From Thermoleophilaceae bacterium (GTDB lineage Bacteria; Actinomycetota; Thermoleophilia; Solirubrobacterales; Thermoleophilaceae), in NCBI GenBank assembly GCA_040901445.1, contig JBBDYQ010000025.1, positions 435,925 to 499,924 of the forward strand: DNA of 64,000 nt, written 5' to 3'. Positions 1 to 64,000 of the stretch are shown here, in pieces; position 1 is the first letter of the stretch; each line of letters begins with the position of its first letter. The notes under the pieces were generated by a model that worked only from the letters and a program-made list of their open reading frames with translations, searched no databases and was not told the origin of the DNA. Position numbers and translations under genes: made by a program.

Positions 1-90
1 GCAGGTCGCGCCCGGGTGCGCGAGCGCTTCCTCATCACGCGCCTGCTCGAGGACGAGCTGGCGCTGCTCCACGCTACGCTCGCGCCGTGA
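1..90 (+). CDS. 3' end of a gene, possibly a glycosyltransferase
   Basis: Only the last 29 codons lie in the window. The tail, with RVRERFLITRLLEDELALL, resembles the C-terminal helix of GT-B fold glycosyltransferases such as trehalose synthase, but this is a memory-based resemblance over a very short stretch. The TGA stop overlaps the GTG start of thrS by four bases (GTGA), so the gene is probably translationally coupled to thrS. Confidence 0.35.
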   Translation, partial: AGRARVRERFLITRLLEDELALLHATLAP

Positions 91-2012
91 AGGTCACGCT
101 TCCCGACGGCACGCCGCTCGAGCTCGAGGACGGCGCCACCGGACTCGACGCCGCGCGCGCGATCGGGGAGGGCCTGGCCCGCGCCGCGCTGGCCGTGAAG
201 CAGAACGGTCGCGTGCTCGACCTGTCCGCGCCGCTCGAGGACGGCCGCGAGCTCAACATCGTCACCGCCAAGAGCGACGAGGCCATCGAGCTCATCCGTC
301 ACGACGCCGCCCACGTGCTGGCCACGGCGGTCATCGACCTCTATCCCGGCACGAAGGTGTCCATCGGCCCGCCGATCGAGGACGGCTTCTACTACGACTT
401 CGACTTCCCCGAGGGCGTGACGATCTCGGAGGCGGACCTCGAGGGCATCGAGGCCAAGATGCGCGAGCACGTGAAGGCCGACGAGGCGTTCGAGCGCAGC
501 GACATCACGGTGGCGGAGGCGCTGGAGCGCTTTCGCGGGGAGGGCCAGGACTACAAGGTGGAGCTGATCGAGGACCTCGTGCGCGACGAGGGCGTGGAGA
601 CCGTCTCCCTCTACCGCAACGGCCCCTTCACCGACCTCTGCCGCGGCCCGCACGGGCCGGGCACGAAGCGCATCAGGGCGTTCAAGCTCACGAGCGTCGC
701 CGGGGCGTACTGGCGCGGCGACGCAAAGCGGCAGATGCTCACCCGCATCTACGGCACGGCGTTCCTCTCCAAGGAGGACCTCGACGCCCACCTCGAGCGG
801 CTCGAGCAGGCGCGCGCGCGCGACCACCGCAAGCTCGGTCGCGAGCTGGACCTGTTCATGCTCTCCGACCTCTCGCCCGGGTCGCCCTTCTGGCTGCCCG
901 CCGGCGTGCATCTCTGGAACGAGCTCACAACGCTCTGGCGTGCCACCAACGTGGAGCGCGGCTACACCGAGGTGCGCACGCCCATCCTCTACGACGCCGA
1001 CCTGTGGAAGCAGTCGGGCCACTGGCACGTGTACCGGGAGAAGATGTACTTCACGGACGTGGAGGAGCGGCCCATGGGCCTCAAGCCCATGAACTGCCCG
1101 GCGCACGTCCAGATCTACAAGCGCGACCTGCGCTCCTACCGCGACCTGCCCATCCGCTACGCCGAGCAGGGCCTGGTGCACCGCCACGAGCCCAGCGGCA
1201 CCCTCCACGGCCTCCTGCGCGTGCGCCACATCACCCAGGACGACGCGCACGTGTTCTGCGCCGAGGAGCAGATCGAGGAGGAGGTGCTGCGCTGCGTCGA
1301 CTTCGGCTTGTTCATCTACGACCAGTTCGGGTTCGCACCGCGCCTGGAGCTGTCCACCCGGCCGGAGAAGCGGGTGGGTGAGGAGGACATGTGGGACCGC
1401 GCCGAGGCGGCGCTCCAGCGGGCGCTGGACGGCCGCGGCCTCGAGTACGAGCTCAACGAGGGCGAAGGCGCCTTCTACGGGCCCAAGATCGACCTCCACA
1501 TGACGGACGCCATCGGCCGCTCCTGGCAGCTCGGCACCGTGCAGCTCGACTACTACATGCCCGAGCAGTTCGAGCTCACCTACATGGGCGCCGACAACGC
1601 CGAGCACCGGCCGGTGATGATCCACCGCGCGCTCATGGGCAGCTTCGAGCGCTTCATCGGCATCCTCATCGAGCACTACGCCGGCGAGTTCCCGCTCTGG
1701 CTCGCGCCCGTCCAGGCCATCGTGCTGCCGATCGCCGACCGCCACGCCGGTTACGCGCGCGAGGCCGCGGCCCAGCTCGATGCCGCCGGCATCCGGGTGG
1801 AGGTGGACGAGCGCACGGAGTCCGTGGGCCGCAAGATCCGCGACGCGGAGCTGCGCAAGGTCCCCTACATGCTGGTGGTGGGGGACAAGGAGGCCGAAAG
1901 CGGCGAGGCGGCGGTGCGCCGCCACCGCGAGGGCGACGAGGGCAGTGCCCCTCTGGCCGAGGTGGCCGCGCGGCTGGCCGGCGAGGCCGGTCGCGCCGGC
2001 CGCCGTCCGTGA
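87..2012 (+). CDS. thrS: Threonyl-tRNA synthetase
   Basis: Class II synthetase that charges tRNA-Thr in the cytoplasm. The 641 residues match the usual length. In order: a TGS domain (residues 1-60), the editing domain with HDAAHVLATAV and GPPIEDGFYYDFD, the second-additional domain with DLCRGPHGPGT, and the class II core. The core shows motif 1 (GSPFWLPAGVHLWNEL), the zinc-site MNCPAH, motif 2 (RHEPSGTLHGLLRVRHITQD) and motif 3 (RALMGSFERFIGILIEH), then the anticodon-binding domain. The GTG start at 87 overlaps the preceding stop by four bases and places the TGS domain at the N-terminus. It is followed by a DUF2254 gene with another GTGA overlap. Confidence 0.98.
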   Translation: MKVTLPDGTPLELEDGATGLDAARAIGEGLARAALAVKQNGRVLDLSAPLEDGRELNIVTAKSDEAIELIRHDAAHVLATAVIDLYPGTKVSIGPPIEDGFYYDFDFPEGVTISEADLEGIEAKMREHVKADEAFERSDITVAEALERFRGEGQDYKVELIEDLVRDEGVETVSLYRNGPFTDLCRGPHGPGTKRIRAFKLTSVAGAYWRGDAKRQMLTRIYGTAFLSKEDLDAHLERLEQARARDHRKLGRELDLFMLSDLSPGSPFWLPAGVHLWNELTTLWRATNVERGYTEVRTPILYDADLWKQSGHWHVYREKMYFTDVEERPMGLKPMNCPAHVQIYKRDLRSYRDLPIRYAEQGLVHRHEPSGTLHGLLRVRHITQDDAHVFCAEEQIEEEVLRCVDFGLFIYDQFGFAPRLELSTRPEKRVGEEDMWDRAEAALQRALDGRGLEYELNEGEGAFYGPKIDLHMTDAIGRSWQLGTVQLDYYMPEQFELTYMGADNAEHRPVMIHRALMGSFERFIGILIEHYAGEFPLWLAPVQAIVLPIADRHAGYAREAAAQLDAAGIRVEVDERTESVGRKIRDAELRKVPYMLVVGDKEAESGEAAVRRHREGDEGSAPLAEVAARLAGEAGRAGRRP

Positions 2013-3310
2013 GCTCGCCCTCGGTCGTCCGGGACGTCCTCAGGCGCAGCTTCTGGTTCCTCCCGGCGCTGGCCCTCGCGGCGGGGCTCGGGCTGGGCTT
2101 CCTCATGCCCTTCCTCGACTCCGAGACGGGCGTGGACCTCGGCCTGTTCCCGATCGAGGAGCTCAGCAATGCCCGCAGCGTCCTCGAGACCGTGGCCACC
2201 GTCACGGTCTCGGTCGCCGGCATCATCTTCTCGGTCACGGTCGTGGCGCTCACCCTTGCCTCGCAGCAGCTCAGCCCGCGGGTGTTGCGCACGTTCCAGG
2301 CCAACCGGCTCGCGCAGGGCACGCTGGCCGTGTTCGTCGGCACGTTCGCCTATGCGCTGATCGTCCTGACGAGGCTGGGCGCGACCGGCGAGGTCCCGCA
2401 GCTGTCGATGGCGCTGGCCATCGGTGCGGCGGTGGCGGCCTTCGGGCTGTTCGTCGCCTTCATCCACGACATCGTGGAGTCGCTCCAGGCCTCCACGCTC
2501 ATACGCCGCATCGCCGCGGACGGCCAGTCCTCGGTGGCGCTCGACCATCCACGGGGCATCGGCGGCGAGCCCGACAACCCCGCGGCCGCCGAGCGGCGCG
2601 TCGCAGAGCTCGTGAAGGCGTCCACGCCGCATCCCGGGCGCGCCCCGCGTGCGGGCTTCGTCGTCTCCGTCGACGGCGAGGCCCTGATCGAGGCGGCCCG
2701 CGAGCACGACGGCATCGTCGTCCAGCGGACGCCGCTGGGCGACTTTGCCGTCACGGGCGCGCTGCTTGTCGAGGTCTGGGCACCGGAAGGAGCCGAGCGG
2801 CTGGCCGAGGCGGCCGTGGAGACGTTTGCGCTCAGTGGCGAGCGGACCATCGTCCAGGACATCGCGTTCCCCGTCCGCCAGCTGGCGGACATCGCCCTGC
2901 GCGGCCTGTCGCCGAGCCTCAACGACCCGACCACCGCCGAGAACGCCATGGACTCCCTGGCGGACACGCTCGTGCGCTTCGCCGCCCGGCCCGTCCCGTC
3001 CAACGTCCGGTTGGACGAGGACGGCGCGCCGCGCTACGTGGCGCTCACGGCGGACCTCGACGACCTGGTGCGCCTCGGCTTCGACCAGGTGCGTGTCAAG
3101 TGCGCGGAGTACCCGGTGGTTGCCGTGCAGCTGCTGCGCCTGCTGGCCGAGATCGCCCGCGCCGCGCGCGAGGCCGGGGTGGCCTGTGAGGAGGTCGGCC
3201 GCCAGGCGCGCCTGCTGCGCGAGGGGGCGTCGGGGGCGCTCCCGGCTCAGGCGGACGAGGACGCCGTCGCCGAGGCATACGGGCGCCCTCACGCCGGTCG
3301 CCGGCAGTGA
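2009..3310 (+). CDS. DUF2254-type membrane protein
   Basis: A 433-residue predicted inner-membrane protein of the DUF2254 family; function unknown. Hydrophobic segments lie near residues 10-30 (FWFLPALALAAGLGLGFLM), 60-85, 105-125 and 135-160, followed by a long soluble C-terminal half. SVAGIIFSVTVVALTLASQQ and GLSPSLNDPTTAENAMD are family-like signatures. The GTG start at 2009 overlaps the thrS stop by four bases; an open frame in the same phase continues far upstream inside thrS but codes for Arg/Gly-rich shadow sequence, so the overlap start is preferred. Confidence 0.85.
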   Translation: MSSPSVVRDVLRRSFWFLPALALAAGLGLGFLMPFLDSETGVDLGLFPIEELSNARSVLETVATVTVSVAGIIFSVTVVALTLASQQLSPRVLRTFQANRLAQGTLAVFVGTFAYALIVLTRLGATGEVPQLSMALAIGAAVAAFGLFVAFIHDIVESLQASTLIRRIAADGQSSVALDHPRGIGGEPDNPAAAERRVAELVKASTPHPGRAPRAGFVVSVDGEALIEAAREHDGIVVQRTPLGDFAVTGALLVEVWAPEGAERLAEAAVETFALSGERTIVQDIAFPVRQLADIALRGLSPSLNDPTTAENAMDSLADTLVRFAARPVPSNVRLDEDGAPRYVALTADLDDLVRLGFDQVRVKCAEYPVVAVQLLRLLAEIARAAREAGVACEEVGRQARLLREGASGALPAQADEDAVAEAYGRPHAGRRQ

Positions 3311-3334
3311 CGCGGCACCCGACCGCATCGTGGC

Positions 3335-3340
3335 TATACT
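3335..3340 (+). promoter_or_regulatory. -10 box (TATACT) for the infC operon leader
   Basis: TATACT is close to the TATAAT consensus and ends 8 bases before an ATG at 3349. That is the same spacing as other leaderless genes in this window. No convincing -35 box is visible. It would give an infC leader of about 110 bases. Confidence 0.5.
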
Positions 3341-3348
3341 GGCCGCGA

Positions 3349-3387
3349 ATGAGGTGCAGCCAAGCTACGCGACGCCAGGACCGCTGA
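3349..3387 (+). CDS. Possible leaderless 12-codon leader peptide upstream of infC
   Basis: ATG to TGA encodes MRCSQATRRQDR, starting 8 bases after a TATACT box. Translation by a leaderless start would put a ribosome at the beginning of the infC-rpmI-rplT leader, where attenuation or initiation-factor feedback is plausible. No terminator/antiterminator pair was recognised in the rest of the leader. This is a hypothesis based only on position. Confidence 0.3.
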   Translation: MRCSQATRRQDR

Positions 3388-3456
3388 CGCCGCCCGTGCC
3401 CTCTCGCCGTCCCGACTCCCGCGCAGGCCGCCCTTGACGCGTAGCCGCTTCTCCTA

Positions 3457-4038
3457 GTGCCGATCCCCCGCAGGTTCGATCGGACGCCGCCTGAGCGCGA
3501 CACCACGCGCGTCAACGAGCGGATTCGCGTGCCCGAGGTCCGGCTCATCGACGAGCAGGGTCAGCAGGTGGGCGTCCTCAAGCGCGACGAGGCGCTCAAG
3601 TACGCCCAGGACCGCGACCTCGACCTGGTCGAGGTGGCCGCCGAGGCCCGCCCGCCCGTCTGCCGCGTGCTCGACTACTCGAAGTACAAGTACGAGCAGG
3701 CCCAGAAGGCCAAGGCCGCGCGCAAGCACCAGCAGCAGGTCACGGTGCGCGAGATCAAGCTGCGGCCGAAGATCGCCCAGAACGACTACGAGACCAAGCG
3801 CGGCCACGTGCGCCGCTTCCTCACGGCACACTCGAAGGTCAAGGTCACGATCATGTTCCGCGGCCGCGAGATGACGCACCCCGAGCGTGGCCAGGTTCTG
3901 CTGGAGCGCTTGGCCGAGGACGTGGCCGACCTTGGCGTGGTCGAGCAGCGCCCGCAGCAGGACGGGCGCAACATGACGATGATGCTCGGGCCGGTGAAGC
4001 AGAAGGCCGCCGAGGCCGGCGCGCCCGCGAGCGCCTGA
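3457..4038 (+). CDS. infC: Translation initiation factor IF-3
   Basis: IF-3 binds the 30S subunit, discriminates the start codon and prevents premature 50S joining. The 193 residues show the N-terminal domain signature ([18 protein letters not shown]), the linker rich in K/A ([19 protein letters not shown]) and the C-terminal domain ([36 protein letters not shown]). GTG at 3457 gives an N-terminus of normal length; no clear Shine-Dalgarno precedes it. It is first in the classical infC-rpmI-rplT operon, separated from rpmI by 134 bp. Confidence 0.97.
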
Positions 4039-4172
4039 CCGCGATCGCCGTCGCATAGCCGCGTCCTCGGCCCTCGGCATGCCCAGCATGCCTTCGGGCC
4101 TGCGTCCTTGCTCTGCTCGGCGCTCCCGGCCAGGGTAACCAGCCACAGCTCTGCTTTACTACTTCGCCTCCC

Positions 4173-4370
4173 ATGCCGAAGATGAAGAGCCATTCCGGCG
4201 CGAAGAAGCGCTTCCGCAAGACCGCGAGCGGCAAGCTCCGGGCTCGGCATGCAATGACCAGTCACATCCTCGAGAAGAAGAACGCCAAGCGCAAGCGGCA
4301 CCTCGGCCGCCCGGTCGAGATCTCCTCCCACGACGCCAAGCGCGTCGGCAAGCTCATGGGGGATCGATGA
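4173..4370 (+). CDS. rpmI: 50S ribosomal protein L35
   Basis: A 65-residue, strongly basic ribosomal protein with the L35 signature [17 protein letters not shown] at its start and [16 protein letters not shown] in the middle. Length is standard. The ATG at 4173 defines the canonical N-terminus. Its TGA overlaps the rplT ATG by four bases (ATGA), giving coupled synthesis of L35 and L20. Confidence 0.98.
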
Positions 4371-4726
4371 GCCGCGTCAAGCGCTCCGTACACGCGCGCA
4401 AGAAGCGCCGGGCCACCCTCGAGCGGGCCAAGGGCTACCGCGGCGAGAAGCACTCCTCCTACAAGCGGGCCAAGGAGCAGCTGCTCAAGTCCGACACCTA
4501 CGCCTACCGCGACCGCCGCAACCGCAAGCGCGACTTCCGCCGCCTGTGGATCACGCGCATCAACGCCGCGGCGCGCCAGGAGGGCATGTCCTACAGCGAG
4601 TTCATGCACGGCATGCGCCTCGCCGAGATCGAGCTGGACCGCAAGGTCCTGGCCGACATCGCGGTGCGCGACCCCGAGACGTTCCGACGTTTTGCCGAGC
4701 GAGCCCGGGAGGCTGTGGCTGCCTGA
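4367..4726 (+). CDS. rplT: 50S ribosomal protein L20
   Basis: A 119-residue primary 23S rRNA-binding protein needed early in 50S assembly. The start [15 protein letters not shown] and the block [20 protein letters not shown] are typical of L20. It overlaps rpmI by four bases and is followed after 33 bp by an intrinsic terminator, so the infC-rpmI-rplT transcript probably ends here. In other bacteria L20 can repress this operon; no obvious L20 mimic structure was identified here. Confidence 0.98.
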
Positions 4727-4759
4727 GCGCGATCGGCGCAGCCAGAGCACGAATCTTCC

Positions 4760-4784
4760 GGGCGCCCAGCGAGGCGCCCTTTTT
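4760..4784 (+). terminator. Intrinsic terminator after rplT
   Basis: A perfect 7-bp stem (GGGCGCC / GGCGCCC) with loop CAGCGA is followed directly by TTTTT. It is the only textbook hairpin-plus-U-tract terminator seen in this window and lies 12 bp before the next gene. Confidence 0.9.
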
Positions 4785-4796
4785 CGTTCCACGACC

Positions 4797-5492
4797 ATGA
4801 TCACATCGGCCGACAACCACCAGCTCAAGCTCATCCGCAAGCTCGCGCAGAAGAAGCATCGCGAGCGGGCGGGGCTGTGCGTGGCCGAGGGCGAGGACCT
4901 CGTCGATGCGGCGCTGGCGGCGGGGCTGGAGCCGGAGGCGCTGCTGGTCGCGGGCGAGGACGTGGAGCCCGAGCTGCTGGCCGCGGTCAGCGAGCTGGGG
5001 AGTGGCACGCGCGTGATCGGGGTGTTCCGTCAGCACTTCTCCGAGCCCGGCGGCGAGCTCTCGCTCTACCTCCACGGCGTGCACGACCCGGGCAACGTGG
5101 GCACGGCCATCCGCTCGGCGCACGCGCTGGCCGACGGGCCCGTCGTGCTCGGGCCGGGCTGCGCCGACCCCTACGGTCCCAAGGCGCTGCGTGCCGGGAT
5201 GGGCTCCACGTTCGCCCGGCCGCCGGCGCGGGCGCCGTTCCACGACCTCCCCGGCCGCACGGTGGCGCTCGTGCCCAGCGGCGGCGCGCCGCTGTCGGCG
5301 GTCGAGCTGGCCCCGCCGCTCGTGCTCTGCCTCGGAGGGGAGCGCGAGGGGCTGCCCACCGAGCTCGCGGAGGCCGCCTCCGAGCGCGCCACCGTCCCGC
5401 TGCGCCCGGACGGCCCGGAGTCGCTGAACGTGGCCATGGCGGCGACCGTGGCGCTGTACGACCTCGCCAATAGGATGGCCGGCCATGGCTGA
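4797..5492 (+). CDS. TrmH/SpoU-family RNA 2'-O-methyltransferase
   Basis: A 231-residue SPOUT methyltransferase expected to methylate a ribose 2'-OH in rRNA or tRNA using SAM. The N-terminal substrate-binding part carries KLAQKKHRERAGLCVAEGED. The knotted SPOUT domain shows the usual motifs: LHGVHDPGNVGTAIRSAHA (motif 1), LCLGGEREGLP (motif 2) and PLRPDGPESLNVAMAATVALY (motif 3). The ATG at 4797, after the terminator, is preferred over an upstream in-frame GTG inside rplT. It overlaps pheS by eight bases, so it belongs to the pheST operon, as in many actinobacteria. Confidence 0.9.
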   Translation: MITSADNHQLKLIRKLAQKKHRERAGLCVAEGEDLVDAALAAGLEPEALLVAGEDVEPELLAAVSELGSGTRVIGVFRQHFSEPGGELSLYLHGVHDPGNVGTAIRSAHALADGPVVLGPGCADPYGPKALRAGMGSTFARPPARAPFHDLPGRTVALVPSGGAPLSAVELAPPLVLCLGGEREGLPTELAEAASERATVPLRPDGPESLNVAMAATVALYDLANRMAGHG

Positions 5493-6534
5493 CCTAGACG
5501 CCATCCGCGCCCACGCCGAGCAGGCCATTGCAGCGGCGGGCGGCACGCAGGAGCTCGACGAGCTGCGGGTGCTCTTCCTCGGCCGCAAGGCCGAGCTCAC
5601 GCAGACGCTGCGCGGCATCGGCGGGCTCCCACCCGAGCAGCGCGGCCCGGTGGGCAAGCACGCCAACGAGGTGCGGGCGGGCATCGAGGCGGCGCTGGAC
5701 GCGCGCCACGCGGAGCTGGAGGCGGCCGAGCTCACGGCCCGCCTCGCCGAGGACCGCATCGACGTGACGCTGCCCGGCGATCCTCCGTCGCCGGCCGGCC
5801 GCCTGCACCTCATCACCCACACCCGGCGCGAGATCGAGGACGTCTTCCTGGGCCTGGGCTTCTCCGTTGCCGAGGGGCCCGAGGTGGAGTACGACTACTA
5901 CAACTTCACCGCGCTCAACCATCCGCCGGGCCACCCGGCGCGGATGCTGCAGGACACCTTCTACTTCTCAGACGACGTCCTGCTGCGCACCCACACCTCG
6001 CCCATGCAGGTGCGGGCGATGGAGGCCGTCGAGCCGCCCATCTACATCATCGTCCCGGGCAAGACCTACCGGCGCGACTCCGACGCCACCCACACGCCCA
6101 TGTTCCACCAGGTCGAGGGCCTGGCCATCGACGAGAACATCACCCTGGCCGACCTCCAGGGCATCCTGCTCGAGTTCGCCCGCGCGCTGTTCGGCCCGGA
6201 GCGCGAGATCCGCCTGCGCCCGCACTACTTCCCGTTCACCGAGCCAAGCGTGGAGGTGGACGTTTCCTGCTTCGCGTGCGGTGGCAGCGGCAACCTGCCC
6301 GACGGCACGCGCGACCCGCTCTGCAAGGGCTCGGGCTGGATCGAGATCCTCGGCTCGGGCATGGTCGATCCCAACGTGCTCGGCTTCGTGGCGGACAACG
6401 GCTACGACCCCGAGCGCGTGCAGGGCTTCGCGTTCGGCATGGGCATCGAGCGCATCGCCATGCTCAAGCACGGCGTGCCGGACCTGCGGCTGTTCTTCGA
6501 CAACGACCTGCGCTTCCTCGCGCAATTCGGCTGA
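5485..6534 (+). CDS. pheS: Phenylalanyl-tRNA synthetase alpha subunit
   Basis: Catalytic alpha subunit of the alpha2-beta2 class II enzyme. The 349 residues include the N-terminal coiled-coil tRNA-binding region (residues 1-90), then HPARMLQDTFYF, RTHTSPMQVR, the motif 2 region GKTYRRDSDATHTPMFHQVE and motif 3 FGMGIERIAMLKHG near the C-terminus. A cysteine-bearing insert (CFACGGSGNLPDG) is typical of bacterial PheS. Start ATG at 5485 overlaps the methyltransferase gene, and the stop overlaps the pheT start (TGATG). Confidence 0.97.
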   Translation: MADLDAIRAHAEQAIAAAGGTQELDELRVLFLGRKAELTQTLRGIGGLPPEQRGPVGKHANEVRAGIEAALDARHAELEAAELTARLAEDRIDVTLPGDPPSPAGRLHLITHTRREIEDVFLGLGFSVAEGPEVEYDYYNFTALNHPPGHPARMLQDTFYFSDDVLLRTHTSPMQVRAMEAVEPPIYIIVPGKTYRRDSDATHTPMFHQVEGLAIDENITLADLQGILLEFARALFGPEREIRLRPHYFPFTEPSVEVDVSCFACGGSGNLPDGTRDPLCKGSGWIEILGSGMVDPNVLGFVADNGYDPERVQGFAFGMGIERIAMLKHGVPDLRLFFDNDLRFLAQFG

Positions 6535-8981
6535 TGCGCGTCCCCGTCTCCTGGCTCAGGGCCTACTGCGACCCCGGCCTCTCGACCGCGGAGATCGTCG
6601 AGCGGCTCGACATGAGCGGCACCGAGACCGAGCGGGTGGAGCGCGTGGGGGTGGGCTCGGTCGACGCCTTCGTGGTGGGCAGGGTGATCACCGCCGAGCG
6701 GCACCCCGACGCCGACCGCCTGAGCGTGTGCACGGTGGACACGGGCAACGGCCATCCGCGCACGATCGTGTGCGGAGCGCCCAACGTGGCCGCCGGGCAG
6801 ACCGTGGCCGTGGCCCTGCCCGGCGCGGTCATGCCCGACGGCAGCGAGCTGGGCGAGGCCAAGCTGCGCGGCGTGGAGTCCAGCGGCATGATCCTCGCCG
6901 AGGACGAGGTGGGGGTGGGCGAGGACCACGGCGGGATCATGGTGCTGCCCGGCGATGCCCCGGTGGGCGCGCCGCTGGTGGAGCACCTGCAGATCGCCGA
7001 CGAGGTGATCGAGTTCGAGATCACGCCAAACCGGCCCGACTGCCTGGGGATCTACGGAATCGCGCGCGAGCTGCACGCGGCCACAGGCGCGGCCCTGAAG
7101 CCGATCGACGAGGGCGATCCCGACGTGGAGCCGGCCGAGGTGATGCCGGTGGAGATCGACCCCGAGATCTGCCTGCGCTTCACCGTGCGGGTGTTCGAGG
7201 ACGTGAAGATCGGGCCCTCGCCGCTGTGGCTCAAGGCGCGGCTCAGCGCGGCCGGGCAGCGCCCCATCTCCAACGTCGTCGACATCACCAACTACGTGAT
7301 GCTGCTCACCGGCCAGCCGCTGCACGCATTCGACCTCGACCGCGTGCGCGGCGGGAAGCTCGCGGTGCACCAGGCGGCCGAGGGCGACACGCTCACCACG
7401 CTCGACGACGTCGAGCGCAAGCTGTCCGCCGGCATGGCGCTGATCTCCGACGCCGAGGGCCCCACGTCACTGGCGGGCATCATGGGCGGCCAGGTGTCCG
7501 AGGTGCACGACGACACCGCGCGCGTGGCCATGGAGGCCGCCACCTGGGTCGGCCCGAACATCCTCCAGACCTCCAAGGCGCTCACCCTGCGCAGCGAGGC
7601 CAGCGGCCGCTTCGAGAAGCAGCTTCACCCCGATCAGGCGGTCGAGGCCCAGAAGCTGGCCGCGCGGCTGATGGTGGACCTGTGCGGCGCCCGGGCGGTG
7701 CCGGGCATGACCGACGTGTACCCGCAGCCCGCGGAGCCGCGTGTGCTGCGGCTGCGGCTGGCGCGGCTGAAGCGGCTGCTGGGCGAGGAGATCCCGCAGG
7801 CCGACGTGCGCGCCATCCTCGAGCGGCTCGACTTCGGGGTGGCCGGCGCAGACGGCGGCTTCGACGTCACCGTGCCGGGCTTCCGCGACGCCGACGTGCA
7901 GCGCGAGGCCGACCTCGTGGAGGAGGTCGCGCGCATCCACGGGCTGGAGAAGCTGCCCATCACGCTGCCCGCGCGCGAGCGCGCCGTGGGGCGCCTCACG
8001 CCGTCCCAGCGGCTGCGCCGGCGGCTGGAGGACGCCCTGCGCGACCGCGGTCTGCACGAGGTCGTGGCCTACAGCTTCACGCGCCCCGAGGCGCTCGCTG
8101 CGCTCCAGCTGGGCGACGTCCCGCTGCTGCGCCTGGCCAACCCCCTGAGCGAGGACCAGTCGGTCATGCGGCCGCTGCTGCTGCCCGGCCTGCTCGACGC
8201 CGCGCGCCACAACGCCGCGCACGACATGGGCGAGCTCCGCCTGTTCGAGTCCGCGCACGTGTACCGGCCGTCGGGCTCGCTCGACGCGCCGGAGGGCAGC
8301 CCGCGCGGCGCCGATCCCGCCATGGAGCGCCACCACGTGGGCGCACTCATCACCCAGGCGGCGCCCGGCACCTGGCGCAGCGAGGCCCGCGGCGCCGACT
8401 TCTACGCCGCCAAGGGGCTGCTGGAGGGCGTGCTCGGCGCGCTGGGCATCGACTGGTGGATGGAGGAGGGCGAGCGGCCGTTCCTGCACCCGGGCCGCGC
8501 GGCCACGCTGCTGGCGGGCGACGAGCGCACTGGCAGCAGTGCACGCACTGCGGCCGGCACAGGCAAGCTCGGCTGGGTCGGCGAGCTGCACCCGCTCGTG
8601 GCGCGCGCCTGGGACCTCGAGGGCGCGGCCGCGTTCGAGCTGGACGCCGACCTGCTGGCCGAGATCGCCCCGGGCCCGGCCCGCTTCGCCGACGTCACGA
8701 GCTTCCCGGCGGTGTTCCAGGACATCGCGGTGGTCGTGCCCGAGGAGCTGCCGGCCGCCGAGGTGGAGGCAGCCGTGCGCGCCGGCGGCGGCGAGCTGCT
8801 GAGCTCCACGCGCGTGTTCGACGTGTACCGGGGCGACCAGGTGGGAGAGGGCGCCAAGTCGCTCGCCCTGCGGCTGGAGTTCCGCGCGCCCGACCGCACG
8901 CTCACCGAGGACGAGGTGGCCGGGCTGCGCGGGCATATCGAGAGCGAGCTGGCAAAGGTGGGGGGGAGGCTCCGTGCATAG
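6534..8981 (+). CDS. pheT: Phenylalanyl-tRNA synthetase beta subunit
   Basis: An 815-residue beta subunit. Order of domains: N-terminal MRVPVSWLRAYCD, the tRNA-binding OB fold (residues 40-150, RHPDADRLSVCTVDTG), B3/B4 editing domain (about 200-370, NVVDITNYVMLLTGQPLHAFD), B5 DNA-binding-like domain (about 390-460), the catalytic-like core, and a C-terminal ferredoxin-like anticodon-binding domain (DVTSFPAVFQDIAVVVPE onwards). The start is ATG 6534, overlapping the pheS stop by one base; an upstream in-frame extension inside pheS is a shadow. The end overlaps argC by eight bases, linking the pheST and arg genes. Confidence 0.97.
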   Translation: MRVPVSWLRAYCDPGLSTAEIVERLDMSGTETERVERVGVGSVDAFVVGRVITAERHPDADRLSVCTVDTGNGHPRTIVCGAPNVAAGQTVAVALPGAVMPDGSELGEAKLRGVESSGMILAEDEVGVGEDHGGIMVLPGDAPVGAPLVEHLQIADEVIEFEITPNRPDCLGIYGIARELHAATGAALKPIDEGDPDVEPAEVMPVEIDPEICLRFTVRVFEDVKIGPSPLWLKARLSAAGQRPISNVVDITNYVMLLTGQPLHAFDLDRVRGGKLAVHQAAEGDTLTTLDDVERKLSAGMALISDAEGPTSLAGIMGGQVSEVHDDTARVAMEAATWVGPNILQTSKALTLRSEASGRFEKQLHPDQAVEAQKLAARLMVDLCGARAVPGMTDVYPQPAEPRVLRLRLARLKRLLGEEIPQADVRAILERLDFGVAGADGGFDVTVPGFRDADVQREADLVEEVARIHGLEKLPITLPARERAVGRLTPSQRLRRRLEDALRDRGLHEVVAYSFTRPEALAALQLGDVPLLRLANPLSEDQSVMRPLLLPGLLDAARHNAAHDMGELRLFESAHVYRPSGSLDAPEGSPRGADPAMERHHVGALITQAAPGTWRSEARGADFYAAKGLLEGVLGALGIDWWMEEGERPFLHPGRAATLLAGDERTGSSARTAAGTGKLGWVGELHPLVARAWDLEGAAAFELDADLLAEIAPGPARFADVTSFPAVFQDIAVVVPEELPAAEVEAAVRAGGGELLSSTRVFDVYRGDQVGEGAKSLALRLEFRAPDRTLTEDEVAGLRGHIESELAKVGGRLRA

Positions 8982-9981
8982 GGTCGCCGTGGCAGGTGCG
9001 TCGGGCTTCGCGGGTGCGCTCTGCGCTGCGATCGTGGACGCCCATCCGTCGCTCGAGCTCACCGCTGTCACCGCGCGCACCGAAGCCGGCAAGCGGCTCG
9101 ACGCGCTGTATCCGCGCCACCGCGTGCACCTCACGCTGGAGGAGCTCGACGCGGACCGCATCGCCGAGCGGGCCGACGCAGCGCTCGTGGCCTACCCGCA
9201 TGGCGCCGCCGCGCCCGCGGTCAAGGCGCTGCTCGACCGCGGCCTCAAGGTGGTGGACCTGTCGGCGGACTTCCGCCTGGACCGCGAGGCCTACGAGCGC
9301 TACTACCAGCCCCACGCCGAGCCCGGGCTGCTCGAGCGCGCGGTGTACGGGCTCACGGAGCTCCATCGCGACGCCATCCGCGGGGCCGACCTGGTTGCCG
9401 CGCCCGGCTGCTACCCGACCGCCGCCATCCTCGCCCTCGCCCCGCTGCGGGAGGTGATGGCCGACGCCATCGTGGACGCCAAGTCCGGCGTGTCCGGCGC
9501 GGGCCGCGAGGCCTCGCAGACCACGCACTTCGTGTCGGTGGCCGAGAACGTGAACCCGTACAGGGTCGAGGGCCATCGCCACAGGGCCGAGCTCGAGCGC
9601 GAGCTGCCGGGCGGAGTGCCGGTCACGTTCACGCCGCACCTGCTGCCGCTCGACCAGGGCCTGCTGGCCAGCTGCTACGTGACGGCCAAGAGCGAGCTGT
9701 CGGGCGAGGACGTGCGCGCGCTGTTCCACGACGCCTACGACGGCGAGCCGTTCATAGAGCTGGCCGACGCGCCGCCCGGCGTGCGCGACGTGCGCGACAC
9801 CAACCTCTGCCGCATCCACGCCACGGTGGAGCCCGCCACCGGGCGCGTGCTGGCGTTCGCCGCCATCGACAACCTCTGGAAGGGCGCCGCCGGCCAGGCT
9901 GTGCAGGACCTCAACCTCATGCTGGGGCTGCCGGAGACCGAGGGCCTGGGCCCGACGGCGGGCGCGAGGGTGGCGGTGTGA
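8974..9981 (+). CDS. argC: N-acetyl-gamma-glutamyl-phosphate reductase
   Basis: Third step of arginine synthesis: NADPH-dependent reduction of N-acetylglutamyl-5-phosphate to the semialdehyde. The 335 residues have the N-terminal Rossmann signature VAVAGASGFAGALCA, the catalytic cysteine in VAAPGCYPTAAILAL, and downstream TFTPHLLPLDQGLLAS. The GTG start at 8974 gives the canonical N-terminus and overlaps pheT by eight bases. The stop overlaps argJ by four bases. First gene of the argC-argJ-argB-argD run. Confidence 0.97.
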   Translation: MHRVAVAGASGFAGALCAAIVDAHPSLELTAVTARTEAGKRLDALYPRHRVHLTLEELDADRIAERADAALVAYPHGAAAPAVKALLDRGLKVVDLSADFRLDREAYERYYQPHAEPGLLERAVYGLTELHRDAIRGADLVAAPGCYPTAAILALAPLREVMADAIVDAKSGVSGAGREASQTTHFVSVAENVNPYRVEGHRHRAELERELPGGVPVTFTPHLLPLDQGLLASCYVTAKSELSGEDVRALFHDAYDGEPFIELADAPPGVRDVRDTNLCRIHATVEPATGRVLAFAAIDNLWKGAAGQAVQDLNLMLGLPETEGLGPTAGARVAV

Positions 9982-11228
9982 GCGCCCCTGCCGGCACCAG
10001 CTTCTTCCGCTCGCGCTGGGTGGACGCTCCGGCGCACGTCGCGGAGCTGGAGCCCACGGCGCTCCCGCGAGGCTTCCGGGCCGCGGGCGTGGCCGCGGGC
10101 ATCAAGCCGAGCGGCCTGGACGTGGGCGTGCTGGTGTCCGACGAGGACGCCACCGCATCCGCCGCGCGCTTCACCACCAACGCGCGGCTCGGCGCCCCCG
10201 TGATCGTGTCGAAGGAGGGCGAGCTCCAGCGCCTGCGGGCAATCGTGGCCAACGCGGGCAACTCGAACGTGGGCACGGGGCGCCGCGGGGTGGAGACCGC
10301 GCTCGCCTCCCAGGCTGCCGCCGCGGACGCCCTGCGCGTCGCGCCCGCCCGGATCGGGCTGGCGTCCACGGGGATCATCGCCCGGGAGCTGTCGCAGGAC
10401 CTGCTCGTGGCCGGCGTGCGCGCCGCCGCGGGCGAGCTGGGCCCCGGCGCCGATGCCTTCTCGCAGGCCATCCTCACAACCGATGCCGGCCCAAAGCGCG
10501 CCTGCCTCGACGTGACGCTGCCGTCGGGCAGCGTCCGCCTGGCCGCGCAGGCCAAGGGCGCGGGCATGATCTCGCCCCGCTTCGCCACCATGTTCTGCTT
10601 CGTGGAGACCGACGCCCAGCTCGACCCCACCACGCTGGAGCTCCTCACCGGGGTCACCGTCAAGCGCTCGTTCGACCGCATCTCCGTGGACGGCCAGCTC
10701 TCCACCAGCGACACGGTCTTCGTGATCGCCAACGGCGCCTCCGGCGTGCGCGTGGAGCCCGAGACCGACGACGAGCTCGTGCTGGGCGAGGCCCTGGACG
10801 CCCTGCTGCGCCAGCTCGCGATCGAGGTGGTGGCCGACGGCGAGGGCTGCGCGCGCACTGGACGGGTGGTCGTGCGCGGCGACTCCGAGCTCGTGGAGCG
10901 GGTGGCGCGCGCGGTGGCCGAGTCGCCGCTGGTCAAGGCCGCGCTCCACGGCGCCGACCCAAACTTCGGCCGCATCATGCAGGCGGCCGGAATGGCGCTG
11001 GCCGGCCACCCGTTCCTCGTGGACCTGGAGATCGAGGGCCGCCAGGTGGTGTCAGCCGGGGAGGAGATCCCGCTCGACGGCGCCGGCTGGACGGACCTCG
11101 AATCCGTCATGAAGGCCAAGGAGGTCGAGTACGAGCTGCGAATCCCGGGCTCGGGCGGCGAGACCGAGGTGTTCTTCTCCGACCTCTCGCCCGCCTACGC
11201 CGAGTTCAACAGCGCCTACTCCAGCTAG
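9978..11228 (+). CDS. argJ: Bifunctional ornithine acetyltransferase / N-acetylglutamate synthase
   Basis: ArgJ recycles the acetyl group from N-acetylornithine to glutamate, giving the cyclic arginine pathway. The precursor of 416 residues is expected to cleave itself before a threonine. The motif AKGAGMISP followed by RFATMFCFV places the nucleophilic Thr in ATM (about residue 203). Other family features are GIKPSGLDVGVL near the N-terminus and GADPNFGRIMQAAG towards the C-terminus. GTG at 9978 overlaps the argC stop (GTGA); argB follows after two bases. Confidence 0.96.
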   Translation: MSAPAGTSFFRSRWVDAPAHVAELEPTALPRGFRAAGVAAGIKPSGLDVGVLVSDEDATASAARFTTNARLGAPVIVSKEGELQRLRAIVANAGNSNVGTGRRGVETALASQAAAADALRVAPARIGLASTGIIARELSQDLLVAGVRAAAGELGPGADAFSQAILTTDAGPKRACLDVTLPSGSVRLAAQAKGAGMISPRFATMFCFVETDAQLDPTTLELLTGVTVKRSFDRISVDGQLSTSDTVFVIANGASGVRVEPETDDELVLGEALDALLRQLAIEVVADGEGCARTGRVVVRGDSELVERVARAVAESPLVKAALHGADPNFGRIMQAAGMALAGHPFLVDLEIEGRQVVSAGEEIPLDGAGWTDLESVMKAKEVEYELRIPGSGGETEVFFSDLSPAYAEFNSAYSS

Positions 11229-11230
11229 TC

Positions 11231-12076
11231 ATGACGCGCGACATCGCAACCATCCTCGAGGCGCTCCCCTACATCCGGGAGTTCCACGGCCGCACCATCG
11301 TCATCAAGTACGGCGGCGCCGCCATGACCGACCCCGCGCTGGTAGAGGACTTCGCCCGCGACGTGGTGCTCCTCAAGTACGTGGGCATGAACCCGATCGT
11401 GGTGCACGGCGGGGGGCCCGACATCACGCGCTACATGGAGCGGCTCGGAATGCGCGTCGAGTTCGTGGAGGGGCTGCGGGTGACCGACGCCGCCACGGCC
11501 GAGCTGGCCAAGATGGTCCTGGTCGGCAAGCAGAACAAGGAGATCGTTCTGCGGCTGGGCCGCCACGGCCAGCCGGCGGTGGGCCTCTGCGGCGACGACG
11601 GCCGGCTCTTCACCGTGCGCAAGCGGCTCGCGGGCGGCGAGCGCGACATCGGCTTCGTGGGGGAGATCGAGCGCGTGGACGTGGACGTGCTCAACCACAT
11701 CGCCGAGGACTACATCCCGGTGGTGGCGTCGGTCGGCGCGGACGCCGAGGGACAATCGTTCAACGTGAACGCGGACGCCGCGGCGGGCGCCGTGGCCGAG
11801 GCCATGGGCGCGTTCAAGGTCATCTTCCTCACCGACGTGGAGGCATGGCTGGCAGATCCCGCCGATCCCGCCAGCCGCATCTCGCAGGCCACGGCCGCGG
11901 AGGTGCGCGAACGGATCGAGGGTGTCGAGGGCGGCATGCGGCCCAAGCTGGACGCGTGCGTGCGCTCCGTGGAGCGGGGGGTGGGCAACGCCCACATCAT
12001 CGACGGGCGGCTGCCCCACTCGCTGCTGCTGGAGCTGTTCACCGACGAGGGCATCGGCACGAAGATATGGCCCTGA
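11231..12076 (+). CDS. argB: Acetylglutamate kinase
   Basis: Second step of arginine synthesis, phosphorylating N-acetylglutamate. The 281-residue amino acid kinase fold shows TIVIKYGGAAM (ATP site), VVHGGGPDITRYMERLGM (substrate site) and FNVNADAAAGAVAEAM. The N-terminal extension (ATILEALPYIREFHG) is the type that in arginine-inhibited, hexameric kinases forms the inter-dimer helix, so arginine feedback is likely. ATG 11231 follows argJ by two bases; the 3' end overlaps argD by ten bases. Confidence 0.97.
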   Translation: MTRDIATILEALPYIREFHGRTIVIKYGGAAMTDPALVEDFARDVVLLKYVGMNPIVVHGGGPDITRYMERLGMRVEFVEGLRVTDAATAELAKMVLVGKQNKEIVLRLGRHGQPAVGLCGDDGRLFTVRKRLAGGERDIGFVGEIERVDVDVLNHIAEDYIPVVASVGADAEGQSFNVNADAAAGAVAEAMGAFKVIFLTDVEAWLADPADPASRISQATAAEVRERIEGVEGGMRPKLDACVRSVERGVGNAHIIDGRLPHSLLLELFTDEGIGTKIWP

Positions 12077-13206
12077 GCGCGCTTCAATCGCTCGAGCGCG
12101 ACCACGTGATGCCCACGTACGCGCGCAACCCCGTGGAGTTCGTGCGCGGGGAGGGAACACGGCTGTGGGACGTCGAGGGGGAGGAGTACCTCGACTTCCT
12201 CGGCGGGATCGCCGTGGTGTCCATCGGCCACGCGCACCCGGCTCTCGTGGAGGCCGTCACCGAGCAGGCAGCCCGGCTCATGCACGTGGGCAACCTCTAC
12301 TACACGGAGCCGTCCATGCGGCTGGCGCGGCGGCTGTCGGAGCGCTCGCTGGGCGGCAAGGTCTTCTTCGCCAACTCCGGCACCGAGGCGGTGGAGTGCG
12401 CGCTCAAGCTGGCGCGCCGGCGCCGGCGCGGCGGCGACATCGTCTCCCTGGCCGGAGGCTTCCACGGCCGCACCTACGGCTCGCTGTCCGCCACGCCCCA
12501 GGAGACCAAGCAGGAGCCGTTCGCCCCGCTGGTGCCGGGCTTCCGCTACGTCGAGCCGGGGGCGCTCATGTCTTCGGTGGATGAGCGCACGGCCGCGGTG
12601 CTGGTGGAGCCCATCCAGGGCGAGTCGGGCATACACCCGATCCCCGCGGAGGTGCTCGAGGACGTGCGCCGCGCCTGCGACGAGCACGGCGCTCTGCTGA
12701 TCTTCGACGAGATCCAGTGCGGCATGGGCCGCACCGGCTCGATGTGGGCGTGGGAGCAGGCCGGCGTCCGCCCCGACGTCATGACGCTGGCAAAGGGCCT
12801 CGGCGGCGGGCTGCCCATCGGCGCGTGCATCGCGTCGCCGGAGGTGTCGGACGTCTTCGAGACCGGCGACCACGGCTCCACGTTCGCCGGCGGCCCGGTG
12901 CCGTGCGCCGCCGCCAACGCCGTGCTGGACGTGGTGGACGATGAAGCCTTCCTCGGCGAGGTGGCACGCAAGGGCGAGCGGCTGCTGGCGGGGCTGTCGC
13001 GGCTGGGTGTCGAGAACCCCCGCGGCCGCGGCCTGATGGTCGGCTTCGACCTGCCCGACGGCCCCGGCATCGCCCGCCGGCTGCTGCTCGAGCAGCGGCT
13101 GGTGGTGAACGCCACCGGGCCCGTCACCATCCGCCTGCTGCCGCCGCTCACGGTCTCGGACGAGGAGATCGACGAGGCGCTCGGGCGTATCGCCGCGGCG
13201 CTGTGA
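12067..13206 (+). CDS. argD: Acetylornithine aminotransferase
   Basis: PLP-dependent class III aminotransferase that converts N-acetylglutamate semialdehyde to N-acetylornithine. The 379 residues include FLGGIAVVSIGHAHP, the cofactor phosphate site FANSGTEAVECALKLAR, GGFHGRTYGSLSAT, LIFDEIQCGMGRTG and the Schiff-base lysine in MTLAKGLGGGLPIGA. ATG at 12067 lies in the argB 3' end and gives the conserved N-terminus (HVMPTYARNPVEF). No argF or argR follows; a short lipoprotein gene overlaps the stop by four bases. Confidence 0.96.
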   Translation: MALSALQSLERDHVMPTYARNPVEFVRGEGTRLWDVEGEEYLDFLGGIAVVSIGHAHPALVEAVTEQAARLMHVGNLYYTEPSMRLARRLSERSLGGKVFFANSGTEAVECALKLARRRRRGGDIVSLAGGFHGRTYGSLSATPQETKQEPFAPLVPGFRYVEPGALMSSVDERTAAVLVEPIQGESGIHPIPAEVLEDVRRACDEHGALLIFDEIQCGMGRTGSMWAWEQAGVRPDVMTLAKGLGGGLPIGACIASPEVSDVFETGDHGSTFAGGPVPCAAANAVLDVVDDEAFLGEVARKGERLLAGLSRLGVENPRGRGLMVGFDLPDGPGIARRLLLEQRLVVNATGPVTIRLLPPLTVSDEEIDEALGRIAAAL

Positions 13207-13610
13207 GGCTCGCGGCGGCCGGAGCCGCCGCGCTCGTGCTCCTGGCGGGCTGCGGCGGGGATCGGGAAGAGCCGCCCGCCCCGTCGCCGTCCGAGGCCGA
13301 GGCCGCGACCGCCGACCGTCCCGCCGTGCGCCGCGCACGCTGCCCCGCCGAGCTCTCGAACTGCCGCACCGCCGTCGGCCGTGTGATGCACGTCGAGGCG
13401 GTGGACCCCGACGGCGACGGTGACGCCCACTACGTCCTCTCCGGCGGTGACATCACCTTCCCGGGCATCAGCGTCATCGACGTGAAGCCCGCGCTGCGGC
13501 CCGAGGACCTGCCCGAGGACGGCGACTGGGTGAGCGCCGCCGGTCCCGTCTACCGCGGCTCGTTCGGGCAACGCCAGATCGAGGCCGTGGTCGTGCACCA
13601 CGAGCGCTGA
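13203..13610 (+). CDS. Small predicted lipoprotein of unknown function
   Basis: A 135-residue exported protein. The signal peptide MRLAAAGAAALVLLAGC ends in a lipobox (LAGC), so the cysteine at residue 17 is probably lipid-modified. An acidic, Pro/Ala-rich linker (to about residue 45) precedes a compact domain with two further cysteines (ARCPAELSNC) and the segment DPDGDGDAHYVL. The GTG start overlaps the argD stop by four bases, so it is co-transcribed with arginine genes without an obvious functional link. No family was recognised. Confidence 0.7.
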   Translation: MRLAAAGAAALVLLAGCGGDREEPPAPSPSEAEAATADRPAVRRARCPAELSNCRTAVGRVMHVEAVDPDGDGDAHYVLSGGDITFPGISVIDVKPALRPEDLPEDGDWVSAAGPVYRGSFGQRQIEAVVVHHER

Positions 13611-13626
13611 GCCCACCGCGAGCACC

Positions 13627-13671
13627 GAACGTCCCGCGCACCCCCCTCCTACGTGGGTGCGCGGGACGTTC
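13627..13671. terminator. Strong hairpin terminator between the lipoprotein gene and argG
   Basis: A perfect 17-bp inverted repeat (arms 13627-13643 and 13655-13671, with ACGTCCCGCGCACCC and its complement) surrounds an 11-base loop. There is no U-tract, as is common in high-GC bacteria. It lies 16 bp after the lipoprotein stop and probably separates the argCJBD transcript from argG. Confidence 0.75.
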
Positions 13672-13701
13672 ATCGCGCGGGCGGGCGGGGTGGGGCGCTG
13701 G

Positions 13702-13707
13702 TAGCGT
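13702..13707 (+). promoter_or_regulatory. Candidate -10 box (TAGCGT) of argG
   Basis: TAGCGT ends 11 bases before the GTG start of argG, predicting a very short 5' leader. It sits just after the strong hairpin at 13627-13671, where a new promoter is expected. No -35 box is clear. Confidence 0.4.
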
Positions 13708-13718
13708 CTCGCACCGCC

Positions 13719-14993
13719 GTGACCGACCAGCCACGCGAGCAGCCCCGCACCGCCTCCTACCTCGCCGAGCCCGGCGAGGTGGGCCGCTGCCTGCTGCTCT
13801 ACTCGGGCGGCCTCGACACGAGCGTGATGCTCAAGTGGATCCCGGACGAGTACGAGTGCGAGATGGTCACGCTCACCGTCAACCTCGGCCAGCCCGGCGA
13901 GGACTACGAGGTGGTGAAGGGCAAGGCCCTCCAACTCGGTGCGCTCGACGCCCACGTGGTGGACGCCCGCGAGGAGTTCGCGGAGGAGTACGTGCTGCCC
14001 GCCATCAAGGCCAACGCCCTGTACGGCGGCGGCTACCCGCTCTTCACGGCGCTCGGCCGGCCGCTCATCGCCAAGCTGGCGGTGGAGTACGCGCGCCGCT
14101 CGGGCTGCGACACCATCGCCCACGGCTGCACCGGCAAGGGCAACGACCAGGTCCGCATCGAGGCCACGGTCGCGGCGCTCGCACCCGAGCTCAAGATCAT
14201 CGCCCCGGTTCGCGGATGGCAGATGGGCCGGGAGGAGGAGATCGCCTACGCGCGCGAGCACGGGATTCCCGTGAAGGGCGGCACCGAGGCGCCTCCCTAC
14301 TCGATCGACGACAACCTCTGGGGCCGCTCGTCCGAGGGCGGCCCGATCGAGGACCTCGACGAGCCCCCTCACGACGACGTCTTCGACCTCGTCACCCGCC
14401 CCGAGGACGCCCCGGACGAGCCCGAGCTCGTGGCGCTGGAGTTCGAGCGCGGCCGCCCCGTCGGGCTCGACGGCGAGCGCCTGGGCCTCGTGGAGCTGCT
14501 GAAGCGCGTGGCGGAGATCGGCATGCGCCACGGCGTGGGCATCGTGGACCACATCGAGGACCGCATCGTGGGCCTGAAGGTGCGCGACCTCTACGAGGTG
14601 CCCGCCGCGGCCATCGTCCTGCCGGCGCACAAGGAGCTCGAGAAGCTCGTCTGCACGCGTCACCAGAACCTCTTCAAGCCGCAGCTCGACAACCACTGGG
14701 CCTACCTCGCGTACGCCGGGCTCTGGCAGGAGCCGCTCAGGGAAGACCTCGACGCCTACACGGAGTCGGTCAACGAGCAGGTCACCGGCACGATCACGTG
14801 CAAGCTCTACAAGGGCTCGGTGACCATCGTGAGGCGCTCCTCGCCCAACGCGCTCTACGACAGGGACCTCGCCGGCTTCGGCGAGTCCGGCGGGTTGTTC
14901 TCCCAGGCCGCCTCGCCCGGCTTCATCGAGCTCTGGAGCCTGCAGTCGCGTATGGCGTACCAGGTGCGCCAGAGGGGTAAGGAGGAAGCGTGA
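13719..14993 (+). CDS. argG: Argininosuccinate synthase
   Basis: Condenses citrulline and aspartate with ATP in arginine synthesis. The 424-residue protein has the N-type ATP pyrophosphatase loop LLYSGGLDTSVMLKW, HGCTGKGNDQVRIE (aspartate/citrulline site), GTEAPPYSIDDNLWGRSSEGG and NEQVTGTITCKLYKGS. GTG at 13719 is chosen because the upstream in-frame extension runs into the terminator hairpin and is Arg/Ala-rich. It overlaps a 55-residue membrane protein gene by four bases at its 3' end. argH is not in this window. Confidence 0.96.
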   Translation: MTDQPREQPRTASYLAEPGEVGRCLLLYSGGLDTSVMLKWIPDEYECEMVTLTVNLGQPGEDYEVVKGKALQLGALDAHVVDAREEFAEEYVLPAIKANALYGGGYPLFTALGRPLIAKLAVEYARRSGCDTIAHGCTGKGNDQVRIEATVAALAPELKIIAPVRGWQMGREEEIAYAREHGIPVKGGTEAPPYSIDDNLWGRSSEGGPIEDLDEPPHDDVFDLVTRPEDAPDEPELVALEFERGRPVGLDGERLGLVELLKRVAEIGMRHGVGIVDHIEDRIVGLKVRDLYEVPAAAIVLPAHKELEKLVCTRHQNLFKPQLDNHWAYLAYAGLWQEPLREDLDAYTESVNEQVTGTITCKLYKGSVTIVRRSSPNALYDRDLAGFGESGGLFSQAASPGFIELWSLQSRMAYQVRQRGKEEA

Positions 14994-15157
14994 CCACTCG
15001 CGGATACACCATCCTCGGCTGGCTCGTCTGGCAGATCGGCTCGCGCGTCGCGCGCCGCAAGATGGCCCAGAACCGGGCCAAGCTCGGCGCGGCAGGCGTC
15101 ATCGTGCTCGTGCTGCTGGCGGGCATCGCGGCGGCCAAGGCCGGCACGGACGAGTAG
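14990..15157 (+). CDS. 55-residue single-span membrane protein
   Basis: A small gene beginning at GTG 14990 inside the argG stop (GTGA) with GGAGG four bases before it. It encodes MTTRGYTILGWLVWQIGSR, a basic stretch (RRKMAQNRAK), one hydrophobic helix (LGAAGVIVLVLLAGIAAA) and a short acidic tail. The positive-inside rule suggests the N-terminus is cytoplasmic. No family recognised; the good ribosome site and coupling to argG support it being real. Confidence 0.65.
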   Translation: MTTRGYTILGWLVWQIGSRVARRKMAQNRAKLGAAGVIVLVLLAGIAAAKAGTDE

Positions 15158-15213
15158 CGCTCACCCCGGGCGCCCAGCACGGGCCGGCGGCGATTCGCCC
15201 CCTGACGGCGTCG

Positions 15214-15579
15214 CTAGCGCTCAGCCGGCCTGAAGCGCGTCCCGATCGTCACGAGCAGGTGGAGCACGCCCAGTGCGATGAAGAACGCCGTGGGCGCGCC
15301 CTCGCCCGAGAAGCCGAACAGGAACGGCACGGCGATGAGGACCACGGCGAGCACGTAGTCCAGCAGCACGTGAACCGAGAGGGGGAGCTGGTTGACGAGG
15401 CTGGTGGGCCCGTCCGTGGCGGCGGCGACCACGAGGACCACGACGCCGGCGACGATCGAGACGGCGATGGCGGCATCCGCATCGAAGCTGAGGACGAAGG
15501 GCGCGGCGACGAGCAGGACGCCGGCCGCGTACTCGACGAGGCCGTGGACGAAGCGGGGGATCGGTCCCTCTCGCAGCAC
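15214..15579 (-). CDS. Small four-helix membrane protein
   Basis: A 121-residue hydrophobic protein with four predicted membrane segments: FVHGLVEYAAGVLLVAAPFV, ADAAIAVSIVAGVVVLVVAA, VHVLLDYVLAVVLIAVPFLF and AFFIALGVLHLLVTIGTRF. Segments 1 and 3 resemble each other (VHGLVEYAAGVLLVAAPF and VHVLLDYVLAVVLIAVPF), suggesting an internal two-helix duplication like the SPW-repeat type of small membrane proteins. Function unknown. It faces dnaE across a short intergenic space. Confidence 0.65.
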   Translation of the reverse strand: MLREGPIPRFVHGLVEYAAGVLLVAAPFVLSFDADAAIAVSIVAGVVVLVVAAATDGPTSLVNQLPLSVHVLLDYVLAVVLIAVPFLFGFSGEGAPTAFFIALGVLHLLVTIGTRFRPAER

Positions 15580-15636
15580 GCGGGCTTTATACCCGGACGG
15601 GCGGCCGGAGGACCCTGAGCCGTCGGACCCCGACCC

Positions 15637-15642
15637 TAGACT
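15637..15642 (+). promoter_or_regulatory. Candidate -10 box (TAGACT) of dnaE
   Basis: TAGACT ends 11 bases before the GTG start of dnaE; the implied 5' leader is only a few bases. The same hexamer precedes the Rrf2 gene at 30012. Confidence 0.45.
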
Positions 15643-15653
15643 CGGGAGTCCCG

Positions 15654-18600
15654 GTGTCCTGCGCCCACCTCCACGTCCACTCCGAGTACTCGCTCCTCGA
15701 CGGCGCGTGCAAGATCGACGCCCTCGCGGCCCGCGCCGCCGAGCTCGGCCAGCCCGCGCTCGGCCTCACCGACCACGGGGTCATGAACGGCGCGCTGGAG
15801 CTCTACCAGGCCGCCAGGAAGCACGGCGTCAAGCCCATCCTCGGGCTCGAGGCCTACTTCGTGGACGACCGCCGCACCCAGGCCGCCCGCTTCGAGCGCA
15901 ACCACCTCACGCTGCTCGCCGCAAGCGACGAGGGCTTCCGAAACCTCGTCAAGCTCACCTCGGGCGGCTTCCTCGAGGGCTACAAGCGGGGCAAGCCGCA
16001 CGTGGACATGGAGCTGCTCGACCGCCACTCGGCGGGCGTCATCGCGCTCACGGGCTGCCTCCAGTCGCGCTTCTGCCAGCGTTTGCTGGAGGACAACCCG
16101 GCGGAGGCGCGTGCCCACGTCGACGAGCTGCTGGGCGTGTTCGGCCCCGACAACGTCTACTTCGAGGTGCAGAAGAACGGGCTCGCGCCGCAGGACAAGG
16201 CAAACGAGGGCATCGTCGCCACGGCGCGCGAGGTCGGCCGCCCGCTCGTGGCCACCGCCGATGTCCACTACCTGTGCCGCGAGGACTACGACAACCACTC
16301 GGCGCTGCTCTGCGTTCAGACCAAGTCCACGCTGGCCGAGCCCAAGCTGAGCTTCGACACCAACGAGTTCTACCTCAAGGACACGGGGGAGATGACGGCG
16401 GCGTTCGCCGAGTGGCCGGAGGCGGTTCCCACCACGCTCGAGATCGCCGAGCGCTGCAACGTCGAGATCGAGCTCGACCAGCAGCTCATCCCCAGTTACC
16501 CGACCCCCGACGGGGAGGCGGAGGGCGCCTACCTGCGCCGGCTCGCCGAGGAGGGCCTGCGCGCCCGCTACGGGGACCCTCCGCCGGCCGAGGCGGTCGA
16601 GCGCCTCGAGCTGGAGCTCGACGTCATCGGCCGCATGGGCTTCGACGCCTACTTCCTGATCGTCTGGGACTTCGTCAAGTACGCCAAGGACAACGGCATC
16701 GCCGTGGGCCCGGGCCGCGGCTCCGCGGCGGGCTCGATCGTGTCCTACTCGCTGCAGATCACCGACGTGGACCCGCTCCGCTACGACCTGCTGTTCGAGC
16801 GCTTCCTCAACGCCGAGCGCATCTCCATGCCGGACATCGACATCGACTTCTCGGTCAAGGGGCGCGACCGCGTCATGCGCTACGTGTCGGACAAGTACGG
16901 CAAGGAGTCGGTCGCGCAGATCGTCACCTTCGGCCGCATGTACCCGCGCGCGGCCACGCGCGACGCCGCCCGCGTGCTCGGCCTCGACTACGGCGCGGGC
17001 GACCGCCTCGCCAAGCTCATCCCGGACCCGATCATGGGCCGCCCGCCGTCATTCGAGGACTGCCTCAAGCCGGGACAGGACCTGGCCAAGGCGGTGGCGG
17101 AGGACCCTCAGGCCAAGCGGATCGTGGAGGTTGCACGCGGGCTCGAGGGCATCGTGCGCAACTCCTCGATCCACGCCGCGGCCGTCGTGATCGCGGACCG
17201 CCCCCTCACCGACATCGTGCCGCTGCAGCTCGCGGAGGACACGGGCGCGGTCAACGAGGACGGCTCCAAGGCCTACCGCACCGTCACCCAGTACTCGATG
17301 AAGCCGATCGAGGAGATCGGCCTGCTCAAGATGGACTTCCTGGGCCTGCGCAACCTCGACGTGATCGAGTCGGCGCTCGACATCATCGAGCGCTCCGCGG
17401 GCGCCCGGCCGGACATGGTCGCGCTGCCGCTCGACGACGAGCGCACGTACGAGATGCTCTCCCGCGGGGACTCGGTGGGGGTGTTCCAGTTCGAGTCCGA
17501 GGGCATGCGCGAGGCGCTGCGCAAGGTCAGGCCCACCGAGTTCGACGACCTCGTCGCCCTGGTGGCCCTTTACCGGCCCGGCGCCATGCGCTTCATCGAC
17601 GACTACGCGCGCAACAAGCGCAACCCCGACGGCGTGGAGTACCCCGACGAGCGCTTGCGCTCAATCACCAAGTCCAGCTACGGGGTCATCCTCTACCAGG
17701 AGCAGTCCATGCAGATCGCCAAGTCGATCGCGGGCTTCTCCGGCCCCGACGCCGACGACCTGCGCAAGGCCATCGGCAAGAAGCAGCGCGAGCGCATGGC
17801 CGCCCTGAAGGACCGCTTCATCGCGGGGGCTCGCGCCAGCGGGACATCTGAGGCCGTCACGCAGAACCTCTGGGCCGTGAACGAGGCTGCGGCTGACTAC
17901 TCGTTCAACCGCTCCCACGCCGCCTGTTACGCGCTCATCAGCTACCGCACGGCCTGGCTCAAGGCCAACTATCCCGCCGAGTACATGGCCGCGCTCATCT
18001 CCTCGGTCATGTCCACCAAGGACAAGGTGCCGTTCTTCGTGTCGCGCTGCGAGGACATGGGCATCGAGGTGCTGCCGCCCGACGTCAACGAGTCGGGGCA
18101 CGACTTCGTGGTGGTGGAGGGCCGCATCCGCTTCGGCCTCGACGCCGTCAAGAACGTGGGCGCCGCGGCGGTGGACGCCCTGCTGCAGGCGCGCGAGCAG
18201 GACGGCCCGTTCAGCTCGATCTGGGACTTCTGCGAGCGCGTGGACTGCCGGGCCATGAACAAGCGCGGCATCGAGTCGCTGGTGCGCTGCGGCGCGTTCG
18301 ACTCGCTCGGCGCCACCCGCACGGGGATGCTGGCGGTGCTCGCGCAGGCGCAGGCCGCCGGCCAGCAGGCGCAGGAGGACCTCCAGGTCGGGCAGGGCTC
18401 GATCTTCGACCTCGAGGAGCCGGCCGGCGGCTCGCGGTTCCTCGTCAAGGAGCACCCGCCGGTGCCTGCGCTGGAGGACGACCGCAAGGCGCTCAACGAG
18501 ATGGAGAAGGAGACGCTCGGCCTGTTCCTCTCCAGCCACCCGCTCAAGGAGGTGCGCGCCGCGCTGCGGGCCAAGGCGGACTGCTCGCTGGCCGAGCTCG

Positions 18601-19142
18601 CCGACCGCAAGGACCAGGACTGGGTAACCGTCGGCGGCATGATCACCGAATGCAAGCGCATCCGCACGCGCAAGGGCGACATGATGATGTTCGCCACGCT
18701 CGACGACCTCGAGGGCCAGTGCGAGATCCTCGTCTTCAACTCCGCCTACGAGCAGAACTCCGGCAAGCTCGACGTGGACGCCATCGTGATGGTGCGCGGC
18801 AAGGTGGACCACAAGGAGAAGGGGGAGACCAAGGTCGTGGTGCAGCAGGTCGAGCCGTTCGACCCCACCCCCGAGGAGATCCAGCTCGCCGACGCGGAGG
18901 CCGCCAGGGCGCCGGTGGAGGTGCGCAGGCGGCTCACCATCTCCGTAGAGCCCGAGGTGCCCGCCGCCTTCCTCGAGGAGCTCACCGAGCTGGTGCGCAA
19001 GTACCCGGGCGAGCACGAGGTGCTGCTGTGCGTGGGCGAGCGCCGTCTGCTGCTGGGCGTCGAGTACCGGGTGTCCGCCAGCGTGGACTGCCGCAACGAG
19101 CTGGCGGGGCTGCCCGGCCTGGCCACGCTGGCGGCCGCCTAG
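15654..19142 (+). CDS. dnaE: DNA polymerase III alpha subunit
   Basis: Replicative polymerase, 1162 residues. The N-terminal PHP domain starts directly with CAHLHVHSEYSLLDGACK. The C-family polymerase core carries GRGSAAGSIVSYSLQI, the catalytic aspartates in MPDIDIDFS (about residues 391-399) and the third aspartate in LLKMDFLGLRNLDV (about residue 560). The fingers, beta-clamp-binding and OB-fold regions (WVTVGGMITECKRIRTRKGD) follow. The protein is of the DnaE1 type and length. GTG 15654 is the only start that keeps the PHP N-terminus. A DHFR-like gene follows after two bases. Confidence 0.97.
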   Translation: MSCAHLHVHSEYSLLDGACKIDALAARAAELGQPALGLTDHGVMNGALELYQAARKHGVKPILGLEAYFVDDRRTQAARFERNHLTLLAASDEGFRNLVKLTSGGFLEGYKRGKPHVDMELLDRHSAGVIALTGCLQSRFCQRLLEDNPAEARAHVDELLGVFGPDNVYFEVQKNGLAPQDKANEGIVATAREVGRPLVATADVHYLCREDYDNHSALLCVQTKSTLAEPKLSFDTNEFYLKDTGEMTAAFAEWPEAVPTTLEIAERCNVEIELDQQLIPSYPTPDGEAEGAYLRRLAEEGLRARYGDPPPAEAVERLELELDVIGRMGFDAYFLIVWDFVKYAKDNGIAVGPGRGSAAGSIVSYSLQITDVDPLRYDLLFERFLNAERISMPDIDIDFSVKGRDRVMRYVSDKYGKESVAQIVTFGRMYPRAATRDAARVLGLDYGAGDRLAKLIPDPIMGRPPSFEDCLKPGQDLAKAVAEDPQAKRIVEVARGLEGIVRNSSIHAAAVVIADRPLTDIVPLQLAEDTGAVNEDGSKAYRTVTQYSMKPIEEIGLLKMDFLGLRNLDVIESALDIIERSAGARPDMVALPLDDERTYEMLSRGDSVGVFQFESEGMREALRKVRPTEFDDLVALVALYRPGAMRFIDDYARNKRNPDGVEYPDERLRSITKSSYGVILYQEQSMQIAKSIAGFSGPDADDLRKAIGKKQRERMAALKDRFIAGARASGTSEAVTQNLWAVNEAAADYSFNRSHAACYALISYRTAWLKANYPAEYMAALISSVMSTKDKVPFFVSRCEDMGIEVLPPDVNESGHDFVVVEGRIRFGLDAVKNVGAAAVDALLQAREQDGPFSSIWDFCERVDCRAMNKRGIESLVRCGAFDSLGATRTGMLAVLAQAQAAGQQAQEDLQVGQGSIFDLEEPAGGSRFLVKEHPPVPALEDDRKALNEMEKETLGLFLSSHPLKEVRAALRAKADCSLAELADRKDQDWVTVGGMITECKRIRTRKGDMMMFATLDDLEGQCEILVFNSAYEQNSGKLDVDAIVMVRGKVDHKEKGETKVVVQQVEPFDPTPEEIQLADAEAARAPVEVRRRLTISVEPEVPAAFLEELTELVRKYPGEHEVLLCVGERRLLLGVEYRVSASVDCRNELAGLPGLATLAAA

Positions 19143-19144
19143 CG

Positions 19145-19714
19145 ATGGCGCGGATCCAGTACTACTGCGCCTCGACGCTGGACGGCTACATTGCCGAGGC
19201 CGACGACTCGCTCGGCTGGCTCACCGGATACGAGGGCAGCTACGAGGGGGCCGAGGGCAACCCGATGAACGGCTCCTACGACCGCTTCTATGAGGGTGTG
19301 GGCTCCCTCGTCATGGGCTCGGCCACCTACGAGTTCATCCTCGGGCACGGAAGCGGCGGCTGGCCGTATGCGGGCAAGCCCACGTGGGTGCTCACCTCGC
19401 GCGACCTGCCCCAGCCGGAGGGCGACGACGTGGACGTGAGGATCGGCCCGGCAGCGGTGCGCGACATCCACGACGACGTGGTGGCGGCCGCCGGCGAGCG
19501 CAACGTGTGGGTGGTGGGAGGCGGCAGCGTGGCGTCGCAGTACGCCGACGAGGGCCTCCTGGACGACCTGCTGCTGACCGTCGTCCCCGTGGTGCTGGGC
19601 CAGGGCAAGCCGCTCTTCGACCGCCGCCTGCCCGGCGGCCCGCTGCAGCTCATGGGCCCGCGCCCGTTCGCCAACGGCATGGTCGAGCTGCGCTACGAGA
19701 TCAAGCGCGACTAG
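19145..19714 (+). CDS. DHFR/RibD C-terminal-like reductase
   Basis: A 189-residue protein of the dihydrofolate-reductase-fold family related to the RibD C-terminal domain. It shows YCASTLDGYIAEADDSLGWL at the N-terminus, SLVMGSATYEFILGHG, WVLTSRDLPQPEG, the NADPH-binding glycine loop VWVVGGGSVASQYADEGLLD and LTVVPVVLGQGKPLF. Its substrate is unknown; members are usually called dihydrofolate reductase family proteins without proof. The ATG at 19145 is two bases after dnaE. Its stop shares a CTAG palindrome with the stop of the convergent gene. Confidence 0.8.
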   Translation: MARIQYYCASTLDGYIAEADDSLGWLTGYEGSYEGAEGNPMNGSYDRFYEGVGSLVMGSATYEFILGHGSGGWPYAGKPTWVLTSRDLPQPEGDDVDVRIGPAAVRDIHDDVVAAAGERNVWVVGGGSVASQYADEGLLDDLLLTVVPVVLGQGKPLFDRRLPGGPLQLMGPRPFANGMVELRYEIKRD

Positions 19715-21273
19715 CCGCTCCGGGTGGCCACCAGCACGCGCTCGCAGTTGCGGTGGCGGCGCAGCTCGTTGGTGTTGATGCGGATCGTGTCGATCCCCGA
19801 CCCGCAGTCGATCCGCGCCGCCGGCCCGGCCGTGGACGTGTTGATCACGTCGTTGCCCGGGCCCGCCCGCACGATGTCGCGGCCGTTTCCGGTGTTGATG
19901 TAGTCCTTGCCGGACCCGCCGACCAGGAGGTCGTTGCCCAGGCCGCCCGACAGCCGGTCGCGACCCGAGCCCCCGTCCATGCGGTCGTTGCCGGAGGCGC
20001 CGGTGAGCTTGTCGTTGCCCGAGCCCCCGAACAGGCGGTCGTCGCCGGTGCCGCCGTTGAGGATGTCGCGCCCGGTGCCGCCGAACAGGAAGTCCACGCC
20101 GTTGCTGGAGTCGAGGTTGTCGTTGCCCGAGCCGCCCTCGATGCAGTCGTTGCCGCGGCCGCCGGAGATCCGGTCCCGGCCGCCCAGGCCGAGGATCTTG
20201 TCGCGCACGTTCGTGCCGGTGATGCTCTCGCGCCGGTTGGTGCCGATGATCGGGAACGCGCGGGCGAAGCTGCGCGGGCAGCGGCTGCGGGGGATCGTGC
20301 GGCAGCGGTTGCCGGTGTCGCGCACCTGACCGCGCGGACAGGGCGTGAGCTGCCGCTCCTGCGGCGATCCCACGGGGATGAACACGACGCACTGGCCCTC
20401 GGGCGCCTGCACGGTGCCCTCCGGGCAGGGCGGCGCCTGGGTGACCACCTGGCGACACACCACCGAGCCGTCCGCGTCGCGCGTCTCCTCGGTGGTCCCG
20501 GCCGGACAGGCGGGCGGGGGCGGGGGCGCCTCGCACACGGCGCCGTTGCGGTCCACGCGTGCCTCACCCACCACGGCCTCCAGCGCCGGGACGCCGTTCA
20601 TCTCCAGCAGCGAGACGTGCAGCGCGCGGCGCGTGAGCGACTGGGTGGCGCTGCCGGCGTCGCCCTCGACGACCTCCTCGTTGAGCTCGATGTGCAGCAG
20701 CATCACCAGCGGGGTGCCGTTGATGGCCTCGACGATGGGCACCAGGAGCTCGCTCTCGATCGGAAGCGGCACGCCCGCCACGGTCAGGTTCACCACGCGG
20801 CTGGTGCCGCTCAGCGTGGGCACGCCGTTCACGCACGATGCGGTGGCGTCCGCCTCGGTCACGTCGGCGCCCACGATCACGGTGCCGTCGGCGCTCCTGA
20901 TGCTCACCCTCGCCACCCCGCCCGCCGAGTCCGTCGTCTGCACGCGGGTGTCGTCCTCGAGGTCGGGATCGACGCGCGTGCGCGCGTAGACGCCGTCGAC
21001 CGAGATGCTGCCGGCGCCGGGGTCGCCGAGCTCGAGGTGGGGGAGGCCCGCGTCGTCGTCCACGCATTGGGCGCGCTGGATCGTGTCGGGCGAGGTGCCG
21101 CCGTTGGCCACGACGGGCTCCAATCGGCCGGGGTCGGCGCCGGGCGCGTTGAGATACGCGGCGCTGGCGCGGCACTCCCACACGGGCGCGCTCGTGTCCC
21201 CTCCCGAGACGGGCACGAGCCAGAGCGACGTGCCCACCGCCATCGCCGCAACACCGAGGAACCGGAGCCTCAT
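19711..21273 (-). CDS. Secreted protein with RTX-like calcium-binding repeats
   Basis: A 520-residue exported protein. The start ATG at 21273 follows AGGAGGT by five bases and opens a Sec signal peptide (MRLRFLGVAAMAVGTSLWLV). Residues 30-270 form an uncharacterised domain; residues 270-340 are Cys/Pro-rich (PPPPPACPAGTTEETRDADG). From about residue 375, ten or so glycine/aspartate nonapeptide-like repeats of GGxGxD type (GGRGNDCIEGGSGND, GGTGRDILNGGTGDD) would bind Ca2+ in a beta-roll. An N-terminal signal rather than a C-terminal type I signal separates it from classical RTX toxins. It ends tail-to-tail with the DHFR-like gene. Confidence 0.8.
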   Translation of the reverse strand: MRLRFLGVAAMAVGTSLWLVPVSGGDTSAPVWECRASAAYLNAPGADPGRLEPVVANGGTSPDTIQRAQCVDDDAGLPHLELGDPGAGSISVDGVYARTRVDPDLEDDTRVQTTDSAGGVARVSIRSADGTVIVGADVTEADATASCVNGVPTLSGTSRVVNLTVAGVPLPIESELLVPIVEAINGTPLVMLLHIELNEEVVEGDAGSATQSLTRRALHVSLLEMNGVPALEAVVGEARVDRNGAVCEAPPPPPACPAGTTEETRDADGSVVCRQVVTQAPPCPEGTVQAPEGQCVVFIPVGSPQERQLTPCPRGQVRDTGNRCRTIPRSRCPRSFARAFPIIGTNRRESITGTNVRDKILGLGGRDRISGGRGNDCIEGGSGNDNLDSSNGVDFLFGGTGRDILNGGTGDDRLFGGSGNDKLTGASGNDRMDGGSGRDRLSGGLGNDLLVGGSGKDYINTGNGRDIVRAGPGNDVINTSTAGPAARIDCGSGIDTIRINTNELRRHRNCERVLVATRSG

Positions 21274-21348
21274 GGGGACCTCCTGCCTTTCCCGTCCGGC
21301 GCCAGCCCCTGCCGTTGCCGAAACGAGCATCCGTTCGCTGGGACAGAG

Positions 21349-21360
21349 CCTACCCCCAGG
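21349..21360 (-). promoter_or_regulatory. GGGGGTAGG motif upstream of the RTX-like gene
   Basis: On the minus strand the sequence reads CCTGGGGGTAGG, 75 bases before the start codon. An almost identical CCAGGGGGTAGG lies before the other secreted RTX-like gene at 25720. GGGTAG resembles the -10 element of SigB/SigF-type stress sigma factors, but no matching -35 was confirmed. Confidence 0.3.
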
Positions 21361-21394
21361 CGGGGGAGGGGGCAACCACCAACCCGCGCGGTGC

Positions 21395-21961
21395 CTACGC
21401 CTTGTGCTCCGTCCAGCTCGTGCCGTCCCAGTAGCGCTGCCCGCCGCCGCCCGAAGGGTCGGGATACCAGCCCGCGGGCGTGCCCGGCTGCGCGGCGGCG
21501 GCTGGAGAGGCCCCCTGCAGGCCGGCGGGCGCGCCGGGAGGACCGGCCGCCGCGGGCCCCGGAGCGGGGGCGGCGGCAGCGGGCGCCATCGCCATCAACG
21601 TGCCGCCGGCCGCGATCGCCAGGCTGGCGAGCAGGCCGAGGTAGATGCCGAAGCGCGTGGAGAGGTCGTCGCCGAACTCCACCAGGAACGCGAACACCAT
21701 CCCGGTGGCCAGCATCCCGGCGGCGGCCACCAGCACGCCGGGCACGCGGAAGGCGCCCAGCAGCCCCGCGATGCCGGCCGCCACGGCCAGGACGACCACC
21801 ACCAGGAGGGCGATGTCCACCACCGAGAAGGTCTTCAGCGCGCTGCACGAGTCCTGTCCACAGGCGAGCTCCGAGAACCACGCGATGAACAGCGAGATGA
21901 GCAACACCGCGCCGCCGACGATGGCGAGCACGGGGCCCGCGGGATTGCGCTGCGAAGCCAA
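21395..21961 (-). CDS. Membrane protein with C-terminal DUF2510 domain
   Basis: A 188-residue protein with four hydrophobic segments (residues 10-28, 47-66, 72-92, 105-125), a Pro/Ala/Gly-rich linker and a C-terminal DUF2510 motif, GWYPDPSGGGGQRYWDGTSW. DUF2510 is common in actinobacterial membrane proteins; its role is not known. A pair of cysteines (LACGQDSCSAL) lies in the first extracytoplasmic loop. The start is TTG at 21961 with GAGGAGG five bases upstream on the minus strand. Confidence 0.8.
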   Translation of the reverse strand: MASQRNPAGPVLAIVGGAVLLISLFIAWFSELACGQDSCSALKTFSVVDIALLVVVVLAVAAGIAGLLGAFRVPGVLVAAAGMLATGMVFAFLVEFGDDLSTRFGIYLGLLASLAIAAGGTLMAMAPAAAAPAPGPAAAGPPGAPAGLQGASPAAAAQPGTPAGWYPDPSGGGGQRYWDGTSWTEHKA

Positions 21962-22004
21962 TCTTCCTCCTCGTTCACGATGCCGGCCGGGACCCCGGTG
22001 AGGC

Positions 22005-22010
22005 TACACT
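22005..22010 (+). promoter_or_regulatory. -10 box (TACACT) for a leaderless gene
   Basis: TACACT ends seven bases before the GTG at 22018, the distance expected when transcription starts at the start codon. Confidence 0.5.
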
Positions 22011-22017
22011 GGCCCGC

Positions 22018-22410
22018 GTGGAGAGCGCTTCCATTCCCACCGTCGCGCACGAGTGCCGGCAGTGCTGCGCCTTCTGCGACCGGCTCGTGCAGCCGGCCGG
22101 TTGCGTGGAGTCGGGCTGTCCGTATCTCTACCTCTACGACGACCAGGCCGCCGGCCGCCGCTTCATGGGCTGCATGCGCAAGGTGTTCCGAACCGAGATC
22201 GACGTGGAGCTGTTCGAGCAGGCGCAGCGCACGCGCCAGGGATTCGGCGGCGTGAGGATGACGGGCACGCCCATCAGCCGCTGCCGCATCTCGGTCGAGC
22301 GCGCCTACGACGGCCGGGGCGATGCCTTCGAGTGCCAGAACCCGGGCTTCTTCGAGCGCCCGCCCGAGGACCGGGCCGCGGAGGCATTCGACCTGCGCGA
22401 CCGCCTCTGA
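22018..22410 (+). CDS. Cysteine-rich protein of unknown function
   Basis: A 130-residue soluble protein with a dense N-terminal cysteine cluster (HECRQCCAFCDRLVQPAGC, then ESGCPYLYLYDD, MGCMRKVF) and later RCRISVERAYDGRGDAFECQ. The spacing suggests a zinc or iron-sulfur site. No named family was recognised. It begins at GTG 22018 with a leaderless-type promoter and no Shine-Dalgarno. It converges on nfo with a nine-base gap between stops. Confidence 0.65.
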   Translation: MESASIPTVAHECRQCCAFCDRLVQPAGCVESGCPYLYLYDDQAAGRRFMGCMRKVFRTEIDVELFEQAQRTRQGFGGVRMTGTPISRCRISVERAYDGRGDAFECQNPGFFERPPEDRAAEAFDLRDRL

Positions 22411-22419
22411 GCGACCGCC

Positions 22420-23283
22420 CTAGGTCGTCCCGCGCGCGGCCAGGCCGTGCTCCCGCAGCGCCCGGGCCACGGGCATCTGCTCGCCGGGCTCCCTGCCGCC
22501 GGTGGGCGGCGTCTCCAGCAGCGCCGGCAGCCCCTCGAAGCGCGGCTCCGAGAGAAATGCCGCAAGGCCGTCCTCGCCGAGCTCGCCCTCGGGCAGCGGG
22601 GCGTGGCGGTCGCGGTTGCCTCCCAGCGGCACCTGTGAGTCGTTCACGTGCAGGCAGGCCAGGCGCTCCAGCCCGGCGATCTCGACACATTGGTCGATCA
22701 CGGTCTCGAGCTTCTCGGCGGAGGTGATGTCGAACCCGCTCGCGAGCATGTGGCAGCAGTCCAGGCAGAGCCCGAGGCGTTCGTGCGCGCCGCCGAGCTC
22801 GATGAGCTGCGCGAGCTCCTCGAACGACCGTCCCAGCGTGCCGCCGGCGCCGGCCGTGTTCTCCAGCAGCAGCGGGCACGACTCCGACTCGGCCAGAGCG
22901 TGGCGCAGCGCCTCGCCCACGCGCTCCATCGACGCCTCGTAGGGCTCCTTCACCTGCGAGCCGGGATGGAGCACCACGCCCACCGCCCCGATGGCATCGC
23001 CCAGCCGCAGAGCGTGGATGAGCGAGTCGAGCGACTTGCGCCGGATCTCGGTGTCCTTGGACGCGCAGTTGATCAGGTAGACGGCGTGGATGGCCACCGC
23101 CCGCACCGGCCCCGCGGCGAGGCGCTCGTTGAACTCCTCGACGTCCTCGTCCTTCCACGCCGTGGGCCGCCACATGCGCGGGTTCTGGTGGAAGATCTGG
23201 ATCGCGTCGCAACCCCATTCCACGCCGCGCTCGTGCGCCCTGACCAGGCCGCCGGACGTCGAGACATGTGCTCCAACTAGCAT
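22420..23283 (-). CDS. nfo: Endonuclease IV (AP endonuclease)
   Basis: Zinc-dependent AP endonuclease of base-excision repair, TIM-barrel fold, 287 residues. It starts MLVGAHVSTSGGLVRAHERG and shows FHQNPRMW, the metal-site regions LLLENTAGAGGTLG, GLCLDCCHMLASGFDI, CLHVNDSQVPLGGNRDRH and EGLPALLETPP. The ATG at 23283 matches the conserved N-terminus; an in-frame extension upstream would run into gltX. Start codons of nfo and gltX are only seven bases apart, so their promoters must overlap each other's coding sequence. Confidence 0.95.
   Translation of the reverse strand: MLVGAHVSTSGGLVRAHERGVEWGCDAIQIFHQNPRMWRPTAWKDEDVEEFNERLAAGPVRAVAIHAVYLINCASKDTEIRRKSLDSLIHALRLGDAIGAVGVVLHPGSQVKEPYEASMERVGEALRHALAESESCPLLLENTAGAGGTLGRSFEELAQLIELGGAHERLGLCLDCCHMLASGFDITSAEKLETVIDQCVEIAGLERLACLHVNDSQVPLGGNRDRHAPLPEGELGEDGLAAFLSEPRFEGLPALLETPPTGGREPGEQMPVARALREHGLAARGTT
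23278..23283 (+). promoter_or_regulatory. -10 box (TAGCAT) of gltX, overlapping the nfo start codon
   Basis: TAGCAT ends seven bases before the gltX GTG; its last three bases are the complement of the nfo ATG. Leaderless transcription of gltX is implied. Confidence 0.45.
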
Positions 23284-23290
23284 CGCCAGG

Positions 23291-24541
23291 GTGAGGGTCC
23301 GATTTGCTCCATCGCCCACCGGCACGCTTCACATCGGCGGCGCGAGGACGGCACTGTACAACTGGCTCCTTGCGCGGGGATCCGGGGGCGCATTCGTGTT
23401 GCGGATCGAGGACACCGACCGCGAGCGCTCCACCCCCGAGAACGTCGAGCAGATCCTCGACGCCATGCGCTGGCTGGGCCTGGACAGCGACGAGGGGCCG
23501 CACTCGCAGGCGGAGCGCATCGACCGTCACAAGGGGGAGATCGCGCGGCTCGTCTCCGAGGGGCACGCCTACGAGGACGAGGGCGCCATCCGCCTGCGCA
23601 CCCCCACCGAGGGCCAGATCGTCGTGTCCGACGTGATCCGCGGCGAGGTCACGTTCCCCAGCGACGCCATCGACGACTTCGTGATCGCCCGCTCCGACGG
23701 CAGCCCGCTCTACAACCTCGCCGTCGCTGTGGATGACCGCGACATGGAGATCACCCATGTGGTGCGCGGCGAGGACCACCTCTCCAACACCCCCCGCCAG
23801 GTCATGATCCTGCGCGCGCTCGGCGCCGAGCCGCCCATCTACGCGCACGTGCCGCTGCTGCACGGCCCCGACGGCAAGAAGCTCTCCAAGCGCCACGGGG
23901 CCGCCTCGGTGCAGGAGCTGCGCGAGGCCGGCTACCTGGCCGAGGCCGTGCGCAACTACGTGGCGCTGCTGGGGTGGGGCTTCGACGAGTCCACCACCTT
24001 CTTCAGCACCGAGGAGCTGATCGAGGCGTTCTCGCTCGAGCGCGTGTCGCGCAACCCGGCCGTGTTCGACGAGAAGAAGCTGCGCTGGATGAACGGGCGC
24101 TACCTGCGCGAGCTCGAGCGCGAGGACCTGCGCGCCCGCCTCGAGGCGTTCACCGGCCGCGAGCTGCCCGGGTCCGCCGTCGAGATCTCCCAGGAGAAGC
24201 TCCAGACGCTCGCCGACTTCTGGCCGCTGGCGGCGTTCCTGGTCGAGCCCCAGCCCACCGATCAGAAGGCCTGGGACAAGGTGATGAAGGACGGCGCGGG
24301 GGAGCGGCTCGCGCGCGTGCGCGACGCCCTGGCGCGCACGCAGCCGTTCGAGACCGAGGAGATCGAGGGCACGCTGCGCGGCCTCGTGGACGAGCTCGGG
24401 GTAAAGCCGAAGGAGGTCTTCCAGCCCGTACGGGTGGCCATCGCGGGCTCCACTATCTCGCCCGGCATCTTCGAGTCGCTCGCGGCGCTGGGGCGGGAGG
24501 AGTCCCTCACTCGCATAGACGCCGCTCTAGAGCGGTCCTGA
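23291..24541 (+). CDS. gltX: Glutamyl-tRNA synthetase (short form)
   Basis: Class I synthetase charging tRNA-Glu. It has the HIGH-like motif FAPSPTGTLHIGGARTALYN at the N-terminus, VLRIEDTDRERS, the KMSKS-like GKKLSKRHGAASV (about residues 197-208), and the C-terminal anticodon-binding helices with KLRWMNGRYLRE. Length is 416 residues against about 470-490 in most bacteria: after GHAYEDEGAIRLRTPTEG the 35-45 residues that normally carry a TPEEL-type segment and YDGRCR are absent. GTG at 23291 gives the canonical start; the in-frame sequence upstream is antisense to nfo. Confidence 0.93.
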   Translation: MRVRFAPSPTGTLHIGGARTALYNWLLARGSGGAFVLRIEDTDRERSTPENVEQILDAMRWLGLDSDEGPHSQAERIDRHKGEIARLVSEGHAYEDEGAIRLRTPTEGQIVVSDVIRGEVTFPSDAIDDFVIARSDGSPLYNLAVAVDDRDMEITHVVRGEDHLSNTPRQVMILRALGAEPPIYAHVPLLHGPDGKKLSKRHGAASVQELREAGYLAEAVRNYVALLGWGFDESTTFFSTEELIEAFSLERVSRNPAVFDEKKLRWMNGRYLRELEREDLRARLEAFTGRELPGSAVEISQEKLQTLADFWPLAAFLVEPQPTDQKAWDKVMKDGAGERLARVRDALARTQPFETEEIEGTLRGLVDELGVKPKEVFQPVRVAIAGSTISPGIFESLAALGREESLTRIDAALERS

Positions 24542-24599
24542 AGCCTCAACTCCTCGCCCATTCCTGCCGATACGGGAGGCAGCGATTGGACGTGATGGA

Positions 24600-25676
24600 A
24601 TGGAAGCTGCAATGACAAGAGTGTCCACCGACCGTTCTGCGGGCTCGGGTGGGCGGCACAACGAGGGCCATGGGCGCCGGCTCACGGCCGCGTTCGAGGC
24701 ACTCGAGGCGTTCCCTGCGCTGGCCGAGTCGCGCAACCGCCTGCTGCGGGTGGTGCGCGAGCAGCGCTCGTCCGCGGGCGATCTCGTGGCCGCCGTGGAG
24801 TCCGACGTCGCGCTCGTCATCGCCGTGCTGCGGATCGCCAACCGCGCCCAGTCCCCCTACAAGGGCAAGATCGCCAGCGTGCCGCGGGCGGTGGAGGTGC
24901 TCACGCCGGCCGGGGTGGAGGCGCTCGCCTCGCGCACCGCCGTCTTCGACTTCTTCGAGCGCAACCCCGTGTGGGACGCCGCGCCGGAGCGCTTCCGCCT
25001 CCATGCCGTGGGCACCCAGCGCGCCGCCGATCGCCTGGCCAAGGAGATCGACTACGACGACCGCGACGAGCTGCTCGCCTCCGCGCTGCTGCACGACATC
25101 GGCAAGCTCGTGCTCGTGCACGCCTATCCCGGCTACCCGGGCCTGATCCACGGCGACGCCCGCACCCCCGAGGAGCGGGTCCACCGCGAGCGCCGCGAGC
25201 TCGGCGTGGACCACGGCGTGGTCGGCGGCGTGCTGGCCCGCCGCTGGGGCCTGCCCAACCGCCTGGCCTCCGCCATCGAGCGCCACCACGCGGACGACTG
25301 CCACGACGAGGCCGCGCTCATCCGCCTCGCCGACATGCTCTCCCACTACGCGCAGGGCAAGCCCGTGGAGCCGGCCTCGATGCTCAAGGTGGCCCGCACG
25401 CTGGGCCTCTCGCCCGAGGGCCTGCGCTCGGTGATGTACGAGCTGCCCTACCCGACGATCGGCGCCAAGCGCCAGGTGGAGCCGTGCCCGCTGTCGGGGC
25501 GCGAGGTGGACGTCCTGCGCCGCCTGGCCGAGGGCAAGGTCTACAAGCAGATCGCCCTCGAGCTCAACCTCTCCACGAGCACGGTGCGCACGCACCTGCA
25601 CAACACCTACGGCAAGCTCGGCGCGGTGGACCGCGCCCAGGCCGTGCTGATCGCCACCGAGCGCGGCTGGCTCTAG
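24600..25676 (+). CDS. HDOD-domain protein with LuxR-type HTH
   Basis: A 358-residue cytoplasmic regulator. The N-terminal half is an HDOD module (residues 30-250), with VESDVALVIAVLRIANRAQS, ALLHDIGKLVLVHAY, which retains the HD pair, and ELGVDHGVVGGVLARRWGLP. HDOD domains usually sense or relay signals; whether this HD pair is a phosphohydrolase site is unknown. The C-terminus is a LuxR/GerE helix-turn-helix, LSGREVDVLRRLAEGKVYKQ and LNLSTSTVRTHLHNTYGKLG. Start is uncertain between ATG 24600 and ATG 24612. Neighbours give no clear target. Confidence 0.85.
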   Translation: MEAAMTRVSTDRSAGSGGRHNEGHGRRLTAAFEALEAFPALAESRNRLLRVVREQRSSAGDLVAAVESDVALVIAVLRIANRAQSPYKGKIASVPRAVEVLTPAGVEALASRTAVFDFFERNPVWDAAPERFRLHAVGTQRAADRLAKEIDYDDRDELLASALLHDIGKLVLVHAYPGYPGLIHGDARTPEERVHRERRELGVDHGVVGGVLARRWGLPNRLASAIERHHADDCHDEAALIRLADMLSHYAQGKPVEPASMLKVARTLGLSPEGLRSVMYELPYPTIGAKRQVEPCPLSGREVDVLRRLAEGKVYKQIALELNLSTSTVRTHLHNTYGKLGAVDRAQAVLIATERGWL

Positions 25677-25681
25677 ACTCA

Positions 25682-25696
25682 CCCCCAGGGGGTAGG
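25682..25696 (+). promoter_or_regulatory. Palindromic GGGGGTAGG motif upstream of a secreted protein gene
   Basis: CCCCCAGGGGGTAGG lies 23 bases before the ATG at 25720 and shares 11 of 12 bases with the motif upstream of the RTX-like gene at 21273. The GGGTAG part could be a stress-sigma -10 element. Confidence 0.3.
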
Positions 25697-25719
25697 ACCA
25701 CCGACCCGGGAGGCTCGAG

Positions 25720-26214
25720 ATGGTCCGCATCAGTGCAGGGCTCGCAACACTCGCCGCGCTGCTCGCGGCGGCCACGCCCGCCGCGGCATCCAGCGCGCAC
25801 GGCACGTCGGTCTTCGACGAGCTCGGAGACCCGTGCACGACCGTCGACAAGGTGACGTTCACGGCGGGCGCCGGAGAGATCAACCACGTGACCGTCGCAG
25901 AGGGCAACACGATCGTCGCCAACCCGTTCTTCGGGCCGCCGTGCGACGACCTCTACCTGGCCGCCGCCGCGCTCGCGGACCCGGCGGCCAGCATCCGCCC
26001 GAGTGGCACGTGCCGCTTCACCCTCGCGCAGACCAACCGGGCGGTGAGCTGCCCGATGAAGGACGGGCTCACGGTGTCGCTGGGGGACGGCGACGACAGC
26101 TTCACGTTGCTCGGCGACGGCCTGGCGGCCGGCGTGTCGTGCGGGCCCGGCAACGACGTGGTGGTGGGCGACGTGGCCACGGCCGGCGACTGCGAGACGG
26201 TGCTGCCCGGCTGA
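25720..26214 (+). CDS. Small secreted protein with RTX-like segment
   Basis: A 164-residue exported protein with a Sec signal peptide (MVRISAGLATLAALLAAATP, AAAS). The mature part has six cysteines and ends with Gly/Asp-rich sequence VSLGDGDDSFTLLGDGLAAG and CGPGNDVVVGDVATAGDC, similar to the terminal repeats of calcium-binding RTX-like proteins common in Solirubrobacterales. Start ATG follows GGGAGG by six bases. Function unknown; shares a promoter-like motif with the larger RTX-like gene at 19711-21273. Confidence 0.7.
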   Translation: MVRISAGLATLAALLAAATPAAASSAHGTSVFDELGDPCTTVDKVTFTAGAGEINHVTVAEGNTIVANPFFGPPCDDLYLAAAALADPAASIRPSGTCRFTLAQTNRAVSCPMKDGLTVSLGDGDDSFTLLGDGLAAGVSCGPGNDVVVGDVATAGDCETVLPG

Positions 26215-26243
26215 CCCGACTGGAACTCGACTGGCCGGCCAGC

Positions 26244-26249
26244 TAGGGT
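26244..26249 (+). promoter_or_regulatory. -10 box (TAGGGT) of the molybdopterin oxidoreductase gene
   Basis: TAGGGT ends eight bases before the GTG at 26258. A weak TGGAAC lies 17 bases upstream at the -35 position. Confidence 0.45.
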
Positions 26250-26257
26250 CGGCTCTC

Positions 26258-28432
26258 GTGTCTGAGCAGAAGGTCACCTTCTGCCGCATCTGTGAGGCCC
26301 ACTGCGGGATGCTCGCCACGGTCGAGGACGGCCGGGTCACCAAACTGCGTCCCGATCCCGACCACCCGCTGTCCAAGGGCTACGCATGCCCCAAGGGCAT
26401 CGCGATGACCGAGGTGCAGAACGACCCCGACCGCGTGCTGCAGCCGCTGCGCAGGCGTCCCGACGGCGAGTTCGAGCCGGTCTCCTGGGAGCAGGCGATG
26501 GCCGACATCACGACGCGCCTGAAGCGCATCCACGACGAGCGAGGCGCGGAGGGCATCGCCTGGTACATGGGCAACCCCGGCGCCTTCTCCTACTCGCACA
26601 CGCTGTGGGTGAAGGGATTTCTCGACGCCATCGGCTCGCCGCACTACTACACGGCCGGCTCGCAGGACGTGAACAACCGCTTCGCCGCCAGCGCGCTGCT
26701 CTACGGCACCCCGCTCGTGGTGCCGATCCCCGACCTCGCCCGCACCCGCTTCCTGTTCATGCTGGGGGCCAACCCGCTGGTGTCCCACGGCTCGGTGCTC
26801 ACGGCGCCGCGCGTTCGCGATCAGCTGCACGAGGTGGTGGACCGGGGCGGCCGCGTGGTGGTCGTGGACCCGCGCCGCACCGAGACGGCGCGCCAGTTCG
26901 AGCATGTGCCGATCGTGCCCGACACCGACGCCTGGCTGCTGCTGGCCATGCTGCACACGATCTTCGGCGAGGCGCTCGCCGACCGCGGCTTCCTGGACGA
27001 GCACGCCGATGGTGCCGGCGCGCTCGAGCTGCTGGCCCGCCCGCACGGGCCGGAGCAGGCGGAGTCGCGCACGGGCATCGCGGCGGACCACATCCGCGGC
27101 CTCGCGCGTGACTTCGCCGCTGCGGACGGCGCGGCCGCGTACGGGCGCACGGGGTCGTGCCTCGGCCGCTTCGGCACGCTGGTGTCCTTCCTGCTCGACG
27201 CGCTCAACGCCGTCACCGGCAACCTCGACCGCCCCGGCGGCGCCGTGTTCGGCCGCCCGCCCGTCGCGCTCGACGACCTCGGCGAGCGCTTCGGCCTGGC
27301 CACCTACGGCAAGGTGCGCTCGCGCTTCGGCGGCTTCCCGGACGTGCTGGGCAACCTGCCTGCGTCGCTGCTGCCACGCGAGATCGAGACGCCGGGGGTG
27401 CGCCAGATCCGTGCGCTGTTCGTCTCCGCCGGCAACCCGGTCCTGTCGGTGCCCGACGGCGATGCGCTGGAGCGCGCGATGGAGGGGCTCGAGCTGTGCG
27501 TGTCGCTCGACTTCTACGTGAACGAGACCAACCGCCACGCCGACTACGTGCTGCCCGCCGCCACCTGGCTCGAGCGCGACGACGTCCCGCTCGCCTTCCT
27601 CGGCTTCTACACCACGCCGTTCATCCAGCAGACCGACGCCGTGGTGCCCCCCGCGGGCGAGGCACGCGAGGAGTGGGAGGTCATCGACGAGCTCGCGCGC
27701 GCCCTCGGGGTGGTCGCGTCGAGCATCGCGCCGCTGCGGCTGCTCGGCCGGCTCGGGATCCGCTTCTCGCCCCAGCGCCTGCTCGACCTGCTGCTGCGCA
27801 CCGGCCCGGGTCGTCTCAGCATGAACACGCTCCGCCGCCATCCCCACGGGCTCGTGCTGGACGAGCACATCGCCACGGGCGTGCTGGAGCGCAAGGTGCG
27901 CCACCGCGGCAGCCGCCTGGCGCTGGCGCCGCCGGAGATCGCGGCGGAGGTGGAGCGGCTCGCGGGGGCCAACGGGCACGACCCGTCCTACCCGCTGCGG
28001 CTCATCGGCCTGCGGGAGCTGCGCAGCCACAACTCCTGGATGCACAACGCCCCACTGCTCATGCGCGGCGGCCGCTCGCACGCCCTGCGCGTGAATCCCG
28101 GCGACGCCGCGGAGCACGGCCTGGAGGACGGGGGAGAGGCGCGCATCAGCTCCAAGTCCGGCGCCGTGGTGGTGCCGGTGAAGGTGACCGACGAGATGAT
28201 CGCCGGCACCGTGGCGCTGCCGCACGGCTGGGGTCACCGGGGCGGCTGGCGGCTCGCCAACCGTCATGCCGGCGTGAACGTGAACCTGCTCGCGAGCGCC
28301 GAGCCCGAGGACCTCGAGCCGCTCGCCGGGATGGCCTTCCTCAACGGGATCCCGGTGCGCGTCGAGCCCGTGGCGCCCGGTCCCGCCGCGGCGGTCGAGG
28401 CGGACGCGGTGCAGACACCCTCCGCCGTCTAG
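26258..28432 (+). CDS. Molybdopterin-dependent oxidoreductase (formate dehydrogenase/nitrate reductase-like)
   Basis: A 724-residue cytoplasmic DMSO-reductase-superfamily enzyme. The N-terminal [4Fe-4S] site is C9-C12-C16 and C44 (FCRICEAHCGM, GYACPKG). The molybdopterin-binding core shows WYMGNPGAFSYSH, FLFMLGANPLVSHGS, VVVVDPRRTETA, LFVSAGNPVLSVPDG and NETNRHADYVLPAATWLERD; the C-terminal MGD-binding domain has LRSHNSWMHNAP and ANRHAGVNVNLLASAEPED. In the stretch DVNNRFAASALLYG, where formate dehydrogenases have Cys or Sec, alanines occur, so the molybdenum ligand is unclear. No twin-arginine signal and no partner subunits are adjacent. Substrate unknown. Confidence 0.85.
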   Translation: MSEQKVTFCRICEAHCGMLATVEDGRVTKLRPDPDHPLSKGYACPKGIAMTEVQNDPDRVLQPLRRRPDGEFEPVSWEQAMADITTRLKRIHDERGAEGIAWYMGNPGAFSYSHTLWVKGFLDAIGSPHYYTAGSQDVNNRFAASALLYGTPLVVPIPDLARTRFLFMLGANPLVSHGSVLTAPRVRDQLHEVVDRGGRVVVVDPRRTETARQFEHVPIVPDTDAWLLLAMLHTIFGEALADRGFLDEHADGAGALELLARPHGPEQAESRTGIAADHIRGLARDFAAADGAAAYGRTGSCLGRFGTLVSFLLDALNAVTGNLDRPGGAVFGRPPVALDDLGERFGLATYGKVRSRFGGFPDVLGNLPASLLPREIETPGVRQIRALFVSAGNPVLSVPDGDALERAMEGLELCVSLDFYVNETNRHADYVLPAATWLERDDVPLAFLGFYTTPFIQQTDAVVPPAGEAREEWEVIDELARALGVVASSIAPLRLLGRLGIRFSPQRLLDLLLRTGPGRLSMNTLRRHPHGLVLDEHIATGVLERKVRHRGSRLALAPPEIAAEVERLAGANGHDPSYPLRLIGLRELRSHNSWMHNAPLLMRGGRSHALRVNPGDAAEHGLEDGGEARISSKSGAVVVPVKVTDEMIAGTVALPHGWGHRGGWRLANRHAGVNVNLLASAEPEDLEPLAGMAFLNGIPVRVEPVAPGPAAAVEADAVQTPSAV

Positions 28433-29628
28433 CGCTCGGCCGGCGCGCTCACCCTCACCACCGTGCCGTTGTCACCGGTGGCGATCTGCAGCGCGCCCCC
28501 GACCGCCTCCGCGCGCTCGCGCATGCCCGCGAGTCCGAGGTGGCCCGCGCGGGGGCGCCAGAACGCCTCGGCGTCCCGGAAGCCGCTGCCGTCGTCTGCC
28601 ACGGTGAGCTCCACCCGGCCGTCCTGGCGCCGCAGCCGGAGGTCGATCTTGGTGGCGCCGGCGTGCCTGCCCGCGTTGGCCACGGCCTCGGACGCGATTC
28701 GGAACAGCGCGCCCTCCACGTCGGAGTGCAGCTCCACGCGCTCGCACTGCATCGAGATGGGGACCCCGTAGCGGCGGTTCCAGATCGGCACCGACTCCTC
28801 GACAGCGGCTTCGAAGGACAGCTCCCGGAACGCGTCGGGCCCGAGGCCCACGATCTCCTCGCGCAGGGTGTGCACGTTGCGCGATGCGAGCCCGGAGGCC
28901 TGCCCGAGCAGCTCGGTGGCCCGCTCGTGGTCGCCGCGCTCGCCGGCCTTGCGGGCGGCCGCGAGCATCATCTCCAGGCTCACCAGCTCCTGCACCGGGC
29001 CGTCGTGGATGGCCTCCGCGAGGTGGCGGCGCAGCGCGTCCTCCGCCTCGATCGTGCGCCGGGTGAGCTCGCGCGCCTCGATGCGCCCGGCCGACTCGGC
29101 GGTCCGCAGCCCCCCGATCACAGCGGCTGTGGCCACGGCCGAGACGCAGAACAGCACCTCGTAGTAGGTGATGAGCTCGGTCTCGATCGGGTCCTCGATG
29201 ATCGACCCCGCGATGACGAGCGAGATCGTGCCGGCCAAGGCGATCGCCGAGCCCACCCGCTCGCCCTGGAAGTGCGCGTGGGCGGCGACGAAGAACAGGC
29301 CGAGGAAGCGCACGGCGCTGTAGGTCTCGGGCACGACCGACTCGATCGCCACGAGCACGAGGAAGTCGCCGTAGGCCACGAGCGGGTGCAGCGCCGCGTT
29401 GGGCCGGCGCCGCGCGAGCAGGAGCAGCAGCAGCGCCCACGGCAGGGCCACGACCAGCAGCACGCCGATGAGGCGGCCGCCGAGGGGGAAGCCCACGACC
29501 AGCCGGCTCAATGCTGCCGCCATGACCACGAGGACGCGGATCACCGCGAACCAGACGATCGGCGCCGTGGAGTCGAGCGGCAGCCGCTGGAGTCCCGGCA
29601 GGCGGGCAGGTATCAACCGCGTCGCCAC
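28429..29628 (-). CDS. Membrane sensor histidine kinase (HisKA_3 type)
   Basis: About 399 residues. Several N-terminal membrane helices (residues 25-45, 55-75, 85-105, 120-145, 160-185) precede a dimerisation/phosphoacceptor helix with RRHLAEAIHDGPVQELVSLE, the HisKA_3 signature with the acceptor histidine, then a HATPase domain (ASEAVANAGRHAGATKI, TVADDGSGF, GLAGMRERAEAVGGAL). Such NarL/LiaS-type kinases pair with LuxR-type response regulators, but none is adjacent. Start is GTG 29628, overlapping the VanZ-like gene; TTG 29616, giving a four-base TTGA overlap, is an equal alternative. Its stop shares CTAG with the oxidoreductase stop. Confidence 0.85.
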   Translation of the reverse strand: MATRLIPARLPGLQRLPLDSTAPIVWFAVIRVLVVMAAALSRLVVGFPLGGRLIGVLLVVALPWALLLLLLARRRPNAALHPLVAYGDFLVLVAIESVVPETYSAVRFLGLFFVAAHAHFQGERVGSAIALAGTISLVIAGSIIEDPIETELITYYEVLFCVSAVATAAVIGGLRTAESAGRIEARELTRRTIEAEDALRRHLAEAIHDGPVQELVSLEMMLAAARKAGERGDHERATELLGQASGLASRNVHTLREEIVGLGPDAFRELSFEAAVEESVPIWNRRYGVPISMQCERVELHSDVEGALFRIASEAVANAGRHAGATKIDLRLRRQDGRVELTVADDGSGFRDAEAFWRPRAGHLGLAGMRERAEAVGGALQIATGDNGTVVRVSAPAER

Positions 29629-30005
29629 AACAGGAGCGCCGCAACCCCGGCGCCGAAGGTGTCGATGGCAACGTCGATCGGGCTGCCGCTGCGGCCCGAG
29701 ACGAACGTCTGGTGGAACTCGTCGCTGGCGCCGTAGGCCACGGCGATGGCGAGGGCGGCGAGGATGGCGGGGCGCTTGCTCAGCAGCTGCGCGAGCGCCC
29801 GCCACCAGAGGAAGGTGAGCAGCGCGTACTCGGCCGCGTGGATGATCTTGCGCCCGATCAGGTCGATGGTGCCGAGGCCCGAGGAGAGGTCGGGCTGGGC
29901 GGAGAAGTAGAAGATCACGGCCATCAGGAGGAGCGGCGGCGCCCAGGGGTCCAGGCGCCTGAGGGCCTTGGCTGCGCGGCTCCGTTGCCTCACGGTGCTG
30001 CTCAC
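29613..30005 (-). CDS. VanZ-like membrane protein
   Basis: A 130-residue integral membrane protein with the VanZ-family pattern: a first helix ending FYFSAQPDLSS, HAAEYALLTFLWWRAL, a middle helix, then YGASDEFHQTFVSGRSGSPI with the conserved D-E-x-HQ-x-F-x-x-R motif, and a final helix. VanZ-like proteins are linked to glycopeptide or envelope phenotypes but are biochemically undefined. GTG start 30005 lies 20 bp from the divergent Rrf2 gene. It is upstream of and overlaps the histidine kinase gene, suggesting an operon. Confidence 0.85.
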   Translation of the reverse strand: MSSTVRQRSRAAKALRRLDPWAPPLLLMAVIFYFSAQPDLSSGLGTIDLIGRKIIHAAEYALLTFLWWRALAQLLSKRPAILAALAIAVAYGASDEFHQTFVSGRSGSPIDVAIDTFGAGVAALLLWRRG

Positions 30006-30011
30006 GCCAAA

Positions 30012-30017
30012 TAGACT
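30012..30017 (+). promoter_or_regulatory. -10 box (TAGACT) of the Rrf2-family gene
   Basis: TAGACT ends eight bases before the Rrf2 GTG. The whole divergent region to the VanZ-like gene is only 20 bp, so promoters overlap and Rrf2 autoregulation could affect both directions. Confidence 0.5.
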
Positions 30018-30025
30018 CGCACGCC

Positions 30026-30427
30026 GTGCTCACGATCACGAGCAAGTCGCCCTACGCGCTGCGCGCGCTCACCGAGCTGGCCCGGACCGGCGGAGCCGCA
30101 CCGGTCCCGATCGGCGAGCTCGCCCGCCGCCGCGACATCCCCGTCCAGTTCCTCGAGGGGTTGTTTGCGACACTGCGCCGCGCCGGCGTGCTGCAGAGCC
30201 AGCGCGGGGTGAAGGGCGGCTACTCCTTCGCCCGCCCGCCCGCCGAGGTCACGGTGCTGGAGATCGTGGAGCTGCTGGAGGGCGAGCTGGGCGCCGAAGC
30301 CTCCTCCGCGGGGCCCGTGTGGGGCGAGGCTGTCGAGGCGGTTCGGGGTGTGCTGGGCGGCGTGACGATCGCCGATATCGCGCAGCGCGAGGCCAGGGAG
30401 GCCGGCGCGCAGATGTACTACATCTAA
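30026..30427 (+). CDS. Rrf2-family transcriptional regulator without cysteines
   Basis: A 133-residue winged-helix regulator: MLTITSKSPYALRALTELAR, IGELARRRDIPVQFLEGLFA, LRRAGVLQSQRGVKGGYSFA, and the C-terminal MYYI common in the family. It has no cysteine at all, so it cannot bind the Fe-S cluster of IscR/NsrR/RsrR types; it may be a CymR-like or cluster-free member. The last four codons and stop lie inside a 13-bp core repeated at the ends of the downstream integrative elements, so insertion has preserved the C-terminus. Confidence 0.9.
   Translation: MLTITSKSPYALRALTELARTGGAAPVPIGELARRRDIPVQFLEGLFATLRRAGVLQSQRGVKGGYSFARPPAEVTVLEIVELLEGELGAEASSAGPVWGEAVEAVRGVLGGVTIADIAQREAREAGAQMYYI
30415..30427 (+). 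repeat. Left attachment core (attL-like)
   Basis: GTACTACATCTAA, ending with the Rrf2 TAA stop. Identical to the core at 47136-47148; followed by a left-end sequence (30428 onward) shared with 40940 onward. Confidence 0.75.
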
Positions 30428-30524
30428 CGCGCGCCGCTAAACGCCTGCAAATTGGCGGTGTTGCGGGCGGCGTGGCCATGTGCTGGCCACGGATTGCTCG
30501 GGGGCGCGCCGCACGGGCGTTGTG

Positions 30525-30544
30525 GTGTTCCGCGGAACCGTCCC
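30525..30544. repeat. Dispersed 20-bp repeat with palindrome TTCCGCGGAA
   Basis: Identical to 57349-57368, 27 kb away; here it lies in the left-end region of integrative element 1. Confidence 0.8.
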
Positions 30545-30545
30545 G

Positions 30546-30572
30546 CGATCCGTCCCCGCGCGGGACGGATCG
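30546..30572. repeat. Perfect hairpin in the left-end region
   Basis: Arms CGATCCGTCCC and GGGACGGATCG with a five-base loop. It may end the Rrf2 transcript or be a protein-binding site of the element; no U-tract follows. Confidence 0.5.
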
Positions 30573-30729
30573 GGGCGCAGGGGCGGAGACAGATGTCAGA
30601 GGGCTTCAGTCGGTATGGGGCGAAGTCCAGTTCAACCGGTGACGGGGGATGGAGGAGCTGCTGGGGGCTGGGGAAGGGGGAGCCGACCGAAAGCTGCCGG
30701 AAGGAGAGAGAAAGAGCGCCATGTGAGGC

Positions 30730-30963
30730 ATGGGCGATTTCGGTCGGCTGTTGACGGCGGCGGAGGTGGGGCAGCGGCTGGGATACAGCGAGCGGTACGT
30801 GTGGAAGCTGGGGCGGGAGGGCGTGCTGCCGCGGGTGAAGGTGGCAGGGCGGAAGTACGTCAGGTTCAGCGAGGCGGACGTGGAGCGGTTCGTCGAGCTC
30901 GGCCGGCAGACGACCGCTCGCGGCCGGCAGCGCTCATCGCCGCCGCTGCCACGCCGATACTGA
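30730..30963 (+). CDS. Excisionase-like helix-turn-helix protein
   Basis: A 77-residue DNA-binding protein with a MerR/excisionase-type winged helix, LLTAAEVGQRLGYSERYVWK, LGREGVLPRVKVAGRKYVRF and SEADVERFVELG. Proteins like this beside an integrase act as recombination directionality factors. ATG 30730 is preferred. The strong purine-rich site GGAAGGAGAG is unusually far upstream, and an ATGTGA start-stop lies between them at 30721. The integrase pseudogene begins 22 bp downstream. Confidence 0.75.
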   Translation: MGDFGRLLTAAEVGQRLGYSERYVWKLGREGVLPRVKVAGRKYVRFSEADVERFVELGRQTTARGRQRSSPPLPRRY

Positions 30964-30985
30964 GCGGCCGACGAGGCGGGCGCTG

Positions 30986-32291
30986 ATGCGCGGCTCGCTA
31001 CGGATCCGTCACCAGGCGAGCTGTCCAGCCTCGGCCTCAGGCCGGACGAAGGACCCGCGCGCGTGCCGCTGCTCGCCGTCGGTGCAGGGCCGCGTGGCCG
31101 GTGTGGCGCGCACGCTCGGCCACCTGCAACGCGGCTGGCTCGCGGCCGACCTCATCGCCTTCGAGCACCGCCTCGCCGACCTGCGCGGCCTCGTACTGGA
31201 GGGCCGCCCGCCACCGCCCGCGCGCGTGATCATGCTGGCGGAGTTCGCGGGGCCGTGGTTCGAGCGGATCGCGGCGCAGGTGGAGATGGGGCGGATGTCG
31301 CCGCCCACCTACAACAAGTACGAGGGCGAGTGGCGGCTCTACATCGGGCCGGCGTTCGGGCGCCTGCCGCTGGCGGCGATCGACCAGGCGCAGATCGTGC
31401 GGTCATGCGGCCCGGCCTGGCCAAGGGCCTGAGCGAGTCGACGGTCAAGGGCAAGCTGATCCTGCTGAGCGGGATGCTCACCGACGCGGTGGCCGACGGC
31501 CACATCGCGAGCAACCCGCTGCGAACGCCGCGGCGAGCACGGCACCGCGGGGGCGGGCGCCAGGTGGTCTTCGACCTCCAGCCCGAACGCAAGCCGCCCA
31601 AGTACCTCGAGCCGGTGGAGGCGCGAGCGCTGCTGGCGGCGACGCCGGCGTCGTTCCGCGACATGGTGCTCTGCGCGCTGACCACCGGCTTCCGTCGCAG
31701 CGAGCTGCTGGGCCTGCAGTGGGAGTGGATCGACTTCGGCACCCGGACCATCGACCTCCGCGGCCAGATCTTCTGGCGGCTCACGGGGGAGGGGAACCGG
31801 CGAGAGCCCACGATCCGAGGCTGTAAGTACGCCTCCGAGCGTGAGTTGCCGCTGTGGGACGGCTTGGCGGAGCTGCTGGGCCCGCGCCGCCAGGCAACGG
31901 GATGGGTGTTCCTCAACCCGGAGACCGGCGGGCCATGGAAGGTCACGCGCCCCTCGGACGTGTTCCTGTCGGCCGCGTACGGGGCGGCCGGGCTGCGCCG
32001 CCCCGTACGCATGTGGCACCAGCTCCGCCCCGGACGCATGTGGCACCAGCTCCGCCACACCTATGCGTCGGTGCTGGCGGCGGGCGGCGTGCGCCGCCAC
32101 GAGGTCGAGCAGCTGCTCGGCCACAAGAGCCAGGGCACGACCGGCCTCTACACGCACCTGTTCCGCGACAGCTACGAGACGGTGCACGACGTGCTCGACG
32201 CGGTGTACGGCGGGCGAGCGCGACGACGTCGCACCGGCTGCCCGCTCCCACGGGCCCGCCGACGCGCGTGTCCACGACGGGCCGGTTCTGA
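30986..32291 (+). pseudogene. Tyrosine recombinase/integrase, frameshifted
   Basis: The N-terminal arm- and core-binding regions (TLGHLQRGWLAADLIAFEH, AGPWFERIAAQVEMGRMSP) are in one frame and end at a premature stop at 31430-31432. The catalytic part continues in another frame (GLSESTVKGKLILLSGMLTD, ALTTGFRRSELLGLQWEW with box I Arg, MWHQLRHTYASVLAAGGV with H-x-x-R, LLGHKSQGTTGLYTHLF before the nucleophilic Tyr). Restoring one T near 31403 would rejoin them (QIVRFMRPGLAKG). A 27-bp tandem duplication (32007-32060) doubles MWHQLR inside the box II region, and Arg-rich sequence after DAVYGG suggests a second frameshift near 32210. Likely inactive unless these are sequencing errors. Confidence 0.8.
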
Positions 32292-32294
32292 GCG

Positions 32295-32564
32295 ATGCCG
32301 CCGTTCCCGTCGATCAAGGCACGCCGTCTGCTGGCGATCCTCATGCGCGAGCCGATCTACTCTGAGCCGCAGCCCATGGAGCCGATCCGAGTCATCCATC
32401 ACCACGAAGACGGCAAGTGGTGGTCCGAATCCCCGGACGTCGACGGCTGGTACGCCGCCGGCGACACCCTCGACGAGGTCCGCGCCCTCGCCGAAAAAGG
32501 AATCCCGTGGGCCCTGGAGCGGGACGACGTCCGGCTCGAGCACTTCGTACCGACACCGGCGTAG
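32295..32564 (+). CDS. HicB-like antitoxin fused to a HicA remnant
   Basis: An 89-residue open frame. Residues 28-89 (from an internal ATG at 32376) form a HicB-type antitoxin fold: HHHEDGKWWSESPDVDGWYA, GDTLDEVRALAEKGIPWALE. The first 20 or so residues, MPPFPSIKARRLLAILMREP, resemble the N-terminus of actinobacterial HicA toxins, whose remaining 50 or so residues are missing. An internal deletion probably fused the stub to hicB. If only hicB is made, it starts at 32376. A lone antitoxin could protect against a related toxin elsewhere. Confidence 0.6.
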   Translation: MPPFPSIKARRLLAILMREPIYSEPQPMEPIRVIHHHEDGKWWSESPDVDGWYAAGDTLDEVRALAEKGIPWALERDDVRLEHFVPTPA

Positions 32565-32597
32565 CGACTCGTCGACCGCCGCTGGTGTTCCCCGCTT

Positions 32598-32661
32598 GGC
32601 GATGGCGAACCTAGCCGCGGGAAGGTGCGCGTAAGTAGTCCTGGGCGATCGCGAACCTAGC
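32598..32661 (+). repeat. Pair of 18-bp direct repeats upstream of the ImmA-macro gene
   Basis: GGCGATGGCGAACCTAGC at 32598-32615 and GGCGATCGCGAACCTAGC at 32644-32661 differ by one base and are 46 bp apart. They may be operator sites for the downstream operon or leftovers of a duplication. Confidence 0.55.
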
Positions 32662-32783
32662 TCGGTGCCGGCCAAATCGGTCGGTCCGGAGGCGACTTGC
32701 TATGTCTGCGATCCCAGGACCGCTCGGCCCATCCGGGCTAAGCGGTAGAACAAGCGGCGAGCACCGCCGCGTGCGCCCGACGA

Positions 32784-32789
32784 TAGATT
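32784..32789 (+). promoter_or_regulatory. -10 box (TAGATT) of the ImmA-macro operon
   Basis: TAGATT ends six bases before the ATG at 32796; leaderless transcription of the four-gene operon is likely. Confidence 0.5.
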
Positions 32790-32795
32790 CGGCTG

Positions 32796-34163
32796 ATGGC
32801 GACCTACTGGACAAACGAATCGGTTCTGGCCTTTGCGGGCGACCGCGACCCGGTCGACGCGGTCGAGGAGGCCGCCCGAGAGGTCGTCTTCGAAGCGGTG
32901 GAGAACGGCTGGGAGGGACCCCCCTTCGACCCGTTCGAGCTCGCCCGCCTCCTCGGCCTTGAGGTTGTCCCGAAGGACGAGTTCCGCGATGCCAGAACGG
33001 TTCCTGTCGGAGGCGGCGAGGTGGCGATTGAGTACAACCCGACCCGACCGCGGCACCGGCTGCGCTTCTCGATCGCGCACGAGATCGCGCACACGCTCTT
33101 TCCGGACGTCGCGAAGATCGCGCGCTATCGCGCCAACCCGGCTGGCGGTCCGCCCGATGGGTGGCAGCTCGAGCTCCTTTGCAACGTCGCCGCGGCCGAG
33201 TTCCTGATGCCGACAGACACGCTTCCGATGTTGCGCGAGGGCCCTCTCGAGATCGAGGAGCTGATGGACCTCCGGGCTGGCTTCGGCGTCTCTACTGAGG
33301 TACTGCTGCGCCGTGCGACGAAGCTCGCGAGCTATCCCGTCGCGATGTTCGCCGCCTCGCGCACTGAGCCGAGCGCAGCCCGCTCCCCGTTCCGGATCGA
33401 CTACACCGTGCCCTCGCGTGCGTGGGCGCCATCGCTCGAGCGTGGGCGCCACCGCCCGGCTGACTCGGTGCTCTCCGAGTGCACCGCCGTCGGCTTCACG
33501 GCCAAGCGCCAGGAGGACTGGTCTGACGAACTCCGCGGCCTTGCCGTCCAAGCGGTGGGGACACCGCCGTTCCCCGGACAGCGCTTCCCGCGGGTACTCG
33601 GTCTGCTGCATCCGCGTGGGGTGCGGCGGGTCGCGGATGTTGAGCTCGTCCTGGTGCACGGCGATGCCACGGCACCGCGGGGCGCCGGCCCCTTAATGAT
33701 CGTGCATCTCGTGAACGACAGGACCCCAAACTGGGGGGGCGCCTTCGCGCGCGCCCTCCGCGAGCGTCATCCTGCGGCGCAGGAGGATTTTCGAGCCTGG
33801 GTGAACGAGGACCGGACCCGGCTGCGGCTCGGCGCCGCCTTCGTGAGTGAGGTCGATGACGACCTGTACGTCGCGACGATTGTCGGCCAGCACGGTTACG
33901 GACGCTCGGCGCGTCCCCGGATCCGCTACGCCGCGGTGCGGCAGGCTCTCGGGACCGTGGCGCGCTTCGCGAGCGACAGCGCCGTGAGCGTGCACATGCC
34001 GCGCATCGGCGCCGGACAGGCGGGCGGGCGCTGGCCACTTATCCGCGAGATCGTCGAGGAAACACTCACCCGCCGCGGCCTCCCTGTGACGGTCTACGTC
34101 CCGCCCGGCCAGCCGATCCGTGAGGAGTCTCAGCCTCGCGAAGAACTGACGCTCGACGTCTGA
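32796..34163 (+). CDS. ImmA/IrrE-type metalloprotease fused to a macro domain
   Basis: 455 residues. The N-terminal part has the zinc protease motif HEIAH (residues 95-99) with a third ligand candidate in NVAAAEFLMP, as in ImmA/IrrE proteases that cleave repressors on phage or DNA-damage signals. A linker of about 90 residues leads to a macro-domain-like region (about 299-437): MIVHLVNDRTPNWGGAFARA, LGAAFVSEVDDDLYVATIVG, VHMPRIGAGQAGGRW, resembling ADP-ribose-binding or hydrolysing folds such as DarG/TARG1. It lies first in an operon with a kinase-PurZ-like fusion and an ART-like protein; a macro domain beside an ART-like toxin recalls DarTG. The role is inferred. Confidence 0.75.
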   Translation: MATYWTNESVLAFAGDRDPVDAVEEAAREVVFEAVENGWEGPPFDPFELARLLGLEVVPKDEFRDARTVPVGGGEVAIEYNPTRPRHRLRFSIAHEIAHTLFPDVAKIARYRANPAGGPPDGWQLELLCNVAAAEFLMPTDTLPMLREGPLEIEELMDLRAGFGVSTEVLLRRATKLASYPVAMFAASRTEPSAARSPFRIDYTVPSRAWAPSLERGRHRPADSVLSECTAVGFTAKRQEDWSDELRGLAVQAVGTPPFPGQRFPRVLGLLHPRGVRRVADVELVLVHGDATAPRGAGPLMIVHLVNDRTPNWGGAFARALRERHPAAQEDFRAWVNEDRTRLRLGAAFVSEVDDDLYVATIVGQHGYGRSARPRIRYAAVRQALGTVARFASDSAVSVHMPRIGAGQAGGRWPLIREIVEETLTRRGLPVTVYVPPGQPIREESQPREELTLDV

Positions 34164-34169
34164 GGCGCC

Positions 34170-35777
34170 ATGGCCCGCGTCGTCGTCGTGCTCTCCGGTC
34201 CCGTATCTGCCGGGAAGACGACACTTGCGAGCCGGCTCCAGGGCCGTTTCGGGGCGATCCATCTCAAGACGAGCACCCTGCTCGAGGAGCTCGCCGAAGG
34301 CCGGATCCCTCTCGAGCGCGGTGCGATGCAGCGCTTCGGCGCCAGGCTCGACACGCAGACCGGCGGCAAGTGGGTCGCCGAGGACCTCGTGCCCCGTATC
34401 ACCGAGCTGCCCGAGGAAGCGGTGGTTGTCATCGACGCGGCGCGGATCGCCGGGCAAATCGACGCCCTCCGAGCCGGGTTGCCCCGGCAGGTCGTGCACG
34501 TACACCTCACCGCCCCGCGGGAGGTGCTGGAGCGCCGATACGCCAAGCGGCCGAAGACGCGTTTCAAAGAGCGGGCGACCTACGGGGAGGTGCTCGCCAA
34601 CCCGACCGAGCGGCGGGTGCCCAAGCTGAAGCACGACGCCGACGTCGTCATCGACACGGGCAAGAGCACCCGCAAGGACGTCGAGGTCCGCGCCGCGAGC
34701 TACCTCGGCCTCAACGCCCGCGACCCGGGAGCGGTCGTCGACGTGATCGTCGGCGGCCAGTACGGAAGCGAGGGCAAGGGCAACATCGCTTACGCGATCG
34801 GCTCCGAGTACGACCTGCTTTGTCGCGTCGGCGGGCCGAACGCTGGCCACAAGGTCCCACTCGACAAGCCCCTCACCCACCGGCTGCTGCCCTCGGCCAC
34901 CCTGACCAGCGAAGCGCCGATCCTGATAGGCCCCGGCGCGGTCCTCAACGTCGGCGTGCTGTTCGACGAGCTTGAGAAGTCAGGCGTCGAGGACGGGCGG
35001 CTCCACATCGATCCGCAGGCGATGATCATCGCGGACGAGGACATCGACGACGAGGCGGAGCTAATCAAGGAGATCGGCTCGACGGGCCAGGGCGTCGGTG
35101 CCGCGACGGCGCGCCGGATCACCGGCCGGCGTAACGGGACTCAGCTTGCGCGCGACATCGACCTGCTGAAGCCCTTCATCGCTCCCGCCCACGAGCTCCT
35201 CGCTGACGCATATGCCAAGGGCGCCAGCGTTCTACTCGAGGGTACCCAGGGTACTGCGCTCAGCCTGTACCACGGCAGCTACCCGCACGTCACCTCCCGC
35301 GACACGACCGCAGCTGGCTGCCTCGCGGAGATGGGGATTTCCCCGTCACGTGTCCGGCGCGTGATTATGGTGTGCCGCACCTACCCGATCCGTGTCCAGA
35401 GCCCTACCGCGAGAGGCAAGACCTCCGGCCCGATGTCGCAGACCACAAACTGGAAGGAGATCGCGCGCCGCTCGCGCATACCGCTTGCTGAGCTCCGGCG
35501 TGTCGAGAAGGGCTCCGTTTCGAAGAAACAGCGGCGCGTCGGTGAGTTCGACTGGGAGCTCCTCCGCCGCGCTGCCGAGATCAACGGCGCGACCGACATT
35601 GCCCTCACATTCGTCGACTACCTTGACATCGACAACCGGAAAGCCCGCCGCTTCGACCAGCTCCAGCCCGACACGATTCGCTTTATCGAGGAAGTCGAGC
35701 GCGTGGCCGGGGCGCCTGTGTCACTGATCTCTACTCGCTTCCACGTCCGCAGCGTCATTGACCGGCGTGCCTGGTAG
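34170..35777 (+). CDS. P-loop kinase fused to adenylosuccinate synthetase (PurA/PurZ-like)
   Basis: 535 residues. Residues 1-185 are a nucleotide-kinase-like P-loop domain (SGPVSAGKTTLASRLQGRFG, then VVIDAARIAGQIDALRAGLP). Residues 188-535 match a short, archaeal/phage-type adenylosuccinate synthetase: VGGQYGSEGKGNIAYAIG, GGPNAGHK, EIGSTGQGVGAATARR, LLEGTQGTALSLYHGSYPHV, TSRDTTAAG and SVSKKQRRVGEFDW. The catalytic Asp of PurA (GDEGKG) is Ser200 here, as remembered for phage PurZ, which uses dGMP to make 2-amino-dAMP precursors. The NAGH histidine is kept. The gene lies six bases from its neighbours on both sides. Substrate is unproven; GMP, IMP or dGMP are possible. Confidence 0.8.
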   Translation: MARVVVVLSGPVSAGKTTLASRLQGRFGAIHLKTSTLLEELAEGRIPLERGAMQRFGARLDTQTGGKWVAEDLVPRITELPEEAVVVIDAARIAGQIDALRAGLPRQVVHVHLTAPREVLERRYAKRPKTRFKERATYGEVLANPTERRVPKLKHDADVVIDTGKSTRKDVEVRAASYLGLNARDPGAVVDVIVGGQYGSEGKGNIAYAIGSEYDLLCRVGGPNAGHKVPLDKPLTHRLLPSATLTSEAPILIGPGAVLNVGVLFDELEKSGVEDGRLHIDPQAMIIADEDIDDEAELIKEIGSTGQGVGAATARRITGRRNGTQLARDIDLLKPFIAPAHELLADAYAKGASVLLEGTQGTALSLYHGSYPHVTSRDTTAAGCLAEMGISPSRVRRVIMVCRTYPIRVQSPTARGKTSGPMSQTTNWKEIARRSRIPLAELRRVEKGSVSKKQRRVGEFDWELLRRAAEINGATDIALTFVDYLDIDNRKARRFDQLQPDTIRFIEEVERVAGAPVSLISTRFHVRSVIDRRAW

Positions 35778-35783
35778 CCCGGC

Positions 35784-36449
35784 ATGGATCCCGCCGAGAT
35801 CGTCCGCCACTACCCCCGGCTCTATCACATGGCCGAGCTCGGCTCATGGGCGAGCGTCAAGCGCCACGGTTTGCTCTCCACGCGCGCGCTCATCGATCTC
35901 TTCGAGGTGAAGGAGCCGCTGCGATCCCAGATCCTGCGCCAGCGCCGACCCGAGTGCCTTGAACTCCGCCATCCCGAGCATGGCGCTGCCGTCGTTCGTG
36001 ATCAGATCCCCTTGCGTGAGGGCCCGCTGAGGGGCTGCCTCACCGATATGACCCTCGAGCAATGGCTCGACGCGCTCAACTCGCGTGTCTTCTTCTGGAT
36101 GGATGAGCCCCACCTCGAGATCCTGCTCGGCGCCGGCGCGTATCGCGACAAGGCCCATGACGTGCTCCACGTCGATACTGCCGCCCTGCTTGAGCGCCAC
36201 GCCCCACGTGTGACGCTGTCTCCGATCAACTCCGGTAGCACGATTTACAACCCGCGGCCGCGCGGCTCCACTACCTTCCTGCCGATTGCCGACTTCCCGT
36301 TCGACGAACGCCGCCGCGCGCGCGGCAAGGACGCCATCATCGAGCTCGCCGTCGATCACAGCGTCCCCAACATCGTCGATCTCCTCGTTCGTGTCGAGCG
36401 CAGGCGCGCCGGTGGGACGATCGAGGAGGTCATCTGGGAGCGCCCCTGA
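35784..36449 (+). CDS. DUF7002-type protein, possibly ADP-ribosyltransferase-like
   Basis: 221 residues, soluble. It opens with HYPRLYHMAELGSWASVKRH and GLLSTRALIDLF, followed by LTDMTLEQWLDALNSRVFFW, a pattern recalled from the family labelled DUF7002 and reminiscent of ART-fold proteins (DarT, RNA 2'-phosphotransferase) that begin with a YH-x-T-like strand. The C-terminal half has VLHVDTAALLERHAPRVTLS and SGSTIYNPRPRGSTTFLPI. No catalytic Glu was assigned. Its position between the macro-domain/PurZ-like genes and a nucleoside kinase suggests a toxin or nucleotide-modifying role. Its TGA overlaps the next start (CTGA). Confidence 0.6.
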   Translation: MDPAEIVRHYPRLYHMAELGSWASVKRHGLLSTRALIDLFEVKEPLRSQILRQRRPECLELRHPEHGAAVVRDQIPLREGPLRGCLTDMTLEQWLDALNSRVFFWMDEPHLEILLGAGAYRDKAHDVLHVDTAALLERHAPRVTLSPINSGSTIYNPRPRGSTTFLPIADFPFDERRRARGKDAIIELAVDHSVPNIVDLLVRVERRRAGGTIEEVIWERP

Positions 36450-37054
36450 TCATCTCGCTCGAGGGTCTCCCCGGCTCCGGAAAGACCACCACCGCGCAGC
36501 TCGTCGCCGAGCTCGAGGGCATCACATACGTACACGAGCGCTCAAAGGACGTCCCCTTCCTCGACGCTTTCTACTCTGACGTCGAGCGGTACAAGCTCGA
36601 GACGGAACTCGCCTTCGTCCTTATCCATTACCACCAGTACCGTGACCTGGCAGAACCCGCCGTGCTCGACTACTCGCCTGTCAAGGACCTCGTCTTTGCC
36701 GACCTCAATCTCGACGGGTCCGACTACGAGCTCTTCCACGCCGTTTACGCGCGCACGTCGGGGTCTCTTCCGCGTCCCGCTCGCGTCGTGTACCTCGACC
36801 TCGAGGAGGATCATCTTCTTGAGCGGATCGCGGCACGCGGACGCGAGTACGAGCGAGACTTCCACCGTCGCTACCTTGCGCGCCTTCGCAATGCCTACGA
36901 AGAACGCTTGGGAGAGCTCGGTGAAACCGTCATGCGCGTGCCCGTCGTGCCCTCGGAGTCTCCGGACGACGTCGCTGCAACGGTCCACGCGGCCCTTTGT
37001 GAGTTCGCTGACACCGGTCAGGGCGGCGGCGACCGGCCCGACAATCCGACGTAG
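36446..37054 (+). CDS. Deoxynucleoside-kinase-like P-loop protein, CTG start
   Basis: 202 residues if translation begins at CTG 36446, which overlaps the preceding stop (CTGA) and follows GGGAG by five bases. No ATG or GTG exists upstream in frame, and an internal GTG at 36662 would remove the P-loop. The N-terminus is ISLEGLPGSGKTTTAQLVAE (Walker A), followed by VPFLDAFYSD, RYKLETELAFVLIHYHQYRD, LDYSPVKDLVFADLNL with a DYSP motif in place of the DRS motif of dNKs, and a lid-like REYERDFHRRYLARL. Probably phosphorylates a (deoxy)nucleoside or nucleotide feeding the neighbouring synthetase. Confidence 0.7.
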   Translation: MIISLEGLPGSGKTTTAQLVAELEGITYVHERSKDVPFLDAFYSDVERYKLETELAFVLIHYHQYRDLAEPAVLDYSPVKDLVFADLNLDGSDYELFHAVYARTSGSLPRPARVVYLDLEEDHLLERIAARGREYERDFHRRYLARLRNAYEERLGELGETVMRVPVVPSESPDDVAATVHAALCEFADTGQGGGDRPDNPT

Positions 37055-37130
37055 CGCGCGCTCGCTAGCACGAACCTGCGATGTATGGCTTCGCGAACCC
37101 CTGCGGCCCAGAACCGTCTCGCCCGTGGGC

Positions 37131-37136
37131 TAACTT
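37131..37136 (+). promoter_or_regulatory. -10 box (TAACTT) for a leaderless gene
   Basis: TAACTT ends six bases before the GTG start at 37143. Confidence 0.4.
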
Positions 37137-37142
37137 GGGTTC

Positions 37143-37814
37143 GTGCCTGATACGCCGAACCCCAATGACCCGATTCGACGGGTGATGCTGAGGTACTTCT
37201 ACGATCGAAATGCATCTGCGACCAGCAAGTACGGGAAGAAGGGTTCGGCAGTCAAAATCAGCGACGTCAAGCGGGAGCTGAAGGCCAGCGACTCCTTGAG
37301 CCAGCAGGAGGTGGTCTCGAACCTCAACTACCTGCTTGACCGGAAGTGGGTCAAGGAGCTCAAGATCGAAAAGGAGGTCCGACCCAGGGGCGGTTCCACA
37401 ACGGTCCCCTCCGTCACCTCCTACTACGAGATCACTGCAAGAGGCATCGACCGAATTGAAGGGGGCTCCGAGTTCGAGCCCACGGAGCGATACGGGGCGA
37501 TCAACATCCAGGCGACTGGTGCCAATGTCATCACGCTAGGTGACGGGAACATTGTCAATGCCGAGTTCAACGATCTCCGGATGGAGCTCGACGAACTCAA
37601 GCGCCAGATCGTCGAGAGCGAGCAGATTTCGGAAGGCGACAAGCTGAACGCCGCTGTCGACATCGAGACGATCAAGGACCAGCTCGCCAAGCCGAGCCCG
37701 GACCCGGTGGTAGTCCGTACGCTGTGGTCCCGTGTGGAGAGGGCGGCGGCGGTGGCTGGCCTAGCCGAGTTCGCGGCCACGGTCGGACACCTCATCGCGC
37801 CCCTCGTTGGGTAG
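37143..37814 (+). CDS. Winged-helix protein with C-terminal helical domain
   Basis: 223 residues. Residues 10-105 look like a winged helix (VMLRYFYDRNASATSKYG, SQQEVVSNLNYLLDRKWVKE, SYYEITARGIDRIEGG). A short beta-like link, YGAINIQATGANVITLGDGN, leads to a coiled-coil/helical C-terminus (LRMELDELKRQIVES and LWSRVERAAAVAGLAEFAAT). Similar C-termini occur in proteins near defence genes, where they may act as adaptor domains; that is memory-based. It stands alone between the nucleotide operon and Kiwa, with its own leaderless promoter. Confidence 0.55.
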   Translation: MPDTPNPNDPIRRVMLRYFYDRNASATSKYGKKGSAVKISDVKRELKASDSLSQQEVVSNLNYLLDRKWVKELKIEKEVRPRGGSTTVPSVTSYYEITARGIDRIEGGSEFEPTERYGAINIQATGANVITLGDGNIVNAEFNDLRMELDELKRQIVESEQISEGDKLNAAVDIETIKDQLAKPSPDPVVVRTLWSRVERAAAVAGLAEFAATVGHLIAPLVG

Positions 37815-38236
37815 TGTCCTGTTCGGCGGCGCTTCGCGGGGGCGAAGGACGGGCAGGGGATCCTCAGGCGCCAAGGTTCAGTGCTATCGCTTCGCGCAAA
37901 GCGCCAGTGCCAGGTCCGCGGTCGCGCCGAATGCGCTGAGTCATGGATGGCGTAAGCACACGCACCGGCGACTGGGTTCATCGGAATCAACTCATAGTCT
38001 GCAGAGCGTGCGATGTCGTCACCACCGAACATGCCTGGGCCGGCGCAAGACGGTTAACGACCTCTCGTCGACTGGCGGTCGGTGCGCTCCATCCGCTGAT
38101 CCGTCCGGCCCGGGCCACCTGGCCGACGCTAGCTAGAGGGGAAGGAGGAGACAGTGTTACGTTTCAGATCAGATGCTTCTGAGGCAGCTCGACGTCATCG
38201 GGGCAGGCGCCCACGGCGACCATAGGCGGTCGACAC
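37815..38236. other. Gene-free stretch upstream of kwaA
   Basis: About 420 bp. A possible hairpin CTTCG / CGAAG occurs near 37835-37850, and a purine-rich AGGGGAAGGAGGAGACAG near 38133 looks like a ribosome site, but its nearest ATG (38172) opens only a frame with no recognised product. No protein family or RNA gene was recognised; it may be eroded coding sequence. Confidence 0.5.
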
Positions 38237-38767
38237 TTGCCGAGAACACCATTTCGCGTAGCGCTGTTTTTCAGCTCGTACGCCCCGCTGTTTGGCCTGC
38301 TCGCGTATACGAATCGCGGGTGCGCCGCGGCGTGGAAGACGCTCAGCGCTGTGGCCGTGATCTCGAGCCTTGGCCTCCTGGTGGTCATGTTGGCGAACCT
38401 TCGCGAACAAGGACCGCGACTTGAGGTGAAGCACTCCCGGCCGCAGGATGGAGACGTGCTCGCCTATATCGCGACCTACCTGATCCCCTTCTTCGGCGTC
38501 GACCTCGCCGTCACGAACGACGCGGTGCTGTTCGTAGGCTTCTTGGCCGTGATCATGGTCATTTACATCAACTCGAACATGTTGCTCGTCAATCCGCTGC
38601 TGACCATCGTCGGATACCACACGTTCGAGATCACAGATGCCGATGGGCACGCGTATTCGTTGATCACGCGCCGGCAGGGCTTCGAGCCGGGCGAAACGAT
38701 CAGGCCCGCGCAAGTCACTCGCTATCTCAGGTTGGAGGTGCGGAATGACCGCAAAGACCGCGCTTGA
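38237..38767 (+). CDS. kwaA: Kiwa defence protein KwaA
   Basis: A 176-residue membrane protein with four predicted helices: VALFFSSYAPLFGLLAYTN, TLSAVAVISSLGLLVVMLAN, LAYIATYLIPFFGVDLAV and VLFVGFLAVIMVIYINSNML. Order and size fit KwaA, the membrane partner in the two-gene Kiwa anti-phage system, in which KwaA senses infection and recruits KwaB. The start is TTG 38237; a weak TAGGCG lies eight bases before it. It overlaps kwaB by 23 bases. The call rests on four helices plus the DUF4868 neighbour. Confidence 0.8.
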   Translation: MPRTPFRVALFFSSYAPLFGLLAYTNRGCAAAWKTLSAVAVISSLGLLVVMLANLREQGPRLEVKHSRPQDGDVLAYIATYLIPFFGVDLAVTNDAVLFVGFLAVIMVIYINSNMLLVNPLLTIVGYHTFEITDADGHAYSLITRRQGFEPGETIRPAQVTRYLRLEVRNDRKDRA

Positions 38768-39701
38768 GGAACTGCGCGATTTTTTCGAGGATGAGCCAGA
38801 TCTCGAGGCAGCCACGGTTGCGCGCGGTAAAGGTGGCTCGGCCGTCCCTGAAGTGCGCGTCCTCAACCTCGCAGGAGACGCCCAGGAATTCTTCCGGGCA
38901 GTGGTCAAGTCGGCCGTCGTCGACAAGATCGGGCGCTGGTCATTGAAGAAGCTTGATCCGCTTTACAAGCCCGACCCAGACGAGGTGGAGTGGGAACGCA
39001 CGGCGGACATCGAGGCGGTCGAACTCGCGGTCGACCGCTATAGGAACCTCTCGCCATTGGCTCAGTTCGACGCCGGAGACGATGCCTACAAGAAGCGCCT
39101 GCTGTATTGGGTCGTCGTCCTGTCGCACACGGACGGCCGCCAAGCCTTCTTCTTTCGGTCGTTCACCGCGTCCGCGGAACTTGAGCGTAAGCGTGGCGCA
39201 GCGCTCGTCGCCCGGGAGGGAACGTTCCGACGCGTCGAGGAGCGCATTTTCCTCTTCGAGGACACGATCGACTGTTTCGTCTTCGACGATTTCCTATACG
39301 TCGTGCGTAAGCGCGACTACCGCCGCATCTTCGATCAGCTGGATCAGATCAGGCGGCGAGCCAAGCGGGCGGCACGCGCGCTACACCGCCAGGTGCCGAT
39401 CGCGAATGTCGACGAGTTTGCCGACGCGTGCTCGACTGACTCGCGCATGGCCGACAAAGTTCTCGCCGTCCAGAACCGCGACTACTTCAATACGCTCAGC
39501 TACGACCGGCTGAAGAAGGTGATCGAGGAGTTCTCGCTCCAGATTCCTACGGAAAAGCGTAATGGCAAAGTGCATCTCGTCTTTCGCACAGAGCCAAATC
39601 AGCGCTTTCGGATCCTCAAGCTGGTCGACGACGACTATCTCCGATCGTCGTGGACGGATCACCGTTACGAGGTCAACTCGAAGACGGATCCGCCAGGCTA
39701 G
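38745..39701 (+). CDS. kwaB: Kiwa defence protein KwaB (DUF4868)
   Basis: A 318-residue cytoplasmic protein, the size of KwaB. It matches the DUF4868 pattern: VVKSAVVDKIGRWSLKKLDP, FFRSFTASAELERKRG, FLFEDTIDCFVFDDFLYVVR, FDQLDQIRRRAKRAARAL and YDRLKKVIEEFSLQIPTEKR. KwaB is the DNA-associated effector of Kiwa. ATG 38745 lies within kwaA after GGAGG. The stop codon is at 39699-39701, six bases before the terminal inverted repeat of an IS, so the original C-terminus may have been altered by the insertion. Confidence 0.85.
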   Translation: MTAKTALEELRDFFEDEPDLEAATVARGKGGSAVPEVRVLNLAGDAQEFFRAVVKSAVVDKIGRWSLKKLDPLYKPDPDEVEWERTADIEAVELAVDRYRNLSPLAQFDAGDDAYKKRLLYWVVVLSHTDGRQAFFFRSFTASAELERKRGAALVAREGTFRRVEERIFLFEDTIDCFVFDDFLYVVRKRDYRRIFDQLDQIRRRAKRAARALHRQVPIANVDEFADACSTDSRMADKVLAVQNRDYFNTLSYDRLKKVIEEFSLQIPTEKRNGKVHLVFRTEPNQRFRILKLVDDDYLRSSWTDHRYEVNSKTDPPG

Positions 39702-39706
39702 CCCGC

Positions 39707-40697
39707 TGATGCGTATCCGGTTCCGTCAGGTACGCGCCCTACGGTGCGCCTGTGGCTCGACCAGGCTTCCCGCGCACGATCATGGAGTTCCAGGACCGCT
39801 TCGGCACTGACGCCGCATGCCTCGACTACCTCGCGGCGTCGCGCTGGCCAGAGGGTTTCATCTGCCCCCGTTGCGGCGGGCGTCGCGCCTGGGTACTCGA
39901 GCGCCGGCACCTCTGGGAGTGCTCGGCCTGCGCTCTGCAAACCTCTGTCACGGCCGGGACGGTGATGCACCGAACGCGAACCCCGCTGCGCACTTGGTTC
40001 TGGGCCGCCTATCTGGTCGCCACCCATCACCCCGGGATCTCGGCCAAGCAGCTGCAGCGACAACTCGGGCTCTCGCGCTATGAGACGGCGTGGCTGATCT
40101 TGCAGAAGCTGCGCCGCGCGATGGTGGCTCCCGAGCGCGAGCCCTTGAAGGGCGAGGTAGAGATCGACGACTTCTGGCTCGGCGGGCACGAGGAGGGCCT
40201 CAAAGGAAGCCGCCAGCGCGGCAAGAAGGCGCTCGTAGGCGCCGCGGTCGAGGTTCGCGGGCATGGATCGGGGCGATTGCGCCTGCAGGTGCTCGCCAGC
40301 TCGCGGGCGAGGACGCTGGAGGCGTTCACGACGACGACGACGGCCCCGGGGGCGATCGTTCACACCGACGGGCTCAACTCCTACGCGGGACTGGCCAAGC
40401 TCGGCTACGGGCACCGCCCGCGCAAACAGACCGGTGCCACGCCCGAGGAGCAACTGCTACCGCGGGTGCATCGAGCGATCTCCAACCTGAAGGCCTGGAT
40501 GCACGGCACCCATCGCGGCGTCTCAAATGAGTACCTGCCCGTCTACCTCGATGAGTTCGTCTTCCGCCACAACCGGCGAGGCACGCCGATGGCCGCCTTT
40601 CAAACCCTCCTCGGGCTCGGCGCAGTCCACGATCCGACGACCTACGACGAGATCACGGCGCTCAGGCATGCAGCCTGAGTCAACCGGATACGCATCA
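39707..40697 (+). mobile_element. IS1595-family insertion sequence
   Basis: 991 bp bounded by perfect 16-bp terminal inverted repeats, TGATGCGTATCCGGTT at 39707-39722 and its complement at 40682-40697. GCCCGC flanks both ends as a direct repeat (39701-39706, 40698-40703); IS1595 elements usually make 8-bp duplications, so the exact ends may shift. One transposase gene fills it. Confidence 0.85.
39752..40678 (+). CDS. IS1595-family transposase
   Basis: 308 residues. An N-terminal zinc ribbon (CPRCGGRRAWVLERRHLWEC, SAC) and TRTPLRTWFWAAYLVATHHP precede a DDE/DDN-type catalytic domain: GEVEIDDFWLGGHEEG with the first acidic residue, GAIVHTDGLNSYAGL with the second, and RVHRAISNLKAWMHGTHRGV with the third region. 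EFVFRHNRRGTP is typical of the family C-terminus. The frame is intact and the terminal repeats perfect, so the IS may be active. Confidence 0.9.
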   Translation: MARPGFPRTIMEFQDRFGTDAACLDYLAASRWPEGFICPRCGGRRAWVLERRHLWECSACALQTSVTAGTVMHRTRTPLRTWFWAAYLVATHHPGISAKQLQRQLGLSRYETAWLILQKLRRAMVAPEREPLKGEVEIDDFWLGGHEEGLKGSRQRGKKALVGAAVEVRGHGSGRLRLQVLASSRARTLEAFTTTTTAPGAIVHTDGLNSYAGLAKLGYGHRPRKQTGATPEEQLLPRVHRAISNLKAWMHGTHRGVSNEYLPVYLDEFVFRHNRRGTPMAAFQTLLGLGAVHDPTTYDEITALRHAA

Positions 40698-40789
40698 GCC
40701 CGCTAGAGCGCCGAGTGTTTGGGCTGCCGGTTCCGCACGGAAGCAAGAACACCGGGCTCGAATCCGCGGCCGCAAGCCTTAGCCACGTC

Positions 40790-40939
40790 TCGGCCACGAA
40801 ATGCCCGCTCAGCACGGATCACAACGAACCACACGAAACCCGCACCGCGCGAGAAGTGCCCGATTTCCAGCCACTTCCCGTGATACGTTGACCCCGATGC
40901 TGGTCGGCCATGACCCCAAAGTGCCGGTACTACCTCCAA
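40790..40939 (+). repeat. Right-end repeat, copy 1
   Basis: Homologous to 46997-47148. Shared blocks include GCTCAGCACGGATCACAAC, ATTTCCAGCCACTTCCCGTG and CCAAAGTGCCGGTACTAC. It contains an imperfect inverted repeat around GAAGTG / CACTTC. Probably integrase or accessory-factor arm sites. Confidence 0.7.
40927..40939 (+). repeat. Internal attachment core, two mismatches
   Basis: GTACTACCTCCAA, differing from the outer cores at two positions. It has a right-end repeat before it and a left-end sequence after it, as expected at the junction of two tandem elements. Confidence 0.65.
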
Positions 40940-41116
40940 CGTGCGCCGCTAAACGCCTGCAACCAGCGGTCTAGCAACAACGCCGGCTCAGCACGGATCA
41001 CGATGCACGCGGGTTGCCCTCGCTCTGCTTCATACATCCGGACGCGAACGTACGATCGGTTGGGGTCGGTTCTCCCTGTTGGGCCGATCGGCCATGAGAT
41101 ACGAAAGGTGCCCGTG

Positions 41117-41338
41117 ATGAACTTCATCCACATTCCCCTCGGCCACCAGAAGCGCGGCGCGACCGTTGAAGTCGTTCTGAAGGGGAACGCCGCGAATGTG
41201 CGACTGCTCGACAGCTCGAATTTCTCGAGCTACCGCAACGGAAGGCGACATCGCTATTACGGAGGGCTCGTCAGGAGGTCGCCTTACCGCGTCACGATCC
41301 CACGGAGCGGGACCTGGCACGTCGCCGTTGACATGTAA
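41117..41338 (+). CDS. DUF1883 domain, N-terminal part of a split DUF1883-TIR gene
   Basis: 73 residues covering a complete DUF1883 domain: MNFIHIPLGHQKRGATVEVV, GNAANVRLLDSSNFSSYRNG, HRYYGGLVRRSPYRVTIPRS, ending WHVAVDM and TAA. In related proteins the same domain continues (VDM-x-GLRG) into a linker and a TIR domain. Here the codon after VDM is TAA and the frame then reads GLRGQIQAGARVLPGPLPPA without a shift, so one nonsense change divides the gene. ATG 41117 follows AAAGGTG. The short product may still be made. Confidence 0.75.
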   Translation: MNFIHIPLGHQKRGATVEVVLKGNAANVRLLDSSNFSSYRNGRRHRYYGGLVRRSPYRVTIPRSGTWHVAVDM

Positions 41339-41371
41339 GGGCTCAGAGGGCAGATCCAGGCTGGTGCGCGG

Positions 41372-41905
41372 GTGCTACCCGGACCGCTACCGCCAGCGCG
41401 CTCAGCATCACCAGGGCTGATTGAGATCGCGGATAACATCGCGGAGTACTCTGGCGATTCCGCCGACGACATGAAGCAGTACGACGTTTTCATTTCTCAC
41501 GCGACAGAGGACAAGGACGCGATCGTTAGGCCGCTGGCCATCGCGCTCGCCGAGCGTGGGCTTGATGTCTGGTATGACGAGTTCGAGCTGCGCATTGGTG
41601 ACAGCCTCCGGCGAAAGATTGACCGGGGCATCGCCAACGCCCGGTTCGGCGTCGTCGTTCTCTCACGGGCGTTTTTCGCGAAGAATTGGCCCCAGTACGA
41701 ACTCGACGGGCTCGTGACCCGCGAGATTCATGGCGGCAACCAGATCATCCTTCCGCTTTGGCATGGGCTCTCGAAGGATGAGCTGCTCCGACACAGTCCA
41801 TCCCTCGCCGATAAGGTCGCGCTGCGGACCTCCGACCTGTCTGTAGACCAGATCGCGGACGAGGTCGCTGCGGTGATCTTGGGGGACGAGGCAAAGGCCG
41901 CCTAG
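41372..41905 (+). CDS. TIR-domain protein, C-terminal part of a split DUF1883-TIR gene
   Basis: 177 residues from an internal GTG, in the same frame as the DUF1883 part. The TIR domain (residues 34-165) has YDVFISHATEDKDAIVRPLA, VWYDEFELRIGDSLRRKIDR, FGVVVLSRAFFAKNWPQYEL with the Glu used by NAD+-cleaving TIR enzymes, and ILPLWHGLSKDELLRHSPSL. TIR proteins of bacteria act in phage defence by degrading or converting NAD+. It is uncertain whether it is expressed: no good ribosome site precedes GTG 41372, and readthrough of TAA would be needed for the full 262-codon protein. Confidence 0.75.
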   Translation: MLPGPLPPARSASPGLIEIADNIAEYSGDSADDMKQYDVFISHATEDKDAIVRPLAIALAERGLDVWYDEFELRIGDSLRRKIDRGIANARFGVVVLSRAFFAKNWPQYELDGLVTREIHGGNQIILPLWHGLSKDELLRHSPSLADKVALRTSDLSVDQIADEVAAVILGDEAKAA

Positions 41906-42236
41906 CTCGCCGGGCGTTTCCAGCCGTGGTCCCCGCTCTATCCGCGCGGTCGTGGCGGTACCGGCCCCCGCTGCCCACCCTCTCAGCTGGGGTCGTTTGA
42001 ACCGCCGCCTCGGCCGCCAAACGCACTCTCCCAAGGAGCAGGCCAGAAGTCCAGACCGCCTTGACGTTCATCCGTCGCGCGAAGCGACACTGCTGCGTTG
42101 GCCGCGCGACGAAGCGTCGGTCCAGCGGATTGGGATGGTGGTGCAGGCATAGTCGCTCGCCCGTCCTCGACGCTGTTGCAGCCGCGCGGGCGAACGATCC
42201 ATCGGCAGCACTTCCGCGTGCGACGATGAGGCTGAA
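41906..42236. other. Gene-free stretch after the TIR gene
   Basis: About 330 bp with no convincing coding frame, RNA gene or repeat. Short open frames on both strands look like shadows. Confidence 0.5.
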
Positions 42237-42869
42237 ATGCCGCCTTCATCTGAACTGACGCCGTCGCAGCGTCTCCTGCTTCAGATGGCGTCGCCCCGCG
42301 CCGCGAACTTCGTCCAATGGTGGGAGGGGCGGCAGCGGCTGAAGCAGGAAAGGTACTTGTCGTTCGTCGAGATCGCGGAAGCTGAGGATGTAGGAAGCCT
42401 CGATGCGCTGCTAGACCGCGCCCGGGACGATGATGAGCTCAGCGACTTCGTCGAGGCGGTGATTGAGCATGTCGTGAAGGAGTCGTCCCGAGCGAAGGTG
42501 GCGGCGTTCGGCCGCCTGTTGCGGCTCATGACGGACACGGGCGATGACACGCAAGTCGATGAGGCATGGTTGCTTCTGCGCGCAGTCGCTGAGCTTGATC
42601 CGCCGCACTTGAGGGTTCTTCGGCGTCTCAGAGAGGAAGGCAACCGCTATCACGGGGTGAACGACTACGCCCTGGCCGGGATGTTCGAGCGCGGAACCGT
42701 TGTGCTCTACCCGCTGCTGAAGACGCTCGAACGCCACGGCCTAGCCGGCCCCCTTCGCCCAGCTCCAGCGGGTGACCCGGACAGTCCCATCGAGTGGGCC
42801 ATATGGGACTTCGGCCTCTTGTTCCTCGATCGACTCTTTCCGCCTGGATCACAGCGCAGGACCAGCTGA
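42237..42869 (+). CDS. Helical protein of unknown function
   Basis: 210 residues, predicted almost entirely helical: LTPSQRLLLQMASPRAANFV, DVGSLDALLDRARDDDELSD, FVEAVIEHVVKESSRAKVAA, EAWLLLRAVAELDPPHLRVL. No signal peptide, membrane helix or known motif. The ATG at 42237 follows GATGAGGCTGAA, a weak ribosome site. It faces the convergent PRTase/radical SAM operon of element 2. Its place in a defence island suggests a role there, but nothing in the sequence shows which. Confidence 0.55.
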   Translation: MPPSSELTPSQRLLLQMASPRAANFVQWWEGRQRLKQERYLSFVEIAEAEDVGSLDALLDRARDDDELSDFVEAVIEHVVKESSRAKVAAFGRLLRLMTDTGDDTQVDEAWLLLRAVAELDPPHLRVLRRLREEGNRYHGVNDYALAGMFERGTVVLYPLLKTLERHGLAGPLRPAPAGDPDSPIEWAIWDFGLLFLDRLFPPGSQRRTS

Positions 42870-43221
42870 CCCGCCCTGGGCCTCGCATCGCGCGTTTCGC
42901 CTGTCCGGCTGCTGCTTGCCGCGCAGACGGCCACCGCCGGTCGCCCAAAGAGACCGCCGCGCAAGGAAGGCGGCTCGCTGCCTGCCAGCTGTCCGCCAGC
43001 CATGGAGGCATCTCAGCAACCGGCGGTGCCAGGTGAAAATGCGCCCATTCGGATGCGGAAGCACGGGCCGCCTCGCGAGCTGCCGGGCAATTGCAAAGCG
43101 ACAGACAGCAACCTGTCGACGGGGACGCTCGCTCTCTTCTTCTCCCTGATCCGCGCCGACGATGGGGCGACCGCTTCGCGAGAACCCCGTCGCATAGCGA
43201 ATCATCTCGACGGAACGCCTC
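42870..43221. other. Gene-free stretch between convergent genes of element 2
   Basis: About 350 bp. No family, RNA gene or strong terminator hairpin was recognised. It presumably contains the transcription ends of both flanking units. Confidence 0.45.
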
Positions 43222-44244
43222 TCATATCCTGAGCAGCGCCCGTGACTGGGCGCAGGAGAAGGGCTCGCCCTTGAAGCGCTCGAGTTCCTTGACCGCGTCG
43301 TCCACGGATGGAACCTCCGCGAGGAACTTGAGCTCCTCGGGACCCACGGCTAGCAGAGCATGAAGGTGGAGATCTTGCCCTTGAAACCCGCGGTTACCAG
43401 CCTGTCCGGAGGCGTCCTTGACACGGAAGAGCACGACAACGTCGCCGACTCTGGCGAACGGCAGCTTGCTTGTCTCCACGTACTCGTTAAAGCGTCGCAC
43501 CGCGCTACATATCTGAGACCCACCCCTGCAGCTGTCGTCGATAACGACGGCGCGGTAGCGAGGTTCTGCTGGGCGGCCCTTCTGGTCCTCTTCGGTGAGA
43601 AACGCGCGAAGGCCTTCGAAGTCGGTCTCGTGGGCAGCGTCGTCCGCCGGGCGGGTTACGAGCGACCGGTCATTCTCACCTTTGCACAAAATCAGGTGTT
43701 TCTGACTAACTTTGGCCACCGCGCGGGCCAATAGCGGATTCCCTTCCTTGGGCGCCAGCACACAGTCGAAATGGGGAACCGCGCCTCGCTCGATAAGGAT
43801 GTTGAGCCAAGAGAGGAAGATCTGCTCGAGTGCCGCCTCATACGGCTCACGCTGATACACCGCCCCCATCATGTCTAAGTAATAGGGTGACCCGCGATAC
43901 GTGTAGGGCGAGGGGAGCTCGTAGGTCCACCGCTTTAGGCGCCGGAGAAAGCTGATATCAGGGCGGTCGGCTACTTCTTTGCTGAGCTTCCGGGCCTGTC
44001 GGCCGAGGGGATCTCCTGCGGCGCGGTAGCGCTCAAGGGCCTCTCGCTCAATGCCTAGCGACTGGAGCAGCAGCCGAGCTCGGGCCACCTCGGCGCGTTT
44101 CGTCATCCGCCCAAGGCGAGACTGCTCGCTGACCCACCCTTGATTGACAATCTCGTCTCGCAATTGCGCGAGCGCGTTCAAGACGAGGACCAATAGCGCG
44201 ACAACGGTGGCCCCCGCGAGGACCACAAGGATAACGTCGGTCAC
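43222..44244 (-). CDS. Membrane-anchored phosphoribosyltransferase-like protein
   Basis: 340 residues. One N-terminal membrane helix (VILVVLAGATVVALLVLVLN, residues 4-23), a helical linker with RLKRWTYELPSPYTYRGSPY, then a type I PRTase-like domain. FDCVLAPKEGNPLLARAVAK (159-178) corresponds to the first substrate loop, and RAVVIDDSCRGGSQICSAVR (231-250) to the PRPP-binding signature of two acidic residues followed by a Gly/Ser loop. Last gene of a three-gene minus-strand operon, overlapping the radical SAM gene by four bases. Substrate unknown. Confidence 0.7.
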   Translation of the reverse strand: MTDVILVVLAGATVVALLVLVLNALAQLRDEIVNQGWVSEQSRLGRMTKRAEVARARLLLQSLGIEREALERYRAAGDPLGRQARKLSKEVADRPDISFLRRLKRWTYELPSPYTYRGSPYYLDMMGAVYQREPYEAALEQIFLSWLNILIERGAVPHFDCVLAPKEGNPLLARAVAKVSQKHLILCKGENDRSLVTRPADDAAHETDFEGLRAFLTEEDQKGRPAEPRYRAVVIDDSCRGGSQICSAVRRFNEYVETSKLPFARVGDVVVLFRVKDASGQAGNRGFQGQDLHLHALLAVGPEELKFLAEVPSVDDAVKELERFKGEPFSCAQSRALLRI

Positions 44245-45086
44245 GAGGCGGCTGGCTGGAACTCACGCACCACGGGTCTGGTGTCTCCTTTCGCGGAGCC
44301 CTCGATTAGGTCCGTCATCAAGTCGATGTCGCTCTCAAAGACGCGCATTCCCGCTCGCAGTGCAAAGCGACGCAATCGGTCGACACGCTCGGCAGTCTCA
44401 CGAACTGGCCATACCGGCCTCTCCCGCAACCACCGCACTTCCCTGGCCTTCGTCCTAGAGCCAGATGCCGGCTCCGCGATCAAGTGCCGTCGCTGAGATT
44501 TGTCAGAGTCGAGGTATTCCTCACCGACTAGCACTGACGATGTAGCTCCGCTCGCCTCACTCACGATCTCCTCGTACTCAGCGTCGGGGATGTCAGCCAA
44601 TAGCGGACGCAGAACGAGGGCCGATGGAATTCCTGCAGAGGACAACGCGGTTAGTCCCGCGATTCGAGTCTCGTACGTCGGGGTGCGAGGCTCAATTTCA
44701 CGAACGCGATGCTTCGTGGTAAGCGACACGCCAACCTTTAGCACTTGGCCACGGCTCGCAAGCTCCTTCGAGAGGCAGGCCAGATCACCAAGAACGTCCG
44801 GACGGAGCCGGGCCTTCGTTGAAACGCTGATTGAGGCGCCGAGCCTCGCGACACGCGTCAAGACCCCCACGGCATCCTTCCGTACGAACAAGTCCACATC
44901 ACACGCCGGGTAAATGACGTCGATATCGGTCAGCAGATCAGGAGAGGCCTCGACCGTGCTCAAGGTAACCCCGCCCTCGTACTGGCTAAAGCGCGCGAAG
45001 CAGTAACGGCAGCCGAAGGGACAGGGCTGTGAGTCAATTGTGAGCATCAGGCGCCGCAGCGTCTGATGCGGCAGCTCGTCCATCAC
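44241..45086 (-). CDS. Radical SAM protein
   Basis: 281 residues. The cluster motif is C22-C26-C29 in SQPCPFGCRYCFARFSQYEG, preceded by LMLTIDSQ, which places it at the start of the barrel. Later strands include ISVSTKARLRPDVLGDLACL, LKVGVSLTTKHRVREIEPRT and IPSALVLRPLLADIPDAEYE, a layout like SplB or other small radical SAM enzymes that act on nucleic acid or nucleotides. No extra C-terminal cluster cysteines. Overlaps both neighbours by four bases, so the three proteins are probably made together. Confidence 0.8.
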   Translation of the reverse strand: MMDELPHQTLRRLMLTIDSQPCPFGCRYCFARFSQYEGGVTLSTVEASPDLLTDIDVIYPACDVDLFVRKDAVGVLTRVARLGASISVSTKARLRPDVLGDLACLSKELASRGQVLKVGVSLTTKHRVREIEPRTPTYETRIAGLTALSSAGIPSALVLRPLLADIPDAEYEEIVSEASGATSSVLVGEEYLDSDKSQRRHLIAEPASGSRTKAREVRWLRERPVWPVRETAERVDRLRRFALRAGMRVFESDIDLMTDLIEGSAKGDTRPVVREFQPAAS

Positions 45087-46102
45087 GCCACTTCCTCGTC
45101 TACAGTCGGCGACTTGCGCGGGGTTTGGCCCGGGCGCACCTTAAAGCGATGCAAACCATCCTTCTTCGCACGGATCGCCGTGAACAGGTCGTCAAGCTTT
45201 ACACTGGCGAGCCCGGCGGTGAGCGGCCCAGGGTCCACGAGCAGGGCTCTGGCACTGTCAATGTCAGCGACAGTGGCGAAATGCCCAAAGTTGGGCGCAT
45301 CAGGGTACACGAATGAAGCGTCGAAGCCGACGGCCAGCGCGTCGTAGCGCGCCAATGCCTCCCGTAGGACGTCAGGGAAAGACATCTCGCTGATGAACTC
45401 GATCCCAAGAAAATCGTCGATTAGCGGGATGCCAGCCGCCTCGAGGTAGGGATCAAGGGACCCGATCTGCATGACGACTCCAAAGCGGGAGAAGTCCGCC
45501 GCGTCCTCGCCCTCAGGTGGCTCGACCACGGGGGGCAGGACCTGGGCGAATCTCTCCCTGGAGTATTCGGGGAAGCCCGTCGCGTGCGCGACCATCGCTA
45601 GCGACGCCGCGACGCAGCCGAGATCATCGGCTACCACGAGTTTGTACTTCGAGTGCTCTTCCACCAGTCGGTTCCTGAGCGTAGCGGTGGGATCGACCCA
45701 CCCCGCAGGCTTGGCAATCTTGCCATCCTCCCGCACCAGCGGCTTGCCGTTTGGCCCCAGCTTCTTCATGTTCGCTTCGTGCACGACCTCAAAGAGCTGC
45801 CCGCCGTCCACCCCGAGCTCGACGAGGGTTCCCAAAGCGAAGTAGATCAGGTCGACCATCGCATCGGCCTGTCCGATCAGGTCGCTTGCCGCGAGGAACT
45901 CGTCGAGCTCCTCGCGCATCCACGCTTCGCGCGCGCGAGCCCTGGACTCGTTGAGGGCCCCCGGAAGCCTCTCTGTCGGATGGCCAAACGCCTCGTGGAA
46001 TTCCGCTACGCACCGTTGCGCATCGGTTAAGCCGTGCCCAGGGTTGCCATTCGGCGCTCTGAACCTTGTGTCTCTTTCGGGGGCCTCCGCAGGCGGCGTC
46101 AT
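45083..46102 (-). CDS. NTP pyrophosphohydrolase-like domain fused to a C39-like domain
   Basis: 339 residues from ATG 46102. Residues 30-137 form an all-alpha NTP-PPase (MazG / PRA-PH-like) with EELDEF (64-69) and DAMVD (80-84), giving the E-E-x-x-E and D-x-x-x-D metal sites. Residues 140-320 resemble a C39/papain-like fold: Cys163 in DDLGCVAASLAMVAHATG, His274 in APNFGHFATVADID and Asp290 in ALLVDPGP. First gene of the operon with the radical SAM and PRTase-like genes. TACGGT ends six bases before the ATG on the minus strand, so the operon is probably leaderless. Confidence 0.7.
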   Translation of the reverse strand: MTPPAEAPERDTRFRAPNGNPGHGLTDAQRCVAEFHEAFGHPTERLPGALNESRARAREAWMREELDEFLAASDLIGQADAMVDLIYFALGTLVELGVDGGQLFEVVHEANMKKLGPNGKPLVREDGKIAKPAGWVDPTATLRNRLVEEHSKYKLVVADDLGCVAASLAMVAHATGFPEYSRERFAQVLPPVVEPPEGEDAADFSRFGVVMQIGSLDPYLEAAGIPLIDDFLGIEFISEMSFPDVLREALARYDALAVGFDASFVYPDAPNFGHFATVADIDSARALLVDPGPLTAGLASVKLDDLFTAIRAKKDGLHRFKVRPGQTPRKSPTVDEEVA

Positions 46103-46733
46103 TCGCTCACCGTAGCTCGTGCGTCGGAGCGCATGGTTGCCACGAGTGCGCCCAGGCTGCCGGACCCGAGAAAGCCCCGAACCCCCGGCGTGTGGCATGA
46201 GCGCTGTGGGGCTGACAAGGCCGCCAACCAGGCCGGGAGGTGCGTCCCGAGGGCGTCGCGGACCCCGAACAGGGAATCCGCCACCAGGATCGCTGCGGTA
46301 GGCGGACGCCGGCCGCTTCCGGTTTGACGGCTGTACGCGGCTGTCGTCACAGACCGTTCGTGCTGATACTCGATGCCATCCGGACACCCGACGAGACGGG
46401 AGAGGTCACGACGTCGGGAGCCACGGAGGGTCTTGTCGGCAAGGGGAGAGCGCGGCGCAAGGAGTGGCCCCCGGCTGTGCTCGGCGACTTGCTCGAGGCG
46501 GCGGCGCGGAGGACCGGCGAGGCGGGCGGGACGATCGGGCGCTTGCGAAATCGGGCGTCTGCGGTACGGGTCCGCAGGTGCCGGGCTCGACGAGAACTCG
46601 GGTCCTCGCGACCGCGGCTTCCAGTGCTCCCTTCGCGTGACAGCGCAATTAAGGGACGCGGACTGGGCGACAGGCTGATCGTGACCGACTGGGACTCGAC
46701 GAACGCGGAGCGTACGATCTCGCCGACGATTCC
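46103..46733. other. Region upstream of the radical SAM operon
   Basis: About 630 bp. The operon -10 box (minus-strand TACGGT, 46109-46114) is at its left edge. The remainder has only Arg-rich open frames without recognisable products; it may be decayed toxin or integrase sequence, next to the antitoxin remnant. Confidence 0.5.
46109..46114 (-). promoter_or_regulatory. -10 box (TACGGT) of the pyrophosphohydrolase/radical SAM/PRTase operon
   Basis: Reads TACGGT on the minus strand, six bases before the ATG at 46102. Confidence 0.4.
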
Positions 46734-46975
46734 GTGAGTGCGGTTCCCTGGACACACCCCGATCCCAAGCCCGGTGACTTCGACGCCGAGCTGGAGATGC
46801 TCGACCCCGGTACGTGGAGCGCCTGGAGGACGACCCCGAGGGGAGGCTGATCGTTCTCGTGGGCGTGGAGGGCGAGGACGCAAAGCGCCTCAAACGGCCG
46901 CCGAGGCTTGCGGCAAGAGCGCCGCGGACGCGGTCTCGGAGACTCCTGCGCGACGCCGAACGATCAGTCGCGTAG
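46734..46975 (+). pseudogene. Decayed antitoxin-like gene
   Basis: Reading across frames from GTG 46734 gives SAVPWTHPDPKPGDFDAELE, then RYVERLEDDPEGRLIVLVGV and EGEDAKRLK, then CGKSAADAVSE, and finally LLRDAERSVA before TAG. This is the layout of small actinobacterial ribbon-helix-helix/CopG-type antitoxins, but at least three frame changes are needed. No intact toxin gene is adjacent. Confidence 0.5.
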
Positions 46976-46996
46976 AGCGCCGTCATCTGGCCACGT

Positions 46997-47148
46997 GCTG
47001 ACCACAAAACGCCGGCTCAGCACGGATCACAACCGATGACTCGAAAACCCGCACCGAGCGAGAAGTGGCCCATTTCCAGCCACTTCCCGTGATACGTTCG
47101 TCCCGATCCTGCTCGGCGTTGACACCAAAGTGCCGGTACTACATCTAA
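46997..47148 (+). repeat. Right-end repeat, copy 2
   Basis: Second copy of the right-end sequence. It includes the inverted repeat GAAGTGG / CCACTTC around 47061-47085 and ends in the attR-like core. A short third copy of the outer part (CGCCGGCTCAGCACGGATCA) occurs alone at 40980-41000. Confidence 0.7.
47136..47148 (+). repeat. Right attachment core (attR-like)
   Basis: GTACTACATCTAA, identical to the core at the Rrf2 stop. Chromosomal sequence (GCGGCAGCTCGGGAGCTC) follows and is presumably what originally followed the Rrf2 gene. Confidence 0.75.
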
Positions 47149-47173
47149 GCGGCAGCTCGGGAGCTCACGGCCG

Positions 47174-47548
47174 CTAATCGAGGGCGTCATTTCGCTGCGC
47201 CGCCAGCACGGCTGCGGCCTGGGCGCTGTCCATCCACATCTCCCAGCGGCCGGATGCTGCCCGGCGGGCATCTAGGAAGCGGTAGGGGCGGTGGCCGGCG
47301 AATTCGCTGTGGCGAACGCGAGAGACCCCACCGAGTACGGACGCGATCCGGCGTCGCGGCCAGCCCATCTCGTCCTCGATCTCCGGGAACGGGCGTGGCC
47401 GTTCGGGCGCGGTCGCCAGCGCGCCGAGCAGCTCACGCATGAGCTCGCTGCAGCGATCGTGGAAACGGGCGATCTCACCGGGATCGTCCATGGCGTTCTG
47501 CGGAGCGTGCTGGGCGAGCGCGGGCCAACTCACCGTGCGCGACATCAC
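47174..47548 (-). CDS. Small DUF6416-like protein
   Basis: 124 residues. ELMRELLGALATAPERPRPF, EIEDEMGWPRRRIASVLGGV and the aromatic C-terminus (YRFLDARRAASGRWEMWMD) resemble small proteins labelled DUF6416, with a winged-helix-like core; this is from memory. The start is GTG 47548, with ATG directly after it, and TAGTCT lies six bases upstream on the minus strand, the same leaderless arrangement seen elsewhere. It is the first chromosomal gene beyond the right attachment core. Confidence 0.6.
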   Translation of the reverse strand: MMSRTVSWPALAQHAPQNAMDDPGEIARFHDRCSELMRELLGALATAPERPRPFPEIEDEMGWPRRRIASVLGGVSRVRHSEFAGHRPYRFLDARRAASGRWEMWMDSAQAAAVLAAQRNDALD

Positions 47549-47649
47549 CGGGCCAGACTAGCTGGCTACGGGGCCCATCCGCGGTTAGCATCGCACTGCA
47601 CCAGCACCGGCAGCAGGGCACGGCCGCCCGGGACCCCAAGGGGAGGACG

Positions 47650-50517
47650 ATGTCACCGCGACGCTTCACGGCGGTCAACGACGCGGAGCGAGTGGCTTCC
47701 GCTGCCAAGGCGGCCGAGAAGGGCGAGTTCGGCCTGCTTCGCGATCTCCTCGGCGAGGCGCAGGCCAAGCTCGCGCTGCGTCGCGGCAGCGCCGCCACGC
47801 TGGTCGATGGGCTGAGGGGACGGCTGGAGGGGGATGGGCTGTCCGATGCCGTCGGCCGGCCGCCCACGCTGGCGACGCGGGCCACCGCGGCGAGCGACGG
47901 CCGGCTCACGCGGCTCGTGGTCCTGCGCCTCGCCGACGACCGGGATCGCCCGGTGGGCGGGGTGGAGGTGGCGCTCCTGGAGCCGGACCGCGACGGGAAG
48001 CTGGTCGACAGGGTCCGCAGCGACCGCCGGGGGCTGGCTCTGCTGCGCATGGCGTCCGCAGGCGTGCCGGGGACCGTGGCCGACCTTGAGGAGGCACCGC
48101 TGCGTGTGCGCGTCGCCGGGGACGATCCGCTCGAGCTGAGCGTGCCGGCCGGCAGTCAGCACGTGGTGCACCAGCTGTCCGTCCCGGAGGGCTCGGACGG
48201 ACTCGGCGACACGCTGGAGGCAGCCATCGAAGCCCTCGAAGAGGCCGGCGACGCGCTCGGCGAGCTCAGCGCGCTCGAGGGTGTGGACGACGCGGCCGGC
48301 ACCGCGCTGGAGACGGCCACCTCGGCCCTGACCGCGGCCGCCGAGGCGCTCGAGGCCGCGACGGACGCGGCGACGGACGCCCTCGAAGGCGCCGCAGACG
48401 CCGCGGACGCCGCCACGGCGGCGCTCGAGGCAGCCCAGGCCGCGGCCGATTCCGTGGCCGCGACCGCGGCCCAGCTCGGGGCCGTAGCCGCGGTGGTGGC
48501 CGAGGCGGTGGAGGCCGTGATGGCAGCGGCGGCGGCGCTGGTCGAGGGGATCCCCGACGACAGCGTGGTCTCGCGCCTCCCGGTGGCCTTCAGCCCCTCC
48601 GCGGCGGACGCCGTCACGCGGCTGCTCGAGGTGGCCGAAGGGCTGATCCCGGGCCTCGGCCCGGCCGTGCGGGGCATCGCGGTGTCGCGCACGCCCCTGA
48701 TCAAGCGGACGTCGGTGCTTCGCGTGGTGCCTGGCCCCGCCACCAAGCCGGCGCGCCGCTTCCTCGTCCGGATCCGCCAGGAGTGGACGTTCGTGGGCTA
48801 CACGCTCGGGCGGCTCGTGCGGGTCGACTCGCTCGATCCCGGCACCGTCGTCGGCACCCTCGACGCGAGTGCCGCGGCGCGCGCCGACGCCTTCGCGAGC
48901 CTCGACGCAAGCACCGCCTCCGCCCTCAGGGCGAGCCTCGACGCACGCCTGGCCGCACACGCCTCGGTCGACACGGTGCTCGATGTCGCGGCACGGGCCG
49001 ACCTCGATTCCAAGCTGAGGGCGGCGGCGCGTGTCGGCGTGCGCCGGGACGACGAGCCGATCACGGTCGAGAGCGTGGGCGACTTCTTCGCGAACCTCGG
49101 CGACAACCTCGTCGACGCCCTGCTCCCCGACCTCGGTGCCGAGGCGGGCGCCGACCTCGACGCCACCGTCGACGTCGACTCCCACACCGAGTTCTCGCTC
49201 GACTCCTCGCTGCTCGCGACTGGCAGGCTGAACGCCGCCGCCACGCTCACCAACCAGGCGACGGTCGCGGTCTCCGCGGCGCTGAACGTGACGGCGTCAC
49301 TATCGGCGCGCGCGACGGCGTCGGTCAACCCGAGCCTGTCGCGGGCGGTGAACCTGCTGCGCTTCGAGCTGATCGAGAACTACGCGGTAGTCAGCGCAGT
49401 GGAGGACGTCCTGGAGATCGCGGAGGAGCCGATCTTCGGCCTCGACCTCCCCGCCGACCTGTTCCCACCGGCCGACGTGCTCGAGTACCGGCGCCACTTC
49501 CAGCCCCGGCTCCTGGAGCGGCGCCTGGCCTCGCACTTCGAGATCCTGCGCCGGGCGTTCGCGTCGATCCGGCGCGGGGGCGACCCGGTCGAGCGGGTAC
49601 GGATCCGCGTGGAGTATGCCGCCGCGCCGCTGGCGGGTGCGGATCTCAGGCTGACGATCGCGGGGAGGACGAGAACCCTCCGGCTGAGGCCCGGCGCCGG
49701 GGTAGCCGAGGGAATCCTGTCGCTCGGCGGTCCACGGGTTCCGGAGGACGTGGACGAGCTCCGGCTCGCACTGACGACTTCGCCCGTGTCGCTGGGGTTC
49801 CCCGGCGTGGGAGGCATCGGCGGCGGGGTGTTCCCGGGCGCGGGGCTGCCGAGCGCCTTCCTTGGGGCCACCGTTCAGCGCATCGAGCTGCGCTACCGGC
49901 CCGGGGAGCGACCGGACGTGGTGTTCGACGCAACCGCCCCGAGCACGCCCGCCTTGTCGGTCTCCGGTGACGACACCGCGACGTCTCGCTCGATCGAGAT
50001 CGAGCCCCCGGAGCTGGAGCTCGACGTCGAGACCGACCCGCTGGTGGAGCACGTGCGCCGCAACCCCCACCACTATCTCGGCGTGCTCGCCGAGGCGGCG
50101 CTGCGGCGCCCCGCGCTGCGCCTCGACGCCAAGCAGCTCGAGGATGTGGATCCCGACCTGTGGAAGCTGCCGCTGCTCGGGTTCGAGGGCAACGTCGCGC
50201 TCCGACTGGTGCCGGTCGAGCTCACCGACGAGCTGGTCAAGAAGCTGCTGGCGGACGACGGGACGGCGACGATCGTCCAGCTCGCCGCCGCGGGTCTCTA
50301 CACCGAGGCGGCTCAGGGATCGCTGGCGATCACGGACGCCCTCGGGAAGCTCCACCCGGCGCTCAGCTCGGTGCTGCCCTCGCTCGACCTGGGCGCCCTC
50401 GCGCCGATCATCGCTGCGCTCGCCGCCCAGGCGGGCAACGGGCCCGGGCTGCCGAACATCCCGGGCGCGAGCGTCCCGGGGGCGAGCTCGCTGCTGGGCG
50501 GGCTGGGTGGGACGTGA
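47650..50517 (+). CDS. Large Ala/Val/Asp-rich protein of unknown function
   Basis: 955 residues with no signal peptide. Residues 1-180 contain a small beta-rich domain (RLVVLRLADDRDRPVGGVEV), residues 180-300 are low-complexity Ala/Glu/Asp helices (TALETATSALTAAAEALEAA), residues 300-400 a compact segment, residues 410-470 short repeats (LDASAAARADAFASLDAST), residues 490-580 another Ala-rich repetitive stretch, and the rest a mixed alpha/beta C-terminus ending in Gly/Pro/Ala. A clear GGGGAGG ribosome site precedes ATG 47650. No family recognised; the layout suggests a structural or filamentous protein. Confidence 0.65.
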   Translation: MSPRRFTAVNDAERVASAAKAAEKGEFGLLRDLLGEAQAKLALRRGSAATLVDGLRGRLEGDGLSDAVGRPPTLATRATAASDGRLTRLVVLRLADDRDRPVGGVEVALLEPDRDGKLVDRVRSDRRGLALLRMASAGVPGTVADLEEAPLRVRVAGDDPLELSVPAGSQHVVHQLSVPEGSDGLGDTLEAAIEALEEAGDALGELSALEGVDDAAGTALETATSALTAAAEALEAATDAATDALEGAADAADAATAALEAAQAAADSVAATAAQLGAVAAVVAEAVEAVMAAAAALVEGIPDDSVVSRLPVAFSPSAADAVTRLLEVAEGLIPGLGPAVRGIAVSRTPLIKRTSVLRVVPGPATKPARRFLVRIRQEWTFVGYTLGRLVRVDSLDPGTVVGTLDASAAARADAFASLDASTASALRASLDARLAAHASVDTVLDVAARADLDSKLRAAARVGVRRDDEPITVESVGDFFANLGDNLVDALLPDLGAEAGADLDATVDVDSHTEFSLDSSLLATGRLNAAATLTNQATVAVSAALNVTASLSARATASVNPSLSRAVNLLRFELIENYAVVSAVEDVLEIAEEPIFGLDLPADLFPPADVLEYRRHFQPRLLERRLASHFEILRRAFASIRRGGDPVERVRIRVEYAAAPLAGADLRLTIAGRTRTLRLRPGAGVAEGILSLGGPRVPEDVDELRLALTTSPVSLGFPGVGGIGGGVFPGAGLPSAFLGATVQRIELRYRPGERPDVVFDATAPSTPALSVSGDDTATSRSIEIEPPELELDVETDPLVEHVRRNPHHYLGVLAEAALRRPALRLDAKQLEDVDPDLWKLPLLGFEGNVALRLVPVELTDELVKKLLADDGTATIVQLAAAGLYTEAAQGSLAITDALGKLHPALSSVLPSLDLGALAPIIAALAAQAGNGPGLPNIPGASVPGASSLLGGLGGT

Positions 50518-50547
50518 CGGCGGCGGGCCTCCTGGCCAGGGGCCCCG

Positions 50548-50973
50548 TCAGCGAGCGTCCGACACGGCGCGGTGGGACTGCTCGGCCGTGACGACCGCCA
50601 CCGGCAGGCCCAGCCCCTCCACGCGATGGGGAAGGTCCCGGTGGAGCCAGCGGGAGACGCGTGCCGGAAGCGTGGAGACGATTACCTCGTCGAAGTCGCC
50701 CTGCTGGAGCACCTGCTGGACGGCGACGAACGGATCGCTATCGCCGATGATGCCTTCGACGTGGGCGGCGGCGGCCTCGTCGAGCAGCGGGATCGCCAGC
50801 TCGAGCGTGGCCGCGGCCTCCTCGCTGTCCGGGTCCCAGTAGGGACGCGGCACCAGCAGCGTGAAGCTGCATGGTGAGCGCCGAGCGCGTGCGCGGACCG
50901 CGTCGAGCAGCCGCGGCGTCGCCGCGGTTCGGTGAGCCACTACCAGCACGCGCGTGGATGCCGCCGATGTCAT
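50548..50973 (-). CDS. Universal-stress-protein-like protein
   Basis: 141 residues from ATG 50973. The start ASTRVLVVAHRTAATPRLLD and the end VSRWLHRDLPHRVEGLGLPV, AVVT match the first and last strands of the UspA fold, with IVSTLPARVSRWLHRDLPHR in place of the ATP-binding G-x2-G-x9-G loop; the typical glycines are missing, so it may not bind ATP. Convergent with the 955-residue gene. Confidence 0.7.
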   Translation of the reverse strand: MTSAASTRVLVVAHRTAATPRLLDAVRARARRSPCSFTLLVPRPYWDPDSEEAAATLELAIPLLDEAAAAHVEGIIGDSDPFVAVQQVLQQGDFDEVIVSTLPARVSRWLHRDLPHRVEGLGLPVAVVTAEQSHRAVSDAR

Positions 50974-51049
50974 CCCGGTCGCATTGTCGCAGCGACACGT
51001 TGTGCATCGCTCGAGTGCGGAGTCGTTCTCCGCGCGCGTCTTCGCTGTC

Positions 51050-51250
51050 TCAGCGAACAGCAGCGCCAGAGGCGGAAATCGTGACCGCCTGGCCGACGGG
51101 ATTGCCCTCGTCGTCATAGGTGAGGAGGGCCACGTGGTCGGCGGCCTCGGGCTCCTCGTGCACGATGCGGTTCAGGGCCGCGTGGGCCTCCTCCTCGCGG
51201 TCGTACGAGTCGATGAGGTTGCCGGTGCTGTCCATCAAGACGTAGTGCAT
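51050..51250 (-). CDS. 66-residue protein of unknown function
   Basis: Starts ATG 51250 with GAGGAG five bases upstream. MHYVLMDSTGNLIDSYDREE, HAALNRIVHEEPEAADHVAL and TYDDEGNPVGQAV suggest a small alpha/beta fold common in actinobacteria. It is separated from the UspA-like gene by 76 bp in the same direction. No function can be assigned. Confidence 0.6.
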   Translation of the reverse strand: MHYVLMDSTGNLIDSYDREEEAHAALNRIVHEEPEAADHVALLTYDDEGNPVGQAVTISASGAAVR

Positions 51251-51435
51251 GGCTACTCCTCTACAGCCACAGTATTGACCGCAGCCTCGCTGAGCTTCAG
51301 CGGCCGAACAATCAGAACTTGCTGTCGCGCCCACCAGTGTCGTGTCGCCCAACCGGGTGTGAGCCTGGCTTCGGGCGGGTAACACCCACCCGACCTACGC
51401 GCGCGGTGCGGGCCGCGCCGACAGACGGGGGGAAC

Positions 51436-53937
51436 ATGCGCAGACTCACCGTGCCCGGGCTGGCGATCGCCTTCGTGCTGGGCGTCACGGCGCCCGCTCA
51501 TGCGGCGCCGGAGGCTCCCAGCGTGCTGCCGGCGGTCACGAAGACCCTCTCCGGCGCGAGCTGCTCCACCGCGGCCTACACGGCTCCGATGTCCGGCTAC
51601 CTCGACGTGCGCCTGCGCGGCGCCGGCGACTGGGACCTGGAGCTGCGTGACGGCGCGCAACGGCTCGCGGCCTCACGCGGGTTCGGCGGTCGCGAGGTCG
51701 TCCAGGCATGGGTGCAGGCCGGTCAGCGCCTGACGGCGCAGGGGTGCCGCGCCGACGGTGCGGGTCGCAACGCGCAGGTGGCGTTCGAGCTGGTGGACGT
51801 GGCGCCCCCCGCCGCGCCCGCCGGCACGGCGAAGCTCGTGCGCGTGAGCGGGACCCCCGCAGGCATCGAGGCGCTCGAGGCGGCCGGGCTCGACGTGACC
51901 CACGCGCGTGGAGAGGGCTGGGCCGATGTGATCGTCTCGGGTAGTGAGCAGCTCGACCTGCTGAAGCGCTCCGGGCTGGGGTTCGAGACTCGCATCGCCG
52001 ACCTCAACGAGTCCGCAGCGCGAGCGCGCGAGGCCGACCGCCGCTATGCGGCGACGGTCGGCGCGGCCGGCTCGCCGCTGCCGTCGGGACGGACGGAGTA
52101 CCGCACCTACGAGGACGTCCAGGCGGAGCTGAAGCAGCTGGTGGAAGGCAACCCGGGCCTCGTGCGCGAGGTGGTCTTCGGCACGTCGTTCCAGGGGCGC
52201 GAGCTGTCCGGCGTCGAGATCGGCAGCGACGTCGACGGCGCCGACGGGCGCCCCGTGTACTTCGTCATGGGCGTGCACCACGCCCGCGAGTGGCCCTCCG
52301 TGGAGGCGTCGATGGAGCTCGCCCATCTGCTCGTCCAGCAGCAGGACGACCCGCGCATCGCCGACCTGCTGGCCCGCGAGCGGATCGTGATCCTGCCGCT
52401 GGTCAACCCCGACGGCTTCATCTCGTCGCGCAACGCCTTCGATCTCGGCGACACCCTCGGCCAGGACCCGAACGTCACGCTGGTGGAGGCGGTCGCCCCG
52501 TTCGGCGGAACGTTCGCCTACCGGCGCAAGAACTGCAACGGCGAGATCGGCGGGCCGGAAGTCCCGTGCGAGCTCGCCTGGGGCGTGGATCCCAACCGCA
52601 ACTACGGCAACCTGTGGGGTGGCAACGGCGCGTCGTCCGACGTGACCTCGCAGAGCTATCACGGCCCCGGGCCGCGCTCGGAGTCCGAGGTGCAGGCGGT
52701 GTGGGACTACGTGCGCACCCACCACGTGACCACGCTGATCTCGATCCACAACGTGGCTGCGCTCGTGCTGCGCCCGCCGGGTCTGAAGGGCGCGGGCCTC
52801 GCACCGGACGAGGAACGGATGAAGCAGATCGGCGACGCCATGGGCGCGGCGGCCGGCTATGTGTCCCAGTACGGCTTCCAGCTCTACGACACGGCGGGCA
52901 CGACCGAGGACGACAGCTACGCCGGCACCGGCGGCTACGGCTTCACGATCGAGATGGGCCCGCCCGACGGCAACTTCCACATGCCGTACGAGACCGGCGT
53001 CGTGGCCGAGTGGACGGGTGAGAACGAGCACGCCAACGGCAGCGGCGGGCTGCGCGAGGCGCTGCTCATCGGAGCGGAGGCGGCGGCAAGCGCTGCCGAC
53101 CACGCCGTGCTCCAGGGCACGGCGCCCGCGGGGAACGTGCTGCGGTTGCGCAAGCAGTTCGAGACGCTCACGAGCTCCTACTGCGAGAAGGGGATCGAGC
53201 CGGTTGTCAACGTGGGCCTGCCGATTGTCTGCCTCACCGGCGAGCAGCCGCCGCAGACGCTCCAGGACGAGCAGGACACGACCACGACCGTGCCGGCGGA
53301 CGGCGCGTTCGAGTGGCACATCGGGCAGTCCACCCGCCCGTTCGTGGGCGGCGGCGCCGTGATCGAGACGCTCACCGACGTCGATCCGCCGCTCGCCACC
53401 TTCAACGGCGCGCCGGGCGTGCCGACCGAGACGGTCAACCACGAGTTCAGCCTGCCCGCCGACCTGCCGGCGGACAAGCTGCGGATCGCCCTTACCCTGA
53501 CGCCCCCGGAGGACTACGACATCGAGGTCTTCCGCAAGGAGGAGGATGGGTCGCTCACGCCGCTGGGCAGCTCGGCGAACCTCCCGGGCGAGAACGAGGA
53601 GGTCGTGGTCGACGCGCCGCAGCCGGGTGACTACGTGGTGGCCGTGCACTACTTCGCCGCGGCCACCGGGCTCTACGAGGTGACCGTCACGCGTGCCACC
53701 GTGAGCCGCGAGGTCACCACGGGTCACAAGGAGGCATACGAGCTGACCTGCGAGACGCCGGACGGCGGCGTGCTCGAGCGCCACTCGCTGGTGATCGACC
53801 GCGGCCAGAGCGTCGCGCTGAACCTCGGCTGTGGGAGCGGCCCGTCGACATTCGGCGATGGGACCCCGATCTCCGGCGACCCCGACGCGCCGCCGCCGTC
53901 GACAGCGCCGGCGGTGGACGGAGTGCCGGTGCCCTAG
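51436..53937 (+). CDS. Secreted M14-family zinc carboxypeptidase
   Basis: 833 residues with a Sec signal peptide (MRRLTVPGLAIAFVLGVTAP, AHA). The catalytic domain (about residues 220-540) has the zinc motif H-x-x-E in GVHHAREWPSVEASMELAHL, the substrate residues in DPNRNYGNLWGGN, a third zinc-ligand candidate in LISIHNVAALVLRP and the catalytic glutamate in GYGFTIEMGPPDG. A C-terminal beta-sandwich (about 640-750, LRIALTLTPPEDYDIEVFRK) resembles pre-peptidase-type domains. Secreted peptide scavenging is likely. ATG 51436 is preferred over an earlier in-frame start because it begins the signal peptide. Confidence 0.88.
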   Translation: MRRLTVPGLAIAFVLGVTAPAHAAPEAPSVLPAVTKTLSGASCSTAAYTAPMSGYLDVRLRGAGDWDLELRDGAQRLAASRGFGGREVVQAWVQAGQRLTAQGCRADGAGRNAQVAFELVDVAPPAAPAGTAKLVRVSGTPAGIEALEAAGLDVTHARGEGWADVIVSGSEQLDLLKRSGLGFETRIADLNESAARAREADRRYAATVGAAGSPLPSGRTEYRTYEDVQAELKQLVEGNPGLVREVVFGTSFQGRELSGVEIGSDVDGADGRPVYFVMGVHHAREWPSVEASMELAHLLVQQQDDPRIADLLARERIVILPLVNPDGFISSRNAFDLGDTLGQDPNVTLVEAVAPFGGTFAYRRKNCNGEIGGPEVPCELAWGVDPNRNYGNLWGGNGASSDVTSQSYHGPGPRSESEVQAVWDYVRTHHVTTLISIHNVAALVLRPPGLKGAGLAPDEERMKQIGDAMGAAAGYVSQYGFQLYDTAGTTEDDSYAGTGGYGFTIEMGPPDGNFHMPYETGVVAEWTGENEHANGSGGLREALLIGAEAAASAADHAVLQGTAPAGNVLRLRKQFETLTSSYCEKGIEPVVNVGLPIVCLTGEQPPQTLQDEQDTTTTVPADGAFEWHIGQSTRPFVGGGAVIETLTDVDPPLATFNGAPGVPTETVNHEFSLPADLPADKLRIALTLTPPEDYDIEVFRKEEDGSLTPLGSSANLPGENEEVVVDAPQPGDYVVAVHYFAAATGLYEVTVTRATVSREVTTGHKEAYELTCETPDGGVLERHSLVIDRGQSVALNLGCGSGPSTFGDGTPISGDPDAPPPSTAPAVDGVPVP

Positions 53938-53961
53938 TACACGCGTCCTGTAGTACCGCGC

Positions 53962-53994
53962 GTTTCGGCGGCGTCTGGACACGCCTGGCGAAAC
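53962..53994. terminator. Hairpin terminator between convergent genes
   Basis: Arms GTTTCG / CGAAAC with inner GGCGT / ACGCC around a six-base loop, 24 bp after the carboxypeptidase stop and 18 bp before the end of the convergent gene. No U-tract. Confidence 0.55.
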
Positions 53995-54012
53995 CGGGGC
54001 CCCAGGCTCTGC

Positions 54013-54498
54013 TCAGGCCGCCGCCTTGGCGCTCTCGAACGCGTCGGCAACGCCCTTGACGTTGGCTCCCGCCCCGACCTCGAGGACGAACGGGACGCCT
54101 CGAATGGTCACGGTCACCGCCTTGCCCACGCCCAGGCGCTTCACCTCGATCGAGTCGACCTCGCCGATCGGCACCGCGCTCACGAGCTCCTGCACCTTCA
54201 TCCCGATGCCGAGCCCGACCGGCGCAGTGACCTTGAGCGACAGGAGGCGGCGCGAGGTGACCACCAGCGCCATCGGACTCGCGAGCCCGAAGCCGGACTC
54301 CTCCGCGGCGTCGACGTTGTTCTGCTGTTTCTTCCCCCCGATGGCCCCGCCGATGACGCCGGCGAGGGCCCCGCCGCCGGCGGACGCGCCCGCCTGGGTC
54401 CACCCGCGCGGGCGAGCCACTATCGCGGCGAGCACCTCCTCGCCCTGCTCCAGGAAGGGCGTGGCGCCTTCTTTGATCTTGTCTTCGGATCGGGCCAT
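54013..54498 (-). CDS. PH-like protein with glycine-rich segment
   Basis: 161 residues. N-terminal GATPFLEQGEEVLAAIVARP, then a Gly/Ala-rich stretch (GASAGGGALAGVIGGAIGG) that could be membrane-associated, then MALVVTSRRLLSLKVTAPVG and VDSIEVKRLGVGKAVTVTIR, a pattern like the PH-fold domains of bacterial proteins that begin with a VVTSRRLL strand. ATG 54498. Unknown function, fairly common in actinobacteria. Confidence 0.6.
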   Translation of the reverse strand: MARSEDKIKEGATPFLEQGEEVLAAIVARPRGWTQAGASAGGGALAGVIGGAIGGKKQQNNVDAAEESGFGLASPMALVVTSRRLLSLKVTAPVGLGIGMKVQELVSAVPIGEVDSIEVKRLGVGKAVTVTIRGVPFVLEVGAGANVKGVADAFESAKAAA

Positions 54499-54605
54499 CG
54501 CTGCTGCCTCCTCGACGGATGCCCCGACGCGAGCGGGGTGTGGGGCGATCCTATGGCCCCAGAGCGCTCAGACGAGCGGCTCACGCTGGCGCCGGCCGAC
54601 GTCCG

Positions 54606-55178
54606 CTAGGCGTCTCGGACGGGCTCGTAGGTGAGAAAGGCGACGCCGTCGCCCACGGGCTGGGTGGCGACGAGGCGTAGGGGTTTCTTGTCGCTGGTCT
54701 CGCCGAAGAGGCGCTTGCCGGCCCCGAGCACGACCGGGTAGATCATCAGCCGCAGTTCGTCGACGAGGTCGTGCTCCATCAGCGTGTGTACGAGCTGGAT
54801 ACTCCCGTAGACGACGATTTCCCCGTCTAGCTCCTGCTTCAGCTTCGAGACCTCGTTCACCACGTCGCCCTTCAGTAGGGTCGAGTTGTTCCAGTCGGGG
54901 TCTTCGAGGGTCGAGGACACGACGTACTTGGGCAGGCTGTTCAACCTGTCCGCCAGCTCGCCGCCCCGGGATGGCCACCGCGCCGCGAAGAACTCGTAGC
55001 TCCGCCGACCCAGCAGCAGGGCCTCGGCGCCGAGCGCCTCGTCGAGCACGGCCTTGCCGACCGCTTCGCGGTCTTTGATCTGGCCGACCCAGCCGCCGAG
55101 CCTGAAGCCCTCGTCACCGGCGGGGTCCTCGATGACTCCGTCGAGCGAGACGTTCTCGCTGATGACGATCTTTCCCAT
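54606..55178 (-). CDS. DHFR/RibD C-terminal-like reductase
   Basis: 190 residues from ATG 55178, which has GAGGAG upstream. IVISENVSLDGVIEDPAGDE, LLLGRRSYEFFAARWPSRGG, YVVSSTLEDPDWNNSTLL, the NADPH loop EIVVYGSIQLVHTLMEHDLV and LMIYPVVLGAGKRLFGE are typical of the DHFR family proteins of actinobacteria. One of three such genes in this window. The PNPOx-like gene lies 11 bp upstream in the same direction, suggesting a flavin- or cofactor-related pair. Confidence 0.85.
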   Translation of the reverse strand: MGKIVISENVSLDGVIEDPAGDEGFRLGGWVGQIKDREAVGKAVLDEALGAEALLLGRRSYEFFAARWPSRGGELADRLNSLPKYVVSSTLEDPDWNNSTLLKGDVVNEVSKLKQELDGEIVVYGSIQLVHTLMEHDLVDELRLMIYPVVLGAGKRLFGETSDKKPLRLVATQPVGDGVAFLTYEPVRDA

Positions 55179-55189
55179 CTCGGTTCTCC

Positions 55190-55654
55190 TCACCTTCGAT
55201 TGCTCACCGGCAGACGCCTGTCGCCGGGCCCGAGCACGAACTGGGTGACTGCCGTGGCCCGGTAGAGGCTGGAGTCCGCCGGCGGCCGGACGTCCGCCGC
55301 GTCCCACGCGCGAGCGCCGCATTCCTGCGAGCGCCGTGAGTAGGCGGCGATCGCCCCCTCGACGGCCTCGCCGGAGAGCTGCTCCGCGACGGCTTCGAGG
55401 TAGAGGGCCGCAGCGGCGCCGATTGGCACCGTGGAGTCGAAGATCACGATCGCGACCTCGCGGCGGACGGCGATGTTGCGCGAATGTCGCGCCTCCGGCT
55501 CGGACACCCAAAGGAATTCGGTATCGATGGCCGGCGCGTACCAGACGGGCGATGCCCACGGACGGCCGTCGCCGTCGGCCGTGGCCAGGGTCATGTACAT
55601 GTTCCGCTCGACGATCAGCAGCGCTTCGGCGGCGGTGTCCTCGATCTGGTTCAT
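55190..55654 (-). CDS. Pyridoxamine 5'-phosphate oxidase-like flavoprotein
   Basis: 154 residues with the split-barrel start: ALLIVERNMYMTLATADGDG, RPWASPVWYAPAIDTEFLWV, ARHSRNIAVRREVAIVIFDS. Members bind FMN, F420 or heme-like cofactors; the exact reaction is unknown. ATG 55654. It is upstream of and close to a DHFR-like gene on the same strand. Confidence 0.8.
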   Translation of the reverse strand: MNQIEDTAAEALLIVERNMYMTLATADGDGRPWASPVWYAPAIDTEFLWVSEPEARHSRNIAVRREVAIVIFDSTVPIGAAAALYLEAVAEQLSGEAVEGAIAAYSRRSQECGARAWDAADVRPPADSSLYRATAVTQFVLGPGDRRLPVSNRR

Positions 55655-55838
55655 CTGGCTACGGCCCCTCGCCGGACGGCTTCAAGACGCCGAAACACAG
55701 GGGGGAAGACCGCAAGAAAAAGGCGGTTGCCCGCTCCCCGCCACTTGCAATTTATAGCGCACGGGGGGCCTTCATGAAGCCCCCGGTCGTGCCGTATAAG
55801 CCGCCCCGCAAGGCAGAACGTACGGAGATCGGAGTGGT

Positions 55839-57338
<1,500 letters not shown>

Positions 57339-57348
57339 CGCACCGGGA

Positions 57349-57368
57349 GTGTTCCGCGGAACCGTCCC
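57349..57368. repeat. Dispersed 20-bp repeat with palindrome TTCCGCGGAA
   Basis: GTGTTCCGCGGAACCGTCCC, identical to 30525-30544. Its palindromic centre and CCG flank also form the unit of the tandem array inside the HNH gene at 58138-58254. Confidence 0.8.
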
Positions 57369-57396
57369 CACCTATGGCGTCCGCGGGGCGACTAAG

Positions 57397-57416
57397 ATAC
57401 GAACACGTGTTCGTAT
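57397..57416. promoter_or_regulatory. LexA-type SOS operator
   Basis: A perfect 20-bp palindrome, ATACGAACACGTGTTCGTAT, containing CGAAC-N4-GTTCG, the Gram-positive/actinobacterial LexA box. It lies 14 bp before the GTG of the DUF222/HNH gene and next to a -10-like TAAGAT (57393-57398), where bound LexA would block transcription. Confidence 0.85.
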
Positions 57417-57430
57417 GAAGGAGGGGAGCA

Positions 57431-58936
57431 GTGATGCTTACAGGGATGCATGGTGCTGGGCCGGCCACGAAGGCGGGCGGCAAGCCGTCGGCGGCCGCGA
57501 CGTGGGAACCAGGGGCGCTGGCCGGGTTCGACGTCGAGGCGCTCGAGACGGAGCGGCTGGAGGCGGAGATCACGACGCTGGCGGGGCACATCGCCGCCGC
57601 GACGTGCCGCTGGCTCCTGCTCGTGGGTGAGTTCGATCGCCGCGAGGCGTGGGCGGGTTGGGGCTGTCGGTCGTGCGCGCACTGGCTGTCGTGGCAGTGC
57701 GCGATGGGCTTGCGAGCCGCGCGCGAGCACGTGCGGGTGGCGCGCGCGCTTGGCGGGCTGCCCGGAATCCGGTCGGAGTTCGCGGAGGGCCGGTTGAGCT
57801 ATTCGCAGGCGCGCGCTCTCACCCGCGTCGCCGAGCCAGACCGAGAGGAAGAGCTGCTGACGCTCGCGCAACATGCGACCGCGGCACAGCTCGAGCAGCT
57901 CGTGCGCGGATACCTCAGGGCCAGTGAGCTGCGCGACCAGGCGCGTGACAGCTACGACCGCCGCGAACTGATGTGGTGGCACGAGGACGACGGCAGCCTC
58001 GTGATCCACGCTCGCCTCCCCGCCGACGACGGCGCGCTCGTGCTCGAAGCTCTCAGAGCGACCGCCGACCGGCTGCGCGACACCAACCGCAGCGCGCCCC
58101 TGGGTGCGCCACCCGCTGCCGATACCGGCGGGGAGGGTTCCGCGGAACCGCCCGGCGACAATGCTTCCGCGGAACCGCCCGGCGGGGAGAGTTCCGCGGA
58201 ACCGCCCGGCGACGATGCTTCCGCGGAACCCGCGGGCGACGGTTCCGCGGAACCGCGCCGGCCGCCGCCCCGGACGTTGCTCGCCGACGCCCTCGCCGAG
58301 CTCGCGCGCGGAACAGGCGAGCGGGACGCGCACACGACCAGAGACGACTTCCAGGTCGTGGTCAACGTCGATCTCGAGTCCCTCGCAGCCGACGCCGCGG
58401 GAGGTGCCCGGCTCGCCTGCGGGACGGTTCTCGCGCCCGAGACCGCGCGCCGCCTGGGCTGCGACCAGCAGGTCACAGCCCTCCGCCACACCGACGGCGG
58501 CGCCCGCGGAGACGCACGCAGAGCGAGGTTCTCCTCACCGCGACTCAACCGCCTCCTCGACCAGCGCGACGGCGGCTGCCGTTTCCCGGGGTGCACGCAC
58601 ACCCGGCACCTCCACACACATCACATCGTGCATTGGGCGTACGGCGGCGCCACGAGCCCGGAGAACCTCGTCCGGCTGTGCTCGCACCACCACCGCCTCG
58701 TGCACGAGGGCGGCTACACGATCTCCGGGGACCCCACCGGGGAGCTCGTCTTCCGCCGCCCCGACGGCCGGAGCCTCCCGGAGCGCCCAGCCCGCCGCGG
58801 CGGCTGCGCCGTGACCCTGAGAGAACTCAACCGCCGCCGGGGCGTGCATCCCGGGGCCACGACCATCACGCCCGCCCGAGTCGGCGACAGCCTCGACATG
58901 GACTTGGCCGTCACCGTGCTCGTCAACAGCACGTGA
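57431..58936 (+). CDS. DUF222/HNH endonuclease (13E12-type repeat family)
   Basis: 501 residues. The N-terminal DUF222 domain (residues 30-220) has CRWLLLVGEFDRREAWAGWG, YSQARALTRVAEPDREEELL and RLPADDGALVLEALRA. A Ser/Ala/Glu/Pro-rich linker (236-275) consists of 9-residue repeats (SAEPPGDNA type) encoded by a 27-bp array. The C-terminal HNH nuclease motif is CRFPGCTHTRHLHTHHIVHW, ENLVRLCSHHHRLVHEGGY. In mycobacteria such genes form the 13E12 repeat family, several DNA-damage inducible. A LexA box overlaps the promoter. Ribosome site GGAGGGGAG; GTG 57431 or ATG 57434 start. Confidence 0.9.
   Translation: MMLTGMHGAGPATKAGGKPSAAATWEPGALAGFDVEALETERLEAEITTLAGHIAAATCRWLLLVGEFDRREAWAGWGCRSCAHWLSWQCAMGLRAAREHVRVARALGGLPGIRSEFAEGRLSYSQARALTRVAEPDREEELLTLAQHATAAQLEQLVRGYLRASELRDQARDSYDRRELMWWHEDDGSLVIHARLPADDGALVLEALRATADRLRDTNRSAPLGAPPAADTGGEGSAEPPGDNASAEPPGGESSAEPPGDDASAEPAGDGSAEPRRPPPRTLLADALAELARGTGERDAHTTRDDFQVVVNVDLESLAADAAGGARLACGTVLAPETARRLGCDQQVTALRHTDGGARGDARRARFSSPRLNRLLDQRDGGCRFPGCTHTRHLHTHHIVHWAYGGATSPENLVRLCSHHHRLVHEGGYTISGDPTGELVFRRPDGRSLPERPARRGGCAVTLRELNRRRGVHPGATTITPARVGDSLDMDLAVTVLVNST
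58138..58254 (+). repeat. 27-bp tandem repeat array inside the HNH gene
   Basis: Five copies of TTCCGCGGAACC begin at 58138, 58165, 58192, 58219 and 58243; spacing is 27, 27, 27 and 24 bp. The array is in frame and encodes the SAEPPGD-type linker. Each unit contains the palindrome TTCCGCGGAA. Confidence 0.9.
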
Positions 58937-58944
58937 CCAAATTG

Positions 58945-58962
58945 GTGCCGGCCCGCCGGCAC
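58945..58962 (+). terminator. Hairpin after the HNH gene
   Basis: GTGCCGGC and GCCGGCAC separated by two bases (in practice a shorter stem with a larger loop), 8 bp after the stop, followed by TTG. No U-tract. Confidence 0.5.
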
Positions 58963-59073
58963 TTGAGGCGCTGTACCGGGTCGGAGCGGGCCGCGCAACC
59001 GTGGCGCCGCGATTAGTTTCCCCGGTTCGCCCGGTCTTCTCTCTCAAGCCAAGCACGAAGGAAGGAGCCCAAG

Positions 59074-59643
59074 ATGAGCAAGCTGATCGTGTCTGAGTTC
59101 GTGAGCCTGAACGGCGTGATGGAGGCGCCCGGCGGCGAGCAGACCCACCCGCACACCGGCTGGACCTTCAAGTCCATCTACGGGGAGGACCACTACGCCT
59201 ACAAGGGTGAGGAGATCGAGGAGGCCGAGACGCTCCTGCTCGGCCGCAAGACCTACGAGGGCTTCTCGGGGGCCTGGCCCGAGCGCAAGGGCGACTTCGC
59301 CGACAAGATCAACTCGATGCCGAAGTTCGTGATCTCCTCGACCCTCACCGACCCGGAGTGGGAGAACACGACGGTGCTCTCGGGTGATCCGATCGAGGAG
59401 GTCTCGAAGCTGCGCGATGGCGACGGCGGCCCGATCCTGGTCAACGGCTCAGCCCAGCTCGTCCACGCGCTGGCCGAGGCGGGCCTGGTCGACGAGTACC
59501 GGGCGATGGTGCACCCGGTGCTGGTGGCCGACGGGCTGCGGATGTTCCCCGACCCGGGCGACATGAAGAAGCTCCGGCTCGCGGACGTGAAGACGTACGA
59601 CTCGGGCGTCGCGCTGCTGATCTACGTGCCGGCGGAGAGCTGA
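59074..59643 (+). CDS. DHFR/RibD C-terminal-like reductase
   Basis: 189 residues. MSKLIVSEFVSLNGVMEAPG, LLLGRKTYEGFSGAWPERKG, KFVISSTLTDPEWENTTVLS, the loop PILVNGSAQLVHALAEAGLV and MVHPVLVADGLRMFPDPG mark the same DHFR-fold family as the genes at 19145 and 54606, and it is closer to the latter. GAAGGAGCC lies before ATG 59074. Substrate unknown. Confidence 0.85.
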   Translation: MSKLIVSEFVSLNGVMEAPGGEQTHPHTGWTFKSIYGEDHYAYKGEEIEEAETLLLGRKTYEGFSGAWPERKGDFADKINSMPKFVISSTLTDPEWENTTVLSGDPIEEVSKLRDGDGGPILVNGSAQLVHALAEAGLVDEYRAMVHPVLVADGLRMFPDPGDMKKLRLADVKTYDSGVALLIYVPAES

Positions 59644-59694
59644 CGATGGCCGCCTGGCTTCGGGACCCGTCGGGCCTGGCACACTTCGTCCGCC

Positions 59695-60117
59695 GTGACC
59701 GATCCCTCGACCACCGGGGGCTGCTTGTGCGGCGGCGTCCGCTTCGAGCTCACCGAGCCGGCGCCGGCTGCGGGGTACTGCCACTGCACTCGCTGTCAAC
59801 GCCGCACCGGGACGGCGGCGTCAGCACAGGCGCGGATCGACGGCCGCACCTTCCGGCTGCTGCGGGGGGAGGAGCTGGTGAAGGCCTGGCGCCATCCCGA
59901 CGGCGGCTTCGAGAAGTGCTTCTGCAGCGAATGCGGGGCGCACCTATTCAGCCGCGACCCTGACGACCCGACGCAGATGAGCGTGCGCCTGGGCGCCTTC
60001 GATGGTGATCCGGGTGTCCGGCCGAGCTGGCGTACCTATGTCGCCTATGCAGCAGCCTGGGAGCCCGTCCCGGACGACGGGCTCGAGCGGTTCGCCGAAG
60101 CCAAGCCGCGCTTCTAG
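59695..60117 (+). CDS. GFA-family protein
   Basis: 140 residues of the GFA/CENP-V family, a zinc fold named after a glutathione-dependent formaldehyde-activating enzyme. Cysteine pairs: GGCLCGGVRFEL, AGYCHCTRCQRRTG and KCFCSECGAHLFSRD. Activity of most members is unproven. GTG 59695 is used; no ribosome site is evident, and CACACT lies nine bases before it. Confidence 0.8.
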   Translation: MTDPSTTGGCLCGGVRFELTEPAPAAGYCHCTRCQRRTGTAASAQARIDGRTFRLLRGEELVKAWRHPDGGFEKCFCSECGAHLFSRDPDDPTQMSVRLGAFDGDPGVRPSWRTYVAYAAAWEPVPDDGLERFAEAKPRF

Positions 60118-60124
60118 CCAGGCG

Positions 60125-60361
60125 CTACGGGCTGTGGCTGGCCTGCGCGTCAAGCGGGAGATCGGCGGAGTCGCGCACCTCGTCCGGGTCGGACTCACCC
60201 GTCGCCGTCGCTGAGCTCTCGCCCGGCCGGCCCTCTCGCTCCTCTGCCGCCGCCCGCTTCCTCGCGTTCTTCTTGAACTGCTTCTCCTGGCGTCGCTCGC
60301 GCAGCTTGGCTTCGCGGTTGAGCTTCGCCATCGTGGTCTTCCTCTTGCCGCTCGAGGCCAT
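60125..60361 (-). CDS. Small charged protein
   Basis: 78 residues, strongly basic N-terminal half (AKLNREAKLRERRQEKQFKK, NARKRAAAEE) and acidic tail (ESDPDEVRDSADLPLD). AGGAGGG lies six bases upstream of ATG 60361. Likely one helix that binds nucleic acid or ribosome; unknown family. It lies after the cold-shock gene in the same direction, separated by a strong hairpin. Confidence 0.6.
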   Translation of the reverse strand: MASSGKRKTTMAKLNREAKLRERRQEKQFKKNARKRAAAEEREGRPGESSATATGESDPDEVRDSADLPLDAQASHSP

Positions 60362-60399
60362 GCCTGTCCCTCCTAGTTCTCGAGTTCGAACACGCCGGA

Positions 60400-60431
60400 C
60401 CACAGAGGGCCCGCGCGCGGGCCCTCTGTGG
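60400..60431 (-). terminator. 32-bp perfect palindrome after the cold-shock gene
   Basis: Arms CCACAGAGGGCCCGCG and CGCGGGCCCTCTGTGG fill 60400-60431 with no spacer. It lies 12 bp after the cold-shock stop and 38 bp before the next gene on the same strand; a strong hairpin terminator or mRNA 3' stabiliser. Confidence 0.7.
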
Positions 60432-60443
60432 TAGACGGTTGGC

Positions 60444-60647
60444 TCAGAGCGCCACGACGTTCGCGGCCGCCGGGCCCTTGGCGCCCTGCTCGGCGTCGTA
60501 GCTCACCTTCGCGCCCTCGGTCAGCGACTTGAAACCGTTGCCCTGGATCGCGTTGTGATGCACGAACAGGTCCTTGCCGGAGTCATCGGGTGTGATGAAT
60601 CCGTAGCCCTTCTCGTCGCTGAACCACTTCACGGTTCCTGTAGCCAT
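60444..60647 (-). CDS. Cold-shock protein (CspA family)
   Basis: 67 residues of a single cold-shock domain: [20 protein letters not shown] with RNP1, [20 protein letters not shown] with RNP2, and [17 protein letters not shown] chaperone binding single-stranded nucleic acid. ATG 60647 has GGAGGAG upstream. The 218 bp upstream without a gene may hold a long leader as is usual in csp mRNAs. Confidence 0.95.
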
Positions 60648-60865
60648 CTCGTACTCCTCCGGATATGTGCACTGCGAAACGCGGAGGGTGCTGAGAGGCA
60701 ACAACTGCGACAACGCGGGACACTGCTTCGGTCGAACGGATGCTCGACCCGTAGCGCCAGTCTAGCCGCCGAGCTCCGCGATCGCGTCGGCGGTGCTCAC
60801 GAAGCCTGCGAGCCCAGGCGCTCCGCTTGCGCCGCGGCGCGGGACGTGTTCAACTAGACCCACTC

Positions 60866-61819
60866 GTGTTCCTGGCCCTCTCTCTGGTTGCGAGGCACCA
60901 CCCCGCTGGGGCATCGGTCCTCGCCGCGGGGGTCGCCGCCGTCATGGCGGCAATCCTCCTCGCGGCCCCCGGCTCCGCCTCTGCCCAGACGGCTCCGCCC
61001 GAGAACGACAACTACCTCGAGTCGGCTCCCGTGAACGACCCGGGGTCGCGCCTCCCGCGTCGCAGCACCGTGCGCCTCCGGGGGGACAACAGCGGCGCCA
61101 CCGTGCAATCGGACATCTTCAGCCCGTGCGGGGTGGCGCAGTGCCCGCAGGGCCCGCCCGAGCCCACGACCTGCGAGGTGGACGGCGGCTCCCGCCCGTA
61201 CGCGAAGACCGTCTGGTACGACTTCTACCCGGACCGCGCCGCGCTCGCGCGGATTCAGGTCAACGCGCTGTTCGACCCGATCATCGGCATCTTCGAGTTC
61301 GACCGGCGCACGGGCGCGCCGCGCGGCGAGGCGGCGTGCATCGACCGGCTCGACTTCACCAACGAGGAGCTCGAGGTGCCGGTTCTGCGCGGCCGGGCCT
61401 ACACCGTGCAGGTCGGGGTCCACACCGGCGGCTTCGAGCCGGCGGGCGGCCGCTTCGAGGCCCTGTTCGACTTCCTTCGCCTGCCCCGCGTGGGCGCCAA
61501 CCCCACTCTGCGGGCACGCCCCACCTCCACCGGCATCCGCGTGACGAGCCTCAGGCTGCGGGCCGATCGCGGCGCCCGCGCCAGCCTGAGCTGCACGCGG
61601 CGCGCCTGCCGCGCTGAGCGGCGCACCGTCCGCGGGACGATCTCCTTCCGCAACCTGCGCAACAAGCGGCTGCGGGCCGGCGCCCGGATCAGGATCCGCG
61701 TGACCATGGAGGACGAGGTCGGTCGCTACTTCGAGTACCGGGTGACGAGAGGGAACATCAGGCGCATCGAGCGCTGCCTCGAGCCCGGGTCCAGCAGGCC
61801 GCGGCGCAGCTGCACCTGA
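60866..61819 (+). CDS. Secreted protein of unknown function
   Basis: 317 residues from GTG 60866, which lies five bases after TAGACC. A signal peptide (LAAGVAAVMAAILLAAPGSA, SAQT) is followed by a beta-rich domain with WYDFYPDRAALARIQVNALF and YTVQVGVHTGGFEPAGGRFE, like the carbohydrate-binding or pre-peptidase-type domains on exported actinobacterial proteins, then a basic C-terminus with paired cysteines. An upstream in-frame ATG at 60827 would add 13 residues before the signal. No family recognised. Confidence 0.7.
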   Translation: MFLALSLVARHHPAGASVLAAGVAAVMAAILLAAPGSASAQTAPPENDNYLESAPVNDPGSRLPRRSTVRLRGDNSGATVQSDIFSPCGVAQCPQGPPEPTTCEVDGGSRPYAKTVWYDFYPDRAALARIQVNALFDPIIGIFEFDRRTGAPRGEAACIDRLDFTNEELEVPVLRGRAYTVQVGVHTGGFEPAGGRFEALFDFLRLPRVGANPTLRARPTSTGIRVTSLRLRADRGARASLSCTRRACRAERRTVRGTISFRNLRNKRLRAGARIRIRVTMEDEVGRYFEYRVTRGNIRRIERCLEPGSSRPRRSCT

Positions 61820-61844
61820 CCTCGACGTGCTGCGCTGCGCGCGC

Positions 61845-62279
61845 TCAGTGAAGCCCGGCCGGGCGCGTGCGCTGCACGGCGCGCGCCGAAGTGCGCCTGC
61901 CCATCGAGCGGCCGCCCCGGCCGCACATGAAGAACCACACGAGTCCCCACATCACCCACCACGCCGCGGCCACGGTGGCCACCACCACGATCGCGGCGAC
62001 CACGGCGAGCGTGGTGAGGATCGGGAGCGCGACGGCGAAGGCCGCCTGAGCTGCCGGCACCACTCGGGCCCGCGGGCGTCCCCATGGCACCGGGTGGGAG
62101 GACGGAAGATCGCTGACGAGGCCGTCGAGCTCGCCGTAGGTGCGCGCCCTCAGCGCCACCTCGAGCCGCTGGTCCAGCTCCTCGGTCTCCAGCCGGCCCT
62201 CGGCGGCGGCGGTGCGCAGGCGGTCGGTGACCGCATCGCGGTCGGCATCCGACGCCCTGAGCTTCGCGCGTGAGCTCAT
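61845..62279 (-). CDS. DUF1707 membrane protein
   Basis: 144 residues from ATG 62279. The N-terminal DUF1707 domain is MSSRAKLRASDADRDAVTDR, LRTAAAEGRLETEELDQRLE, followed by a membrane region (LPILTTLAVVAAIVVVATVA, AWWVMWGLVWFFMCG) and a basic tail. DUF1707 is typical of actinobacteria; function unknown. The upstream in-frame extension is Arg/Pro-rich and judged non-coding. Confidence 0.75.
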   Translation of the reverse strand: MSSRAKLRASDADRDAVTDRLRTAAAEGRLETEELDQRLEVALRARTYGELDGLVSDLPSSHPVPWGRPRARVVPAAQAAFAVALPILTTLAVVAAIVVVATVAAAWWVMWGLVWFFMCGRGGRSMGRRTSARAVQRTRPAGLH

Positions 62280-62437
62280 CGACCTGACCGGGACGGGTAG
62301 CGCGTGCGGCGGTCCTTGGCCAGGGACCGCGCTCGCGCCGGCTCGCGCGGTGCGCCCGCGAAGCCGACTCGGCGGCCGAACCGCGGCCCAACCCAAGCCG
62401 TTGACCACCCAAACCCGGTTGTGAGAAGGTCGCCCGG

Positions 62438-62968
62438 ATGGGGACTCGCGCTCGCCGTCGCCCGCTTCACGGGCTCCTGCCGCTCATCGCCTGCGCGCTC
62501 GCGCTCGCGGCCGCCGGCTGCGGAGGCGACGACGAGCCGAGCGCGGACGACGCGAGCGCCGGTGGCCAGACGGACACGCTTCGCGCGGACGCCACCGGCG
62601 GGGAGAGCGACGAGGCGGATGCCGCCGCGACGCTCGAGTCCTTCTTCTCCGCGCTCGTCGAGGGCGACGCCGCCGCGGCCTGCGAGCTGCTGAGCGAGGA
62701 GGGGGCCTCTTATGTCGAGCAGGGCGCGCTCACCTCCTCGCCGCCGGGCGGAGGGGAATGTGAGCGCGTCGTGGTCGACAGCTATGGAGCCCCCACCGAC
62801 GAGCTGCTCGACGGCCTGGAGGTCGTCTCCACGACGCGGTCCACCGACGGCTCCCTTCGGCTCACGTTCGTCAACGCCGCCACGCCGATCACAGGGGCCA
62901 AGAACGCCGTCCTCCGCGAGGAGGCCGGGCGGTGGAAGCTCGATTCGGCGGGTGTGCTCAGCGGATAG
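62438..62968 (+). CDS. Predicted lipoprotein
   Basis: 176 residues. The signal peptide ends in the lipobox LAAAGC (PLIACALALAAAGCGG), then an acidic linker rich in Asp/Glu/Ser, and a domain ATLESFFSALVEGDAAAACE, LLSEEGASYVEQ, with KNAVLREEAGRWKLDSAGVL at the end, the layout of NTF2/DUF4878-like proteins often found in actinobacterial lipoproteins. Convergent with the next gene across a strong hairpin. Confidence 0.7.
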   Translation: MGTRARRRPLHGLLPLIACALALAAAGCGGDDEPSADDASAGGQTDTLRADATGGESDEADAAATLESFFSALVEGDAAAACELLSEEGASYVEQGALTSSPPGGGECERVVVDSYGAPTDELLDGLEVVSTTRSTDGSLRLTFVNAATPITGAKNAVLREEAGRWKLDSAGVLSG

Positions 62969-62987
62969 GCACGTCCTGCAAGCGGCG

Positions 62988-63023
62988 GCGGGAGGGACCG
63001 CAAGCCGTCACGGTCCCTCCCGC
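62988..63023. terminator. Bidirectional hairpin terminator
   Basis: Perfect 13-bp arms GCGGGAGGGACCG and CGGTCCCTCCCGC around a 10-base loop, between convergent genes ending at 62968 and 63035. Confidence 0.75.
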
Positions 63024-63034
63024 GCCTCACCCGC

Positions 63035-64000
63035 CTACCGCAGCAGGTGCTGCATCGCCCGGCCCATCACGGCCTGGCGCGTATCCGCTCCCGTGATCCC
63101 CTCGAGCCCGAAGCCGAGCAGCAGGGAGTCCGGGGTCGTGATCGAGGCGCCCACCGGGAAGCCGGCCGCGGTCGTGCGCGTCCAGTTGTTCGCGTTCGGG
63201 CCGCTGCCCTCGGGCGGGCCGGACACCGTCCAGCCGCCCAGGCCGTCCTCGAACGACTCGACCGTCCCGCCGGGCAGCGTCACGTCGTCCACGAACACGC
63301 CGAGGTTCTGCACCGCCCAGTCGCTCGCGTAGGCGATCGAGATCTCGACGGTCTCGCCGGCGTAGGAGGAGAGGTCGATGCTCCACTCCTGCCAGCCGTT
63401 CGAGCTGCCCGACGCCGCGTTCCACTCGCCCGTGCTGCCCGTGGGCGTGCACGTGTTGTCGGCGTTGAGCGTCTGGTAGTGGTCCAGGTGCGGGTGCAGC
63501 TCGCGCCAGCCCGCCGCGCAGCTGTCGCCCGGCGTCGTCGTGGTGTGGCCGTTGGCGTCCGGCAGCGTCGTCCAGTCGTCGCCGCCGGCCGTCCGCGCCT
63601 CCACGAACATGTGGTCCCAGGCGGACTCGGTGTCGTAGGAGGTCCAGAACGAGAGCGTCTGGTCACCGCTGGCGGGCACCGCCACCTCCCGCGTCAGCCG
63701 CTTGTAGGAGACGTCGGCGATCTGCGAGTACACGTAGTGCTCGCCGGTGTGGGGGTCGAACGGCCCGCCCGGCTTGTCCCAGCGGCTCGACGGCGAGCTC
63801 TCGAACTGCGGGAACTCGTCCGGCGGGAGGATGCCGCTCGTCGAGACGAACGACGCGCTCATGTTCTGGTTGTCGGCGCTGTCGGGGCCGCCGAAGCCCC
63901 AGCGCAGCGTTTCGAACGGGTTGCCGATCCCGACGGCGTCGAAGTGCTCGCCCGTCTCGGGATCGTGCCCGTCGCCCGGCACCAGCACGTACGAGCCGAA
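63035..64000 (-). CDS. C-terminal part of a large secreted protein (peptidase-associated)
   Basis: The gene runs off the window; 321 residues are visible. The tail contains a MAM/jellyroll-type pattern: FWTSYDTESAWDHMFVEART, GWQEWSIDLSSYAGETVEIS, IAYASDWAVQNLGVFVDDVT, then FEDGLGGWTVSGPPEGSGPN. Such C-termini occur in secreted M14- and M6-type metallopeptidases of this group, so a peptidase upstream is plausible but unseen. Confidence 0.6.
   Translation of the reverse strand, partial: FGSYVLVPGDGHDPETGEHFDAVGIGNPFETLRWGFGGPDSADNQNMSASFVSTSGILPPDEFPQFESSPSSRWDKPGGPFDPHTGEHYVYSQIADVSYKRLTREVAVPASGDQTLSFWTSYDTESAWDHMFVEARTAGGDDWTTLPDANGHTTTTPGDSCAAGWRELHPHLDHYQTLNADNTCTPTGSTGEWNAASGSSNGWQEWSIDLSSYAGETVEISIAYASDWAVQNLGVFVDDVTLPGGTVESFEDGLGGWTVSGPPEGSGPNANNWTRTTAAGFPVGASITTPDSLLLGFGLEGITGADTRQAVMGRAMQHLLR

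Follow-up and report, generated by a model that had tools for sequence, protein, structure and literature searches.

An operon of three overlapping open reading frames lies on the minus strand at positions 43222-46102 of the window, the 64,000-nucleotide stretch of Thermoleophilaceae DNA that was analyzed. Its predicted products are a MazG-type NTP pyrophosphohydrolase fused to a second domain (gene 1), a radical SAM enzyme (gene 2), and a membrane-anchored protein with a putative phosphoribosyltransferase (PRTase)-like domain (gene 3). We propose tentatively, giving the statement as a whole somewhat less than an even chance, that the operon is a mobile module for nucleotide chemistry, rarely found and centered on a pair of genes, that is used most likely against phage or another mobile element. 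The nucleotide chemistry taken by itself is rated considerably higher.

Gene 1 (45083-46102) encodes 339 amino acids counted from its ATG, with a further in-frame GTG upstream at 46387, while gene 2 (44241-45086) encodes 281 amino acids and gene 3 (43222-44244) encodes 340. A preliminary sequence-only reading had all three genes overlapping by four bases, which is the case for genes 2 and 3 (4 nt, GTGA) and, for genes 1 and 2, depends on the start of gene 2: 4 nt from the GTG or 1 nt from the adjacent ATG. Frame length is weak evidence for coding, because the longest stop-to-stop frame in simulated random GC-rich sequence averaged 190 codons and reached 429. GC by codon position is gene-like, lowest at position 2 and highest at position 3, and genes 2 and 3 have homologues 42% and 36% identical, in the same order, in G366, a genome from the same phylum but a different class, which argues for genes rather than chance frames. 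Within the operon region, no Rfam family and no promoter-like site were found.

The surroundings are those of an island of about 31-47.5 kb, with GC of 62-65% at about 35-46 kb versus 71-73% around it. A gene of the phage integrase (tyrosine recombinase) family sits at the island's left edge (31063-32634, plus strand; PF00589, 1.1e-15), followed by genes for an M78/CapP-like peptidase (32796-34163), a fusion of a P-loop kinase-like domain with adenylosuccinate synthetase (34170-35777), possibly a second nucleotide-related module of the island, and a DUF7002 protein (35784-36449). Farther along are the Kiwa genes on the plus strand, encoding KwaA (38237-38767; PADLOC, 2.3e-24) and KwaB (38745-39701; PADLOC, 4.3e-20; Pfam, 1.8e-16), and directly after them an IS1595 element (39752-40678; inverted repeats at 39698-39730 and 40674-40706). 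DUF1883 and TIR domains share one reading frame at 40910-41905 with a single in-frame stop between them (41336-41338), and are probably an interrupted single gene; the TIR part matches PADLOC PDC-S66 at 3.1e-68. A direct repeat of ~158 nt, with two copies only in the genome and no match in plasmids, brackets the TIR gene, an ORF of no known identity (42237-42869), and the operon (left copy, 40782-40939; right copy, 46990-47148, 84% identical to the left).

Low GC, the integrase, IS1595, Kiwa, and TIR all fit acquisition of the operon as mobile DNA, as do the transposase gene upstream and the replication-relaxation gene downstream of the copy in G366. The setting fits an acquired island with defense genes, location not being proof of function, and it is from position, on an island shared with Kiwa and TIR genes, that we infer a role in defense.

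Motif and family matches identify gene 2 as a radical SAM enzyme with a distant relationship to the PA0069 and Rv2578c (SplB-like) families. The radical SAM assignment made from the sequence was borne out: the cysteines of its CxxxCxxC motif (C22/C26/C29) are invariant in all seven aligned sequences, and the PA0069 family NF033668 matches at 1.7e-12. The match to PF04055 was below the cut-off for gene 2 itself (3.6e-5, 24.4 bits versus 29.5) and above it for a Ktedonobacter relative (2.3e-10). PA0069 and Rv2578c are the nearest named radical SAM families, but scores of 47 bits against a curated NCBIfam cut-off of 360 for the former and 30 bits against 430 for the latter (2.6e-7) led us to reject membership in either; gene 2 also has its own signature motif, YPACDxDLF, and is operonic with a PRTase-like protein. 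Spore photoproduct lyase gave a marginal match. Single-protein queries for gene 2 found nothing in viral contigs, and an alignment found three distant radical SAM loci there, at 22-24% identity.

Gene 3 begins with a transmembrane helix (approximately residues 4-22; hydropathy, 3.21) that is also present in the G366 homologue (2.66), so the membrane anchor first noticed in the sequence stands. For the rest of the protein, a putative type I PRTase-like domain is plausible at a level short of significance. The motifs VVIDDSCRGGSQ and LAPKEGNPLLAR look like type I PRTase loops for PRPP and PPi. In profile alignments with PRTases of four families, drawn from related genomes, the PRPP loops coincided each time; two of the scores lay in about the top 5% of shuffles, and the other two were average. 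The window protein itself had no match to PF00156 or any other Pfam family, and its G366 homologue matched PF00156 weakly over the right region (E=0.08), which leaves the PRTase-like label given earlier a weak one. Other motifs are PKEGNPLLAR, KGEND, and HETDFEGLRA, and the aspartates first numbered D237/D238 are in fact D236/D237. Matches of 15-18 bits to the PRT profile in five genomes of the class were weak and taken as noise. Neither gene 3 nor its G366 homologue was found in plasmids or viral contigs.

In gene 1, residues ~30-140 form a clear MazG/PRA-PH-type NTP pyrophosphohydrolase domain as judged from profile matches, in agreement with the sequence-only reading. Residues 32-111 match PF01503 at 3.5e-16 (59.8 bits versus a gathering score of 21.3), the phage MazG-like family phrog_671 matches at 1.2e-32, and, in PDB, 3nl9 and DR2231 match at 5.6e-23 and about 1e-9, respectively. 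Microbacterium phage MazG genes match gene 1 at the DNA level. By inspection, the acidic residues are E64/E65/E68 and D80/D84 (EELDE...DAMVD). The C-terminal ~195 amino acids had no match in Pfam or PDB up to E=10 or in NCBIfam, and no homologues in viral contigs; weak matches in loci L024-L026 proved to be chance alignments. What stands of the C39-like label given to this half is a papain/C39-like Cys-His-Asp order, C163-H274-D290, read by eye, and the half is possibly a papain-like peptidase or acyltransferase. Structure prediction by AlphaFold, suggested at the outset, yielded models too poor to use, with pLDDT of 35 for gene 1 from a single sequence and 46 for gene 3 from a two-sequence alignment, and a Foldseek search with the latter returned nothing usable.

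Recurrence of the trio in other genomes had been set beforehand as a test. No other genome sampled had the exact trio; the pair of radical SAM and PRTase-like genes recurs in G366. The search for gene 3 took in 101 relatives, 396 genomes from the phylum, 399 from the class, and 248 from the order to which G366 belongs, in samples that overlapped; that for gene 2 took in 346 genomes from the phylum. Clear positives for both proteins came from the window's genome and G366 only (2/396 phylum genomes for gene 3 and 2/346 for gene 2). Scans of genome_contigs produced no closer radical SAM or PRT relative, a weak absence because these short-peptide-pattern scans also missed G366. In G366 (locus L003), the radical SAM gene (1415-2230) is followed by the PRT-like gene (2239-3249) and a deoxynucleoside kinase gene (3249-3860; PF01712, 1.5e-18), and gene 1 was not seen in a view limited on the left by the contig edge. 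Because G366 carries the pair without gene 1, we take genes 2 and 3 as the core; with one other pair known, guilt by association is thin. An ORF downstream of the G366 trio (4147-4701) looks nuclease-like by eye (PDF...EVYEP) and has no Pfam match.

More distant relatives of gene 2, at 28-31% identity, were found in Ktedonobacteria by the genome_contigs scan. In three of these loci (L013, L015, and L017), a CYTH-type gene overlaps or directly follows the radical SAM gene, and a divergent regulator-like gene lies upstream; PF01928 was checked in L013 and L017, and PF04198, a sugar-binding domain, was checked and found in the regulator of L013. The radical SAM/CYTH region of L013 spans 7995-9463. 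CYTH proteins, like those of the MazG type, are triphosphate hydrolases. The partners thus change but stay enzymes of nucleotides or triphosphates, with MazG in the window, a deoxynucleoside kinase in G366, and a CYTH-like protein in Ktedonobacteria, and this supports the initial suggestion of nucleotide or base chemistry. A survey of jumbo phages has proposed, for triphosphatases of both the MazG-like and the CYTH kind, a possible role in degrading unmodified NTPs in phages (PMC7824862). Of the indirect hints that the radical SAM enzyme acts on a nucleoside triphosphate or adjacent to one, the exchange of MazG for CYTH, seen in few loci and among distant relatives, is the best.

A working model can be drawn from these assignments, in an order of reactions that we infer. 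The MazG-type half of gene 1 would convert a (d)NTP to the (d)NMP and pyrophosphate, and gene 2 would alter, by radical chemistry, a nucleobase, nucleotide, or related small molecule. The product of gene 3, tethered to the membrane, would, if it has PRTase activity, join that base to, or strip it from, ribose-5-phosphate by using PRPP. The outcome would be a nucleotide pool modified or depleted, most likely against phage or another mobile element. That the radical SAM and membrane PRTase-like pair is, more specifically, at the heart of a so far undescribed system against phage, in which radical chemistry changes or depletes a nucleotide and MazG, CYTH, and deoxynucleoside kinase are interchangeable partners, seems unlikely to us at present.

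One alternative, which we consider rather unlikely, is that the genes serve salvage or lesion repair and have no part in defense. An SplB-like radical SAM enzyme would reverse damage to free bases or nucleotides, MazG would sanitize damaged NTPs, and the PRTase or kinase would recycle the products. That the nearest kin of gene 2 are PA0069/Rv2578c and that it weakly matches spore photoproduct lyase agrees with such a role, as does the fact that MazG-type and deoxynucleoside kinase genes are typical of sanitation and salvage. Housekeeping repair, however, would hardly be expected to be patchy, island-borne, and flanked by mobile elements, and the PRTase identity is putative.

It is also improbable, in our estimate, that there is no three-gene system and that gene 1, a phage-type MazG joined to an unrelated domain, lies by chance upstream of a unit of genes 2 and 3. 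Gene 1 may be an incidental neighbor because none was seen at the G366 locus, and the absence of the trio elsewhere and the presence of similar MazG domains in phage genes are in keeping with this. Against it, the coding overlap of genes 1 and 2 points to cotranslation, and CYTH may play a comparable partner in Ktedonobacteria. Small-molecule biosynthesis appears less likely still; the product would be some metabolite such as a modified nucleoside, either nucleoside-antibiotic-like or for signaling, with the C39-like half as acyltransferase or peptidase and gene 3 at the membrane. A radical SAM, PRTase-like, and kinase set could build an unusual nucleotide, and Ter systems have been proposed to make a nucleoside-like signal via PRTases (PMC7824862), but beside these genes neither the window nor the G366 locus shows anything that is obviously a transporter, a resistance determinant, or an additional tailoring enzyme.

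Returning to the proposed nucleotide-chemistry module, the remark that the set is not a named defense system holds as far as tested. PADLOC-DB 2.0.0 had no match for genes 1 and 3 and a negligible one for gene 2, to pVip PDLC02904 (E=0.045 over 19 residues). With pVips, which are radical SAM nucleotide dehydratases, the operon shares a radical SAM enzyme, a proposed nucleotide substrate, a nucleoside kinase neighbor in G366, and a defense-type location, but gene 2 fits PA0069/Rv2578c far better than viperin NF038283 (1.7e-12 versus E=0.13 in NCBIfam), and at 11.3 bits against a cut-off of 180, a viperin identity was not supported. Viperins are not known to us to have a PRTase-like partner. Gene 1 resembles the all-alpha NTP pyrophosphohydrolases of the MazG/PRA-PH type, such as DR2231 and phage MazG-like proteins, and differs in its fusion to a domain matching no family. 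Ter PRTase modules and PRTase-CE (PF24390) share with the operon a PRTase-like protein whose setting is supposedly one of conflict, and the DD...G..Q-type loop of gene 3 resembles PRTase-CE by eye. Gene 3, by contrast, has a transmembrane helix, and membership was left unsupported: the window's genome gave no match to PRTase-CE, and no Ter gene was seen among the island genes scanned.

We found no description of such an operon in a literature search mostly outside subscription journals, and we know of no earlier account of a membrane-bound PRTase-like partner. If the pair performs radical nucleotide chemistry for defense, it would represent a second route, beside viperin, by which nucleotides are made or destroyed against phage. 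If it acts in salvage or repair instead, it would offer a handle on the uncharacterized PA0069/Rv2578c-like radical SAM enzymes.

Relatives of the NTP pyrophosphohydrolase half of gene 1 also occur on plasmids, in neighborhoods consistent with deoxynucleotide metabolism. One copy (L027) adjoins a ribonucleotide reductase gene. Another (L028), which shares 47% identity with the N-terminal half of gene 1, lies on a Parabacteroides plasmid in a run (694-5980) where genes for ThyX, an ATP-binding protein, and a HIT-domain protein precede the MazG-like pyrophosphohydrolase gene and DHFR follows it.
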